A stretch of 47,752 bases of DNA from a virus, in the IMG/VR virus record IMGVR_UViG_3300008110_000556, positions 1-47,752 of that record. One strand, 5' to 3'. The notes beneath the pieces were generated by a model. That model was not told where the DNA came from. It ran no database searches and saw only the letters and a list, made by a program, of their open reading frames with translations. A program made the translations under genes and the position numbers. Shown here piece after piece: positions 1 to 47,752 of this stretch. Each line of letters opens with the position of its first letter. The stretch's first letter is position 1.

Positions 1-3000
1 TCGGCTTCACAAGCTCAAAATGCTAACACTGCTTCTTACGTACTAAATGCTGTTAGTTCCTCGTTTGCTACTACTGCTTCTTATGTATTAAACGCCGTTA
101 GTGCTTCATTTGCCTCTACTGCATCTTTTGTTAATACACTTAACCAAAGCGTATTAATAACAAATACTTTAACAGTAGGTACTTCATCATTAGGAGCTAC
201 TGAAAATACATTAGTTGTAGGACCTCCCCCAGCAGGAGGTTTAGGTGAAGGGGGACAAATATTATTACAAGCAACAGGTGGCACGTACACCTCAGCTTCA
301 ATGCTAGATAACTGGCAAGATTATACAAGATTATTACGTGGAAGCAATGCATCAAGTGATGCTGTGGTAGCTCAATGGAATATGCACTCAAAGCAAGCAG
401 CATTTCCTGCATACAACAGTGTTTCTGCATTTACCGGAACTGCAGTAGCTAACTTAGCAGTAGATTCTAATGGTAATATTCTTACTGTATCTACTTCTTC
501 TGGTGGATCTGCATTTCCATATACAGGAATTGCATCTATAAATGGTGGATTAGTAGTAACCGGTTCTATAACTTCATCGGGTGCTATTTATTCACTTGCA
601 AATGGTGCAATGTATTTTAGAGGTGGTGATGATGCAGAATTTTGGGATATAAATGTAGCAAATACAGTTGGCATTTACGGGCAACAAGATCAAAGTGTAG
701 CTTCTATAAAACTAGGATCTAGTGGAGGAACAATCTCAGGAAGAAATGGGAATATTGGTATAGGAACTATCACACCAAACTCAGCTTCATTGCATGTAAA
801 TGGAAATGTATTTGCTACATCATTTACAGGATCATTACTTGGAACAGCTTCTTTTGCTGCATCATCCTCCCAAGCTCAAAATGCTAACACAGCTAGCTAT
901 GTGCTAAATGCAGTGTCTGCTTCTTTTGCAACCTCAGCTTCACAAGCCCAAAACGCTAACACAGCTAGCTACGTACTAAACGCCGTGTCTGCTTCATTTG
1001 CTACTACTGCCTCTTATACATTTAATGCTGTTAGTGCATCTTATGCCTTCAACGCAGATTTACTAGACGGTAGAGACAGTACAGTATTTGCAACCACGGG
1101 TTCAAACCAATTTAGTGGTTCTCAAATCATAACCGGTTCTTTAACCGTAACAGGACAAATTACCGCACAAACCTTAAACGTTCAACAAGTAACCTCTAGT
1201 ATTGTATTTTCTAGTGGTTCCAATGTGTTTGGAAGCAGCTTAAGTAATACACAACAACTCACAGGTTCGGTTAGTGTAACAGGAAGTTTTGTAGTTACAA
1301 CAACAGGAACCGAATTACAAGTTACAAATACCGGTGTAAATATAGGAAACATCTCAACCGATGTTCACAACGTAACAGGTAGCTTATTAGTATCTGGCTC
1401 TACTCGCTTAATAGGTAATACTGCAATCACTGGTTCCTTAGGTGTAAGTGGTGGGATTACGGGTAGCTTGCTAGGTACCGCCTCGTATGCTGCTCAAGCA
1501 TTATCTTCCTCGTTTGCAACAACTGCTTCATATGTGTTGAATGCAGTATCTGCATCTTTTGCAACCTCGGCTTCACAAGCACAAAATGCTGATACTGCTA
1601 GCTATGTACTTAACGCCATATCTGCCTCGTTTGCAACTTCTGCTTCACAAGCTCAAAACGCTAACACAGCCAGCTATGTGCTAAACGCTGTATCTGCTTC
1701 GTTTGCAACCTCGGCTTCATACGTTGCTGTTTTTCCATACACCGGTTCTGCTATCATATCCGGCAGTTTAGATATAACCGGCTCGTTTGCTACCACACAA
1801 GACATTATAGTAAACGGGGTAGATATTGGAGAAGGTGGAGGTAGTGTAACTACAAATACTAGAATTGGTACTAGTGCACTAGCTAATAATACTACGGGAG
1901 CAGAAAATACAGCGGTAGGTAGAGCAGCATTACAATGTAATACAATAGGTTCATCTAACACAGCAGTTGGTAGAAGTGCACTATTTGCTAATACAACAGG
2001 TGTAGACAATACCGCAGTAGGTGCAAATTCACTACAATGTAATACAATAGGTATAAACAACACATCAGTTGGTAGATGTTCATTGTTTAACAATACAACC
2101 GGTAATAATAATACCGCAGTAGGTTTTTATGCACTCCGTCTTAACACAACAGGAGGAAGTAATACCGCAGTAGGTAGAAATGCACTACAAGCCAATACAA
2201 CAGGTGGTAGTAACTCTGCACTAGGTGGTGGTGCACTTGCATCCAACACAACCGGCCTTAATAACTCCGCAGTAGGATTGGGTGCACTTGGAGCTAATAC
2301 AACAGGTGTTAACAATTCAGCATTAGGTGTAAATGCACTTCGTTGTAATACAACAGGTGCTAGTAACTCTGCATTAGGTTACTATGCACTTCTCTGTAAT
2401 ACAACAGGTGGTAGTAACTCTGCATTAGGTTTAAGATCACTTTGTGCTAATACAACAGGTGTTAGCAACTCTGCAGTAGGTGTTGATGCACTTCGTAATA
2501 ATACAATCGGTAATAATAACTCCGCATTAGGTCAAAATGCACTCTTTACTAACACAACAGGTATCAACAACTCAGCAGTAGGTGTAAATGCACTTCTTTC
2601 TAATACAATAGGCGCTAGTAACTCTGCAGTGGGTGTAAATGCACTTTGTGCTAATACAACAGGTACCAATAACTCAGCAGTAGGAGTAAATGCACTTTGT
2701 GCTAATACAACAGGTGGTAGTAACTCTGCATTAGGTGTTGATGCACTCCGTAATAATACAACAGGTGCCGCAAATACTGCTGTAGGTAGATGTTCACTTG
2801 CTTCAAATACAACCGGCGCTAGTAACTCTGCAGTAGGTAATTATACACTTCGATGTAATACAACAGGTGCTGGTAACTCTGCATTGGGTCTAAATGCACT
2901 CCAACAAAATACAACAGGTGGTTGTAACTCTGCATTAGGTGCAAATGCACTTTTTGCTAACACAACAGGCGCTAGTAACTTGGCAGTAGGTTCATCTGCA

Positions 3001-5799
3001 CTCCAAAGTAATACAACAGGCACCTCCCAAGTAGCAATAGGACATGAAGCACTTTGTGCTTCAAACTTCGGTTCTACTTCCGCAAACGCCAACGTAGCAG
3101 TTGGCTACAGATCACTGCGTGCTAATACAACTGGATACAGCAATACCTCCGTTGGAACTAGAACATTAGAAGCTAATACAACTGGAACAGGTAATTCCGC
3201 ATTGGGTGATGATGCACTTCGTAACAACACAACGGGTACTAATAACTCAGCATTGGGTTTAAATGCACTTCTTACTAACACAACCGGCTTTAATAACTCA
3301 GCATTAGGAGTAAACGCACTTCTTGCTAATACAACAGGTGCAAATAATGTTGCTATAGGTATTGATACACTTCGATGCAATACAACAGGTGTTCAAAACT
3401 CTGCATTAGGCGCATACGCACTCTGTTGCAATACAACAGGTACTAGTAACTCTGCAGTAGGGTTTGGCACACTTAGATTTAATACAACGGGCACAGCCCA
3501 AGTAGCAATAGGTAGAGATGCACTTTGTGCTTCAAACTTTGCCTCTACTTCCGCAAACGCCAACGTAGCAGTTGGCTACAGATCACTGCGTGCTAATACA
3601 ACAGGAAACAGTAATACCGCGGTTGGTACTAGAACATTGGAAGCTAATACAGAAGGTGTAAATAATACTGCGGTTGGATTGTATGCATTAAGAAGTAACA
3701 CAACAGGCAATGGTAATGTTGCAATTGGTTTAAATACCTTAAGAGATAATACAACTGGTACAAGTAACACCGCAGTAGGTTTAAATGCACTTGTGCTTAA
3801 TAATATTGGAACCCAAAACACCGCAGTTGGTTACAATGCACTTTGTGCCAATACAACGGGAGCATTTAATACTGCAGTTGGTCTAAGTGCATTAAGATGT
3901 AACACAATAGGTACCAGCAATACGGCTGTAGGACGTAGTGCTTTAAACTCAAATACAACCGGTGCAAATAATACTGCATTAGGTGGGTGTGCGCTTTTAA
4001 ACAACACAACAGGTATTAGTAATTCTGCAGTAGGTGTTTATGCACTTCGATTTAATATAACAGGTATTAATAACTCCGCATTAGGTGTAAATGCACTTTG
4101 TGCAAATACAACAGGCAATGCCCAAGTAGCAATAGGTAGAGATGCACTTTGTGTCTCAGACTTTGCCTCCACTTCCGCAAACGCTAACGTAGCAGTTGGT
4201 TATAGAGCATTAAGAGCTAATACAACAGGAAACAGTAATACTGCAGTTGGAACTAGAACATTAGAAGCTAATACAACAGGTATAAACAATACCGCAGTAG
4301 GTGATGATGCACTTTTAAGTAATACAACAGGCACTGGTAATACAGCTGTTGGACTTTATGCATTAAGATCCAACACAGTAGGATATAATACAGCTGTAGG
4401 AGCATTTTCTCAAAGACTTAATACAACTGGATGTGACAATACTTCATTAGGATCTAGTACACTATTTAACAACACAACAGGTGGTTGTAATACAGCTGTA
4501 GGAAATGGTGCTTTATGTTCAAATACAACGGGTACTAGAAATACTGCTGTAGGACGTAGTGCTTTGACTTCAAATACAACAGCAGTCGGCAACACCGCAT
4601 TAGGTTATAATTCTCTATCTGCAAACACAACAGGTGGATCTAATACAGCAGTTGGTTTCTGTTCATTAAGAAATAATACAACAGGTGGTTGTAATACAGC
4701 AGTAGGTTTTAATGCCTTAGTAAATAATACAACAGGTACTAATAACTCTGCATTAGGTGTAAATGCACTTATTACTAACACAACAGGAGCAGGTAATACA
4801 GCAGTAGGAGAGAGTGCTTTATCAGCAAACACCACAGGAGGCTCTAATGTGGCCCTTGGTCGTTCTGCTCTTGGAAGTAACACCACCGCACCAGCTAACA
4901 CCGCAGTTGGAACATTTGCAGGTCTAAATTCAACAAATAGCGATAACTTATTCTTTGGGTTTAATGCTGGTAGATTTATTGCAGATGGTGTAACTGCAAA
5001 CACAGGTCCAAGCACATCTATTTTTATTGGAAATGACACAAGACCAAATGCTGATAGTCAAGGCAATCAAATAGTAATAGGTCACACCACAATAGGTTTA
5101 GGTTCAAACACAACCGTAATCGGTAACACTTCTACTACTCACGGTAGATGGTTTGGGAATTTACTAGTAGGCACTTCAACAAATGCCGGCTTTAACTTAG
5201 ATGTATCCGGTTCTACAAGATTAAATGGTAATGCAGTTATAACCGGTTCTCTCACTGTAACCGGGGGTATAACAGGCTCTCTGTTTGGTACTGCTAGTTG
5301 GGCTCAAAATGCCACAACAGCATCATTTGCTACAAATGCAATTAGTGCTTCATTTGCTACAACAGCATCATATGTGTTAAATGCCGTGTCTGCTTCCTTT
5401 GCAACCTCGGCTTCACAAGCTCAAAATGCAGTTACTGCATCTTATGTGTTAAATGCTGTATCTGCTTCATTTGCAACATCTTCCTCATATACTTTAACCG
5501 CATCTTACGTTGAGGGAGGGGCAGGAACACCAATATATGTGCATACCCAATCATCTCCGTCAAGTACGTGGTCAATTACACATAATTTGGGAACATTATT
5601 CCCTATAGTGACCGTGTATGACAGTGTAAACAATGTAATTATCCCTCAAGAAATTACTTCTCTTACCACATCAAGTTTATCTATAACCTTTCCTCTACCT
5701 CTTACAGGATATGCATCTATTGCCGGAGGGACATTTATCTCTATAACACAAGGAATAACTCAAAACGAATCAATTATAAACGCATTTATTTTTGGATAA
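1..5799 (+). CDS. Giant repeat-rich tail fibre/adhesin, 5'-truncated
   Basis: The frame is open from base 1, so the gene begins upstream of the window; the first in-window ATG (301) is internal. 1932 residues are visible. Three architectures alternate: (a) TASYVLNAVSASFATSASQ-type repeats near 1-120, 860-1050, 1500-1720 and 5300-5500; (b) a TGSLxVTG/ITGSLLGTAS beta-rich part; (c) about 60 copies of a 17-residue unit, NTAVGxxALxxNTTGxx, from about 1855 to 4932. Such units resemble the beta-roll repeats of YadA-like adhesin heads and of Bacteroidota and phage tail fibre domain proteins, so a trimeric fibre is likely. The C-terminus (THNLGT..PIVTVYDS..VIIPQEI) looks like a fibre tip domain; no S74 chaperone follows, unlike the paralogue at 8076. 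Role inferred: host recognition. Confidence 0.85.
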   Translation, partial: SASQAQNANTASYVLNAVSSSFATTASYVLNAVSASFASTASFVNTLNQSVLITNTLTVGTSSLGATENTLVVGPPPAGGLGEGGQILLQATGGTYTSASMLDNWQDYTRLLRGSNASSDAVVAQWNMHSKQAAFPAYNSVSAFTGTAVANLAVDSNGNILTVSTSSGGSAFPYTGIASINGGLVVTGSITSSGAIYSLANGAMYFRGGDDAEFWDINVANTVGIYGQQDQSVASIKLGSSGGTISGRNGNIGIGTITPNSASLHVNGNVFATSFTGSLLGTASFAASSSQAQNANTASYVLNAVSASFATSASQAQNANTASYVLNAVSASFATTASYTFNAVSASYAFNADLLDGRDSTVFATTGSNQFSGSQIITGSLTVTGQITAQTLNVQQVTSSIVFSSGSNVFGSSLSNTQQLTGSVSVTGSFVVTTTGTELQVTNTGVNIGNISTDVHNVTGSLLVSGSTRLIGNTAITGSLGVSGGITGSLLGTASYAAQALSSSFATTASYVLNAVSASFATSASQAQNADTASYVLNAISASFATSASQAQNANTASYVLNAVSASFATSASYVAVFPYTGSAIISGSLDITGSFATTQDIIVNGVDIGEGGGSVTTNTRIGTSALANNTTGAENTAVGRAALQCNTIGSSNTAVGRSALFANTTGVDNTAVGANSLQCNTIGINNTSVGRCSLFNNTTGNNNTAVGFYALRLNTTGGSNTAVGRNALQANTTGGSNSALGGGALASNTTGLNNSAVGLGALGANTTGVNNSALGVNALRCNTTGASNSALGYYALLCNTTGGSNSALGLRSLCANTTGVSNSAVGVDALRNNTIGNNNSALGQNALFTNTTGINNSAVGVNALLSNTIGASNSAVGVNALCANTTGTNNSAVGVNALCANTTGGSNSALGVDALRNNTTGAANTAVGRCSLASNTTGASNSAVGNYTLRCNTTGAGNSALGLNALQQNTTGGCNSALGANALFANTTGASNLAVGSSALQSNTTGTSQVAIGHEALCASNFGSTSANANVAVGYRSLRANTTGYSNTSVGTRTLEANTTGTGNSALGDDALRNNTTGTNNSALGLNALLTNTTGFNNSALGVNALLANTTGANNVAIGIDTLRCNTTGVQNSALGAYALCCNTTGTSNSAVGFGTLRFNTTGTAQVAIGRDALCASNFASTSANANVAVGYRSLRANTTGNSNTAVGTRTLEANTEGVNNTAVGLYALRSNTTGNGNVAIGLNTLRDNTTGTSNTAVGLNALVLNNIGTQNTAVGYNALCANTTGAFNTAVGLSALRCNTIGTSNTAVGRSALNSNTTGANNTALGGCALLNNTTGISNSAVGVYALRFNITGINNSALGVNALCANTTGNAQVAIGRDALCVSDFASTSANANVAVGYRALRANTTGNSNTAVGTRTLEANTTGINNTAVGDDALLSNTTGTGNTAVGLYALRSNTVGYNTAVGAFSQRLNTTGCDNTSLGSSTLFNNTTGGCNTAVGNGALCSNTTGTRNTAVGRSALTSNTTAVGNTALGYNSLSANTTGGSNTAVGFCSLRNNTTGGCNTAVGFNALVNNTTGTNNSALGVNALITNTTGAGNTAVGESALSANTTGGSNVALGRSALGSNTTAPANTAVGTFAGLNSTNSDNLFFGFNAGRFIADGVTANTGPSTSIFIGNDTRPNADSQGNQIVIGHTTIGLGSNTTVIGNTSTTHGRWFGNLLVGTSTNAGFNLDVSGSTRLNGNAVITGSLTVTGGITGSLFGTASWAQNATTASFATNAISASFATTASYVLNAVSASFATSASQAQNAVTASYVLNAVSASFATSSSYTLTASYVEGGAGTPIYVHTQSSPSSTWSITHNLGTLFPIVTVYDSVNNVIIPQEITSLTTSSLSITFPLPLTGYASIAGGTFISITQGITQNESIINAFIFG
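1855..4932 (+). repeat. 51-bp tandem repeat array (17-aa NTAVG/NTTG units)
   Basis: Diverged in-frame 51-bp units encode N-T-A-V-G-x-x-A-L-x-x-N-T-T-G-x-x. The span corresponds to about 60 units (span divided by 51; not individually counted). A longer variant block (AQVAIGxxALC..STSANANVAVGYR) interrupts the array near 3020, 3490 and 4120. Confidence 0.9.
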
Positions 5800-5802
5800 C
5801 AC

Positions 5803-6306
5803 ATGAAAGAATTTATAACACCACGATATGTCTTTTCTCCCGGATCCCCGGGAGTTGGCTATGTTGATCTAGTAGGCATAAATAATTTTGATATAGCAAG
5901 ATTAGTAATTATAATTAACCAAACAGATGGAACATTAATATATTCTACAGCTTCAGAAACTAACAAATATACATCTGTATCCGGAACCAAAGTATATCTA
6001 AACGTAGATACATCAACACAATCATCAAGTGATCAGCTCCAAATTGTGTATAATAATGAAACATCTACTGTTGATATGATTGTAATGTTAAATAATTTGT
6101 TGAATATAATTGCAAGCCCGGGCATTAGGGATAAAACGGTTAACGCTGATAGAGTTACTTTAGTAGGTGGATCTACCACTATAAGTTCAGGAACTGTAAC
6201 AACGGTATCAAATCTTGCTACTATAGCAAACTATCAAGGCCAAATGCAAATAATTCACAATAATATTAATGCATGGGCAAATACTTGTAGAAGAACAATT
6301 TCATAA
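5803..6306 (+). CDS. Unrecognised protein between fibre genes, probable virion component
   Basis: 167 residues, starting 3 bases after the fibre stop (TAAcacATG), so probably co-transcribed and coupled to it. The sequence is rich in Ser/Thr/Asn and short beta-type segments, with no signal peptide or obvious catalytic motif. The N-terminal half (VGINNFDIARLVIIINQTDGT) looks like a compact beta domain; the C-terminal half (ISSGTVTTVSNLATIANYQ) is low-complexity like fibre or collar proteins. I do not recognise the family. Position between fibre genes suggests a baseplate or fibre-attachment role, which is inference only. Confidence 0.6.
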   Translation: MKEFITPRYVFSPGSPGVGYVDLVGINNFDIARLVIIINQTDGTLIYSTASETNKYTSVSGTKVYLNVDTSTQSSSDQLQIVYNNETSTVDMIVMLNNLLNIIASPGIRDKTVNADRVTLVGGSTTISSGTVTTVSNLATIANYQGQMQIIHNNINAWANTCRRTIS

Positions 6307-6317
6307 ATAATAAAAAT

Positions 6318-7925
6318 ATGGCAAATAATTTCAAAAAAGTAATAGATAGGCAGATGTGGGTAGTAACATCACCTACTCCCAACGCACATGCTGCTGGGGC
6401 TTCACAATGTTCTGATTTAAGAAATGACATATCTCGAAATCCATTTGTTTATCAACTGGTATCAAATACTGTTCTTAACAGATATAATATTGTTAGTAAA
6501 GCTTGGAATTTTATAGGTTCTCCGGGTTTAGGAGGTACTTTTGGTGTAGGAGCTGCTGCAATTTTTGCTCCTTCTAGAGCATTGATTGGAAGTATAGGTT
6601 CAGGGGCTTCTACAACATTAGTTCCAACTACAACAACTATAACAGCAGTTGGAGCTAACATGTTAGCAAATAGAGGAGGATCTGGTGAATATGGATTCAA
6701 AATAAGAATCATTGGGTTAACAGCAGGTAAAATTGAAGAAAGATTTATTGTAGGAAATACAGGTGGAACTACTCCAACTTTTGAACTAGATAATCCTTTA
6801 ACATTTACGCCATCATCTGGAGACCAATATGAAGTTCTAGGTGGAAGAGTTTTTATGTTAGGAGCAGGTACTATAGCAGCTACATCATTTAGATCTTTTG
6901 AACTTGCCGCTAACTTGTTTGCTAACGGTGGAACAACAAACTTACCTACTATTGGAACTGATTCTGCAATGGTCGCTTTAGATGAACAATACACTCCATA
7001 TGATTGCAATCCTGGAGAAGGTTTTATAAAAGGTACATTTAAATATGATGAAAATTTAGTAGAAAGATTTGCCTTAACAGCTACTGCAACTGCAGCTGGT
7101 ACTTTAACAGGACAAGCTGCTGGTGGAGATGCTACAGTTGTAGCAAATGAGTATAGAAATTTCCAAATTAGAATTGTACAAGATTTAACTAATCCTACAG
7201 CAGTAAATCAAAGAAGAATTATTGCTTCTCACACAGCAGGCACATCTCCTGTTTATACTTTAGGGTCAAACTGGTCTGTAACCCCCTCAAGTACCGCTAA
7301 GTATGTGATTGAATACCCAAATTTAATACTACTACGTACTTCTGCTAACACAACAGTATACACATATAATTACAATAACGCCACTGTAACAAACGGTACC
7401 AACTCTATAACAGCTGACACATGGTCAACTACATATTTTGGAGTTGGACCCGCTAACGCGGGTGCAGGTTGTTTGTTAATGCCTTCACATGGAATTAGAC
7501 CAGATACACAAAAGAATGCAAGACATTCATTTATTTACTTCATTAGAGGAGGTGGTGTATCAACAATAGATTTGCTAGATATATCAGCTGCTATTGCAGG
7601 TACTTGGACTGGAGCTATAGTATATGATGGTGGTGTAACTTTTACTACAGGTACGTGTGGAAGTTATGCTCCTTGCAATAGTACAGGTCGTTTCTTTTAC
7701 ATAAATTCATATGTAGCAAGTGCAATTAACCAAATTTATAGATTCGATACTCAGAACAGAGTATTATCTCCTTATACTCCTACAGATTGGATACAAGCAG
7801 GTACCGCTACAACTGGAAATAGAATATCTACTTTCTGTGCGTTTGATGGAAATGATAAGTATGATGTTGTATTTTTAACATCCCTCCTTTCTACAATCAC
7901 TCAAGAATTAGTAGTTCAAGTGTAA
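6318..7925 (+). CDS. Probable virion structural protein, unrecognised family
   Basis: 535 residues, start preceded by AAATAATAAAAAT with no Shine-Dalgarno. Composition is Gly/Thr/Ala/Asn-rich and beta-dominated. Two similar internal segments, KIRIIGLTAGKIEERFIVGNT (about 136) and FQIRIVQDLT..QRRIIASHT (about 280), each followed by TPxFELDNPLTF/SPVYTLGSNWSV, suggest an internally duplicated beta domain. The C-terminal half (SFIYFIRGGGVSTIDLLDI; FFYINSYVASAINQIYRFDT) resembles kelch or beta-propeller blades. No catalytic motif or signal peptide is seen. Lying between two fibre genes, it may be a receptor-binding or fibre-connecting protein; that function is inferred. Confidence 0.6.
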   Translation: MANNFKKVIDRQMWVVTSPTPNAHAAGASQCSDLRNDISRNPFVYQLVSNTVLNRYNIVSKAWNFIGSPGLGGTFGVGAAAIFAPSRALIGSIGSGASTTLVPTTTTITAVGANMLANRGGSGEYGFKIRIIGLTAGKIEERFIVGNTGGTTPTFELDNPLTFTPSSGDQYEVLGGRVFMLGAGTIAATSFRSFELAANLFANGGTTNLPTIGTDSAMVALDEQYTPYDCNPGEGFIKGTFKYDENLVERFALTATATAAGTLTGQAAGGDATVVANEYRNFQIRIVQDLTNPTAVNQRRIIASHTAGTSPVYTLGSNWSVTPSSTAKYVIEYPNLILLRTSANTTVYTYNYNNATVTNGTNSITADTWSTTYFGVGPANAGAGCLLMPSHGIRPDTQKNARHSFIYFIRGGGVSTIDLLDISAAIAGTWTGAIVYDGGVTFTTGTCGSYAPCNSTGRFFYINSYVASAINQIYRFDTQNRVLSPYTPTDWIQAGTATTGNRISTFCAFDGNDKYDVVFLTSLLSTITQELVVQV

Positions 7926-7929
7926 AATT

Positions 7930-8079
7930 ATGGAAAATAACCTAGAAATATTAAAAAATAAACTTGCATTTTTAAACGACCAACTGCATATATATACCCA
8001 ACAAGGTCAATTAGATGTAGTTGAACGTTTAATAGGAGAAATAGAAGATACAGAAAATCAAATCCATAAATTACTATGA
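7930..8079 (+). CDS. Small coiled-coil protein, 49 aa
   Basis: A short reading frame (MENNLEILKNKLAFLNDQ...) starts 4 bases after the previous stop and ends in an ATGA overlap with the next fibre gene (its ATG is at 8076). Heptad-like spacing of Leu/Ile with charged residues predicts one amphipathic helix or coiled coil. The tight coupling on both sides supports a real gene. It may help fibre folding or attachment; no family recognised. Confidence 0.65.
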   Translation: MENNLEILKNKLAFLNDQLHIYTQQGQLDVVERLIGEIEDTENQIHKLL

Positions 8080-11000
8080 AAATATTTTCACCAAATATAA
8101 CAGGCTCTTTAATAGTAACTGGTAGTATTAACACTATTACAGGTTCATTAACAGTTACACAAGGGATTACTGGTTCTTTATTTGGAACAGCTTCATTCGC
8201 AATCTCAGCTTCACACGCCCAAAATGCAGCTACTGCTTCATTTGTACTAAACGCAGTTAGTGCCTCGTTTGCTACAAATGCCTTAAGTGCCTCGTTTGCT
8301 ACTAGTGCATCTCTTGCTCAAACTGCTAATACTGCTTCTTATGTGTTAAATGCTGTATCTGCCTCGTTTGCTCCTATTTTCCCATTTACTGGATCTGCCC
8401 AAATAACAGGCAGCTTGGGAGTAACAGGTTCTATTAACAGCTCACAAGACATTATAGTAAATGGTGTAAATATCGGAGAAGGTGGAGGTAGTATAGCTAC
8501 AAATACTAGAATTGGTACTAGTGCTTTAGCTAACAATACTACAGGCAATAATAACACTGCATTAGGTAGAGATGCACTTTGCGCTAATACAACAGGGTGT
8601 TTTAACTCTGCAGTAGGAGTAAGTGCACTTTGTAATAATACAACAGGTAGATATAATTCGGCATTAGGTGTTTATGCATTGCAAGCCAATACAACCGGTA
8701 TTAGTAACTCTGCAGTAGGAGTAAGTGCACTTCGATGTAATACAACTGGTACTTGTAATTCTGCATTAGGTGTAAGTGCGCTTTTTGCTAATACAACAGG
8801 TGCTAGTAACTCTGCAATAGGAGCAAGTACACTTCGATGTAACACAACAGGCACAGCCCAAGTAGCAATAGGACATGAAGCACTTTGCTCCTCAAACTTT
8901 GGCTCCACTTCCACAAACGCTAACGTAGCAGTTGGTTATAGAGCATTAAGAGCTAATACAACCGGGATAAACAATACCGCGGTTGGAACTAGAGCACTAG
9001 AAGTTAATACAGAAGGCATTAACAACTCTGCAATAGGACGTTATACACTTCGTAGTAACACAACGGGTACTAGTAACTCTGCAGTAGGAGTAAATGCACT
9101 TTTAAATAACACAACTGGTACTTTTAATTCAGCACTAGGTGTAAATGCACTTTGTGCTAATACAACTGGCAACGCTCAAGTAGCAATAGGTTATCAAGCA
9201 CTTATTTGCTCAAACTTCGGCTCTACTTCCGCAAACGCCAACGTAGCAGTTGGTTATAGAGCACTAAGATTTAATACAATAGGAGCATTTAATACTGCAG
9301 TTGGAACCAGAGCATTAGAATTAAATACAACAGGAGTAAGTAATGTCGCTATAGGTAGATACTCTCTTAGTAATAATACTATAGGTGCTAATAACTCTGC
9401 AATAGGTGCAGGTGCACTTCGATATAATACAACAGGTGTTAGCAACTCAGCAGTAGGTGTAAACACACTTCGTAGCAATACAACAGGTACTAATAACTCG
9501 GCATTAGGTGTCTATGCGCTTTGTGCTAACACAACAGGCACAGCCCAAGTAGCAATAGGTAGAGATGCACTTTGTGCTTCAAACTTCGGCTCTACTTCCA
9601 CAAACGCTAACGTAGCAGTTGGTTACAGAGCATTAAGAGCTAATACAACCGGAATATGCAATTCTGCAGTTGGAACCAGATCACTGGAAGCTAATACAAC
9701 AGGAGGAAGTAATGTTGCATTCGGTTTATACACATTAAGAAATAATACTACTGGTAATTTTAACTCTGCGGTTGGGGTAAGGGCACTTCTTTATAATACA
9801 GCAGGTAGTTCAAATACAGCAATGGGTTTAAACGCTCTTTGTATCAACACCCTGGGTAATGATAACTCTGCATTTGGGGCAAGGTCACTTCGTGATAATA
9901 CAACTGGCACACAAAATACTGCTGTGGGAACTGATGCACTTAGAAGTAATACAATAGGTGTAGTAAATACCGCAATAGGAGTAAATGCTCTTGCAGCCAA
10001 TACAACCGGCACCCGAAATACAGCGATAGGTTTTAGTTCCCTCTGTAAAAATACAGCTGGAGCCTGCAATGTTGCATTGGGTATCTATTCACTCTATAAC
10101 AACACAACCGGAAACAATAATATAGCAATAGGTCACTATTCATTATTTTGTAACACAGTATCAGACAACACAGCAGTAGGTACCTGTGCATTAAGAAGTA
10201 ATACAACAGGAGCATGTAATACTGCAGTAGGCTTAAATGCACTTTGTGCTAATACAATAGGTATACGTAACACAGCAGTCGGATTTTGTACTTTAAGAGC
10301 TAATACTACAGGTTATAATAACACTGCATTAGGTGTATATGCACTAAGAGATAATACTACTGCTTGTGGCAATACCGCAATTGGTGATAATGCTTTATAC
10401 CGTACTACAACAGGTGGTTACAATGTTGCTATTGGAAAGGCAGCTTTATCGTTTAACTGTATAGGCACATACAATGTTGCAGTTGGTATGAATTCTATGC
10501 TTTTTACTACCGGTTGTAATAATACAGCTATTGGAGCAAGAGCTCTCCAAACAAATACTACGGGAAGAGCACAAGTAGCAATTGGATATCAAGCCCTTTG
10601 TGCCTCAAACTTCGGCTCCACTTCCGCAACTGCCAACGTAGCAGTAGGCTACAGAGCACTACGTGCCAATACAACAGGTACAAATAATACAGCATTAGGC
10701 ACAAGAGCATTAGAAGCAAATACAACAGGAGCAAACAACACCGCAGTAGGATTGTATGCGTTGAGAAGTAATACAACAGGTACACAAAATACAGCAGTAG
10801 GACAAAATTCATTAGTTTTAAATACAACAGGAGGTTGTAATACAGGATTAGGTACAAGTGCATTAGGATCCAATACAATAGGTACTTACAACGTTGCTGT
10901 TGGTAGAGGTTCATTATTTGGAAATACAACAGGAGCTTCTAATACCGCCGTAGGATTTAATACATTAAATGCTAATATAACAGGTACAAATAATACCTCA

Positions 11001-13559
11001 CTAGGATTTAGAGCATTAGAAGATAACACAGCATCAAACAACACAGCAGTTGGTTTCTGTGCATTAAGAAGTAATACTACGGGTACATTTAATACAGCAC
11101 TTGGGCATACAGCTTTAAGATATAATACAACAGGAGCTCGTAATATTGCTATAGGTCACAATTCTTCACGTTCAAATACAGTAGGTAGCAATAATGTATC
11201 TGTAGGTTATCAATCATTATTTTCTAATATATTAGGTGATAACAATATTTCAATTGGATTGTGTGCTTTATTTTCAAATACAGCATCAAACAACACAGCA
11301 GTTGGTGCAAGTGCATTAAGAGCTAATACAACAGGTACAGAAAATACCGCTGTAGGTTTAAGTGCATTAAGATGTAATACAATAGGTGATCTCAATACAG
11401 CACTTGGTTCTAGTGCTTTAGAACAAAATACAACAGGTAGAGCAAATGTAGCTGTGGGGGTAAATGCATTAGCTTGTAATACTACAGGTAAGTATAACAC
11501 AGCTCATGGTTTGGCTGCTTTAAGACTTAACACAATAGGAGGGGGCAATACCGGTATAGGATTTTATGCCTTAAGAGCCAACACCGCATCCAACAATACA
11601 GCAGTTGGATTAAATGCTTTAGTAGCGAATACAACAGGTGCATATAACGTAGCAGTTGGGGCTGGTGCATTAGCCGCCAATATCGGAGGTCAACAAAATA
11701 TTGCTATGGGTAATAGTGCTTTAGCAAGTAATACCGCAGGTGTATTTAACATATCTATAGGCACATCAGCACTTCAAACAAACAGTACAGGTAACAATAA
11801 CGTTGCACTTGGACATCAATCTTTATTTAGCAATACAGCAGGTAATAACACTGCAGTAGGAACATATGCTCTTCGTCAAAACACAACAGGCACCAACAAC
11901 TCTGCATTTGGTTTATGTGCTTTAAGAAATAATACTACAGGTGCATACAACACAGCAGTTGGTTTCTGCACATTAAATGCTAATACAACTGGTGCATCTA
12001 ATGCTGGTTTTGGAGATAGTGCCTTGTTAAGTAATACTACAGGTGTTAGAAATACGGGTTTAGGCAACAGTACCTTAAGAGGAAATTCATCGGGAAATGA
12101 TAATACAGCTGTAGGTCATAATGCTTTAAGATGTAACACAACAGGTGTTAATAACACTGCAGTAGGTTCTAATGCTTTATACTCTAACGTAACAGGCTAC
12201 TGCAATACTGCACTTGGTTTCTGTGCATTAAGAAGTAATACTACAGGAGGTTTTAATACGGCCGTTGGATATGGAGCTTTAAGAGCTAATACAATAGGTC
12301 TTAGAAACGTAGCTGTAGGTATAAATTCATTATGTTCTAACACAACAGGTAATAACAACACTGCAGTAGGAGAATTTGCTTTAAGATATAATACAATTGG
12401 AATAAATAATACCGCAATAGGTATAAAAGCTTTAAGATCAAATACAACAGCATCAAATAATACTGCACTAGGTACAAGTGCACTCTATTGTAATACAACA
12501 GGTATTAACAATACTGCAGTAGGTGTATATTCACTTTTTTCCAATACAACAGGAGCATGCAACACAGCAGTAGGTTTCTGTGCATTAAGAGCTAATACTA
12601 CTGGTACACTAAGCACCGCAATTGGTTTATGTGCTTTAGCAGCTAACACATACGCTTCTCTTAATACTGCTATTGGAGCTTATGCTTTACGTTCTAATGT
12701 TGGAACAAATTATTTAGGTTGTTGTGGTAATGTTGCGGTAGGAACTAGATCTTTATGTTCTAATACTATAGGATTTGATAATGTTGCTGTAGGAAATGAT
12801 GCATTGTGTTCTAACACAATAGGTGATCGTAATGCTGCATTAGGTATGAGAGCCTTAGGAAGCAACACAACCGGTTTTGAGAATACAGCAATAGGCACAA
12901 ATGCCCTATTCAGCAATACAACCGGTACTAGAAACACTGCATTAGGTTGTGGTGCACTTAGAATAAATTCAACAGCATGTTGCAACACTGCATTAGGTAT
13001 GAATGCCCTAGAACTAAATACAACAGGAAATTGCAACACTGCAGTTGGTTTTGGTGCACAATGTAGTTTAGCAACTGGTGTAAATAATACAATAGCAGTA
13101 GGACATACAGCGTGTACTACAGCAACAACAGGTCATACAGTTTGGGGCAACAGTGGTAACAATCAATGTAACTGTGTTTACAAGGCATGGGAATTAGCAT
13201 CTGACTGTCGAGATAAAGCAAACATTCAAACACTTCCTACTAAATTAGGACTTCAATTCATCAATAAACTACGTCCTGTATCCTTTAATTGGGACTACAG
13301 AGACACTTACGTAAGAGAATGTAAATATAGTTACGGAGAAAAAGATGGATCATTTATAAGCGAGAAAAAGTCATATGGTGTAATTGCTCAAGAACTAAAG
13401 CAAACACTAGAAGAATTAGACGTTAAATTTGATGGTTTAGGGCATGATGAAGAAAAAGATGCTTATAGATTAGGTTACGAGGAACTAATCGCTCCGATCA
13501 TCAAAGCAATACAAGAGTTAAACACTAGATTAACAACAGTAGAAGAAAAGGTTGGATAA
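8076..13559 (+). CDS. Giant repeat tail fibre with C-terminal S74 intramolecular chaperone
   Basis: 1827 residues, paralogous to the fibre ending at 5799. Order: TGSLxVTG and TASFVLNAVSASFAT repeats (about 1-110), a block with QDIIVNGVNIGEGGGS nearly identical to the first fibre, about 90 of the 17-residue NTAVG/NTTG units (about 143-1665), then a peptidase-S74 (ICA) domain. The S74 start is S1709-D1710-C-R1712-D-K1714, matching the SDxRxK autoprocessing motif, followed by FINKLRPVSFNWD, YGVIAQELK and a C-terminal helix (LNTRLTTVEEKV). In the known family the chaperone trimerises the fibre and cleaves itself before the Ser, which would leave a 1708-residue fibre. Overlaps the preceding small gene by ATGA. 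Confidence 0.92.
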   Translation: MKIFSPNITGSLIVTGSINTITGSLTVTQGITGSLFGTASFAISASHAQNAATASFVLNAVSASFATNALSASFATSASLAQTANTASYVLNAVSASFAPIFPFTGSAQITGSLGVTGSINSSQDIIVNGVNIGEGGGSIATNTRIGTSALANNTTGNNNTALGRDALCANTTGCFNSAVGVSALCNNTTGRYNSALGVYALQANTTGISNSAVGVSALRCNTTGTCNSALGVSALFANTTGASNSAIGASTLRCNTTGTAQVAIGHEALCSSNFGSTSTNANVAVGYRALRANTTGINNTAVGTRALEVNTEGINNSAIGRYTLRSNTTGTSNSAVGVNALLNNTTGTFNSALGVNALCANTTGNAQVAIGYQALICSNFGSTSANANVAVGYRALRFNTIGAFNTAVGTRALELNTTGVSNVAIGRYSLSNNTIGANNSAIGAGALRYNTTGVSNSAVGVNTLRSNTTGTNNSALGVYALCANTTGTAQVAIGRDALCASNFGSTSTNANVAVGYRALRANTTGICNSAVGTRSLEANTTGGSNVAFGLYTLRNNTTGNFNSAVGVRALLYNTAGSSNTAMGLNALCINTLGNDNSAFGARSLRDNTTGTQNTAVGTDALRSNTIGVVNTAIGVNALAANTTGTRNTAIGFSSLCKNTAGACNVALGIYSLYNNTTGNNNIAIGHYSLFCNTVSDNTAVGTCALRSNTTGACNTAVGLNALCANTIGIRNTAVGFCTLRANTTGYNNTALGVYALRDNTTACGNTAIGDNALYRTTTGGYNVAIGKAALSFNCIGTYNVAVGMNSMLFTTGCNNTAIGARALQTNTTGRAQVAIGYQALCASNFGSTSATANVAVGYRALRANTTGTNNTALGTRALEANTTGANNTAVGLYALRSNTTGTQNTAVGQNSLVLNTTGGCNTGLGTSALGSNTIGTYNVAVGRGSLFGNTTGASNTAVGFNTLNANITGTNNTSLGFRALEDNTASNNTAVGFCALRSNTTGTFNTALGHTALRYNTTGARNIAIGHNSSRSNTVGSNNVSVGYQSLFSNILGDNNISIGLCALFSNTASNNTAVGASALRANTTGTENTAVGLSALRCNTIGDLNTALGSSALEQNTTGRANVAVGVNALACNTTGKYNTAHGLAALRLNTIGGGNTGIGFYALRANTASNNTAVGLNALVANTTGAYNVAVGAGALAANIGGQQNIAMGNSALASNTAGVFNISIGTSALQTNSTGNNNVALGHQSLFSNTAGNNTAVGTYALRQNTTGTNNSAFGLCALRNNTTGAYNTAVGFCTLNANTTGASNAGFGDSALLSNTTGVRNTGLGNSTLRGNSSGNDNTAVGHNALRCNTTGVNNTAVGSNALYSNVTGYCNTALGFCALRSNTTGGFNTAVGYGALRANTIGLRNVAVGINSLCSNTTGNNNTAVGEFALRYNTIGINNTAIGIKALRSNTTASNNTALGTSALYCNTTGINNTAVGVYSLFSNTTGACNTAVGFCALRANTTGTLSTAIGLCALAANTYASLNTAIGAYALRSNVGTNYLGCCGNVAVGTRSLCSNTIGFDNVAVGNDALCSNTIGDRNAALGMRALGSNTTGFENTAIGTNALFSNTTGTRNTALGCGALRINSTACCNTALGMNALELNTTGNCNTAVGFGAQCSLATGVNNTIAVGHTACTTATTGHTVWGNSGNNQCNCVYKAWELASDCRDKANIQTLPTKLGLQFINKLRPVSFNWDYRDTYVRECKYSYGEKDGSFISEKKSYGVIAQELKQTLEELDVKFDGLGHDEEKDAYRLGYEELIAPIIKAIQELNTRLTTVEEKVG
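8502..13074 (+). repeat. 51-bp tandem repeat array (17-aa NTAVG/NTTG units)
   Basis: Same unit as the array at 1855-4932; the span corresponds to about 90 units. Variant AQVAIGxxALxxSNFGSTS..NVAVGYRALR blocks occur near 8850, 9170, 9540 and 10565. Some units are shortened (ASNNTAVG lacking the TTG turn). Confidence 0.9.
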
Positions 13560-13586
13560 CCAAAAAAAATATATTACATTTAAGTT

Positions 13587-14243
13587 ATGCGAAGAGTTCT
13601 AATAGGTACACCATCATACGATGGTAGAATTGATGTGTGGTTTGCTAACTCCTTAGTTAGCACTGTAAAAATAGCCGAGAAAAAAGGTATATTTGTACAT
13701 GCAATCTACACCTCATACGATTCATTAATACAACGTGCACGAAATAGTCTATTCCGCCTTGCTTTGCAAGGTGGATATGACGATCTATTTTTTATTGATT
13801 CGGACTGTGAATGGGAACCAGAATGGTTCTTTAACCTGTTGGATCGACCAGAACCAATTGTAGGTGGGGCACTAATCAAAAAATCCGAAAAAGAAGGCTA
13901 TACCGTAAAGCTAACAGACAAACAATTAAAATATTCCCAAGACAAAAAATTAATAGAGGTTGATGGTGTAGGCACAGGCTTCATGAAAGTATCTAGATTT
14001 GCATTAGAAAAATTATGGGATATGTCCGACCCATACACATCTGAAGATGAAGAACACAGGATGATATGTGATATTAAAGTTGAAAACGGAGATTTGATAT
14101 CCGAGGACTATGTAATAGCAAACAAGTGGAAATCACTAGGCTACAAAATATGGCTAGATCCAACAATTACACTCAACCATATAGGTATTAAAAAATATAC
14201 CGGTGATTTTGCTAAATTCATTAAAAATATAGGATATGAATGA
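13587..14243 (+). CDS. GT-A type glycosyltransferase
   Basis: 218 residues. It begins with a nucleotide-sugar type strand (MRRVLIGTPSYDGRID) and has FFIDSDCEW with the D71-S-D73 metal-binding DxD motif typical of GT-A folds. VGTGFMKVSR and SEDYVIANKW further on match the acceptor/base region of GT2-like phage glycosyltransferases. It would transfer a sugar from a nucleotide donor in the host cytoplasm; donor and acceptor cannot be read from sequence. First gene of the modification cassette, directly after the fibre gene; it overlaps the next gene by 8 bases. Confidence 0.8.
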   Translation: MRRVLIGTPSYDGRIDVWFANSLVSTVKIAEKKGIFVHAIYTSYDSLIQRARNSLFRLALQGGYDDLFFIDSDCEWEPEWFFNLLDRPEPIVGGALIKKSEKEGYTVKLTDKQLKYSQDKKLIEVDGVGTGFMKVSRFALEKLWDMSDPYTSEDEEHRMICDIKVENGDLISEDYVIANKWKSLGYKIWLDPTITLNHIGIKKYTGDFAKFIKNIGYE

Positions 14244-15153
14244 TAAACCAATGGGCGGAACAGAGTTGATGTATGAGGAGTTAATGAAACGATTACCTCA
14301 AGAATACAAAGATAAATTCTCTATATTTACATATCCAGCAAATGCAGATGATACTAAATACTCTATATATTGGAACCATTTATCATACGATCAACCTTCA
14401 GTTCAATTCCTATCTGAACCGACCAATGTAGATAAAATCAACAATTTTGTGTTTATATCACATTGGCAATCCGAGCAGTTCCGTAAGGTATATAACGTCC
14501 CGGGCTACAAAACCCAAGTAATAAAAAATGCATGTTTTGACGTAGAACAACGAAAAACTGGCCCTAGAGAAAAAGTAAAAATATGCTATACCTCTACACC
14601 TTGGAGAGGATTAGATGTGCTATTGCATGCGTGGGAATTAGCAAATACTACAGATTGTGAACTACACGTATTTTCTAGTACAAAAATATACGGTAAAGAT
14701 TTTGCAATCAACAACGAAAACTATTATCAAGAATTGTACGACAAATGCGAGGCGCTAGAAGGAGTAGTGTACAGAGGATTTGTTTCAAACGAAGAGTTAA
14801 GGAAAGAACTTTCTAGCTTTGATATACTAGCCTATCCTTGCACATTTGAGGAAACTTCATGTATAGCTGTAATAGAGGCATTATCTGCCGGATTAAGAGT
14901 AGTAACATCAAATCTAGGAGCATTACCTGAAACAACTGAAGGTTGGGCTAGAATCTATCCTTATTTAGCAAATAAAAAGTTACATGCTTTACATTTTGCT
15001 GATATATTGGAGGAGGAGATAAACAAGATTAAAAGTGGAGAATTAGATTCACATCTAGAACTTCAAAAACAGGTATATGCACCCCGATGGAGCTGGGATC
15101 AAAGAATTAAAGAATGGATAAGCTATTTAAATACATTAACCCCAAAAGGGTAA
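14236..15153 (+). CDS. GT-B glycosyltransferase, GT4-like
   Basis: 305 residues, shorter than usual GT4 enzymes (about 350-400). It has an N-terminal MGGTELMYEEL segment (GGxxE-type), a Rossmann start (KVKICYTSTPWRGLDVLLHAWEL) and the donor-binding E206-x7-E214 motif in FEETSCIAVIEALSAG followed by VVTSNLGALPE. These are hallmarks of glycosyltransferase group 1 (GT4). It starts inside the end of the preceding glycosyltransferase (ATGAATGA), indicating coupled translation. Likely extends or initiates a glycan on a phage or host surface molecule; target unknown. Confidence 0.82.
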   Translation: MNDKPMGGTELMYEELMKRLPQEYKDKFSIFTYPANADDTKYSIYWNHLSYDQPSVQFLSEPTNVDKINNFVFISHWQSEQFRKVYNVPGYKTQVIKNACFDVEQRKTGPREKVKICYTSTPWRGLDVLLHAWELANTTDCELHVFSSTKIYGKDFAINNENYYQELYDKCEALEGVVYRGFVSNEELRKELSSFDILAYPCTFEETSCIAVIEALSAGLRVVTSNLGALPETTEGWARIYPYLANKKLHALHFADILEEEINKIKSGELDSHLELQKQVYAPRWSWDQRIKEWISYLNTLTPKG

Positions 15154-15722
15154 TAGATGTAGGAGCACACGTAGGGAACTTTACTAAACAAATCTACTAC
15201 AAGTATCCAACTTGCGAAATTGTAATGGTAGAAGCCAACCCAAACTGTGAACAATATCTAAGACTTTTAGGTAAACCATATGACATGGTTGCTTTGTCCC
15301 ACAAAGAAGGATATGGAGATTTATATATAGAAAAAATAAACCCAACTCCAACTGGTGCTTCTTTATATAAAGAAAACACAGAGTGGTATGGAGAAGGCAA
15401 ATACGAAACTATAAAAGTACCTACCTCAACACTAGATGCTAAAAACTATTTCCCCAACCAATCTATAGATTTACTTAAATTAGATACTCAGGGAGCAGAA
15501 TTAGACATATTAAACGGGGGACAAGAAACATTAAAACGTACACAGTATGCTTTAATAGAAACTTCACTAGCAGAATACAATCAAGGTGCTCCTATGATTG
15601 ATAAAATAGTAGATAAAATGAACGAATGTGGATTTCATATAGTTGATATAATAGAGTATCATATTTATAATGGATTAATCTTCCAGATGGACATTTTATT
15701 TAAGAAAAACCAATATTTATAA
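15114..15722 (+). CDS. FkbM-family SAM-dependent methyltransferase
   Basis: 202 residues, overlapping the previous gene by 40 bases. Motif I is V13-IDVGAHVGNFT, followed by the acidic motif-II strand VMVEANP, then IDLLKLDTQGAELDILNGG and YALIETSLAEYN, the typical FkbM (Methyltransf_21) core. FkbM enzymes O-methylate sugars or related small molecules; with glycosyltransferases on both sides, methylation of a transferred sugar is the simplest role. The C-terminus overlaps a candidate late promoter (15714-15722). Confidence 0.85.
   Translation: MDKLFKYINPKRVIDVGAHVGNFTKQIYYKYPTCEIVMVEANPNCEQYLRLLGKPYDMVALSHKEGYGDLYIEKINPTPTGASLYKENTEWYGEGKYETIKVPTSTLDAKNYFPNQSIDLLKLDTQGAELDILNGGQETLKRTQYALIETSLAEYNQGAPMIDKIVDKMNECGFHIVDIIEYHIYNGLIFQMDILFKKNQYL
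15714..15722 (+). promoter_or_regulatory. Candidate late promoter motif TATTTATAA
   Basis: ATATTTATAAT at the very end of the methyltransferase gene, 24 bases before the ATG at 15747. Same motif as in front of several tail genes. Confidence 0.5.
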
Positions 15723-15746
15723 TAAACATTTAAACACAATAAAACT

Positions 15747-16091
15747 ATGATCTTTGGTCAAATCAATCCTGTACTTAGCATGGTTAAACAGGATACCCTA
15801 TTTAACCCAACTCCAGAATTTATCACTGGTTCTTACATGACTGCGGTTGCAAATCAATATGCTTTGGGAGCCCATCAAGTAAATTTCCGCGTAATGTACG
15901 GAGAATGTATCTTTGAAAACGGAAGCGTAGTAGATTTTAAAGTTATCCACGCAGACAATGTAGTACTTTCTGGTAGCGCTATTGAAACTTGGGGAACAGA
16001 TGATTCTATTATTTTAGAAGCTATTGCCGCAGAGCAAGGAACTACTGTTGATGCTATTGTATCTGGCAGCATGAAGAACGGTATGTTCTAA
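15747..16091 (+). CDS. Unrecognised protein with its own late-type promoter
   Basis: 114 residues, soluble, no signal peptide or membrane segment. The C-terminal part (TWGTDDSIILEAIAAEQGTTVDAIVSG) looks like a small alpha/beta fold; the middle (VNFRVMYGECIFENGSVVDFKVIH) is beta-rich. Preceded by the late-promoter motif at 15714 and followed by another at 16106, so it may be an abundant late product, possibly structural. It interrupts the glycan-modification genes. I do not recognise a family. Confidence 0.6.
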   Translation: MIFGQINPVLSMVKQDTLFNPTPEFITGSYMTAVANQYALGAHQVNFRVMYGECIFENGSVVDFKVIHADNVVLSGSAIETWGTDDSIILEAIAAEQGTTVDAIVSGSMKNGMF

Positions 16092-16105
16092 TATAATTTG
16101 TAAAC

Positions 16106-16114
16106 TATTTATAT
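16106..16114 (+). promoter_or_regulatory. Candidate late promoter, variant TATTTATAT
   Basis: CTATTTATATAAAG lies 6 bases upstream of the sulfotransferase ATG (16121). It differs from the common TATTTATAA at the last base and is unusually close to the start, so it is a weaker candidate than the others. Confidence 0.35.
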
Positions 16115-16120
16115 AAAGTT

Positions 16121-16942
16121 ATGCTTAAAAAAGTGTTTTATAATAGCTCTTTACCAAGAGCAGGTTCTACTTTAATCCAAAATATACTAGGACAGAATCC
16201 AGACATCCATACAACCCCAACATCGGGGTTGTTTGAGATGATGACTACATGCCGAACATTGTTTTCAAATGGGATTGAGTTTAAAGCCCAAGATGTAAAA
16301 CAAATGGAAGATGGTTTTAAAGGATTCTTGAAAGAAGGTATTTACGGATTTTACAACAACATCACAGACAAACCCTACGTTATAGATAAATCCAGGGGTT
16401 GGGGAATGGAACGCGACTTTATAAACGCGTACGACCCCAACCCCAAAATTATCTGTATGGTGCGAGATCTTAGAGCCATCTATGCTTCTTTAGAAAAGAA
16501 ATACAGAAGTAACCCACTAGTAGAAACCAACATTGCAAATTGGGGGGATTTAACAGGAACTACTACAGACAAACGTATGCTAGTTTGGGCTAACAACCCA
16601 CCAATAGGCCCTTCAATGGATAGGCTATACCAAACATTGGTAGCAGGTACTCACCAACATATTTTATTTGTTAAATTTGAAGAATTATGTATAGATCCAG
16701 AATCTCAAATGAAACGTATCTACGATTATCTAGAAATTCCATATTTCAAACACGACTTTGATAATATTGAACAGATAACCTATGAAGATGATAAATGGTA
16801 TGGTATATTTGGGGATCATGTTATTAGAGGTAAATTAAAGCCTGTTAAAAACGATTTTTACGAGGTACTAGGATCAAATGCCTGTAAAATAATTGAAGAT
16901 AATAATAGATGGTTTTTTAACGATTTCGGGTATCAAATATAA
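16121..16942 (+). CDS. PAPS-dependent sulfotransferase
   Basis: 273 residues. The N-terminal S10-LPRAGSTLIQNIL segment matches the 5'-phosphosulfate binding loop (PSxGSTxL type), and PKIICMVRDLRAIYASLEKKYR matches the 3'-phosphate binding strand-helix (RDxRxxxxS) of the sulfotransferase superfamily. WFFNDFGY near the end is typical of Sulfotransfer_3-like proteins. It would move sulfate from PAPS to a hydroxyl of a sugar or protein Tyr. An APS-kinase-like gene sits one gene downstream, a plausible source of PAPS. The acceptor is not deducible; the neighbouring glycosyltransferases and fibres are candidates. Confidence 0.85.
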   Translation: MLKKVFYNSSLPRAGSTLIQNILGQNPDIHTTPTSGLFEMMTTCRTLFSNGIEFKAQDVKQMEDGFKGFLKEGIYGFYNNITDKPYVIDKSRGWGMERDFINAYDPNPKIICMVRDLRAIYASLEKKYRSNPLVETNIANWGDLTGTTTDKRMLVWANNPPIGPSMDRLYQTLVAGTHQHILFVKFEELCIDPESQMKRIYDYLEIPYFKHDFDNIEQITYEDDKWYGIFGDHVIRGKLKPVKNDFYEVLGSNACKIIEDNNRWFFNDFGYQI

Positions 16943-16946
16943 AAAA

Positions 16947-17909
16947 ATGAATATAGGTTACAAGACAGAAACAGATTTGCTAAAAGAAGAAACACTAGCA
17001 GTTCTAGAAGACAAGTCCAACGACAGTACTAAGTATGTTGTATGGCACATTGAAGGAGGGTTAGGTAAAAATGTAGCAGCTACAGCTCTTATCTCTTCAA
17101 TAAAACAAAAACATCCGGATAGAAAATTAATCCTTGTGGTATCGTACCCCGAAGTATTCCTAAACCATCCAGACATTCATAGGGTATATAGAGTGGGAGC
17201 AACATCTTATTTTTATGATGATTATATCAAAGATAAAGATACAGTTGTATATAAACACGAACCATACTTTCAATCTGATCATATAATGCGTAAAAAACAT
17301 TTGATCGAAAACTGGTGCGATCTGTTAGGAATTAAATTCGAAAAACAATTGCCTATTTTATACCCAAATATGCTACAAAAGGATATGGCATACGGGTGGA
17401 AACGTGATAAACCTACTATGGTTTTGCATACTAATGGAGGTCCACTTACGCAAAACAATCTATATTCTTGGACCCGAGATATGCCATATGGTGTAGCCCA
17501 AGCTATTGCTGAAAAATACTCAAACAAATACCATATTATCCAAATAGGTAGAGATGAAAGACAAGCAGTACCTGGAGTAGAGTTTGTAAATGTTCAAATG
17601 ACTAACCACGAGCTATTCAGCATGCTAGTTTTATCGGATAAACGTGTGTTAATCGATTCAAGCTTGCAACATGCGGCGGCCGCAATGCAATTAAAATCAA
17701 CAGTATTGTGGGTTGGTACTACCCCTAAAAACTTTGGATATGAAATGCATTCAAATATTGTAGCTAATCCACCTAAGGGTAATGTAAAAATGATCGATTC
17801 CTATTTGTTCGATTACTCTTTTGATGGTATCTTCCATGAATGTCCTTATATGGATATGAATGAAATGTTTAATATTAACGATATCTTTAAATCAATAGAT
17901 GCACAATGA
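16947..17909 (+). CDS. GT9/heptosyltransferase-like glycosyltransferase
   Basis: 320 residues from ATG 16947, 4 bases after the sulfotransferase stop; an upstream in-frame ATG (16893) would overlap that gene and adds a segment that does not look native. The N-terminal EGGLGKNVAATALISSIK fits the GT9 GGLGD-type loop, and the C-terminal half has VLHTNGG, HIIQIGRDE, VLIDSSLQHAAAAMQLKSTV and LWVGTTP, closely following the D(S/T)xxxHxAAA donor-site pattern of ADP-heptose:LPS heptosyltransferases. Third glycosyltransferase of the cassette; the stop overlaps the next gene by 4 bases. Donor sugar unknown. Confidence 0.78.
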   Translation: MNIGYKTETDLLKEETLAVLEDKSNDSTKYVVWHIEGGLGKNVAATALISSIKQKHPDRKLILVVSYPEVFLNHPDIHRVYRVGATSYFYDDYIKDKDTVVYKHEPYFQSDHIMRKKHLIENWCDLLGIKFEKQLPILYPNMLQKDMAYGWKRDKPTMVLHTNGGPLTQNNLYSWTRDMPYGVAQAIAEKYSNKYHIIQIGRDERQAVPGVEFVNVQMTNHELFSMLVLSDKRVLIDSSLQHAAAAMQLKSTVLWVGTTPKNFGYEMHSNIVANPPKGNVKMIDSYLFDYSFDGIFHECPYMDMNEMFNINDIFKSIDAQ

Positions 17910-18322
17910 TAACAGTTTTGTTTGGTCAACCCCATTCCGGAAAGTCTACTTTAGCTAATGAGCTAAAAGGACACAATATAGACGGAGATAAATTAAGAGA
18001 ATTATTTAAAAACAAAAACTTCACTCGTGAAGGTCGTATACAAAACCTAAACAGAGCCAGCGATATTGCCCACTACTTAAATAGTACAGGAACAGATGTG
18101 GTTTTGTCTTTGGTATACCCCTATAAAGAAGCAAGAGATTACTTAAGAAGTTTGACTAGCGAAGTAAAGTTCGTACATTTAACCTACGAGGTAGATAGAG
18201 GTAGAGAACAATATCACGTATCGGATTTTGAATATCCACAAGATGAAGATGTACTACATTTAAATACTGAATGGCTAGAAATAAACGATTGTATAAAACA
18301 AATTTTAGAATATGTGGGATAA
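17906..18322 (+). CDS. APS kinase (CysC)-like P-loop kinase
   Basis: 138 residues with an N-terminal Walker A G7-QPHSGKST15, then NIDGDKLRELFKNKNFTREGRIQNLNRASDIAHYL, which follows the APS-kinase pattern DGDxxR..l....FsxxxRxxNxxR, and VVLSLVYPYKEARDYLR, matching the family strand VxxAxISPxxxxR. Known CysC proteins are about 200 residues, so this is a compact version with a trimmed C-terminus. Expected reaction: adenylylsulfate + ATP to PAPS, the donor for the upstream sulfotransferase. Starts by ATGA overlap with the previous gene and overlaps the next by 11 bases. A generic nucleotide or polynucleotide kinase is the alternative. Confidence 0.72.
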   Translation: MITVLFGQPHSGKSTLANELKGHNIDGDKLRELFKNKNFTREGRIQNLNRASDIAHYLNSTGTDVVLSLVYPYKEARDYLRSLTSEVKFVHLTYEVDRGREQYHVSDFEYPQDEDVLHLNTEWLEINDCIKQILEYVG

Positions 18323-18710
18323 AAAATTACACGTTAAATCATCATTGACCAAAAAACCAAATCAATGGTCTTTGTTTATAGGCAGATGGCAACCTTTACA
18401 TGAAGGGCACAAACAATTGTTCCGCCAAGTAATAGATGAAGGTGGTAAAGTGTGTGTTGCCATTAGAGAAGTAGAAATAGATGATAAAAATCCATTTACC
18501 TCTCACGATATAATGCTTAATATTGCTAGAGAAATGCAAACCGAAATCCGAGCCGGCAAACTAAAAGTAATCACTATACCAGATATCTGTTCAGTTGAAT
18601 TTGGTAGAGGAGTAGGATACGATATTATAGAACATATCCCACCACAAGAAATAGCTGAAATATCTGCTACTAAAATAAGAGAAGATTTACGTACAAATGG
18701 TAAGCTTTAA
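18312..18710 (+). CDS. Cytidylyltransferase-like nucleotidyltransferase (HxGH)
   Basis: 132 residues. LFIGRWQPLHEGHKQLF carries the H30-x-G-H33 nucleotide-binding signature, and ISATKIRE near residue 118 matches the second family motif ISxTxxR. It belongs to the HIGH-type nucleotidyltransferases (NadM, phosphopantetheine and glycerol-phosphate transferases). Substrate is uncertain: an NMN adenylyltransferase-like role is the family default. Sandwiched between an APS-kinase-like gene and DUF2061, it might instead make an activated intermediate for the cassette. It is not a canonical ATP sulfurylase, whose motif is QxRNPxHxxH. Overlaps both neighbours (11 and 14 bases). Confidence 0.75.
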   Translation: MWDKKLHVKSSLTKKPNQWSLFIGRWQPLHEGHKQLFRQVIDEGGKVCVAIREVEIDDKNPFTSHDIMLNIAREMQTEIRAGKLKVITIPDICSVEFGRGVGYDIIEHIPPQEIAEISATKIREDLRTNGKL

Positions 18711-18906
18711 AAGACACATTGCAAAAACAATATCTTATAGAATAATAAGTACCAGTATTGGATTTGCTACAATGTGGGCAGTTACCGGTTCTATTAAAAT
18801 GGGAGCCGCTTTTAGCATTGTAGAGCTACTTTGGAAACCCATTCAGTACTATATACACGAAAGAGTATGGTACAAATGGGTTAAATATGGAATAAAGAAT
18901 GAATAA
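18697..18906 (+). CDS. DUF2061 small membrane protein
   Basis: 69 residues. RHIAKTISYRIISTSIGFATMWAVTGSIKMGAAF..VELLWKPIQYYIHERVW matches the DUF2061 signature (R-x-x-x-K-T-x-S-Y-R, TGS, YYxHERxW) throughout. Two hydrophobic stretches (about 17-32 and 38-52) predict an inner-membrane protein. From memory, bacterial DUF2061 genes often lie near sulfate activation genes, which would fit the kinase and sulfotransferase here; this association should be checked. Overlaps the previous gene by 14 bases and closes the cassette. Confidence 0.85.
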   Translation: MVSFKRHIAKTISYRIISTSIGFATMWAVTGSIKMGAAFSIVELLWKPIQYYIHERVWYKWVKYGIKNE

Positions 18907-18913
18907 CCTTATA

Positions 18914-18922
18914 TATTTATAA
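18914..18922 (+). promoter_or_regulatory. Candidate late promoter motif TATTTATAA
   Basis: TATATTTATAACCACAC, 28 bases before ATG 18951, in the intergenic gap that separates the modification cassette from the tail module. Confidence 0.55.
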
Positions 18923-18950
18923 CCACACAAAATTAAATTACAAATTATCT

Positions 18951-19211
18951 ATGCAAACCACAGAAAAAATTCAATTAACTCCTGAGGAGCTATCTAAACT
19001 ACAAGAAGGAAACAATAAAGTAGCAGACATTGTAGCATCCTTAGGTCAAATTGAAATACAAATATCTCTTCTACAGAAAAACAAAGAGTCTTTATTGGCA
19101 GCTTTTTCCCAAACCCAACAGGATCAAAACCAATTAGGAGCAGAATTGACCCAAAAATATGGGGATGGTACAATAGACATGACTTCCGGAGAATTCACTA
19201 AGGCAGGATAG
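18951..19211 (+). CDS. Small coiled-coil protein preceding the tail sheath
   Basis: 86 residues, Gln/Glu/Leu-rich (LTPEELSKLQEGNNKVAD, IQISLLQKNKESLLAAF), predicting a helical coiled coil with no membrane segment. It has its own late-type promoter and is followed by another before the sheath, so it is expressed late. A tail assembly or scaffold role is plausible from position only; family not recognised. Confidence 0.65.
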   Translation: MQTTEKIQLTPEELSKLQEGNNKVADIVASLGQIEIQISLLQKNKESLLAAFSQTQQDQNQLGAELTQKYGDGTIDMTSGEFTKAG

Positions 19212-19231
19212 TTTTTTGAAAGAGTTTCTCA

Positions 19232-19240
19232 TATTTATAA
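19232..19240 (+). promoter_or_regulatory. Candidate late promoter motif TATTTATAA
   Basis: CATATTTATAACAAAAC, 27 bases before the tail sheath ATG at 19268. Confidence 0.55.
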
Positions 19241-19267
19241 CAAAACAATATAAAATAACTTAATAAA

Positions 19268-20017
19268 ATGGCAGAAACTCTATTATCTCCCGGTGTATTA
19301 GCAAGAGAGAACGATCAATCTTTTATACAAGGTCAGCCACTTGAAAGAGGAGCAGCTATAATTGGACCCACTACAAAAGGACCAGTTGAAACCCCAACAC
19401 TAGTAGGTTCATTTAGTGAATTTACTAATATTTTTGGTGGAGCTGTTCAAAGTGGATCTAACGTATATTCTTACCTTACTTCAATTGCAGCTAACAACTA
19501 CTTCCAAAATGGTGGTACTTCTTTACTAGTAACTAGAGTAGTCACTGGTTCTTTCACCTCCGCAACTAGCTCATTGATGCCAACAGGATCAGGTGGCCCA
19601 ACTACTGGTTTATCTCCATTTGTACTTGAAACAATTTCTGAAGGTATTATTATGAATAGTACTAGTACTGAAATTTTAGGTTCTTTACCTTCAGGTTCAA
19701 GCGATAACATTAGATGGGAAATTCCAACTGTTAACACTGCTTCTGGGACATTTGCATTGTTGATTAGAAGAGGAGATGACAATAACGTACAAAAAGTAGT
19801 ACTAGAATCTTACAACAACTTATCACTAGATCCATACTCTTCTAACTATATTTCTAAAGTAATAGGTGATGTGAATTTCAATTTAGTTAATGATGGTAAT
19901 GATTTTTTCATTCAACAAACTGGTTCTTATTCTAACATTTCTAAATATGTAAGAGTAAGACAAGTAAACTTTAATACTCCAAAATACTTTGACAATAACG
20001 GTATTGCTAAAGGATAG
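19268..20017 (+). CDS. Contractile tail sheath, N-terminal part (frame break)
   Basis: 249 residues ending at TAG 20015-20017. LLSPGVLARENDQSF..RGAAIIGPTTKGPVETPTLV is the typical sheath N-terminus of T4 gp18-like proteins, and the beta-rich insertion that follows also fits. The reading continues in the +1 frame (19989-20879), which holds the conserved sheath C-terminus, so this is not a complete protein by itself. Combined length would be about 537 residues, in the range for phage sheaths. Removing one base from the AAAGG run at 20009-20013 rejoins the frames as IAKDSQGL; +1 slippage at GGA-TAG-C is the recoding alternative. Confidence 0.88.
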   Translation: MAETLLSPGVLARENDQSFIQGQPLERGAAIIGPTTKGPVETPTLVGSFSEFTNIFGGAVQSGSNVYSYLTSIAANNYFQNGGTSLLVTRVVTGSFTSATSSLMPTGSGGPTTGLSPFVLETISEGIIMNSTSTEILGSLPSGSSDNIRWEIPTVNTASGTFALLIRRGDDNNVQKVVLESYNNLSLDPYSSNYISKVIGDVNFNLVNDGNDFFIQQTGSYSNISKYVRVRQVNFNTPKYFDNNGIAKG

Positions 20018-20879
20018 CCAAGGACTAACAGGTGGTAACTATACAAATGCAATCGCATTGTTATCAAATGAAGATGAATACAAATACAATGTAATATCTA
20101 TTCCTGGTCTATTAGCTTCTACTCACGCTACTCAAACCACAGCCTTAGTAAATAATACAATTAAAAGAGGTGATTCTATTGCAATTATAGACTTAGTAGG
20201 ATATAACTCACAAATAAATGCAGTAATAAACCAAGCATCTGGATTTGATTCTAGCTATGCTGCTGCATACTGGCCTTGGTTGCAAACTATCGACCCTAAT
20301 ACAGGTGAGGCAGTTTGGGTACCAGCTTCAACAATGATCCCAGGTGTATATGCATTTACTGATGCTTCAAGTGATCCATGGTTTGCCCCCGCAGGTATTA
20401 CTCGTGGCGCATTAGGCCAAGTAATTAGAGCTGAAAGAAAATTAACCGCTGGAAATAGAGATGATATATATGAAGCAAATGTTAACCCAATTGCTACATT
20501 CCCTGGAAGTGGAGTAACAGTATTTGGCCAGAAAACACTTCAGAAACGTGCTTCTGCACTTGATAGAGTAAACGTGAGAAGATTGTTGATTGCTCTTAAG
20601 GGCTTCATCGGCCAAGTAGCAGAAGGATTGGTATTTGAACAAAATACAGCCGCTACTAGAAATAACTTCTTAAGCCAAGTAAATCCATACTTAGAATCTG
20701 TACAACAAAGACAAGGTTTATATGCTTTCAAAGTAGTAATGGATGAAACTAACAACACACCTGATGTAGTAGATAGAAACGAGCTAGTAGGTCAAATCTT
20801 CCTACAACCAACTCGTACTGCTGAATTCATTGTGTTGGATTTCAACGTGTTGCCAACTGGTGCAGTTTTCCCTGCATAA
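19989..20879 (+). CDS. Contractile tail sheath, C-terminal part (frame break)
   Basis: Open frame overlapping the end of the N-terminal part. True coding probably enters around 20010-20020, since the only start here is a TTG inside the other frame. It encodes SQGLTGGNYTNAIALL, PGVYAFTDASSDPWFAPAGITRG, VTVFGQKTLQKRASALDRVNVRRLL and a C-terminal TAEFIVLDFNVLPTG, all hallmarks of the phage tail sheath C-terminal domains that form the interlocking sheath mesh. It has no promoter or ribosome-binding signal of its own, supporting a single gene broken by one base or read by frameshifting. Confidence 0.9.
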   Translation: MTITVLLKDSQGLTGGNYTNAIALLSNEDEYKYNVISIPGLLASTHATQTTALVNNTIKRGDSIAIIDLVGYNSQINAVINQASGFDSSYAAAYWPWLQTIDPNTGEAVWVPASTMIPGVYAFTDASSDPWFAPAGITRGALGQVIRAERKLTAGNRDDIYEANVNPIATFPGSGVTVFGQKTLQKRASALDRVNVRRLLIALKGFIGQVAEGLVFEQNTAATRNNFLSQVNPYLESVQQRQGLYAFKVVMDETNNTPDVVDRNELVGQIFLQPTRTAEFIVLDFNVLPTGAVFPA

Positions 20880-20895
20880 GGAGTTAGAATTTAGA

Positions 20896-20904
20896 TATTT
20901 ATAA
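20896..20904 (+). promoter_or_regulatory. Candidate late promoter motif TATTTATAA
   Basis: GATATTTATAATAAAAT, 20 bases before the tube protein ATG at 20925. Confidence 0.55.
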
Positions 20905-20924
20905 TAAAATAAAGCACATATAAA

Positions 20925-21413
20925 ATGGCAGTATTAGATCCAAACGAAATATTCTTCACAGCTTTTGAACCAAAGCAGGCGAATAGATTTATAATGTATA
21001 TAGATGGTATCCCCTCCTATACCGTAAAAGGTATGGGAGCGGTAACATTAACTCAAGGAACAGTAGCTCTTAACCACATTAACGTTCAACGTTTTGTTAA
21101 AGGCAAAACTACTTGGGGACCAATCCAATTTACCCTATTTGATCCAATCACTCCTTCCGGTGCACAAGCGGTAATGGAGTGGGTTAGATTGCACCACGAA
21201 TCTGTAACTGGTAGAGATGGATACTCTGATTTCTACAAGAAAGACTTAACATTCAACGTGTTAGGCCCAGTTGGAGATGTAGTATCCGAATGGATTATCA
21301 AGGGAGCAATGATCACTGATGCGGGCTTTGGTGAATATGGTTGGGATACAGAAAACACAGCCGTTAACATTACAATGACTGTTCAACCAGATTACTGTGT
21401 ATTAAACTTCTAA
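20925..21413 (+). CDS. Tail tube protein, T4 gp19-like
   Basis: 162 residues, the usual gp19 length. EPKQANRFIMYIDGIPSYTVKGMG, a TWGPIQFTLFDPITPSGAQAVMEWVRLHHE segment and a closing WDTENTAVNITMTVQPDYCVL follow the gp19-like tube protein pattern in order. It forms the hexameric rings of the inner tail tube inside the sheath encoded just upstream. It has its own late-type promoter and is followed by a strong terminator at 21438, which suggests a discrete, highly expressed transcript. Confidence 0.93.
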   Translation: MAVLDPNEIFFTAFEPKQANRFIMYIDGIPSYTVKGMGAVTLTQGTVALNHINVQRFVKGKTTWGPIQFTLFDPITPSGAQAVMEWVRLHHESVTGRDGYSDFYKKDLTFNVLGPVGDVVSEWIIKGAMITDAGFGEYGWDTENTAVNITMTVQPDYCVLNF

Positions 21414-21437
21414 TTAAATTTTTTACATAAATTTTTT

Positions 21438-21467
21438 AACCTACCCCATATCGGGGTAGGTTTTTTT
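21438..21467 (+). terminator. Intrinsic terminator after the tail tube gene
   Basis: Inverted repeat AACCTACCCC / GGGGTAGGTT (10-bp stem, 5-base loop ATATC) followed directly by a run of T. Strong rho-independent terminator. Confidence 0.9.
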
Positions 21468-21517
21468 ATATATTAAAAAAAATAGTTTGGATTTGTAAAA
21501 ATCCTTTATTACCTTCA

Positions 21518-21526
21518 TATTTATCA
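21518..21526 (+). promoter_or_regulatory. Candidate late promoter, variant TATTTATCA
   Basis: CATATTTATCATAG, 29 bases before ATG 21556 and downstream of the terminator, so a promoter is needed here. An upstream TAGTTTGGATTT (21483-21494) resembles TAATTTGGATTT at 33291-33302. Confidence 0.45.
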
Positions 21527-21555
21527 TAGAACAAAAGTTATTTTAAAACAAGTAT

Positions 21556-22284
21556 ATGACCGAATTTAAGTTACCTACCGAAACAATCGAATTACCCTCC
21601 AAAGGCTTATTGTATCCTTCCGACAGCCCACTTGCTAGTGGCACTATTGAAATGAAATACATGACCGCTAAAGAAGAGGATATCTTAACCAACCAATCCT
21701 ATATTCAAAACGGAACAGTATTAGACAAATTGCTCCAATCCCTAATTGTTACCAAAATTAGCTACGATGATTTGCTAATTGGGGATAAAAATGCAATTAT
21801 GATCGCAGCCCGTGTTTTAGGATATGGTAAAGATTATAAATTTACATACCGTGGAGAAGAAGAAACAGTTGATTTGTCCAAAATAGAAAATTCCCCATTA
21901 CACGAGGAGATACAAAAAGCTAAATCTAACGAATTTGCTTTCACACTCCCAGGTTCAGGTAACGTGGTTACTTTTAAACTATTAACTCATGGTGATGAGA
22001 AAAAAATAGAACAGGAAACAAAAGGGTTAACTAAAATAAACAAAAACTCTTCTACTACCATCACTACCCGATTAAAACATCAAATTCTTTCCGTTAACGG
22101 GGAAACAGAAAAACCCAAAATCCGAGAATTTGTAGACAATTACCTCTTAGCTCAAGATTCAAGAGCATTAAGAGAAAGAATAAAAGAATTAAGTCCGGAC
22201 GTAGATTTAACTTTTTTTCCCGAAAATGGGGACAACCGAGTCGATATTCCAATTGGACTTAACTTTTTTTGGCCTGACCTCTAA
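21556..22284 (+). CDS. T4 gp26-like baseplate hub / tail assembly protein
   Basis: 242 residues. The opening KLPTETIELPSKGLLYPSDSPL and EMKYMTAKEEDILTNQ..GTVLDKLLQSLI, then GDKNAIMIAARVLGYGKDY, match the T4_baseplate (gp26-like) family as I know it. The position between tube and tape-measure genes is where tail assembly chaperones sit in other long-tailed phages. A second open frame (22226-22564) overlaps its last 59 bases in the +1 frame, and a run of seven T (22264-22270) in the overlap would allow slippage to make a longer fusion. It ends GLNFFWPDL if no shift occurs. Confidence 0.78.
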   Translation: MTEFKLPTETIELPSKGLLYPSDSPLASGTIEMKYMTAKEEDILTNQSYIQNGTVLDKLLQSLIVTKISYDDLLIGDKNAIMIAARVLGYGKDYKFTYRGEEETVDLSKIENSPLHEEIQKAKSNEFAFTLPGSGNVVTFKLLTHGDEKKIEQETKGLTKINKNSSTTITTRLKHQILSVNGETEKPKIREFVDNYLLAQDSRALRERIKELSPDVDLTFFPENGDNRVDIPIGLNFFWPDL

Positions 22285-22564
22285 TACAGCCCCCGAATTT
22301 CGATTAGCAGTATTTAAACAGATCCATGAAATCGTATTCCACGGACAAGGTGGATACGATTGGGATACTGTTTACAATATGCCGTTATGGCTACGTAGAT
22401 TCACGTTTAATGAAATTCGCACATACTATGAACAGCAAAACGAGACCGTTAAAAAACAACAGTCATCCAACGCTAAAAGCTTAGTTAGCCCTGATGGTAC
22501 GGTAAATACCCCTGAGTTTATGAAAGCATCCAAAGAATTTAAAGGTAAAACAAACTATAAATAA
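22226..22564 (+). CDS. Overlapping baseplate/tail assembly frame, likely frameshift extension
   Basis: 112 residues from ATG 22226, but that start lies inside the previous gene and has no visible ribosome site. The convincing part starts after the T7 run: TSNTAPEFRLAVFKQIHEIVFHGQGGYDWDTVYNMPLWLRRFTFNEIRTYYEQQ. This looks like a small conserved phage domain commonly encoded near the tape measure. It may be translated on its own, or as a fusion to the gp26-like protein after +1 (or -2) slippage on TTTTTTT. A homopolymer length error would give the same picture. Confidence 0.7.
   Translation: MGTTESIFQLDLTFFGLTSNTAPEFRLAVFKQIHEIVFHGQGGYDWDTVYNMPLWLRRFTFNEIRTYYEQQNETVKKQQSSNAKSLVSPDGTVNTPEFMKASKEFKGKTNYK
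22264..22270 (+). other. Candidate frameshift site, run of seven T
   Basis: Zero-frame codons AAC TTT TTT TGG. A Phe tRNA on TTT (22267-22269) can re-pair with TTT at 22268-22270 (+1) or 22265-22267 (-2); both lead into the frame of the following gene (GGC CTG ACC). Confidence 0.5.
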
Positions 22565-22567
22565 TCA

Positions 22568-22576
22568 TATTTATAA
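22568..22576 (+). promoter_or_regulatory. Candidate late promoter motif TATTTATAA
   Basis: CATATTTATAACATA, 18 bases before ATG 22595. Confidence 0.55.
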
Positions 22577-22594
22577 CATATACCTTAATAATAT

Positions 22595-24790
22595 ATGGCT
22601 AGTCAGGAAGAATTAAATAGACAACAAAAATTTAACGACGAAAAAAATGAGCAAATTTCTCTAGAAAAAGAGCTAATTGCCGTACTAGCACGTAGAGCAG
22701 GGATTGATTCTAGCATACTTAGTGACCAACAAGATATATCTAATACTTTAAAAGATCAAGTTAAGTTTTTAAAATTTCAAAATGCTGAAAAAACACTATT
22801 AACTAGTCTTACTACTAAAATTAATAATATAGCCAAAGATAGTTATGCTATTTCTCAAGATCAATTAGGTTTAGAACAAACTAATAATAAACTTACTAAA
22901 GATAGACAAACTTTAAAAACTAGTTTAATACTATTAGATCAACAACAAGTAAAATTTTCTAAAGAAAACGATGAACTTAGCAAAAGTATAGCGGATAGTA
23001 TTGGAGAACAAGTAAAAGAAACTCAAAAACTTCTTGATAATTTAGATAAAGTAGAAAAAACTTCTAATGCCGTATCTAAAAACTTTGGAGTAAAGACATT
23101 TGATGCTCTTTCAGATATAACTAAGAAACTACCAGGTTTAAATAAATTTTCCGAGCCATTCCAACAAGCAAGTGAAGCTGCCCGTTCTACGTCGGCTAAC
23201 ATAGAAATGGCAGCTAAAAGTGGAGGAAAAGGTCTTACTGCTGAAAAAATTAAACAGTTAGGATTAGAAAAACAAGTTGGAGATCTTACTGGAAGTGCAG
23301 CCGCTAATAAACTTAAGGGAATGAGTGGATTTTCTAAAGGATTAGTTGCGGCGCAAGCCGGATTTAAAGCTTTAGGTCCTATGATAAAAAAAGCATTAGG
23401 ACCCGCTGTATTAATTGCTGAATTAGTTAAGGGTATAATGCAAGCAGATAAAGAAACTACTGAATTGCAAAAATCAATGGCTTTATCTAAAACTGAAGCA
23501 GCAGGCTTTAGATTAAATTTAGGGATGGCTGCTTCTGCTTCCGGGAATATTAACATTACAGCTTCTAAATTATTAGAAACATTTAGTGCTTTAAATAAAC
23601 AATTTGGTTTTATAACTAATTTTGCTACTGACACATTAGTTACAATGACTAAATTGACAGGTGTGGTAGGAGTTAGTTCCGAATCTGCAGGAAATTTAGC
23701 TGCTGCTTCTGAAGTTACAGGAACAAGTTTTGAATCCAACTATAAAGATGTACTAGCTACAAGTTATGAGCTCCAAAGACAATCTGGGGTTCAAATGGAT
23801 CTAAGAGATATTTTAGAACAAACTGGTAAGGTAACAGGTACTGTTAGAGCTAATTTAGGTGCTAATCCATCACAAATAGCTAAAGCAATTACTCAAGCTA
23901 AATTATTTGGTGCTTCTTTAGATCAAGTAGCAAATGCCGGTAAATCTTTACTTGATTTTGAATCCTCCATTACCGCTGAACTAGAAGCAGAATTATTATT
24001 AGGTAAAGACATAAATCTTGAAAGAGCAAGAGCAGCAGCTTTAGCAGGAGATCAAGTTACATTAGCACAAGAATTACAGAAAGAAGCTGGTAATTTCTCC
24101 GACTTCACCAAAATGAATGTTATCCAGCAAGAAGCATTAGCTAAAGCTATGGGAATGACTTCAGATCAACTAGCTGATATTTTATTCCAACAAGAGGTAC
24201 AAGGTAAATCTGCTAAAGAATTACGAGCATTAGGTAAAGAAGATTTAGCTCAAAGAGTAGAAGCTCAAGATCTTCAAACCAAATTCAATGCTACCGTAGA
24301 AAAATTACAAGGAATATTTGCAGATGTAGGTACTGCAATCACCCCAATATTGCAAATACTTGGATCAGCTTTATCTATAGTAGGAGCATTAGTTGGATTA
24401 ATAGGTGATATTGTTAAAATGTTCCAAGGAGATTTTAGTTTCTCAGGATTTACAGGAGGATTAAAATCTGCTGCATCTGGAATAGCAGGAGCATTTGGAG
24501 CTACTCAATCAGTACAAGATGGTATAGCTCCTCCAGATAGAGGCCCATTCACAGTCACAGATAGTTATGGAGCTACCGCAATTACTGCTAAAGGTGATGG
24601 GATAGCAGTATCTCCTAATATAAATCAAGGATCAGATAATACTGAAACAAAACGTACTAATCAACTACTTGAATCATCTGTAAAGGCATTAGAACAATTA
24701 ACTCAACTATCAGCTAGACCATCAGTATTCCAAATAGGAACAGATGAATTCTATACAGCTACCTCAAAATATAGCTATCAAGTTCAATAA
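22595..24790 (+). CDS. Tape-measure-like tail protein
   Basis: 731 residues. The first about 190 residues are charged helical coiled coil (LNRQQKFNDEKNEQISLEKEL; QVKETQKLLDNLDKVEK). Hydrophobic segments lie near 250-285 (GPMIKKALGPAVLIAELVKGI) and 580-610 (ITPILQILGSALSIVGALVGLIG), with Ala/Gly-rich helices between, the usual layout of tape measure proteins that fill the tube and reach the host membrane. The position after the tube and gp26-like genes supports this. At about 1.5 A per residue, a tail near 110 nm would be expected (rule of thumb). No muralytic domain is seen. Confidence 0.75.
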   Translation: MASQEELNRQQKFNDEKNEQISLEKELIAVLARRAGIDSSILSDQQDISNTLKDQVKFLKFQNAEKTLLTSLTTKINNIAKDSYAISQDQLGLEQTNNKLTKDRQTLKTSLILLDQQQVKFSKENDELSKSIADSIGEQVKETQKLLDNLDKVEKTSNAVSKNFGVKTFDALSDITKKLPGLNKFSEPFQQASEAARSTSANIEMAAKSGGKGLTAEKIKQLGLEKQVGDLTGSAAANKLKGMSGFSKGLVAAQAGFKALGPMIKKALGPAVLIAELVKGIMQADKETTELQKSMALSKTEAAGFRLNLGMAASASGNINITASKLLETFSALNKQFGFITNFATDTLVTMTKLTGVVGVSSESAGNLAAASEVTGTSFESNYKDVLATSYELQRQSGVQMDLRDILEQTGKVTGTVRANLGANPSQIAKAITQAKLFGASLDQVANAGKSLLDFESSITAELEAELLLGKDINLERARAAALAGDQVTLAQELQKEAGNFSDFTKMNVIQQEALAKAMGMTSDQLADILFQQEVQGKSAKELRALGKEDLAQRVEAQDLQTKFNATVEKLQGIFADVGTAITPILQILGSALSIVGALVGLIGDIVKMFQGDFSFSGFTGGLKSAASGIAGAFGATQSVQDGIAPPDRGPFTVTDSYGATAITAKGDGIAVSPNINQGSDNTETKRTNQLLESSVKALEQLTQLSARPSVFQIGTDEFYTATSKYSYQVQ

Positions 24791-24797
24791 TATTTAA

Positions 24798-24806
24798 TAT
24801 TTATAA
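24798..24806 (+). promoter_or_regulatory. Candidate late promoter motif TATTTATAA
   Basis: AATATTTATAATAAA, 21 bases before the ATG of a small gene at 24828. Confidence 0.55.
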
Positions 24807-24827
24807 TAAATTAAAAACCCATACACA

Positions 24828-25007
24828 ATGGCACTATTAGATAAACTACAAAAAGAGGGTACAGTATTAACTCCTTTAAGAGGCACTAGACCAACAGCTA
24901 CTTTAGTAAAAGATGTAATTCAAGTAAATGATACTTTTTCTAAAGGACAATATCAAAGCTATGTTGTTAATACCCCTAGATCTTTAGATCTTACAGGTAA
25001 CAAGTAA
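24828..25007 (+). CDS. Small unrecognised protein, 59 aa, in the baseplate cluster
   Basis: Reads MALLDKLQKEGTVLTPLRGTR, with TLVKDVIQVNDTFSKGQY in the middle, and ends LDLTGNK. It is preceded by a late-promoter motif and ends 6 bases before the next ATG. The next protein also begins MAL. Soluble, no motif recognised; likely a small baseplate or tail component from position. Confidence 0.7.
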   Translation: MALLDKLQKEGTVLTPLRGTRPTATLVKDVIQVNDTFSKGQYQSYVVNTPRSLDLTGNK

Positions 25008-25013
25008 TATTAA

Positions 25014-27080
25014 ATGGCATTAATAAGCCGAAATACAGACCTAAAATCTTTACGGTACGGAAAGGATCGAGTAGGTGGTGGGAACAGTAATCAACCTTAC
25101 ATCAAATCCCCTATCCCCGAAAACAGAAACCAACTAGACCGTAGTGGGGGAATTGACTTTCTCTTACGTGGTGGAACGTTAACCCCTTCTAGAGCTGTTG
25201 AGGATGTATCTAGGTTAACTAAAATGTTTGGTGATTTTAAATCTCCAAACGGAGTACTTTTTACTGCCAAGCAAAATTTACTCTCTAGAACCGGTGTAAA
25301 AACCCAAGCTAGTGGAATTTTAAATGAAGGTGTTTATTTACCAACTTCAACTTTACTGCAAGCCGCAGGTAATGCTTTTGGCATCCACTTAAATAAACAA
25401 GGCATAAATCCATTTAGAAATACCTCCCCCGATAATGGTACAGGTAGTCTATTTGGGTTAAGAGATCCTTTAGGATTAAATGTATATGCCCAAGTTATAA
25501 AAAATACCCAAGATAAAAAAGACAACAGATTAGTTCAATTAGCAAACAGAAAACTTAATGTATCTGTTAATGATACTACTACTCCAACATCTTTTTCACC
25601 TCTAGGGGCAATTATAGGTGTAGTTTCTAATATTTTATCTACTTCCCCACAAATTTCTTCTAATCCTAATGAAATTTTAAATTATGGAGGTGGACCCGGA
25701 TCTATTTTGGGTGTAGGGAAAACATCTATAAAAAGATATAGTTTTACAGATGAAGGAAAAACTAAAGCTGAGACTGCTCCTAAATCTACAAAAAATGTAT
25801 ATGGTAAAACATTTTTTCCAACTATAACTCCCACACAAACTAGTAAAGATGGAGTATTTACTTTAAGAGATTCATATTTGTATACTAATACAAATGATGG
25901 TTTAAATTTTGATAAAGTAGGAAATAGCATTTTTAAAGGTAAATACTACGTTTTAGATTCTAAAACTATATTTAATAAAACTACTTCCAAAGACACCACC
26001 CAAATATCAGATTTTAGAGAAGCTATTCCTGCTTCTCAAGTTTTTTCTGGGGGGAAACAAAATATATTATCTAATGCCCCAAATTATAGAACCAAAAATA
26101 TTGAAAATAGGGTTAATTTAGGAGATCCTGGTAAAAGAAATAAAAATGTTTCTAGCTATACTAATGGGTTAACTCGACCTGATGGAACAAAATATGGTGC
26201 TTTGGATTCAATCACTGCTATGCCCTTATACCAATCAGATAAAGGAAATCATAGTGGAAAAAGAAACGATCTAGTTAAATTTAGTATAGGCATTATAGAT
26301 AATAATTCCCCTAATAATAGAACATATATCCATTTCCGTGCATTTTTGGATTCAATGGATGATAACTATAATGCAGAATGGAATGGGTTTAAGTACATGG
26401 GTAGAGGTGAAAATTTCTATAGATACAATGGGTTTACACGTAACATAAATTTAGGCTGGACAGTAGCTGCTCAATCTAAAGAAGAATTGATACCAATGTA
26501 TCAAAAATTAAACTTCTTGGCCTCATCTCTAACACCTGACTATTCAGCTAATGGTTATATGAGAGGTAATTTAGCTGTACTTACAGTTGGGGGATACTTA
26601 TTTGAACAACCCGGTATCATAAACAGCATAAACTATTCAGTTCCAACTGAATCCCCATGGGAAATTGGAATAAGTGATACTGCAGGGTTTGATAATACTG
26701 TTAAAGAATTACCTCATATTATTAGAGTAACAGGATTTAGCTTTACACCAATTCATACATTTGTTCCTAAACTTCAGAAAAACACTTATGAAGGATTTTA
26801 TGGAGATACTAATGGAGGAATAGATAAAGCAATTAGTGGGTTTGGAAAAGAAAGATTTATAGCTTTATCTAAAGATACTTCTCTCGAAGCCAACACTACA
26901 AACTATAATCAACCTAATGATTATACTTTTGGAGGCCCTAATACCTCAGCTAGACGTCAAGCATCACAAGATCTAGTACAGGCTGATGTACTTAAAAAAA
27001 TATCTAATAAAGATCGTACCCCCTCCTTTTCTATAGGTTCAAATACCCCACAATCCCCAATTTTACCATCAAGACCCTAA
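25014..27080 (+). CDS. Baseplate / tail-tube cap-like structural protein
   Basis: 688 residues. The C-terminal about 250 residues (YIHFRAFLDSMDDNYNAEWN, FKYMGRGENFYRYNGFTRNI, NLGWTVAAQSKEELIPMYQKL, LAVLTVGGYLF, GIINSINYSVP, ESPWEIGI) form a tube-like domain pattern seen in baseplate proteins that join the tail tube, of the T4 gp48/gp54 kind. The N-terminal half is variable and Ser/Asn/Thr-rich. No enzymatic motif seen. Sits between the tape-measure candidate and the LysM-like baseplate gene, supporting a baseplate role. Assignment to gp48 versus gp54 is not possible by eye. Confidence 0.65.
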   Translation: MALISRNTDLKSLRYGKDRVGGGNSNQPYIKSPIPENRNQLDRSGGIDFLLRGGTLTPSRAVEDVSRLTKMFGDFKSPNGVLFTAKQNLLSRTGVKTQASGILNEGVYLPTSTLLQAAGNAFGIHLNKQGINPFRNTSPDNGTGSLFGLRDPLGLNVYAQVIKNTQDKKDNRLVQLANRKLNVSVNDTTTPTSFSPLGAIIGVVSNILSTSPQISSNPNEILNYGGGPGSILGVGKTSIKRYSFTDEGKTKAETAPKSTKNVYGKTFFPTITPTQTSKDGVFTLRDSYLYTNTNDGLNFDKVGNSIFKGKYYVLDSKTIFNKTTSKDTTQISDFREAIPASQVFSGGKQNILSNAPNYRTKNIENRVNLGDPGKRNKNVSSYTNGLTRPDGTKYGALDSITAMPLYQSDKGNHSGKRNDLVKFSIGIIDNNSPNNRTYIHFRAFLDSMDDNYNAEWNGFKYMGRGENFYRYNGFTRNINLGWTVAAQSKEELIPMYQKLNFLASSLTPDYSANGYMRGNLAVLTVGGYLFEQPGIINSINYSVPTESPWEIGISDTAGFDNTVKELPHIIRVTGFSFTPIHTFVPKLQKNTYEGFYGDTNGGIDKAISGFGKERFIALSKDTSLEANTTNYNQPNDYTFGGPNTSARRQASQDLVQADVLKKISNKDRTPSFSIGSNTPQSPILPSRP

Positions 27081-27101
27081 ATCTTTTCATAAAAACACAA
27101 T

Positions 27102-27404
27102 ATGAATCGTTACAAAAATACACCTATATTTAAAAATACAAAAGGAAAACAATATTATGGTACTACTAAGTATCCTGAACTTCCTTTGGATTTTAATGAT
27201 ATTTACGTATATTCAACAATAGGTGATAGATTTGATTTGTTGGCATTGCAGTACTATAGTGATTCTACTTTGTGGTGGGTAATTTCAATAGCCAATACTA
27301 ACTTAACACAAGGTTCATATTACATACCTGAAGGATCCCAAATTAGAATACCTGCTAACATAAGCAGAATTATGGCTCAATACAATGCATTAAACTCAAT
27401 TTAA
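27102..27404 (+). CDS. LysM-like baseplate protein (gp53-like)
   Basis: 100 residues. VYSTIGDRFDLLALQYYSDSTLWWVISIANTNLTQG and YIPEGSQIRIPANI match the LysM-like fold used in contractile baseplates, where it binds the hub-wedge interface rather than glycan. T4 gp53 and related small tail proteins share the GDRxDxLAxxYYGDxxLWWVIAxAN pattern. Its position, 4 bases before the next gene and within the baseplate run, supports this role. Confidence 0.72.
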   Translation: MNRYKNTPIFKNTKGKQYYGTTKYPELPLDFNDIYVYSTIGDRFDLLALQYYSDSTLWWVISIANTNLTQGSYYIPEGSQIRIPANISRIMAQYNALNSI

Positions 27405-27408
27405 AGTT

Positions 27409-28101
27409 ATGGATGGCAATATAGTAGGAGAAGAAATTGAAGACTTTGTAAGTAAACAAATTAACATAAGACAATCCAACCAATTTGGGGGCTATGGAAC
27501 TACTCTTAGAACTAATGATCAAATCCAATATCTTAATAATAGAAATGCTTGGATAAAATTAGCTTCTTCAGTTGACATTCTAGAAGGAAATATTGCTACA
27601 CCAATAACGGGATCAACAACTCCCAGTGGGGGAACTGGAGTTGGAACTTCAGGTGGAGGATTTAATTCTGGTGGAGGATACGCCTCAGGTGGGAATAATT
27701 TTGGCAATACTGGAAATACCTATAACGGTACTACTCCAGGTGGAATAACAGGATTAACTAATGTTACTGTAAAAAATTACAAATCCCAAAAACTTCGAGA
27801 TATAAATATAGAAAATCCAGAAAAATATCCTGGTAGTAAACTTGCTGAATCCGCAATATTATTTAATACTCTATCTTCATACACAAACTCTACCTCTCCA
27901 CTTAATTCTACACGTGCGGGCATTTCAAATAATACTAATTTATGGAATAATTCTTTTGCTTATGGGATAGGAGGAACAGAATTTGGCCTTCAACCCCCTC
28001 CAGGCATCATAGGGGTTCAAGTTGATTCTCTTAACAGGGGCTCTATTCGAAAAGCTAATGTAACACTTAAAGCCCATAACCGATTTCAATTTGATGATTA
28101 G
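27409..28101 (+). CDS. Baseplate hub N-terminal part (possible frame break)
   Basis: 230 residues with a Gly/Ser/Thr/Asn-rich linker (about 70-120) followed by an ordered region ending IRKANVTLKAHNRFQFDD at TAG 28099-28101. A -1 shift at GAT-TAG continues into the next frame as DDLGFTMMLEWGWD, which reads like one continuous domain. I therefore suspect this is the N-terminus of the large hub protein at 28110, split either by loss of one T or by recoding. If separate, it is a 230-residue structural protein of unknown family. Confidence 0.65.
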   Translation: MDGNIVGEEIEDFVSKQINIRQSNQFGGYGTTLRTNDQIQYLNNRNAWIKLASSVDILEGNIATPITGSTTPSGGTGVGTSGGGFNSGGGYASGGNNFGNTGNTYNGTTPGGITGLTNVTVKNYKSQKLRDINIENPEKYPGSKLAESAILFNTLSSYTNSTSPLNSTRAGISNNTNLWNNSFAYGIGGTEFGLQPPPGIIGVQVDSLNRGSIRKANVTLKAHNRFQFDD

Positions 28102-28109
28102 GGTTTACA

Positions 28110-30908
28110 ATGATGTTAGAATGGGGATGGGATAGATATCTTGACAATGAAACTGGAACTATTCAACCTGTTCGAAATACCATAATTGAAGAAAAATGGT
28201 TTACTTCTGGAGGTATTTCCCAAACTAAAATGTTAGGTTATATCCAAGATAAACGTAATGAATATGACGGAAATTACGATGGATTTTTTGGTAAAGTATC
28301 TAACTTTACATGGAGTTTTAATCCTGATGGTTCATATGATATTTCAATCGATTTAATTACACTTGGGGATGTTATTGAGTCTTTAAAAGTAAATACTTTT
28401 GCTAAAGGGTCTTTTATCAGTGGTGATGGTACTTCTGCTGCAAATGTAATTGAAAAAACTATTACTGATAATAAAAATCTGGGAATAAGTACCACAGGCA
28501 TGATAGCAAAAGCTGCATCCGTAAGTACCATTGGATATTATTTATTTGAAAAAGTAAAAGAATTAAATGACTTTGTTGATTCTAGACTCCCAGGTTTTAA
28601 ACAATTAAAAGATATAAACGAATCTTTACTTTATTACAAAATCCCATCTACTAAAATAACGGGACAAGGTAGGGGTCAAAAAATCTCTACGGTAAACGAT
28701 GGAAATGATCAATATTACGTAAGATTAGGAGAATTTTTATCCCGGTTAGAAAGTTTAATAATTCCTTTAGTCCAAAATGGGGGTAATACTAGTGATGCCC
28801 ACCCCCAAATAAGTATAAATTACATTACTGAAGAAAATTTAATTTCATTTTTCCCAAATCAAATATCTTTTGACCCTAAAATCTGTATCTTCCGACCGCT
28901 TATTGCATATGGAGACATATCAGGTATAAATTACTTGGATGAATTAACAGATTTAGATGGGTATGCTTATGTTGCAGTTGAAAATGGAACAACTCAAGTG
29001 TATGGATCTTTAATGAGTTTGTACATGAATTTTGAATTTTTATCCCAATTAATTATTGCTAATGGGGGACCTAATCAAGAGTTGTCTGTATTTAAATTCA
29101 TGCAAGATTTGTGTAATGGGATAAATGATGCTCTAGGAGATGTTAATAAATTAGAACCCATAGTAAAAAATGATCGTATTGTTACTATAATAGATCAAAC
29201 TTTATCACGAATACCTCCCAAGGATATAACTAATTTAGAAATATATGGCTATAACCCTAAAGACCAGACTTCAAATTTTGTAAAAGATATAAAATTTGTA
29301 TCTAAAATTACTCCACAGTTAGCTTCTATGATTAGTATTGGAGCTACAGCCGCAGGTAGTAATACCTCTGAAATAGATGGAACAGCATTTTCAAAATGGA
29401 GTGAAGGTTTAATAGATAGATTTACAGAATCAATATTAGAACCAGATGGTATTTCTAAGCTTGATACATCTGCTATTGATGAAGATGCTTTAAAAAAAGA
29501 ATTTGATGGATTCCCCCCAGCATACAGTGCAGCTCAAAGATTTACTATGAGAATAATTCAAACTGCAAGGTGGGCACAATTACAAAAATGGGGGTATTTT
29601 GAAGATCTTAAAAGAATAACCAATCCTTATTATGAAGGCATACATAATCAAGCAATGGATTTTAGTAAATTTCTTACTGCTGCTAGTGAAATTATAACAA
29701 ATAAAAGAAAACAAAATATATACCAAACTAATGACCTCCCAGAGTTAGTAAACAATAATTATGCTGTATATTTAACTTATGCTTTTGGGGGAACTTTATC
29801 AAATGTATTAATTCAAACAACCACAACCCCTCAAATTAGAGGTGGAGGTAGTCGAGGAATTTATGCTCCTAAGGAAGTAAAATCCCCCCTTTCTTGGCCC
29901 ATAGGGGAGGCTCGTTATTTGCAATACAATGATACTTTTATTGCCCAAGGTAAAGGAGTTTACAAAAATTACTTAAATATTTTAAATAACGAAAGATACA
30001 AATCTGAAAATCTCCCATCTAGTGATGTTGGTTTTATTCCCTTATCTTTTGAATTAGTACTAGATGGAATATCAGGTATAAAAATATACAATAAGTTAAA
30101 TATTAACAACACCTTTTTACCTACAAATTACCCACAATCATTGAAATTTGTTATAACTAAAGTTAATCACAACATATCAAATAATAGTTGGGATACTTCA
30201 TTATCTACTATTTCAATCCCCAATACCTTACCTTATCCTCTTAATCTTTCTAATGCTTTACCTACCTCAGTAAATACTGTAAATACCGGAAATGTTTCAA
30301 ATACAGGTGTTACAGGCCCACAACCCGATAATGGGTCTCAATTCTTAATTGTAGATGGTAGAAATAGACGAGCTATTATGACTTTAGATAGTTTACTATC
30401 TGAACTAGATCCTGTAGCACGTCCATCATTTAGAAAATTCTTTGAAATTTTAACCGAAAGATATAGTGGTTATAAAGCTATAGTTAATGATGTTAGACGT
30501 ACATGGGAAGAATCGTATAATTTAAAAAAGTCCAACTCCAAAAATGCTGATCCTGGAAGATCTCAACATAATTATGGGTTAGCAATTGATATAAACATTG
30601 AAACCCCTGCTAGTACTACTAGAAGAACATTATTGAAAAATAATAAAACCCCATGGATAGAAGAAGGAGTAGATAAAGTAGCAAAAGAGGCTAATCTTAG
30701 ATGGGGTGGAGATTTTACTGGATATATTGATTGTGTCCATTTTGACTTTGACTATAATATCGATATAGCATATAGACAAGTAACTACTCAAGCTAAAGCT
30801 ATAGATCCAACTATTGTTCCTCCATTTACTGGATTTACAAATGAAGTTTTAGTAAAATGTAGAAAAATAGATAACTTAATTAAACAAGGTAAAATAAAAT
30901 TATCATAA
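28110..30908 (+). CDS. Baseplate hub with C-terminal M15 peptidase (tail lysin)
   Basis: 932 residues from ATG 28110. The N-terminal region (MMLEWGWDRYLDNETGT; YDGFFGKVSNFTWSFNPDGSYDI) resembles the beta-rich hub domains of contractile baseplates. The C-terminal about 150 residues are a peptidase M15 (VanY / L-Ala-D-Glu peptidase-like) domain: SQH820-NYGLAID827 and IDCVH877-FDF give the expected zinc ligands His, Asp, His, preceded by VNDVRRTWEES. It would cut peptidoglycan cross-links or stems during DNA entry, replacing the gp5 lysozyme of T4. Likely forms one protein with the frame at 27409. The stop overlaps the next ATG (TAATG). Confidence 0.85.
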   Translation: MMLEWGWDRYLDNETGTIQPVRNTIIEEKWFTSGGISQTKMLGYIQDKRNEYDGNYDGFFGKVSNFTWSFNPDGSYDISIDLITLGDVIESLKVNTFAKGSFISGDGTSAANVIEKTITDNKNLGISTTGMIAKAASVSTIGYYLFEKVKELNDFVDSRLPGFKQLKDINESLLYYKIPSTKITGQGRGQKISTVNDGNDQYYVRLGEFLSRLESLIIPLVQNGGNTSDAHPQISINYITEENLISFFPNQISFDPKICIFRPLIAYGDISGINYLDELTDLDGYAYVAVENGTTQVYGSLMSLYMNFEFLSQLIIANGGPNQELSVFKFMQDLCNGINDALGDVNKLEPIVKNDRIVTIIDQTLSRIPPKDITNLEIYGYNPKDQTSNFVKDIKFVSKITPQLASMISIGATAAGSNTSEIDGTAFSKWSEGLIDRFTESILEPDGISKLDTSAIDEDALKKEFDGFPPAYSAAQRFTMRIIQTARWAQLQKWGYFEDLKRITNPYYEGIHNQAMDFSKFLTAASEIITNKRKQNIYQTNDLPELVNNNYAVYLTYAFGGTLSNVLIQTTTTPQIRGGGSRGIYAPKEVKSPLSWPIGEARYLQYNDTFIAQGKGVYKNYLNILNNERYKSENLPSSDVGFIPLSFELVLDGISGIKIYNKLNINNTFLPTNYPQSLKFVITKVNHNISNNSWDTSLSTISIPNTLPYPLNLSNALPTSVNTVNTGNVSNTGVTGPQPDNGSQFLIVDGRNRRAIMTLDSLLSELDPVARPSFRKFFEILTERYSGYKAIVNDVRRTWEESYNLKKSNSKNADPGRSQHNYGLAIDINIETPASTTRRTLLKNNKTPWIEEGVDKVAKEANLRWGGDFTGYIDCVHFDFDYNIDIAYRQVTTQAKAIDPTIVPPFTGFTNEVLVKCRKIDNLIKQGKIKLS

Positions 30909-31525
30909 TGTATTACCCTAAATCACAAGTTAAAACTAATTTATACACTAACGGGGGGGATTTTATTTTATTAAATAATTCAACCCCCTACAAAGGATAT
31001 TACTATACAACTTCTAATGGTAGATACTTTAGTGGTAGAACCCCAAATGAATCCCCCACATTTGAAATAGTTAAAGTTAATCAAAACGAACCTACTACAA
31101 ATTTACCTCCAAGTTTACAAATAGAAAATTTTCCTATAGATAATTTATATATAATAGAGAATGGGTATGCTAATTCTACACGTTTAAATTTTAACCAAAC
31201 ACCTCCATCCCCTCCAAAACAGTCCTACCCTATTGTAACCGACAATGGCTATAAACTAGGAGAATTTCAAAGATATTTCCTTAAAAAAGGTAACGAAATC
31301 AAATTCCTAGAAATATCTCTAGAAGACTATAGAAAATATGTAAACCAAGATAGAGATGTAATGTTTGAACTCTACACCCCAATCCAAATAAATTGGATAT
31401 TAACAGGGGAAGAAAAACAAGTTTATCAAGTAAACCAAAGCATAGTAGCTAGAGCCGAACGCGAACAAAACCTACCAGGATTTACACAATACTTTAGAGG
31501 TAAATTTACTCAATTTTACAAATAA
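30908..31525 (+). CDS. Unrecognised baseplate-cluster protein
   Basis: 205 residues, translationally coupled to the hub gene by TAATG. N-terminal YTNGGDFILLNNSTPYKGYYYTTSNGRYFSGRTPNE looks like a beta domain; a Pro-rich linker (QTPPSPPKQSYP, about 96-107) separates it from a helical C-terminal region (LGEFQRYFLKKGNEIKFLEIS; NQSIVARAEREQNLPGFTQYF). No enzyme motif. As last gene of the tail module, before a weak terminator, it is probably a virion or assembly protein; function unknown. Confidence 0.65.
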   Translation: MYYPKSQVKTNLYTNGGDFILLNNSTPYKGYYYTTSNGRYFSGRTPNESPTFEIVKVNQNEPTTNLPPSLQIENFPIDNLYIIENGYANSTRLNFNQTPPSPPKQSYPIVTDNGYKLGEFQRYFLKKGNEIKFLEISLEDYRKYVNQDRDVMFELYTPIQINWILTGEEKQVYQVNQSIVARAEREQNLPGFTQYFRGKFTQFYK

Positions 31526-31527
31526 CT

Positions 31528-31550
31528 AGGCTCTATAACGGAGCCTTCTT
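31528..31550 (+). terminator. Weak candidate terminator between tail and replication modules
   Basis: AGGCTC / GAGCCT stem (6 bp, 7-base loop) followed by TCTT only. It sits at the boundary between modules, but the T-tract is poor, so it may be only an RNA hairpin. Confidence 0.4.
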
Positions 31551-31576
31551 ACATTTACGCAAATAAAGGTTACGCA

Positions 31577-32854
31577 ATGTACTGGCTAATAGAAGATACA
31601 GAACAACTTAAAAATTTCTATAATTTAGGATACAAGGAAGCATTCATAGAGGTAATACCCTCAAATGATAAAATCCACCCAATCCAAAACACTGTATCTT
31701 TGGTGTATATTCGCCCGCTTTTAGCAACTAAGGGCTTTATGCTAGGGGTGTCCCATAGCGAAACGCTAAACGAAATATCGCAACATATTACTGCAATTCT
31801 ACAAAAATTTGATGTGTTGTATTGTAGGGATAAGAAGGAAATATTACATTATTTTCCAATTAAGCATTTGCTTGACATCACACCCCCTCCTCATCCGTAT
31901 ATACGCCCATCTACAACAACACACGATCTATTTTATAGAAACCACGGTTCAAACTTGGAGATAAACAAAATTATCCCTATTGTTAAACATTATGAGGTAT
32001 GCGAACAAATGTATAATGATTTGCTACCAAACATGTGTGAGCCTAAAACACAATATCACAAGTTTTTTAACAATAAAGTAACAGTAGTGTTTAACGCTAT
32101 TGAACAAAACGGCCTACACATAAATAAACCCAAATTTGAAAATTATTTTACTAAAACAAATTCGGATTTTGTCTATACACAATACAATTTAAAAACAACA
32201 ACAACAAGACCATCAAACACATTTGGAGGAATTAACTATGCGGCGCTTAATAAAGAAAACGGTTGTAGAAAAAGCTTTATACCACGTAACGATAAATTTG
32301 TTGAAATTGATATTTCTGCTTACCATCCTAGCTTGGCTGCTCGTCTCATTGATTATGTTTTTCCCGTTGATGATATTCATGCTCATTTTGCTGCCTTATA
32401 TAAAGTGGACTATGCAAAGGCAAAAGAACTCACATTCAAACAGTTATATGGAGGAGTTTTTGAATCTTACAAAAATATTGATTTCTTTAAGAAAAGCCAG
32501 GTATATATTGAGAAAAACTGGGAGCAATTTGAAAACACGGGAAGTATAGAGGTGCCAATCTCTGGATATAAAATTGAAAAAAATAATGTGGGTGAGATGA
32601 ACCCACAAAAATTGTTTAATTATTTGCTACAAGGATACGAAACAGCTCAGAATATCTTGATATTGTGGGATATGTTGCGTATCTTAATGGGAAAGAATAC
32701 GAAATTGGTTCTGTACACATATGATTCGTTTTTGTTGGATTGGGATGAACAAGAACAGAATGAAATGCTAGAAATACAAAATATATTTAAAAAATACAAA
32801 CTAAACACAAAAGAAAAAACAGGTTATGACTACGACTTTGGGAAGAGCAACTAA
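31577..32854 (+). CDS. Short family A DNA polymerase
   Basis: 425 residues, much shorter than PolA (about 930) or T7 polymerase (about 700). Polymerase motifs are readable: TTRPSNTFGGINYAAL (the R and template strand region), motif A FVEID245-ISAYHPSLAARL, motif B AK283-ELTF287-KQLY291-G292 (aligns with E. coli K758, F762, Y766, G767), and motif C YTYD383-SFLLDW, where the usual VHDE is YDS. The N-terminal about 150 residues occupy the place of the 3'-5' exonuclease, but I cannot find its DxE and DxxxD metal sites, so proofreading is doubtful. Likely the phage replicative polymerase, unlike the family B enzyme of T4. Confidence 0.85.
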   Translation: MYWLIEDTEQLKNFYNLGYKEAFIEVIPSNDKIHPIQNTVSLVYIRPLLATKGFMLGVSHSETLNEISQHITAILQKFDVLYCRDKKEILHYFPIKHLLDITPPPHPYIRPSTTTHDLFYRNHGSNLEINKIIPIVKHYEVCEQMYNDLLPNMCEPKTQYHKFFNNKVTVVFNAIEQNGLHINKPKFENYFTKTNSDFVYTQYNLKTTTTRPSNTFGGINYAALNKENGCRKSFIPRNDKFVEIDISAYHPSLAARLIDYVFPVDDIHAHFAALYKVDYAKAKELTFKQLYGGVFESYKNIDFFKKSQVYIEKNWEQFENTGSIEVPISGYKIEKNNVGEMNPQKLFNYLLQGYETAQNILILWDMLRILMGKNTKLVLYTYDSFLLDWDEQEQNEMLEIQNIFKKYKLNTKEKTGYDYDFGKSN

Positions 32855-32855
32855 T

Positions 32856-33293
32856 ATGTATAATCCGCAATATGATGTTATCACGGATTTAAATACAATA
32901 AAAGATTTGAACAATAAGCTATTTTGTACATTCACAGACCCTAAAAATCTGGATGTACTAATTGAAGATATAAAAGCCAAATACAGTATTATATACAATA
33001 AAATGTTTGTTTTGGAAATTATAGGTAAAGAGGAGTATGTTATTACCTACAATGTTGAACACGCAAACGTAAGCTACATTCCAGAAAATACTATTTTGGT
33101 TCACAGAAAGAAGGAATCAAATACCCTATATACAATTAATGCTCTAAACGAGCTAATTAAAAAATTGAATGGTGGTGTAGTTGATACTAAATTTGCTATT
33201 AATTGGAACCACTACAAGAATTGTATCTTGCTCACTCAGCACAATGAGTTAAACCAACTAAACACAAAAATCTTTAAGATTATAGAGATATAA
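32856..33293 (+). CDS. Unrecognised protein next to the DNA polymerase
   Basis: 145 residues from ATG 32856, 1 base after the polymerase stop; an in-frame ATG at 32826 would add 10 residues inside the polymerase gene. Notable segments are VLEIIGKEEYVITYNVEHANV, ENTILVHRKKESNTLYTINALNELIKKLNGG and FAINWNHYKNCILL. Soluble alpha/beta, no catalytic motif seen. Its place among replication genes and size are reminiscent of the T4 regA translational repressor, but I see no convincing sequence match. Candidate replication or regulatory accessory factor. Confidence 0.6.
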   Translation: MYNPQYDVITDLNTIKDLNNKLFCTFTDPKNLDVLIEDIKAKYSIIYNKMFVLEIIGKEEYVITYNVEHANVSYIPENTILVHRKKESNTLYTINALNELIKKLNGGVVDTKFAINWNHYKNCILLTQHNELNQLNTKIFKIIEI

Positions 33294-33352
33294 TTTGGAT
33301 TTCAGGAAAAGGGTTATTATATTTACAGTTGCAAACATAAACAGTTATATCT
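33294..33352 (+). promoter_or_regulatory. Putative promoter region upstream of the SSB gene
   Basis: A 59-base gap that holds TTTGGATTT (33294-33302) and TATTATATTTACAG (33315-33328). TATTTACAG is a diverged version of the late motif; TTTGGATTT also occurs upstream of the gp26-like gene. Possibly a middle-type promoter; weakly supported. Confidence 0.3.
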
Positions 33353-33433
33353 ATGGATTTATCACTATTGAAAAAGAAGTTAGATGGTCTTCAACAGAAA
33401 ACATCACCTAAGGAAAAAACCGATTTACTCTAA
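33353..33433 (+). CDS. N-terminal segment of the SSB in another frame
   Basis: 26 codons reading MDLSLLKKKLDGLQQKTSPK, then EKTDLL, then TAA 33431-33433. This looks like the natural N-terminus of a gp32-like SSB. Skipping T 33431 continues as DLLKIYWSPKVGKQQ in the frame of the downstream SSB. The competing N-terminus in the SSB frame (MVFNRKHHLRKK) is the same DNA read out of phase and does not look like a family start. So the gene is split by one base, or recoded at CTC-TAA-A. Confidence 0.6.
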   Translation: MDLSLLKKKLDGLQQKTSPKEKTDLL

Positions 33434-34214
33434 AATTTATTGGTCCCCTAAGGTAGGAAAACAACAAATCCGTATTGTTCCTTCGGCTTTTAACAAATCA
33501 AACCCGTTCACGGAACTTAAAATTTATTACGGTATTACAAACAAAGTTATGATTTCTCCTATAAATTTTGGAGAAAAGGATCCGATTGCTCTATTTGCCG
33601 CAAAACTTAGAGGCGAATACAACAAGGAAAATTTCGTATTAGCTAAAAAACTTGACCCTAAAGCTCGTATTTTTGTACCCGTAATTGTACGTGGTGAAGA
33701 AGATTTGGGTGTTAGATTGTGGCAGTTTGGAAAACAAGTGTACGAAGAATTGCTAAGCTTAGCTATGGATGAAGAAATTGGTGATTATACCGATATTGTA
33801 AATGGTAGAGACATTACAGTTGAAACCTCAGGACCTGAATCAACAGGTACTCCATACAATAAATCTTCAGTACGTGTTAAGTTGAAAACCTCCCCATTGA
33901 GTGAAAATAAAGCTCAAGTAGAAAGTTGGTTGGCTGAACAACCTAACCCAACAGATTCATTTAAAAAATATACGTTTGATGAAATGAAATCTGCTCTGGA
34001 AAAATGGTTGTCTCCTGGAGATGAGGCTGAAGAAGGTGATATTATTGACGAGGCTAATGATAGCTTTGAGGATGAAGCTCCTGCTCTTAAATTGCCTTGG
34101 GAAGAAGAGCCAGAAACACAACCTAAAAAACAAGCCAATTATAGCTTGAACACTACTAAAGTAAAACAATCTAAAGGAGATCAATTCAACGCCTTGTTTG
34201 AGGACGAAGATTAA
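33384..34214 (+). CDS. Single-stranded DNA-binding protein, T4 gp32-like
   Basis: 276 residues as called, although the first about 16 are probably out of frame (true start likely ATG 33353). The core IYWSPKVGKQQIRIVPS fits the gp32 pattern (W-x-P..G...IRFLP), followed by an OB-like region. An acidic tail (GDEAEEGDIIDEANDSFEDE and a terminal FNALFEDED) matches the protein-protein interaction tail of phage SSBs. No zinc-binding Cys cluster is present, unlike T4 gp32. It would coat ssDNA during replication and recombination with UvsX, encoded 5 bases downstream. Confidence 0.8.
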   Translation: MVFNRKHHLRKKPIYSKIYWSPKVGKQQIRIVPSAFNKSNPFTELKIYYGITNKVMISPINFGEKDPIALFAAKLRGEYNKENFVLAKKLDPKARIFVPVIVRGEEDLGVRLWQFGKQVYEELLSLAMDEEIGDYTDIVNGRDITVETSGPESTGTPYNKSSVRVKLKTSPLSENKAQVESWLAEQPNPTDSFKKYTFDEMKSALEKWLSPGDEAEEGDIIDEANDSFEDEAPALKLPWEEEPETQPKKQANYSLNTTKVKQSKGDQFNALFEDED

Positions 34215-34219
34215 CATTT

Positions 34220-35302
34220 ATGGCTAAAAAAAGAAACACATCACTTTCCGCGGCAGTGTCCGCGGAAATTAAATCTAACTTTGATCTAAGTAAATTTAAA
34301 ACCAAGAAGGGCTTAGATAAAAACGTTAAATTTAAAGATCAACAGTGGATTCCTTTATCTCCTGCTTTTCAAGAAGTTAGCTCTATCCCCGGAATTCCTA
34401 TGGGCCATATTGTTATGCTCCGAGGACACTCTGATACAGGCAAAACAACTGCAATGATTGAAGCAGCGGTATCAGCCCAAACCAATGGTATTTTACCAGT
34501 ATTCATTATTACAGAAATGAAATGGAATTGGGACCATGCAGTGCAAATGGGATTAGATATTAACATTACTCGAGATCCAGAAACAAATGAAGTTATTGAC
34601 TATGAAGGTAATTTTATTTATGTTGATCGAGAAACATTAAATTCTATTGAAGACGTTGCGGCATTTATTATGGATTTGATGGATGAGCAGAAGAAAGGTA
34701 ATCTACCTTATGATCTATTGTTTCTGTGGGATAGTATTGGTTCCATTCCTTGTGATCTATCAATTCGTTCCAACAAAAATAATAACGAATGGAATGCAGG
34801 TGCTATGTCAACTCAATTTGGCAATAACGTAAACCAAAAGATTGTAATGTCTCGTAAAGAATCATCACCTTACACTAATACACTTGTGGTAGTAAATAAG
34901 GTATGGACTCTAAAACCTGAATCACCAATGGGTCAACCCAAACTGATGAATAAAGGTGGATATGCAATGTGGTATGATGCAACTTTTGTAATTACATTTG
35001 GAAATGTTATGTCTGCTGGTACTAACAAAATCAAAGCCATTAAAAATGGTAAAGAAGTAGAATTTGCTAAACGTACAAATCTTCAAATCGATAAAAACCA
35101 CGTTAATGGTATTACTACCAGAGGTAAGATTATCATGACTCCGCATGGGTTTATTATGGATGATGAAAAAGCTATCAAAGAATACAAAAACATGTATGCC
35201 GAAGAATGGGCTCGTATTTTGGGAGGTGGTGATTTCTCCATAATTGAAGAAAACGAGGAAGCAACAATTACTGTATCTCAGTTCGCACACGAACCAGAAT
35301 AA
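34220..35302 (+). CDS. uvsX: UvsX/RecA-like recombinase
   Basis: 360 residues, close to T4 UvsX (about 390). IPMGHIVMLRGHSDTGKTTAMIEAA has the Walker A (GHSDTGKT), FIITEMKWNWDHAV the UvsX-type continuation, LLFLWDSIGSIPCDLSI the Walker B region, and ALVVVNKVW-like and IKNGKEVEFAKRTNLQIDKNHVNG segments follow the RecA-fold core. It catalyses strand invasion on SSB-coated DNA in recombination-dependent replication. Flanked by SSB and the 5'-3' exonuclease genes with 1-5 base gaps, one operon. Confidence 0.93.
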   Translation: MAKKRNTSLSAAVSAEIKSNFDLSKFKTKKGLDKNVKFKDQQWIPLSPAFQEVSSIPGIPMGHIVMLRGHSDTGKTTAMIEAAVSAQTNGILPVFIITEMKWNWDHAVQMGLDINITRDPETNEVIDYEGNFIYVDRETLNSIEDVAAFIMDLMDEQKKGNLPYDLLFLWDSIGSIPCDLSIRSNKNNNEWNAGAMSTQFGNNVNQKIVMSRKESSPYTNTLVVVNKVWTLKPESPMGQPKLMNKGGYAMWYDATFVITFGNVMSAGTNKIKAIKNGKEVEFAKRTNLQIDKNHVNGITTRGKIIMTPHGFIMDDEKAIKEYKNMYAEEWARILGGGDFSIIEENEEATITVSQFAHEPE

Positions 35303-35303
35303 C

Positions 35304-36347
35304 ATGAAACATAAAGAACTATTTAAACTTCTTGATGATATCAAGGAGGAGGGGATCGAATCCTTACCTAAAAGACACGATAGAGTTTTATTGATAGATG
35401 GATTAAATCTATTCTTTAGAAACTTTGCAATGTTAAACATGGTAAACCCCGATGGGATTCATGTCGGGGGATTAGGTGGGTTCCTCCGTTCATTAGGTTC
35501 TTTGGTTAAACAAATTAATCCCACTGCTGTTTATGTTGTATTCGATGGGGCAGGGTCTTCTAGCAATAGAAAAAACCTTGTCCCCGAGTACAAATCTGAA
35601 CGGCATACTCAAAGGGTAACCAATTGGGAAATATTTGACAATTTAGATGATGAACACGATTCTAAAGTTGATCAAATTGTGCGTCTAATCCAGTATATAA
35701 AGCAATTACCTGTTAAAACCATAGCCATTGATAAGGTAGAAGCAGATGATATAATTGCGGTATTATCCATGGATTTGGTTAAAAGATATAATTCCACAGT
35801 ATTCATAGTTTCTTCAGACAAAGACTTTATTCAACTAGTAAATGATAAAGTTGTAGTATATCGCCCAATGGAAAAAGAATACTATAGCCCAAAAACAGTA
35901 CTAGAAAAATTTGATGTATTAGCTGAAAATTTTATTTTGTACAAAACACTACTGGGGGATGCTTCCGATAAAGTACATGGAGTTAAAGGATTAGGTCAAA
36001 AGGGTATATTTAAAAAATTCCCTGAGCTAAAAACCGAACCACTTACTTTAGATGATATATTTGAAATCTCGGCTAGGAAATTTAAAGATCATATAGTATA
36101 TTCACGAATATTACAAGACCAGAAACGATTGGAAACCAATTATAAGATTATGAATTTAGCGAAGCCGATGGTGGATGAACGAGACATAGCTTATATTAAC
36201 AATTTGGTTGAATCTGATCTACCTGAACTTAATTCTAAGAACTTTACTATAATGTACGAGGAAGATAAGTTAGGTGGAATGATTAAAAACGTAGATTACT
36301 GGTTGAAGGATAATTTCTTACATTTTAAAGGTTACAAAAATAAATGA
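35304..36347 (+). CDS. 5'-3' exonuclease / RNase H (FEN-like)
   Basis: 347 residues from ATG 35304, 1 base after the UvsX stop; a longer in-frame start at 35244 would overlap UvsX and adds an implausible N-terminus. Motifs in order: VLLIDGLNLFFRNF (first metal Asp), AVYVVFDGAGSSSNRK, KVEADDIIAVLS, VIVSSDKDFIQL-type SSDKDF, and GDASDKVHGVKGLGQKG (helix-3-turn-helix, Asp pair). This is the FEN/5'-nuclease family, as in T4 RNase H, which removes RNA primers and flaps. Overlaps the helicase gene by ATGA. Confidence 0.9.
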   Translation: MKHKELFKLLDDIKEEGIESLPKRHDRVLLIDGLNLFFRNFAMLNMVNPDGIHVGGLGGFLRSLGSLVKQINPTAVYVVFDGAGSSSNRKNLVPEYKSERHTQRVTNWEIFDNLDDEHDSKVDQIVRLIQYIKQLPVKTIAIDKVEADDIIAVLSMDLVKRYNSTVFIVSSDKDFIQLVNDKVVVYRPMEKEYYSPKTVLEKFDVLAENFILYKTLLGDASDKVHGVKGLGQKGIFKKFPELKTEPLTLDDIFEISARKFKDHIVYSRILQDQKRLETNYKIMNLAKPMVDERDIAYINNLVESDLPELNSKNFTIMYEEDKLGGMIKNVDYWLKDNFLHFKGYKNK

Positions 36348-37711
36348 CATTAAATTCTCTTAGTGCTTACGGACACGATTTTCAAATTAAGGTATTATCC
36401 TCTCTATTAACACATAAAGAATTTCTAATAAACATCCATGACATTATCTCGGATGAATATTTTGACAATCAAGCAGTAAAATGGTGTGTTGGTGAGATTT
36501 TAAATTACTTTGATAAGTACCATACAGTTCCTACTCTAGAAATTCTTAAAATTGAATTACAAAAAGTAGAAAATGAGGTACTGCAAATATCGATCAAAGA
36601 TCAACTTAAACAAGCTTACATATCTTCAGATGCAGATTTACAATATGTACAGGAGGAGTTTACAAATTTCTGTAAAAACCAACAATTAAAGAAAGCACTA
36701 TTAACATCTGTTGATTTACTTAAGGCTGGAGATTTTGACGGTATTAGAAATTTAGTAGACAATGCTTTAAAAGCAGGTAATGATAAAAATTTAGGACACG
36801 AATATGTTAAAGATATTGAAGATCGCTATAGAGAAGACTCGAGAGCTATTATACCTACACCTTGGGAACTGGTTAACAATCTACTCCAGGGCGGACTGGG
36901 AAATGGAGATTTTGGCCTTATATTTGGCAATCCGGGAGGTGGAAAATCTTGGTCTCTAGTAGCTCTAGGAGGATATGCCGTAAAGTTAGGATATAATGTT
37001 TTACACTATACTCTAGAACTAGGAGAAAATTATGTTGGTAAACGATATGATGCGTTTTTCTCTAAAATTTCGGTTACTAAAATTGATAGTTTCAAACACA
37101 AAATCGAGGAATTAATCCCCCAATTACCAGGACAACTTATTATAAAAGAATTTCCTACTGGTAAAGCTACGATTTCCACAATTGAATCCCATATTAGCAA
37201 ATGTTCAGATTTAGGTGTTAAACCTGATCTTGTTATAATAGATTATGTGGATTTGCTATCTTCCAAGAAAAAGAATCGTGAGCGTAAGGAAGAAATCGAT
37301 GATATTTATCAAAGCACCAAAGGATTGGCCCGCCAATTGAACATACCAATTTGGTCTGTTTCGCAAGTCAATAGATCTGGTGCACAAGATAAAATCATTG
37401 AGGGGGATAAAGCAGCAGGATCATATGATAAAATGATGATTGCTGACTTTGCAATGTCTCTTTCGAGAAAGAAAGAAGACAAAGTAAATGGAACAGGACG
37501 GTTCCATATTATGAAAAATAGATATGGGACAGATGGTTTGACATTCATGGTCAATGCCGATACTTCAACTGGGCATTTTGAGGTGACAGAATACCACGAT
37601 CAAGATGAAGAAGACAAACCATCTCCCAAATCTAAATCTAATCCTTTTGACAATGTAGATAACTACGATAAAGAATTATTAAGGAAGAAATTCTTTGAAC
37701 TAAACGACTAA
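36344..37711 (+). CDS. DnaB-type replicative helicase, T4 gp41-like
   Basis: 455 residues, the gp41 length. The N-terminal about 150 residues are helical (DnaB N-domain-like: FQIKVLSSLLTHKEFLINIHDII). The RecA core has Walker A GLIFGNPGGGKSW, Walker B PDLVIIDYVDLLSS, and then IPIWSVSQVNRSGAQDK (DnaB motif 3/4) and MSLSRKKEDKVNGTGRFHIMKNRYG (arginine-finger region). It unwinds DNA ahead of the fork. Coupled to the exonuclease gene by ATGA. Confidence 0.92.
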   Translation: MTLNSLSAYGHDFQIKVLSSLLTHKEFLINIHDIISDEYFDNQAVKWCVGEILNYFDKYHTVPTLEILKIELQKVENEVLQISIKDQLKQAYISSDADLQYVQEEFTNFCKNQQLKKALLTSVDLLKAGDFDGIRNLVDNALKAGNDKNLGHEYVKDIEDRYREDSRAIIPTPWELVNNLLQGGLGNGDFGLIFGNPGGGKSWSLVALGGYAVKLGYNVLHYTLELGENYVGKRYDAFFSKISVTKIDSFKHKIEELIPQLPGQLIIKEFPTGKATISTIESHISKCSDLGVKPDLVIIDYVDLLSSKKKNRERKEEIDDIYQSTKGLARQLNIPIWSVSQVNRSGAQDKIIEGDKAAGSYDKMMIADFAMSLSRKKEDKVNGTGRFHIMKNRYGTDGLTFMVNADTSTGHFEVTEYHDQDEEDKPSPKSKSNPFDNVDNYDKELLRKKFFELND

Positions 37712-37725
37712 ACAATATATTAAAT

Positions 37726-38682
37726 ATGAGCAAACTTACAGAACCCCGTCATTTTTATAAGCCATTTGAGTACCAACAAGCATTTGAGTTCTATAAGAAT
37801 CAACATAGAGCACACTGGCTTGCAGATGAGGTACCACTAGCTTCAGATTTGAATGACTGGAGGTTGAATTTGAACGAAAGTGAAAAAAACCTAATTGGAA
37901 ACATTTTAAAAAGTTTTGCTCAAACAGAAGTACACGTAAATGATTATTGGTCTGGTAAAATTTCACAATGGTTCCCAAAACCTGAAATTGTTGCTATGGC
38001 AGGTTCATTTGGTGCATTTGAAGCAATCCATGCTGAGGCATATGCTAGATTGAACGATGAATTAGGTTTGGATGATTTTCAAGCGTTTATGGAAGATGAA
38101 GCATCTCGTAACAAAATTGAAAGATTGCTTGAAACCCCTTCCGAAACACTAGAGGAAAAAGCATTAGCATTAGCTATTTTTTCTGCTTTTACTGAAGGTG
38201 TAAATTTATTTTCCTCTTTTGCAATCTTAATGTCGTTCCAATTACGCAATATGCTTAAAGGAACAGGTCAAATCGTTGAGTGGTCGGTGCGAGATGAATC
38301 GCTACATTCAACAGCGGGCTGTTGGCTATTCCGTACATTGATGCAGGAAAGTCCCGAGCTAGATACCGTAGAAATGCGAAATAATGTTATTGAGGCATGT
38401 AACTTATCTGTTAAGCTTGAATTTGACTTTATTGACAAAGCATTTGAAATGGGTGAAATTGAAGGTTTAAATAAAGACCAACTTAAAAACTTTATTAAAG
38501 CAAGAGCAAACGATAAAATGAAAGAACTTGGATACAACCCAGTTTATAATGATATTGACCCCGCACTATTAAAACAAATGGAATGGTTTGGTCACTTAAC
38601 ATCTGGAAAAACACATCAAGATTTCTTTGCAAATCGAGTTACAGATTATTCAAAGTCAACAGGAGATTGGTCCGATCTATAA
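37726..38682 (+). CDS. nrdB: Ribonucleotide reductase class I small subunit
   Basis: 318 residues. The di-iron and radical motifs are readable: QTEVHVNDYW, FGAFEAIHAEAY (E-x2-H-x3-Y, with the Tyr at the radical position), FTEGVNLFSSFAILM and EWSVRDESLHSTAGC (E and H ligands). The C-terminal end KSTGDWSDL should dock in the large subunit. Provides the radical for deoxyribonucleotide synthesis during phage DNA replication. It lies 14 bases after the helicase stop and just before NrdA, an inverted order relative to E. coli nrdAB. Confidence 0.95.
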   Translation: MSKLTEPRHFYKPFEYQQAFEFYKNQHRAHWLADEVPLASDLNDWRLNLNESEKNLIGNILKSFAQTEVHVNDYWSGKISQWFPKPEIVAMAGSFGAFEAIHAEAYARLNDELGLDDFQAFMEDEASRNKIERLLETPSETLEEKALALAIFSAFTEGVNLFSSFAILMSFQLRNMLKGTGQIVEWSVRDESLHSTAGCWLFRTLMQESPELDTVEMRNNVIEACNLSVKLEFDFIDKAFEMGEIEGLNKDQLKNFIKARANDKMKELGYNPVYNDIDPALLKQMEWFGHLTSGKTHQDFFANRVTDYSKSTGDWSDL

Positions 38683-38703
38683 TTTATTAATTAACACTAA
38701 AAT

Positions 38704-40428
38704 ATGAGCACACAAGTAGATACCAGCAAATGGGTAAAGGGAAGAAATTATCCTGAATGGATGGATGATATTGCAGTTAGCATTATCTCTAAAGGATACC
38801 TCCTACCAGGTGAAGATGTTTATAAGGCTTTTACTCGAGTAAGTAAAGCAGCTGCAAGACGACTTCGTAAACGAGAACTCCAACCTCTATTCTATGAGGC
38901 AATTGAAAAAAACTGGCTATGTTTAGCCTCTCCAGTATTATCTAACTTAGGTACTGAACGCGGAATGCCCATTTCTTGTTTCGGTATTGATGTAGAAGAT
39001 TCTATTGAGGGAATTGCAGGATCAAATTCCGAACTAATGAGATTGTCTTCTCAAGGTGGTGGAGTTGGAATTGGAGTATCTCGTATTAGAGGTAGAGGTA
39101 AAGCCATTAAGGATAACGGTGTATCTGAAGGTGTAGTTCCTTGGGCTAAAATTTTTGATTCAACTATTTTAGCAACCAACCAAGGTTCAGTAAGAAGAGG
39201 TGCTGCTTCTGTAAACCTATCAATCCACCACCCAGATATTGAAGAGTTTTTGGGTATTAGACGTCCAAAAGGTGATGTTAACAGACAATGTTTGAACCTG
39301 CATCAATGTGTTGTAATTGATGATAAGTTTATGAACGATGTTGAGAACAAAGAACCTAAATCACTAAAATTGTGGGGCGAAATTCTAAAAACTCGACTTG
39401 AAACTGGCGAACCCTACATTATGTACGAAGATAATGTAAATAATGCTAATCCTGAGGCGTACAAGCAAAACAATTTAAAGGTTTCAATGACCAATATTTG
39501 TAGCGAAATTTCCTTGTACACAGATGAATTACATTCCTTCATTTGCTGTCTATCTTCTTTAAACGTGGCACGTTGGGATGAATGGAAAGACTATAAGTTT
39601 GAAAATGGTATGTCATTGCCTGAACTCACCACTTGGTTTTTGGATGGTGTATTACAAGAATTTATTGACCGCGCTAAGGGCATGAAATTCATGGAAAATA
39701 CCGTTAGATCTGCCATTAAAGGCCGAGCAATTGGTATTGGGGTGCTAGGATGGCATACATTGTTACAAACCAAAGAATTACCATTTGTTAGCGTTGCTTC
39801 TTCTGCTTTACGTAAACAAATCTCTAAATTCATTTACGAGGAAGCAATTAAGGCTTCTAAAGCACAAGCAATTGAGTTAGGTGAACCTGAATGGTGTAAA
39901 GGAACTGGCTTAAGACATTCCCACCACATTGCAATTGCCCCAACTGTAAGTAATGCTCACATTTCAGGTGGTGTATCCCCTTCAGTAGAACCGATTCCAG
40001 CAAATGTTTACAACCTTAAAACCGCTAAGGGTGTGTTTATCAAGAAAAACCGAATTCTTGAAGAACTACTTGAAACTAAAGGCTACAACATTGATAGTGT
40101 TTGGGATCAAATCCTAAAAGATCAAGGATCTGTACTAGGATTGCCTGATTACATCTTGACACAAGAGGAAAAAGAAGTGTTCTTAACATTTAAAGAAATC
40201 AACCAGTTAGGTATTATTCAACAAACTGCTGTTTCTTATCCTTATGTTGACCAAGCTATTTCTCTTAATTTAAATTTTGATCCAAATGACTCGCCAAAGT
40301 GGATTTCTCAGGTGCACAAAGAAGCGTGGAAGCTAGGTATCAAGACTTTATATTACATGAGAACAGAATCAGTTTTACGAGGTGATACACTTTCCAGAAT
40401 GGATGACTGTATTGCATGTCACGCTTAA
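38704..40428 (+). CDS. nrdA: Ribonucleotide reductase class I large subunit
   Basis: 574 residues, short because there is no recognisable N-terminal ATP-cone; it starts at the catalytic 10-stranded barrel. Active-site residues are present: GMPISCFG (first redox Cys), NICSEISL (thiyl-radical Cys and Glu), FICCLSSLNVARW (second redox Cys). The C-terminus CIACHA supplies the CxxC pair for re-reduction. Without the cone, classical dATP inhibition is not expected, as in several phage enzymes. Works with NrdB encoded just upstream; followed by a strong terminator. Confidence 0.95.
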   Translation: MSTQVDTSKWVKGRNYPEWMDDIAVSIISKGYLLPGEDVYKAFTRVSKAAARRLRKRELQPLFYEAIEKNWLCLASPVLSNLGTERGMPISCFGIDVEDSIEGIAGSNSELMRLSSQGGGVGIGVSRIRGRGKAIKDNGVSEGVVPWAKIFDSTILATNQGSVRRGAASVNLSIHHPDIEEFLGIRRPKGDVNRQCLNLHQCVVIDDKFMNDVENKEPKSLKLWGEILKTRLETGEPYIMYEDNVNNANPEAYKQNNLKVSMTNICSEISLYTDELHSFICCLSSLNVARWDEWKDYKFENGMSLPELTTWFLDGVLQEFIDRAKGMKFMENTVRSAIKGRAIGIGVLGWHTLLQTKELPFVSVASSALRKQISKFIYEEAIKASKAQAIELGEPEWCKGTGLRHSHHIAIAPTVSNAHISGGVSPSVEPIPANVYNLKTAKGVFIKKNRILEELLETKGYNIDSVWDQILKDQGSVLGLPDYILTQEEKEVFLTFKEINQLGIIQQTAVSYPYVDQAISLNLNFDPNDSPKWISQVHKEAWKLGIKTLYYMRTESVLRGDTLSRMDDCIACHA

Positions 40429-40455
40429 CCATATTTTTTTAAATTACATTTTTTG

Positions 40456-40482
40456 GAGGAGCACTTAGTGCTCCTCTTTTTT
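40456..40482 (+). terminator. Intrinsic terminator after nrdA
   Basis: GAGGAGCACT / AGTGCTCCTC inverted repeat (8-10 bp stem, small loop) followed by CTTTTTT. Closes the replication and nucleotide operon. Confidence 0.9.
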
Positions 40483-40483
40483 A

Positions 40484-40492
40484 TATTTATAA
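40484..40492 (+). promoter_or_regulatory. Candidate late promoter motif TATTTATAA before the exported-protein cluster
   Basis: TTATATTTATAACAAATC directly after the nrdA terminator; the next ATG is 61 bases away (40554), longer than for other copies. Same core as the tail gene promoters, suggesting late expression of the exported cluster. Confidence 0.5.
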
Positions 40493-40553
40493 CAAATCAC
40501 ACGTTTTTCTTATAGTTGTATAATGGTTATTTTAACTTTAAACCTAAGTTAGA

Positions 40554-41027
40554 ATGAGATTATTATATTTGTTTTTTGCTTTATTTTTAAGCATGAACCT
40601 CTATGGTCAAGAAACCATACGAATCGAAGGAGTAGAAAATAAAATTATACTAGGTCCGTTAGCCAACAACCGAGATTTAGCTTTTGGAGTTAAAAGTATA
40701 CTAGAAGAAGTAATCCAAGATAAAGGATTTAATCTAGATGAAACTTCAACTCGAGGTATTAAAGTAGAATTGTTGTACTTTGATGTGTTAAAAACTAATG
40801 TACAACTAGGTGGATTTGGTAAAAACACTAACACCACAGTTATTGCCGCTAAAGCATATTTAATTGAAAATGGTAAAGTAATTAAAGAAGTAGAAGCTAA
40901 AGGACAAGCTAAAGACATATCTACTGCAACTTTAATTATAGATAAAGGAGGCAAGTTTTCTCAAGCCGGGGTTTCAACTTCACTTAAAAAGGTTTGTGAA
41001 CAACTTATTGATAACTTACTTCTATGA
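40554..41027 (+). CDS. Exported protein, CsgG/YajG-superfamily-like fold
   Basis: 157 residues with a signal peptide MRLLYLFFALFLSMNLYGQ (predicted cut after G or Q, no lipobox). The mature part has alternating helices and strands: ANNRDLAFGVKSILEEVI, IKVELLYFDVL, TVIAAKAYLIENGKVIKEVEAKG and a last helix STSLKKVCEQLIDNLL. The C-terminal half parallels the exported CsgG-like protein at 44527 (a repeat of strand-turn-strand then TSxKKAxE helix), so both may belong to the same superfamily. Periplasmic or outer-membrane associated; exact function unknown. Confidence 0.6.
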   Translation: MRLLYLFFALFLSMNLYGQETIRIEGVENKIILGPLANNRDLAFGVKSILEEVIQDKGFNLDETSTRGIKVELLYFDVLKTNVQLGGFGKNTNTTVIAAKAYLIENGKVIKEVEAKGQAKDISTATLIIDKGGKFSQAGVSTSLKKVCEQLIDNLLL

Positions 41028-42592
41028 AAAAACTATTAATTCTTTTACTGCTATTACCCACTCTTTCTTTTGGTCAAATTATAGTTAACCAACAAGTAGT
41101 GGAAGCTCCTCCTTACAATGTAGGGGATGTTATTACTATTAGATACACTCTCCAAAACCTGACAGGACAACCTGATTTTAGATATTTTTGGTTAAGATTA
41201 CAATATTCTAATAAACACCTGCAATTAGTACCTAACTCTACAGTATTTGCTAATGCTGCTTCAAGACAAACCTATACCCACCAATGGGTAGGTTTTAGAT
41301 TTAATCCTAATCCCAATATTGGTGTAGGAGAGTTAGACAGACAATTTACTCAGGGTGGGTGGCAGTATGTAGTGGATCAAAATTGGAATGTTGTTCAATT
41401 AAATTTTCAAGCTACAACAAATATACTTAATGGAGAATGGGTTAGTCAAAAATATATTGTAAAAGACCAATTAGAATTTAACAATGTCCACAAATTGGAT
41501 ATGGCGGATGCTAGAAATTCAGCAAACCAACGTGTGACTCCTATTGGATCCCAAGTATTATGGTTAAGTTTAAATAATGTAATTGGTGCATCTACATCTA
41601 CTAAATTTAGAGTAGCGTTTCCTGCAGGATATGATATTACAAAACATAATGTTCAAGTAGTAAATGTAAATGCTGACAACACTCCTAATTTTAACTCAAT
41701 AGTAACTTCTGTTCCTTTAGATGCTTCTGGAGAAGCACTATTAACCACTTTACAAACCGGAAAGAATTATTTTGTTTTAATTACCCCTGCTACACAACAA
41801 TCCTTTATGAATGATATTGTAACTGTAACAGATGCCTATAAAGCATTTTTACAAATATCAGATAAAGGTTTAAATATAGACCAAAACTATTTTACTACAC
41901 CTTTAGAATTTAAAGTAGGTAATGTGACATTAGGTGATAATGATTTTGACTTAAGTGACTCATACAATATATTTGCTCATGTAATGGGTATAAATGTATC
42001 TCAAACTTCCACCATACCTACTTCTACTACTTCAAATATTAGATTCTATTCAGGTAAAATTGATACATTTAATCAAGGGATATTTAACGGGCTTATAAAC
42101 ATAGTAAACCCAACTCACACATTTGATTTGGGATATGCATGGGCAGGTGATTTAGATTTTTCCCATTCCACACCTAAAACTGTTACTAATATAGCTAACA
42201 GATCTAACAGAATAGAAACAACTAACAAACAAGCAAATACTACAGTTACAACTAAACTTGTAAGTGGTAAAGTAGTAGTAGAAATAAAGCTTGAAGAAAC
42301 TAATCTAGCTGGAGCTCAATACAAAATTAGATATGATGTTAACAAATTGGAACTAGAAGAAGTAGTATTTGATGCTGGGAGAGATATAACCAATTTCACA
42401 ACTCCTAGAGATAATGCTGTAGTATTTGGCTCAATTGATAATACCGGTACTTCTAAAGTAAAACCTGGTATGCCCTATAAACTTATATTTAAGACAAAAA
42501 CATCAATATCTAATACAACAGGTTTAGTATTTATTGAATTTGCAGAAGCGGTTGCTCAAAATGGAGATAAAATCATTCTAAACGTACAATAA
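41024..42592 (+). CDS. Exported protein with dockerin-like and cohesin-like segments
   Basis: 522 residues, coupled by ATGA to the previous gene. Signal peptide MKKLLILLLLLPTLSFGQ. The N-terminal (about 20-150) looks like a beta-sandwich: VGDVITIRYTLQNLTG, FWLRLQYSNKHLQLV. Two F-hand-like segments, VTVTDAYKAFLQIS (about 265) and FDLSDSYNIFAHVMGI (about 310), match dockerin repeats. The C-terminal about 110 residues (KVVVEIKLEET..AQYKIRYDVNKLELEEVVF; VFIEFAEAVAQNGDKI) have the cohesin-like pattern. Such modules are common in secreted Bacteroidota proteins, so recent acquisition from a host is possible. Likely envelope or extracellular assembly; function unknown. Confidence 0.65.
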   Translation: MKKLLILLLLLPTLSFGQIIVNQQVVEAPPYNVGDVITIRYTLQNLTGQPDFRYFWLRLQYSNKHLQLVPNSTVFANAASRQTYTHQWVGFRFNPNPNIGVGELDRQFTQGGWQYVVDQNWNVVQLNFQATTNILNGEWVSQKYIVKDQLEFNNVHKLDMADARNSANQRVTPIGSQVLWLSLNNVIGASTSTKFRVAFPAGYDITKHNVQVVNVNADNTPNFNSIVTSVPLDASGEALLTTLQTGKNYFVLITPATQQSFMNDIVTVTDAYKAFLQISDKGLNIDQNYFTTPLEFKVGNVTLGDNDFDLSDSYNIFAHVMGINVSQTSTIPTSTTSNIRFYSGKIDTFNQGIFNGLINIVNPTHTFDLGYAWAGDLDFSHSTPKTVTNIANRSNRIETTNKQANTTVTTKLVSGKVVVEIKLEETNLAGAQYKIRYDVNKLELEEVVFDAGRDITNFTTPRDNAVVFGSIDNTGTSKVKPGMPYKLIFKTKTSISNTTGLVFIEFAEAVAQNGDKIILNVQ

Positions 42593-42594
42593 AA

Positions 42595-42963
42595 ATGAAA
42601 TCATTAAAATATTTAAGTATTGTCCCAATTCTATTACTAGGTGGATGTTTTCAAGAAGACATATACGAACCTGAATTACCTACTAATAATTTAAAAATAA
42701 AAGAGCAAGTAGGTATAAAACTAGAATCAGTATTTGCAACTGACGAGGTAGCAATGAATGTAAAAACAGAAAATTCTGGTATTTATACCGTGAAGATACA
42801 TCATATAAGCGGCAGAATTGTATCCAAAGAAGAAATAAAAGTACAAGCTGGGGATAATATACTAAAGTTGTATACAGGGGCACTACCTAAAGAACCTTAT
42901 ACTATTGCTTTATATAATTCTCAGAATGTTAGGTTAGCAGAAACTATTGTAAATTTATATTAA
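42595..42963 (+). CDS. Lipoprotein with T9SS-sorting-like C-terminal domain
   Basis: 122 residues. Signal peptide MKSLKYLSIVPILLLGGC with lipobox LGGC (lipidation at C18). The mature protein has a short linker then NSGIYTVKIHHISGRIVSKE, GDNILKLYTGALPKEPYTIALYN and a final RLAETIVNLY, which resembles the beta-sandwich C-terminal sorting domain of type IX secretion (GxYxVxIxDxxGrxV..). Could sit in the outer membrane facing the periplasm or surface. It is 2 bases after the previous gene. Function unknown. Confidence 0.65.
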   Translation: MKSLKYLSIVPILLLGGCFQEDIYEPELPTNNLKIKEQVGIKLESVFATDEVAMNVKTENSGIYTVKIHHISGRIVSKEEIKVQAGDNILKLYTGALPKEPYTIALYNSQNVRLAETIVNLY

Positions 42964-42973
42964 CTAAACAGCT

Positions 42974-43300
42974 ATGAGCGAAGAACAAGAAGTTGGGTTT
43001 TTTGGCCAATTAAAAAATCAAATTATTACCGGAGCAGGAGCTATTTTAGCTACTGTTGGAACCATTTTTATAGATGAAATTAAGTCTATAGTTGGTATTG
43101 AAGATGAGACTGAGCAAGTGCAAGGCACTCAGCAGAATAACCAACAACAGCAAAATGTAGTAATCAACATTCCAGAACAAAAACCTGCAGAAACCAAAAC
43201 TGTAGTTATTAAGGAAACAGCAGCTGCACCTGTAGAGAAAAAAGCTCCACCTAAAAAGACTGAAACTGAAAAACGTAAAGAAGAAGGGTTAGACTGGTAA
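42974..43300 (+). CDS. Membrane-anchored Gln-rich protein, unrecognised
   Basis: 108 residues. One hydrophobic helix (about 17-36, IITGAGAILATVGTIFI) precedes an acidic segment, a poly-Gln stretch (about 54-61), a Pro/Lys/Glu-rich region (KKAPPKKTETEKRKEE) and a C-terminal GLDW. It looks like a single-pass inner-membrane protein with a long disordered tail, the type seen in spanin or lysis accessory proteins, but there is no lipobox or family match. Its last base is the first base of the next gene. Confidence 0.6.
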   Translation: MSEEQEVGFFGQLKNQIITGAGAILATVGTIFIDEIKSIVGIEDETEQVQGTQQNNQQQQNVVINIPEQKPAETKTVVIKETAAAPVEKKAPPKKTETEKRKEEGLDW

Positions 43301-43620
43301 TGGAAAATAACACACAACAAACAGGGTTTAAGCAGTTGCTAAACTCTATGATGACTAGAAGATGGTTAATGACATTAATCGTCTTGATTACTTTTATGTT
43401 TATAACATTAGGTATAATGATTTCTATTCATGTTGATACTGCCGTAGGACAGGAGTGGAAAGAGTTACTATTATTATTACTAGGTGCATTTATCGGTTCT
43501 TATGGTAAAATCATTGACTACTGGTTCTCTGATACAGATAAAGATAAAATGTTAGTCCAGAAAATGGACGAAGAAGATGGAGTTTCTTTATCAAATACAA
43601 ATTCAACCGAAGAAAAATGA
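43300..43620 (+). CDS. Small two-TM protein, holin-like candidate
   Basis: 106 residues with two predicted transmembrane helices (about 23-43, WLMTLIVLITFMFITLGIMI; about 54-70, LLLLLLGAFIGSYG) and a charged, hydrophilic C-terminus (SDTDKDKMLVQKMDEEDG). The topology would suit a class II holin, but the endolysin lies 3 kb downstream with its own holin-like gene, so the role is open. Starts on the last base of the preceding stop and overlaps the next gene by 4 bases. Confidence 0.55.
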   Translation: MENNTQQTGFKQLLNSMMTRRWLMTLIVLITFMFITLGIMISIHVDTAVGQEWKELLLLLLGAFIGSYGKIIDYWFSDTDKDKMLVQKMDEEDGVSLSNTNSTEEK

Positions 43621-43715
43621 CAAACCGCGAAACAAAAGACAAAAACAGAAAAGCAATGGCTAAAGCCACTATTAAGGCTCAACAAAAGTCTGGAATGTAT
43701 AAAAAGAAAATGTAA
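43617..43715 (+). CDS. Small basic protein, 32 aa
   Basis: Reads MTNRETKDKNRKAMAKATIK and ends SGMYKKKM, about one-third Lys/Arg. Starts by ATGA overlap with the previous gene and ends TAATG into the nuclease gene, so the coupling pattern supports translation. Possible nucleic-acid or protein binding; no family recognised. Confidence 0.6.
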   Translation: MTNRETKDKNRKAMAKATIKAQQKSGMYKKKM

Positions 43716-44326
43716 TGAGACTTACTCTACTTTTTTTCATTTTAGCAGTACAATCTCTCTTGGCGCAAACCAAGAGGGATTCTGTTTTAGTAGAGACACC
43801 TGTTTTTACAGTAATGTATTCTGAAATCTTAGAGCAACCTCTTTGGATCAAATACAGGTCTACAAACCGTCCTACAAATGTAAATAGAGGTCACATGAAT
43901 TTTTATAAGGAAAAGAATATCCTTACCTCTGATGATGCAGATTATAAGGCAAATGTATATGATAAAGGACATGGAGCACCAGCTGCTACATTTTCAGATA
44001 ATGAGGTAAATTTAAAGCAAACATTTTCGTACTTAAACTCTATAATGCAAGATCAATACCTTAATAGAGGTAGTTGGAGATTGTTAGAAGAACAAGAACG
44101 AAAGTGGGACGACGAAGAACCGCTAACTGTAATAATCAAAACTTATTTTGATAAACCTGCAAAAAGAGTAGCAACAGGGGCAGCAATCCCCTCTTATATA
44201 GAAAAACATATTCATTTTGAAAAATCCAAAAAATGGAGATGTTACGTATTTTTAAATCAAAAACCTGAATACGAATTTGAACGAGCAGGTATGTTATGCA
44301 AACCCGAAAAACACAAACTTAAATAA
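43715..44326 (+). CDS. Exported DNA/RNA non-specific endonuclease (Serratia nuclease-like)
   Basis: 203 residues with signal peptide MRLTLLFFILAVQSLLAQ. YDKGH86GAPAA is the DRGHxAP active site (His86 general base; the Arg is Lys here). N108, N117 and E125 in LNSIMQDQYLNRGSWRLLE have the same mutual spacing (9 and 8 residues) as N110, N119 and E127 of Serratia nuclease. Expected to degrade DNA or RNA in the periplasm or outside the cell. It lacks any phage-DNA-protecting context, but export keeps it away from phage genomes. TAATG coupled to the preceding small gene. Confidence 0.82.
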   Translation: MRLTLLFFILAVQSLLAQTKRDSVLVETPVFTVMYSEILEQPLWIKYRSTNRPTNVNRGHMNFYKEKNILTSDDADYKANVYDKGHGAPAATFSDNEVNLKQTFSYLNSIMQDQYLNRGSWRLLEEQERKWDDEEPLTVIIKTYFDKPAKRVATGAAIPSYIEKHIHFEKSKKWRCYVFLNQKPEYEFERAGMLCKPEKHKLK

Positions 44327-44329
44327 TCT

Positions 44330-44533
44330 ATGAAAAATCTATTCAGTTCCTTAATGTTAATTATTGTTATATTCATTTCCCCAGCAATCGGTGTATATTT
44401 TGCTCTTAACAGTGCTAATCCCGAAATTATATTTCTATCCTTTTTTACATTAAGTATAGTTTTATGGTTTAGCTTGCGTAAGGTTTTTGGTTGGAAAATT
44501 GATGAAAAAACAAGAAAAAATCACTCATGGTAA
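44330..44533 (+). CDS. Small two-TM protein, 67 aa
   Basis: Two hydrophobic helices (about 8-26, LMLIIVIFISPAIGVYFAL; about 32-48, IIFLSFFTLSIVLWFSL) with a basic C-terminal tail (RKVFGWKIDEKTRKNHSW). No family recognised. It starts 3 bases after the nuclease and overlaps the CsgG-like gene by 7 bases, placing it inside the exported cluster; a membrane partner or holin-type protein is possible. Confidence 0.6.
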   Translation: MKNLFSSLMLIIVIFISPAIGVYFALNSANPEIIFLSFFTLSIVLWFSLRKVFGWKIDEKTRKNHSW

Positions 44534-45246
44534 AATATCTTCTAAGTATCCCGTTCTTTTTCCTATCCACTACTTTGTTTGCTCAAGTAATAGGAAAAAC
44601 TTCCACTGAAAGCTACCAAGCTGAATTTGAGAAATCTGCTTCCATATATTCTATTCCAGAATATAACGGTAAGCCTGTACCTGTTGCTTTACTAACAATT
44701 GGTATAAGTGATGAAGTACTAGCTCAATATCCAGAATTAGGTGACTATAGAGTAGGACTAGGTCTAGCAAACATTGTAGTAGCATTTATGGATGAGACCT
44801 TTAGATTTGAATTTGTGGAAACAAAGGATGAAATAAAGGATCGTATGATTGCCCAAATGAAAGCCTCAGATAAAGGCATTTCTGCAAACAAAATAGAGGT
44901 AAAAGGTAACATTGTACTAGCCAAGTATTTAGGCTATGTTGAAGTATACGATTTTTCTATTTCAGAAGATGAAACTATAAACCTAAAAGATGGTGTAAAA
45001 AATACACTAGTAACTAGATTAGGTTTACAGCTAAAACTAGTAGATGCAGAAACTGGATTATACATGACTGGTTCAGGATTAGGTACTGCAACTACAACCC
45101 GTGAATTAACTTTATTAAGTGATCAAAACTTAGAGGAAGTAGCATTTAATCAATCATCTATTGGTACTTCTACCAAAAAAGCTCTAGAAACTGCAGTAGC
45201 AAAAGTTGTAAAAAGAATGATGCAAAAGGGTGTGTTTGATCACTAA
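44527..45246 (+). CDS. CsgG-like outer-membrane secretion channel component
   Basis: 239 residues with signal peptide MVKYLLSIPFFFLSTTLFAQ; no lipobox, whereas E. coli CsgG is a lipoprotein. The mature part follows the CsgG fold pattern: KPVPVALLTIGISDEVLAQYP, LANIVVAFMDETFRFEFVE, DRMIAQMKAS, KIEVKGNIVLAKYLGYVEVYDFSI (the VxGxIxxY-like strand), RLGLQLKLVDAETGLYMTGSGLG (LRxVNxxTGEV) and the C-terminal helix STKKALETAVAKVVKRM. CsgG homologues form nonameric curli secretion pores in the outer membrane and have been reported in some marine T4-like phages. Expected to work with neighbouring exported proteins. Confidence 0.75.
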   Translation: MVKYLLSIPFFFLSTTLFAQVIGKTSTESYQAEFEKSASIYSIPEYNGKPVPVALLTIGISDEVLAQYPELGDYRVGLGLANIVVAFMDETFRFEFVETKDEIKDRMIAQMKASDKGISANKIEVKGNIVLAKYLGYVEVYDFSISEDETINLKDGVKNTLVTRLGLQLKLVDAETGLYMTGSGLGTATTTRELTLLSDQNLEEVAFNQSSIGTSTKKALETAVAKVVKRMMQKGVFDH

Positions 45247-45250
45247 CCTA

Positions 45251-46501
45251 ATGAAATATTTTATTTTTATATTATTACTATGGGGGAATGTGGCTTTGGC
45301 CCAATCCCCCATCATTACCCAAACATATACCGATAGGTGTACGGGACAAACATTTGTGTTTTCTGTTCCATCAAATGGGCAAACAATAGTAATATTTTAT
45401 AATAAATCACGTACATTTACCGCAAATGACTTTACAAGTGGTGCATTACGTACCTGGCTAGAAGAAACATATGCTTGGTGGAGAAATTTAAGCCCTTGTT
45501 CTACTAATCAAGCTACTGCAACTGCAGCACAACAAACCGCTCAACAAGCTGCCTCAACTGCTACTTCAGTAGCTACTAATATTCCCACTCCACCCCCACC
45601 CCCACCAAGTGGTGGATCGTCTTCTAGCAGTTCTTCAAGCTCAAGTAGCTCTTCTAGTTCTTCCTCTCAAGAAAAAAGTGGGGGAGAGACAGAAAAAAGT
45701 GGAGGTGGATCTGAAGAAAAATCTGGTGGATCAGAAGAAAGTAGTAGCTCTGAAGAAAGCAGTAGTGAATCTGAATCTTCAGATAGTGAAGAATCCTCAG
45801 AAAGCTCTTCAGAAGAAGAGGAGGAAAAAAAAGAAGAAAAGAAAAAAACAACAACACCACCTATAGTAGTTGCAAACGTAGCATCCATACAAGGTCTAGA
45901 TGGTAAATGGGCTACTGCTCTATCCTTTGGTATGAGCAAATCTTCTTTGCTGGGAGACAAATCCTATGGGATAAACAGTATGGTATGGTCTAACATGAAA
46001 CAGTTTCTAGTAGCAGGAAACTATTCAAAAACCCATATGGTAAAGGGTGAAATAGACATGATTAGCTCTACTGCTATAAGTGTAGCTAAAATGTATTCAA
46101 CCTATTTAGTTTCAATAGGCCATGGCAAAGTATTCCCAGGTAGAGATGGATCTGTATTTGGATTCAACTTTGCAAGTAATGTAATGTCTGTAGAGTTAGC
46201 TCCTCTACAACGTGACTTATCTGGGTCTTTTAATACTGTATTTTTTTATACTAAATCCTTTAACTTTACTCGATTATCTTTAGCACCATTAGCTGCTTTA
46301 GCTTCAAACCTAGCTACATATAGTTTTACTACTAAAACAATAGATATGCCTCATTCACATATATTACTAGCAGGTAATAATTTTAACTACACTATAACAC
46401 AAAGATTTGTAGCTAACTTAGGTATAATGGCTACTTCATCTTTATCTGGAGAATTTCCAACAACATATGCTGTAACTGTTGGATCTAGATTTCAATTTTG
46501 A
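45251..46501 (+). CDS. Exported Ser/Glu-rich protein with outer-membrane beta-barrel-like C-terminus
   Basis: 416 residues from ATG 45251, which begins the signal peptide MKYFIFILLLWGNVALAQ; an earlier in-frame ATG (45230) overlaps the CsgG-like gene. Order: small N-domain with two Cys (RCTG and SPCST), Ala/Thr linker, Pro run, a poly-Ser/Glu/Gly/Lys low-complexity region (about 118-200, many different Ser codons, so not a DNA microsatellite), then about 200 residues of alternating strands (WATALSFGMSKSSLLGD; QRFVANLGIMATSSL) ending VTVGSRFQF. The terminal Phe is a typical outer-membrane barrel signal. Likely surface exposed; family not recognised. Confidence 0.65.
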   Translation: MKYFIFILLLWGNVALAQSPIITQTYTDRCTGQTFVFSVPSNGQTIVIFYNKSRTFTANDFTSGALRTWLEETYAWWRNLSPCSTNQATATAAQQTAQQAASTATSVATNIPTPPPPPPSGGSSSSSSSSSSSSSSSSSQEKSGGETEKSGGGSEEKSGGSEESSSSEESSSESESSDSEESSESSSEEEEEKKEEKKKTTTPPIVVANVASIQGLDGKWATALSFGMSKSSLLGDKSYGINSMVWSNMKQFLVAGNYSKTHMVKGEIDMISSTAISVAKMYSTYLVSIGHGKVFPGRDGSVFGFNFASNVMSVELAPLQRDLSGSFNTVFFYTKSFNFTRLSLAPLAALASNLATYSFTTKTIDMPHSHILLAGNNFNYTITQRFVANLGIMATSSLSGEFPTTYAVTVGSRFQF

Positions 46502-46546
46502 TATGTATAATAGATAAAATAATGTTTTACTCAAATATGTTGTGCC

Positions 46547-46835
46547 ATGTTTAACTATTTAAAAAATAAATGGATGGCTTTCAAGGACATTTTTAAATTT
46601 CAAGGACATTTTTAAAGACAACAACTCTTACAACGAAAAAAACATCGTAGGATTTGGATCATTTGCGGTAATGGCAGTATTTGCGGCCGCAGACATTGTA
46701 ACTGGTATATTAGGTATGCCGTTAGAAATTACCGATATTATTTTCAACTCTTTTGTGATCATTACATTGGGTTCTTTTGGTATCGATGGGGTAACTAAAA
46801 TCTTTAGTAAAGACAAAAAAGAAGAAGAATTATGA
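46547..46835 (+). pseudogene. Holin-like gene interrupted by a 19-bp tandem duplication
   Basis: From ATG 46547 the frame reads MFNYLKNKWMAFKDIFKFQGHF then stops at 46613. Removing one 19-bp copy (46579-46597 or 46598-46616) joins MAFKDIFK to DNNSYNEKNIVGFGSFAV and gives an 89-residue protein with two membrane helices (GFGSFAVMAVFAAADIVTGIL; DIIFNSFVIITLGSFGI) and a charged tail ending KDKKEEEL. Its TGA overlaps the endolysin ATG (ATGA), the expected holin-endolysin arrangement. As written, only an internal ATG (46671) could give the second half. Real inactivation, phase variation or assembly error cannot be told apart here. Confidence 0.72.
46579..46616 (+). repeat. Perfect 19-bp tandem duplication
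   Basis: TTTCAAGGACATTTTTAAA occurs twice back to back (46579-46597 and 46598-46616) and shifts the holin-like frame by one. Confidence 0.95.
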
Positions 46836-47446
46836 GCTTAAAATCTTTACAAGCTAAAATTGGAGTTGCTGCAGATGGTGCATTTGGACCTGGTACTTTA
46901 AAAGCAGCTATGGCCTATTACAAGATGACACCTGAAAGAGCTGCTCACTTTTTTGCCCAAACTGCTCACGAAAGTGGAAACTTTAAAGCATTTTCTGAGA
47001 ATTTGAATTACGGTGCTGCTGGTTTAACAGGGATATTTAAAAAATATTTCCCAACCACAGAAAAAGCATTACTTTATGAGCGCAAGCCTGAAAAAATTGC
47101 TAACTTAGTTTATGGAGGCAGAATGGGTAATGGCGATGAGGCTTCAGGTGATGGATTTAAGTTTAGAGGTAGAGGTGCTCTACAATTAACTGGTAAAGAT
47201 AATTACAAAGTATTCTCTGAATACTTGAAAAAACCAGAAATCATGACTAATCCTGATCTAGTAGCAACTGAGTATGCTTTCGAATCTGCAATTTTCTTCT
47301 TTGACAGAAACAAGCTATGGGACATCTGCGATAAAGGTGTAAACAAAGATACAATCTTAGCTCTCACCAAAAGAATCAATGGTGGAACTCATGGATTGGC
47401 TGATAGAGAAGAAAAAACACTTAAGTATTACGGTTTTCTAAAATAA
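46832..47446 (+). CDS. GH19 chitinase-like endolysin
   Basis: 204 residues, no signal peptide. MTPERAAHFFAQTAHESGNFKAF carries the GH19 catalytic HE pair (AHESGNF), followed by LNYGAAGLTGIFKKYFPT, NGDEASGDGFKFRGRGALQLTGKDNY (second conserved region GRGxxQLTGxxNY) and ALTKRINGG, the standard phage GH19 lysozyme-like layout. It hydrolyses peptidoglycan glycan strands at lysis and needs a holin to cross the inner membrane. Coupled by ATGA to the broken holin-like frame upstream. Confidence 0.92.
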   Translation: MSLKSLQAKIGVAADGAFGPGTLKAAMAYYKMTPERAAHFFAQTAHESGNFKAFSENLNYGAAGLTGIFKKYFPTTEKALLYERKPEKIANLVYGGRMGNGDEASGDGFKFRGRGALQLTGKDNYKVFSEYLKKPEIMTNPDLVATEYAFESAIFFFDRNKLWDICDKGVNKDTILALTKRINGGTHGLADREEKTLKYYGFLK

Positions 47447-47455
47447 TATTTTAGA

Positions 47456-47752
47456 ATGAAATCTAGCTTAAGTTTAATTTTATCTTCCATTAGCATGACT
47501 GCAGGTTTTGTATGCTCATATTTTATGGAAATTACAATGCAAAACGCTGAACAATATTTAGCTATTACAGCTCTAATATTTGCTGATGGGTTTTTTGGAG
47601 TAATTGCAGGAATAAAAAGAGAGGGATTCAAAACCTATAAAGCAGTTAAAATATTAAAAAATCTACTATTTTGGATTATATTTTTAACTGTAATACTAGG
47701 AATTGAAGCTAATTTTAGTGGAACATTTTGGTTAAGTGAAACTATAATTACC
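47456..47752 (+). CDS. Membrane protein, holin-like, cut by window end
   Basis: 99 codons are visible and the frame is open at the window end. Hydrophobic segments: LSLILSSISMTAGFVCSYF (about 5-23), YLAITALIFADGFFGVIAGI (about 33-52) and LLFWIIFLTVILGI (about 69-82), with a basic loop KREGFKTYKAVK. The arrangement ADGFFGVIAGIKREG..LKNLL recalls the phage toxin-secretion/holin family. It lies 9 bases after the endolysin, so a lysis role is plausible. Confidence 0.65.
   Translation, partial: MKSSLSLILSSISMTAGFVCSYFMEITMQNAEQYLAITALIFADGFFGVIAGIKREGFKTYKAVKILKNLLFWIIFLTVILGIEANFSGTFWLSETIIT

Follow-up and report, generated by a model that had tools for sequence, protein, structure and literature searches.

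A conserved phage gene module around a probable CsgG-superfamily pore suggests rebuilding of the surface of infected Bacteroidota cells

A cluster of exported and membrane proteins

The DNA examined is the 47.7-kb virus record IMGVR_UViG_3300008110_000556, and its full length of 47,752 nt is referred to here as the window. Matches to PHROGs families for tail sheath, tail tube, baseplate hub, replicative helicase and single-strand DNA-binding protein place the virus among contractile-tailed phages; a DNA-level search of the window against the named phage collection returned no match. A pair of very large paralogs of ~1830 aa, virion or tail-spike proteins, is encoded at 301-5799 and 8076-13559, the former with an HNH-endonuclease-like match close to its C-terminus. 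At 19268-20879 the tail sheath is encoded by a pair of overlapping frames, 19268-20017 and 19989-20879. Each matches a different part of a single sheath family, and the gene is possibly split or frame-shifted.

Positions 40554-46501 contain nine non-overlapping genes, p1 to p9, all on the plus strand (Table 1), where an earlier note made from the sequence alone had counted ten in succession. A Sec signal or lipobox is present in six of them (p1, p2, p3, p6, p8 and p9), and the other three (p4, p5 and p7) have membrane segments. This clustering, which the note had described, is specific to the interval: an N-terminal hydrophobicity scan of the 44 window genes flagged none outside it. Exported genes make up six of nine inside the interval and none of 35 outside, corresponding to a hypergeometric P of ~1e-5 on the basis of this simple scan.

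The upstream boundary of the cluster is formed, as had been proposed, by a terminator; it is of the intrinsic type, follows nrdA and is moved or replaced in some relatives. The late-type promoter postulated next to it was not substantiated, as promoter matches in the window (34 found, 32.8 expected) are about as frequent as chance predicts. The sequence block ahead of p1 is conserved among the closest relatives, and a pattern built from it does not recur in the window. Downstream, the predicted lysis genes are indeed found, with a GH19-type endolysin gene preceded by a holin-like frame. The latter, at about 46547-46835, contains a 19-bp tandem duplication relative to three close relatives (L005, L006 and L007) that shifts the frame near its start. 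Intact copies of this holin-like gene exist, and the duplication in the window may be real or an assembly error.

Table 1. Features of the cluster and its flanks in the window
Feature	Position	Strand	Basis or remarks
Intrinsic terminator	40455..40477	+	10-bp stem, 6 G-C pairs, T run; after nrdA
p1, exported YajG/Lipoprotein_16-like protein	40554..41027	+	PF03923, 26.1 bits (cut-off 25)
p2, exported cohesin-type adhesin	41024..42592	+	PF00963, 27.1 bits (cut-off 24.1)
p3, lipoprotein with lipobox LGGC and Bacteroidota surface-export signal	42595..42963	+	Lipobox motif analysis
p4, one membrane segment, flexible tail, invariant C-terminal Trp	42974..43300	+	Tail comparison; topology inferred from charges
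p5, two-segment membrane protein, optional	43300..43620	+	29/79 loci
p6, exported DNA/RNA non-specific endonuclease	43715..44326	+	PF01223, E=1.1e-16
p7, small membrane protein, closest relatives only	44330..44533	+	1/79 non-redundant loci
p8, CsgG-superfamily protein (likely), probable outer-membrane ring channel	44527..45246	+	Foldseek, PF03783 in a relative, hhalign
p9, N-terminal two-cysteine domain, Ser/Glu-rich linker, predicted 12-stranded barrel	45251..46501	+	AlphaFold2 model
p10, holin-like frame (flank), frame-shifted in the window	46547..46835	+	Comparison with relatives
p11, GH19-type endolysin (flank)	46832..47446	+	PF00182, 27.2 bits

Conservation of the module

Among viral contigs, p8 has 123 relatives by a single-protein query and at least 556 by an alignment query. 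For the analysis of co-occurrence, 162 loci were thinned by p8 similarity to 79 non-redundant phage loci. In these, p8 is accompanied by p9 in all 79, by p4 in 77, by p2 in 76 and by p1 in 70, invariably on the same strand, and in 76 of the loci p4 is found upstream of p8 and p9 downstream of it. The other genes are far more sporadic, with p5 in 29 loci, p6 in 16 and p7 in a single one; all these counts are minimum values because contigs are often cut. The core holds together while the lysis genes and nrdA change side or are unseen in the fetched flanks. The conserved module, present in many aquatic Bacteroidota phages, is p1, p2, p4, p8 and p9, joined by p3 in the lineage of the window, and the p6 nuclease, p5 and p7 are optional passengers. 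The ten-gene envelope set suggested earlier is thereby reduced to this core.

A scan for p8 across one genome per bacterial or archaeal species yielded, at this sensitivity, only two contigs with a relative, both from MAGs, both phage-like and both carrying the same module. Within the named phage collection, p8 has relatives only in the Flavobacterium phages vB_FspM_immuto, in which the genes for SSB, RecA, exonuclease, helicase, NrdF and NrdA likewise lie upstream of the cluster. In immuto, gp017 corresponds to p8, gp016 to p4 and gp015 to the cohesin protein. Searching these phages with tblastn matched p8 and p6 and returned no match for p1 and p2. In one close relative of the window (L004:2837-7432), p2 and p3 are each present as two copies in tandem, with a weak match to C-type lectin in the second p2.

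Predicted properties of the module proteins

The CsgG family profile PF03783 does not match p8 of the window; one p8 relative (L081) scores 18.4 bits (E 2.8e-5), under the curated cut-off of 20.8. The AlphaFold2 model of p8 is of low confidence (mean pLDDT 50.6). When this model was compared with the PDB using Foldseek, 4uv2 was matched with E=1.1e-4, and CsgG accounted for nearly all of the best 24 matches; the monomer model, at that low confidence, has long strands at 134-152, 156-173 and 179-194. A single E. coli CsgG sequence proved too weak for a profile match, and we built a CsgG profile from E. coli CsgG and 18 sequences from Bacteroidota genomes. With signal peptides removed, hhalign aligned the p8 and CsgG profiles over 193 columns with P=8e-4; none of 60 column shuffles gave a P below 0.042, and unrelated exported families of the cluster gave 0.13 or higher. 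Only signal-trimmed alignments were used, because shared signal peptides inflate the scores: untrimmed, unrelated exported proteins reach P ~1e-3 to 1e-5 against p8 and p1. PDB sequences yielded nothing beyond weak, irrelevant matches to the profiles of p8 and p1. Taken together, three weak but agreeing lines, namely the sub-cut-off PF03783 match in a relative, the PDB matches of the model and the signal-trimmed profile alignment, make p8 a likely member of the CsgG superfamily.

The protein shares with the bacterial CsgG channel its fold, a collinear alignment and a conserved segment where CsgG has its constriction loop, and differs from it in scoring below the Pfam cut-off and in usually having no lipobox (a lipobox-like cysteine is found in 33 of 163 p8 sequences). 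The constriction loop has a role in CsgG. The corresponding p8 segment, YPEL.D.RVGLG..NI, is among its three most conserved; that it matches the loop residue by residue is our reading of the alignment. We regard p8 as a probable outer-membrane ring channel. The same signal-trimmed procedure gave P=3.1e-6 for p1 against p8, where shuffling reached no lower than 0.036, and the assignment of p1 as a distant, shorter relative of p8 is well supported at the level of sequence. We also considered p1 as a CsgE, which a comparison with E. coli CsgE did not support (P=0.71).

The C-terminal domain of p2 is a cohesin domain, scoring over the PF00963 cut-off, and the p2 profile retrieves cohesins from PDB sequences. 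Relatives of p2 contain C-type lectin, PA14, laminin-G, GEVED and type IX sorting domains as well as weak dockerin matches. In a sister lineage, a type IX sorting domain (Por_Secre_tail), scoring over the cut-off, forms the C-terminus of the cohesin protein. Such a domain is present above cut-off in nine of 18 phage records, once in each, and in the traced cases it sits in the cohesin gene adjoining p4 and p8. In the window no Por_Secre_tail match exceeds the cut-off of 27, the only candidate being p3 with 14.4-18.7 bits; the lineage of the window has no fused type IX tail and carries the lipoprotein p3 instead. This gene lies immediately 3' of p2 in 35 of 36 non-redundant loci. Among its 48 distinct lipobox motifs, position +3 is K, Q or R in 30 and position +4 is D or E in 39, and p3 of the window, which reads CFQED, has both a lipobox and an acidic export signal after the cysteine; the surface-lipoprotein export signal of Bacteroidota has been defined previously (PMC5080379). 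Given a likeness to the type IX tail that stays below the cut-off, p3 is possibly its split-off counterpart. Both layouts, a fused type IX tail or a following p3, point to the cell surface.

The tail of p4 is flexible, rich in Asn and Gln and ~60 residues long, and ends in Trp in all 81 distinct sequences. Because Lys residues precede the membrane segment and acidic residues come after it, the sequence suggests a cytoplasmic N-terminus and a periplasmic tail, which could be long enough to span the periplasm. For p9, AlphaFold2 predicts a 12-stranded outer-membrane barrel at the C-terminus (pLDDT ~90 across the strands); N-terminal to it are a two-cysteine domain, a helix and a linker modeled with low confidence. 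The best PDB matches of this model are barrels, with Pseudomonas FapF on top at 7% identity. The two share an N-terminal soluble part with a helix followed by a 12-stranded barrel, and differ in that there is no sequence similarity and that p9 has a variable Ser/Glu-rich linker. Judged from the model, this likeness is one of fold class, and we do not claim homology to FapF; nor did a comparison with CsgF support p9 as a CsgF. Outer-membrane barrels are encoded by other phages too.

Proposed role and relation to known systems

We propose that p1-p2-(p3)-p4-p8-p9 encodes an envelope apparatus of the infected Bacteroidota cell, with a tethered pore and displayed adhesins, and assign this reading a probability of about one half. 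In this apparatus, p8, perhaps together with p1, would form a ring channel in the outer membrane, while p4 would sit in the inner membrane with its tail spanning the periplasm. The terminal Trp of p4 may dock on p8 or p1 and thereby hold or gate the pore, a suggestion drawn only from gene adjacency and from the invariance of this residue. The adhesin p2 would be displayed on the surface, through the type IX system of the host in phages whose gene has a sorting tail and with the aid of the surface lipoprotein p3 in the lineage of the window. As a second barrel, p9 could display or export its own N-terminal domain, or assist p2. An infected cell so altered would bear a pore together with a coat of adhesins. 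The likeliest benefit would be that its surface is masked from competing phages, or that glycans and neighboring cells are bound. If p2 is exported by the host type IX system, p8 is not needed for p2, which counts against this explanation. A more specific version is rather doubtful: a trans-envelope machine peculiar to the phage, in which the CsgG-superfamily ring of p8 with p1 is combined with the p4 tether, a Trp gate and the p9 barrel, and a cohesin or lectin coat is delivered by type IX or surface-lipoprotein pathways of the host.

The earlier note had likewise seen a phage-encoded envelope apparatus here, and had named two findings that would speak against it, failure to recover a CsgG-like fold and failure of the genes to co-occur in related phages. 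The fold was recovered for p8, from the low-confidence model, and the genes do co-occur. An outer-membrane pore and surface proteins remain the best reading, while the nuclease p6 falls away as a component, given its presence in 16 of 79 loci.

A role in lysis is an unlikely alternative with several points in its favor. Acting as a spanin substitute, p8, p9 and p4 would breach the outer membrane or depolarize the envelope late in infection, and the adhesins would be unrelated neighbors. An endolysin gene is near in 30 of 79 loci and a holin-like gene in 45, p4 is laid out like an inner-membrane spanin, and the CsgGF of phage Melnitz has been suggested to act in lysis timing (PMC9004378). However, the position of the lysis genes varies relative to the core, and p2, which has surface-anchoring signals, is found in 76 of 79 loci and is conserved like p4, has no place in lysis.

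It is improbable that the pore secretes an amyloid or fiber subunit that aggregates cells, as in the curli-like systems of pelagiphages. The CsgG superfamily, the flexible Asn/Gln-rich tail of p4 and the fact that the closest PDB barrel of p9 is an amyloid transporter would fit such a system, but neither curlin repeats (CsgA/B) nor CsgF were found in any of the 18 phage records of this set, a comparison with E. coli CsgE did not support a likeness for p1, p9 is not CsgF-like, and the likeness to FapF extends only to the 12-stranded barrel. Uptake appears more improbable still. The channel would then admit larger nutrients to the infected cell and the adhesins would retain polysaccharide at its surface, in line with the suggestion made for pelagiphage CsgG (PMC7029224) and with the lectin and laminin-G domains of relatives; yet the module has no transporter or binding-protein gene, and passive uptake needs no tether with an invariant Trp.

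Published descriptions of pelagiphages include curli clusters that comprise CsgG, CsgF and curlin, and CsgGF has been described in phage Melnitz, with proposed roles in lysis, uptake, superinfection and sibling capture (PMC7029224, PMC9599517, PMC9004378). The present module resembles these type VIII clusters in combining a CsgG-related pore with co-conserved neighbors in a phage genome. Their partners are CsgF, curlin repeats, FecR, a kinase and a cyclase, whereas the module here, in Bacteroidota phages, has the p1 relative, the candidate tether p4, the p9 barrel and the cohesin adhesin; CsgE, CsgF and CsgA partners were not found in it. With neither curlin repeats nor CsgF in the 18 records, the module may use a CsgG-like pore and is not a curli system by membership. 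We regard it as a further variant, with different partners, of the curli-pore clusters that pelagiphages carry. Phage proteins with type IX tails have been reported as cargo in Cryophage (PMC7468147). The C-terminal type IX sorting domain is common to both cases; here it belongs to a single cohesin protein within a conserved pore module, and the lineage of the window is without the fused tail. A search of the literature on CsgG or cohesin in Flavobacterium phages, subscription journals and preprints aside, turned up no account of the module.

Phage CsgG-type pores have been a puzzle since their discovery in pelagiphages, and the same kind of pore now appears in phages of another host phylum, in several hundred environmental contigs, with other partners and with the amyloid genes absent. 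Flavobacterium phage immuto, cultured with its host, strain LMO8, carries the module too, and the function of the module can be tested there by gene removal. Our analysis suggests that infection involves a rebuilding of the outer cell surface by the virus. Its genes bear signals by which the host's own pathways target proteins to the surface, and surface remodeling may be common in infections by Bacteroidota phages.
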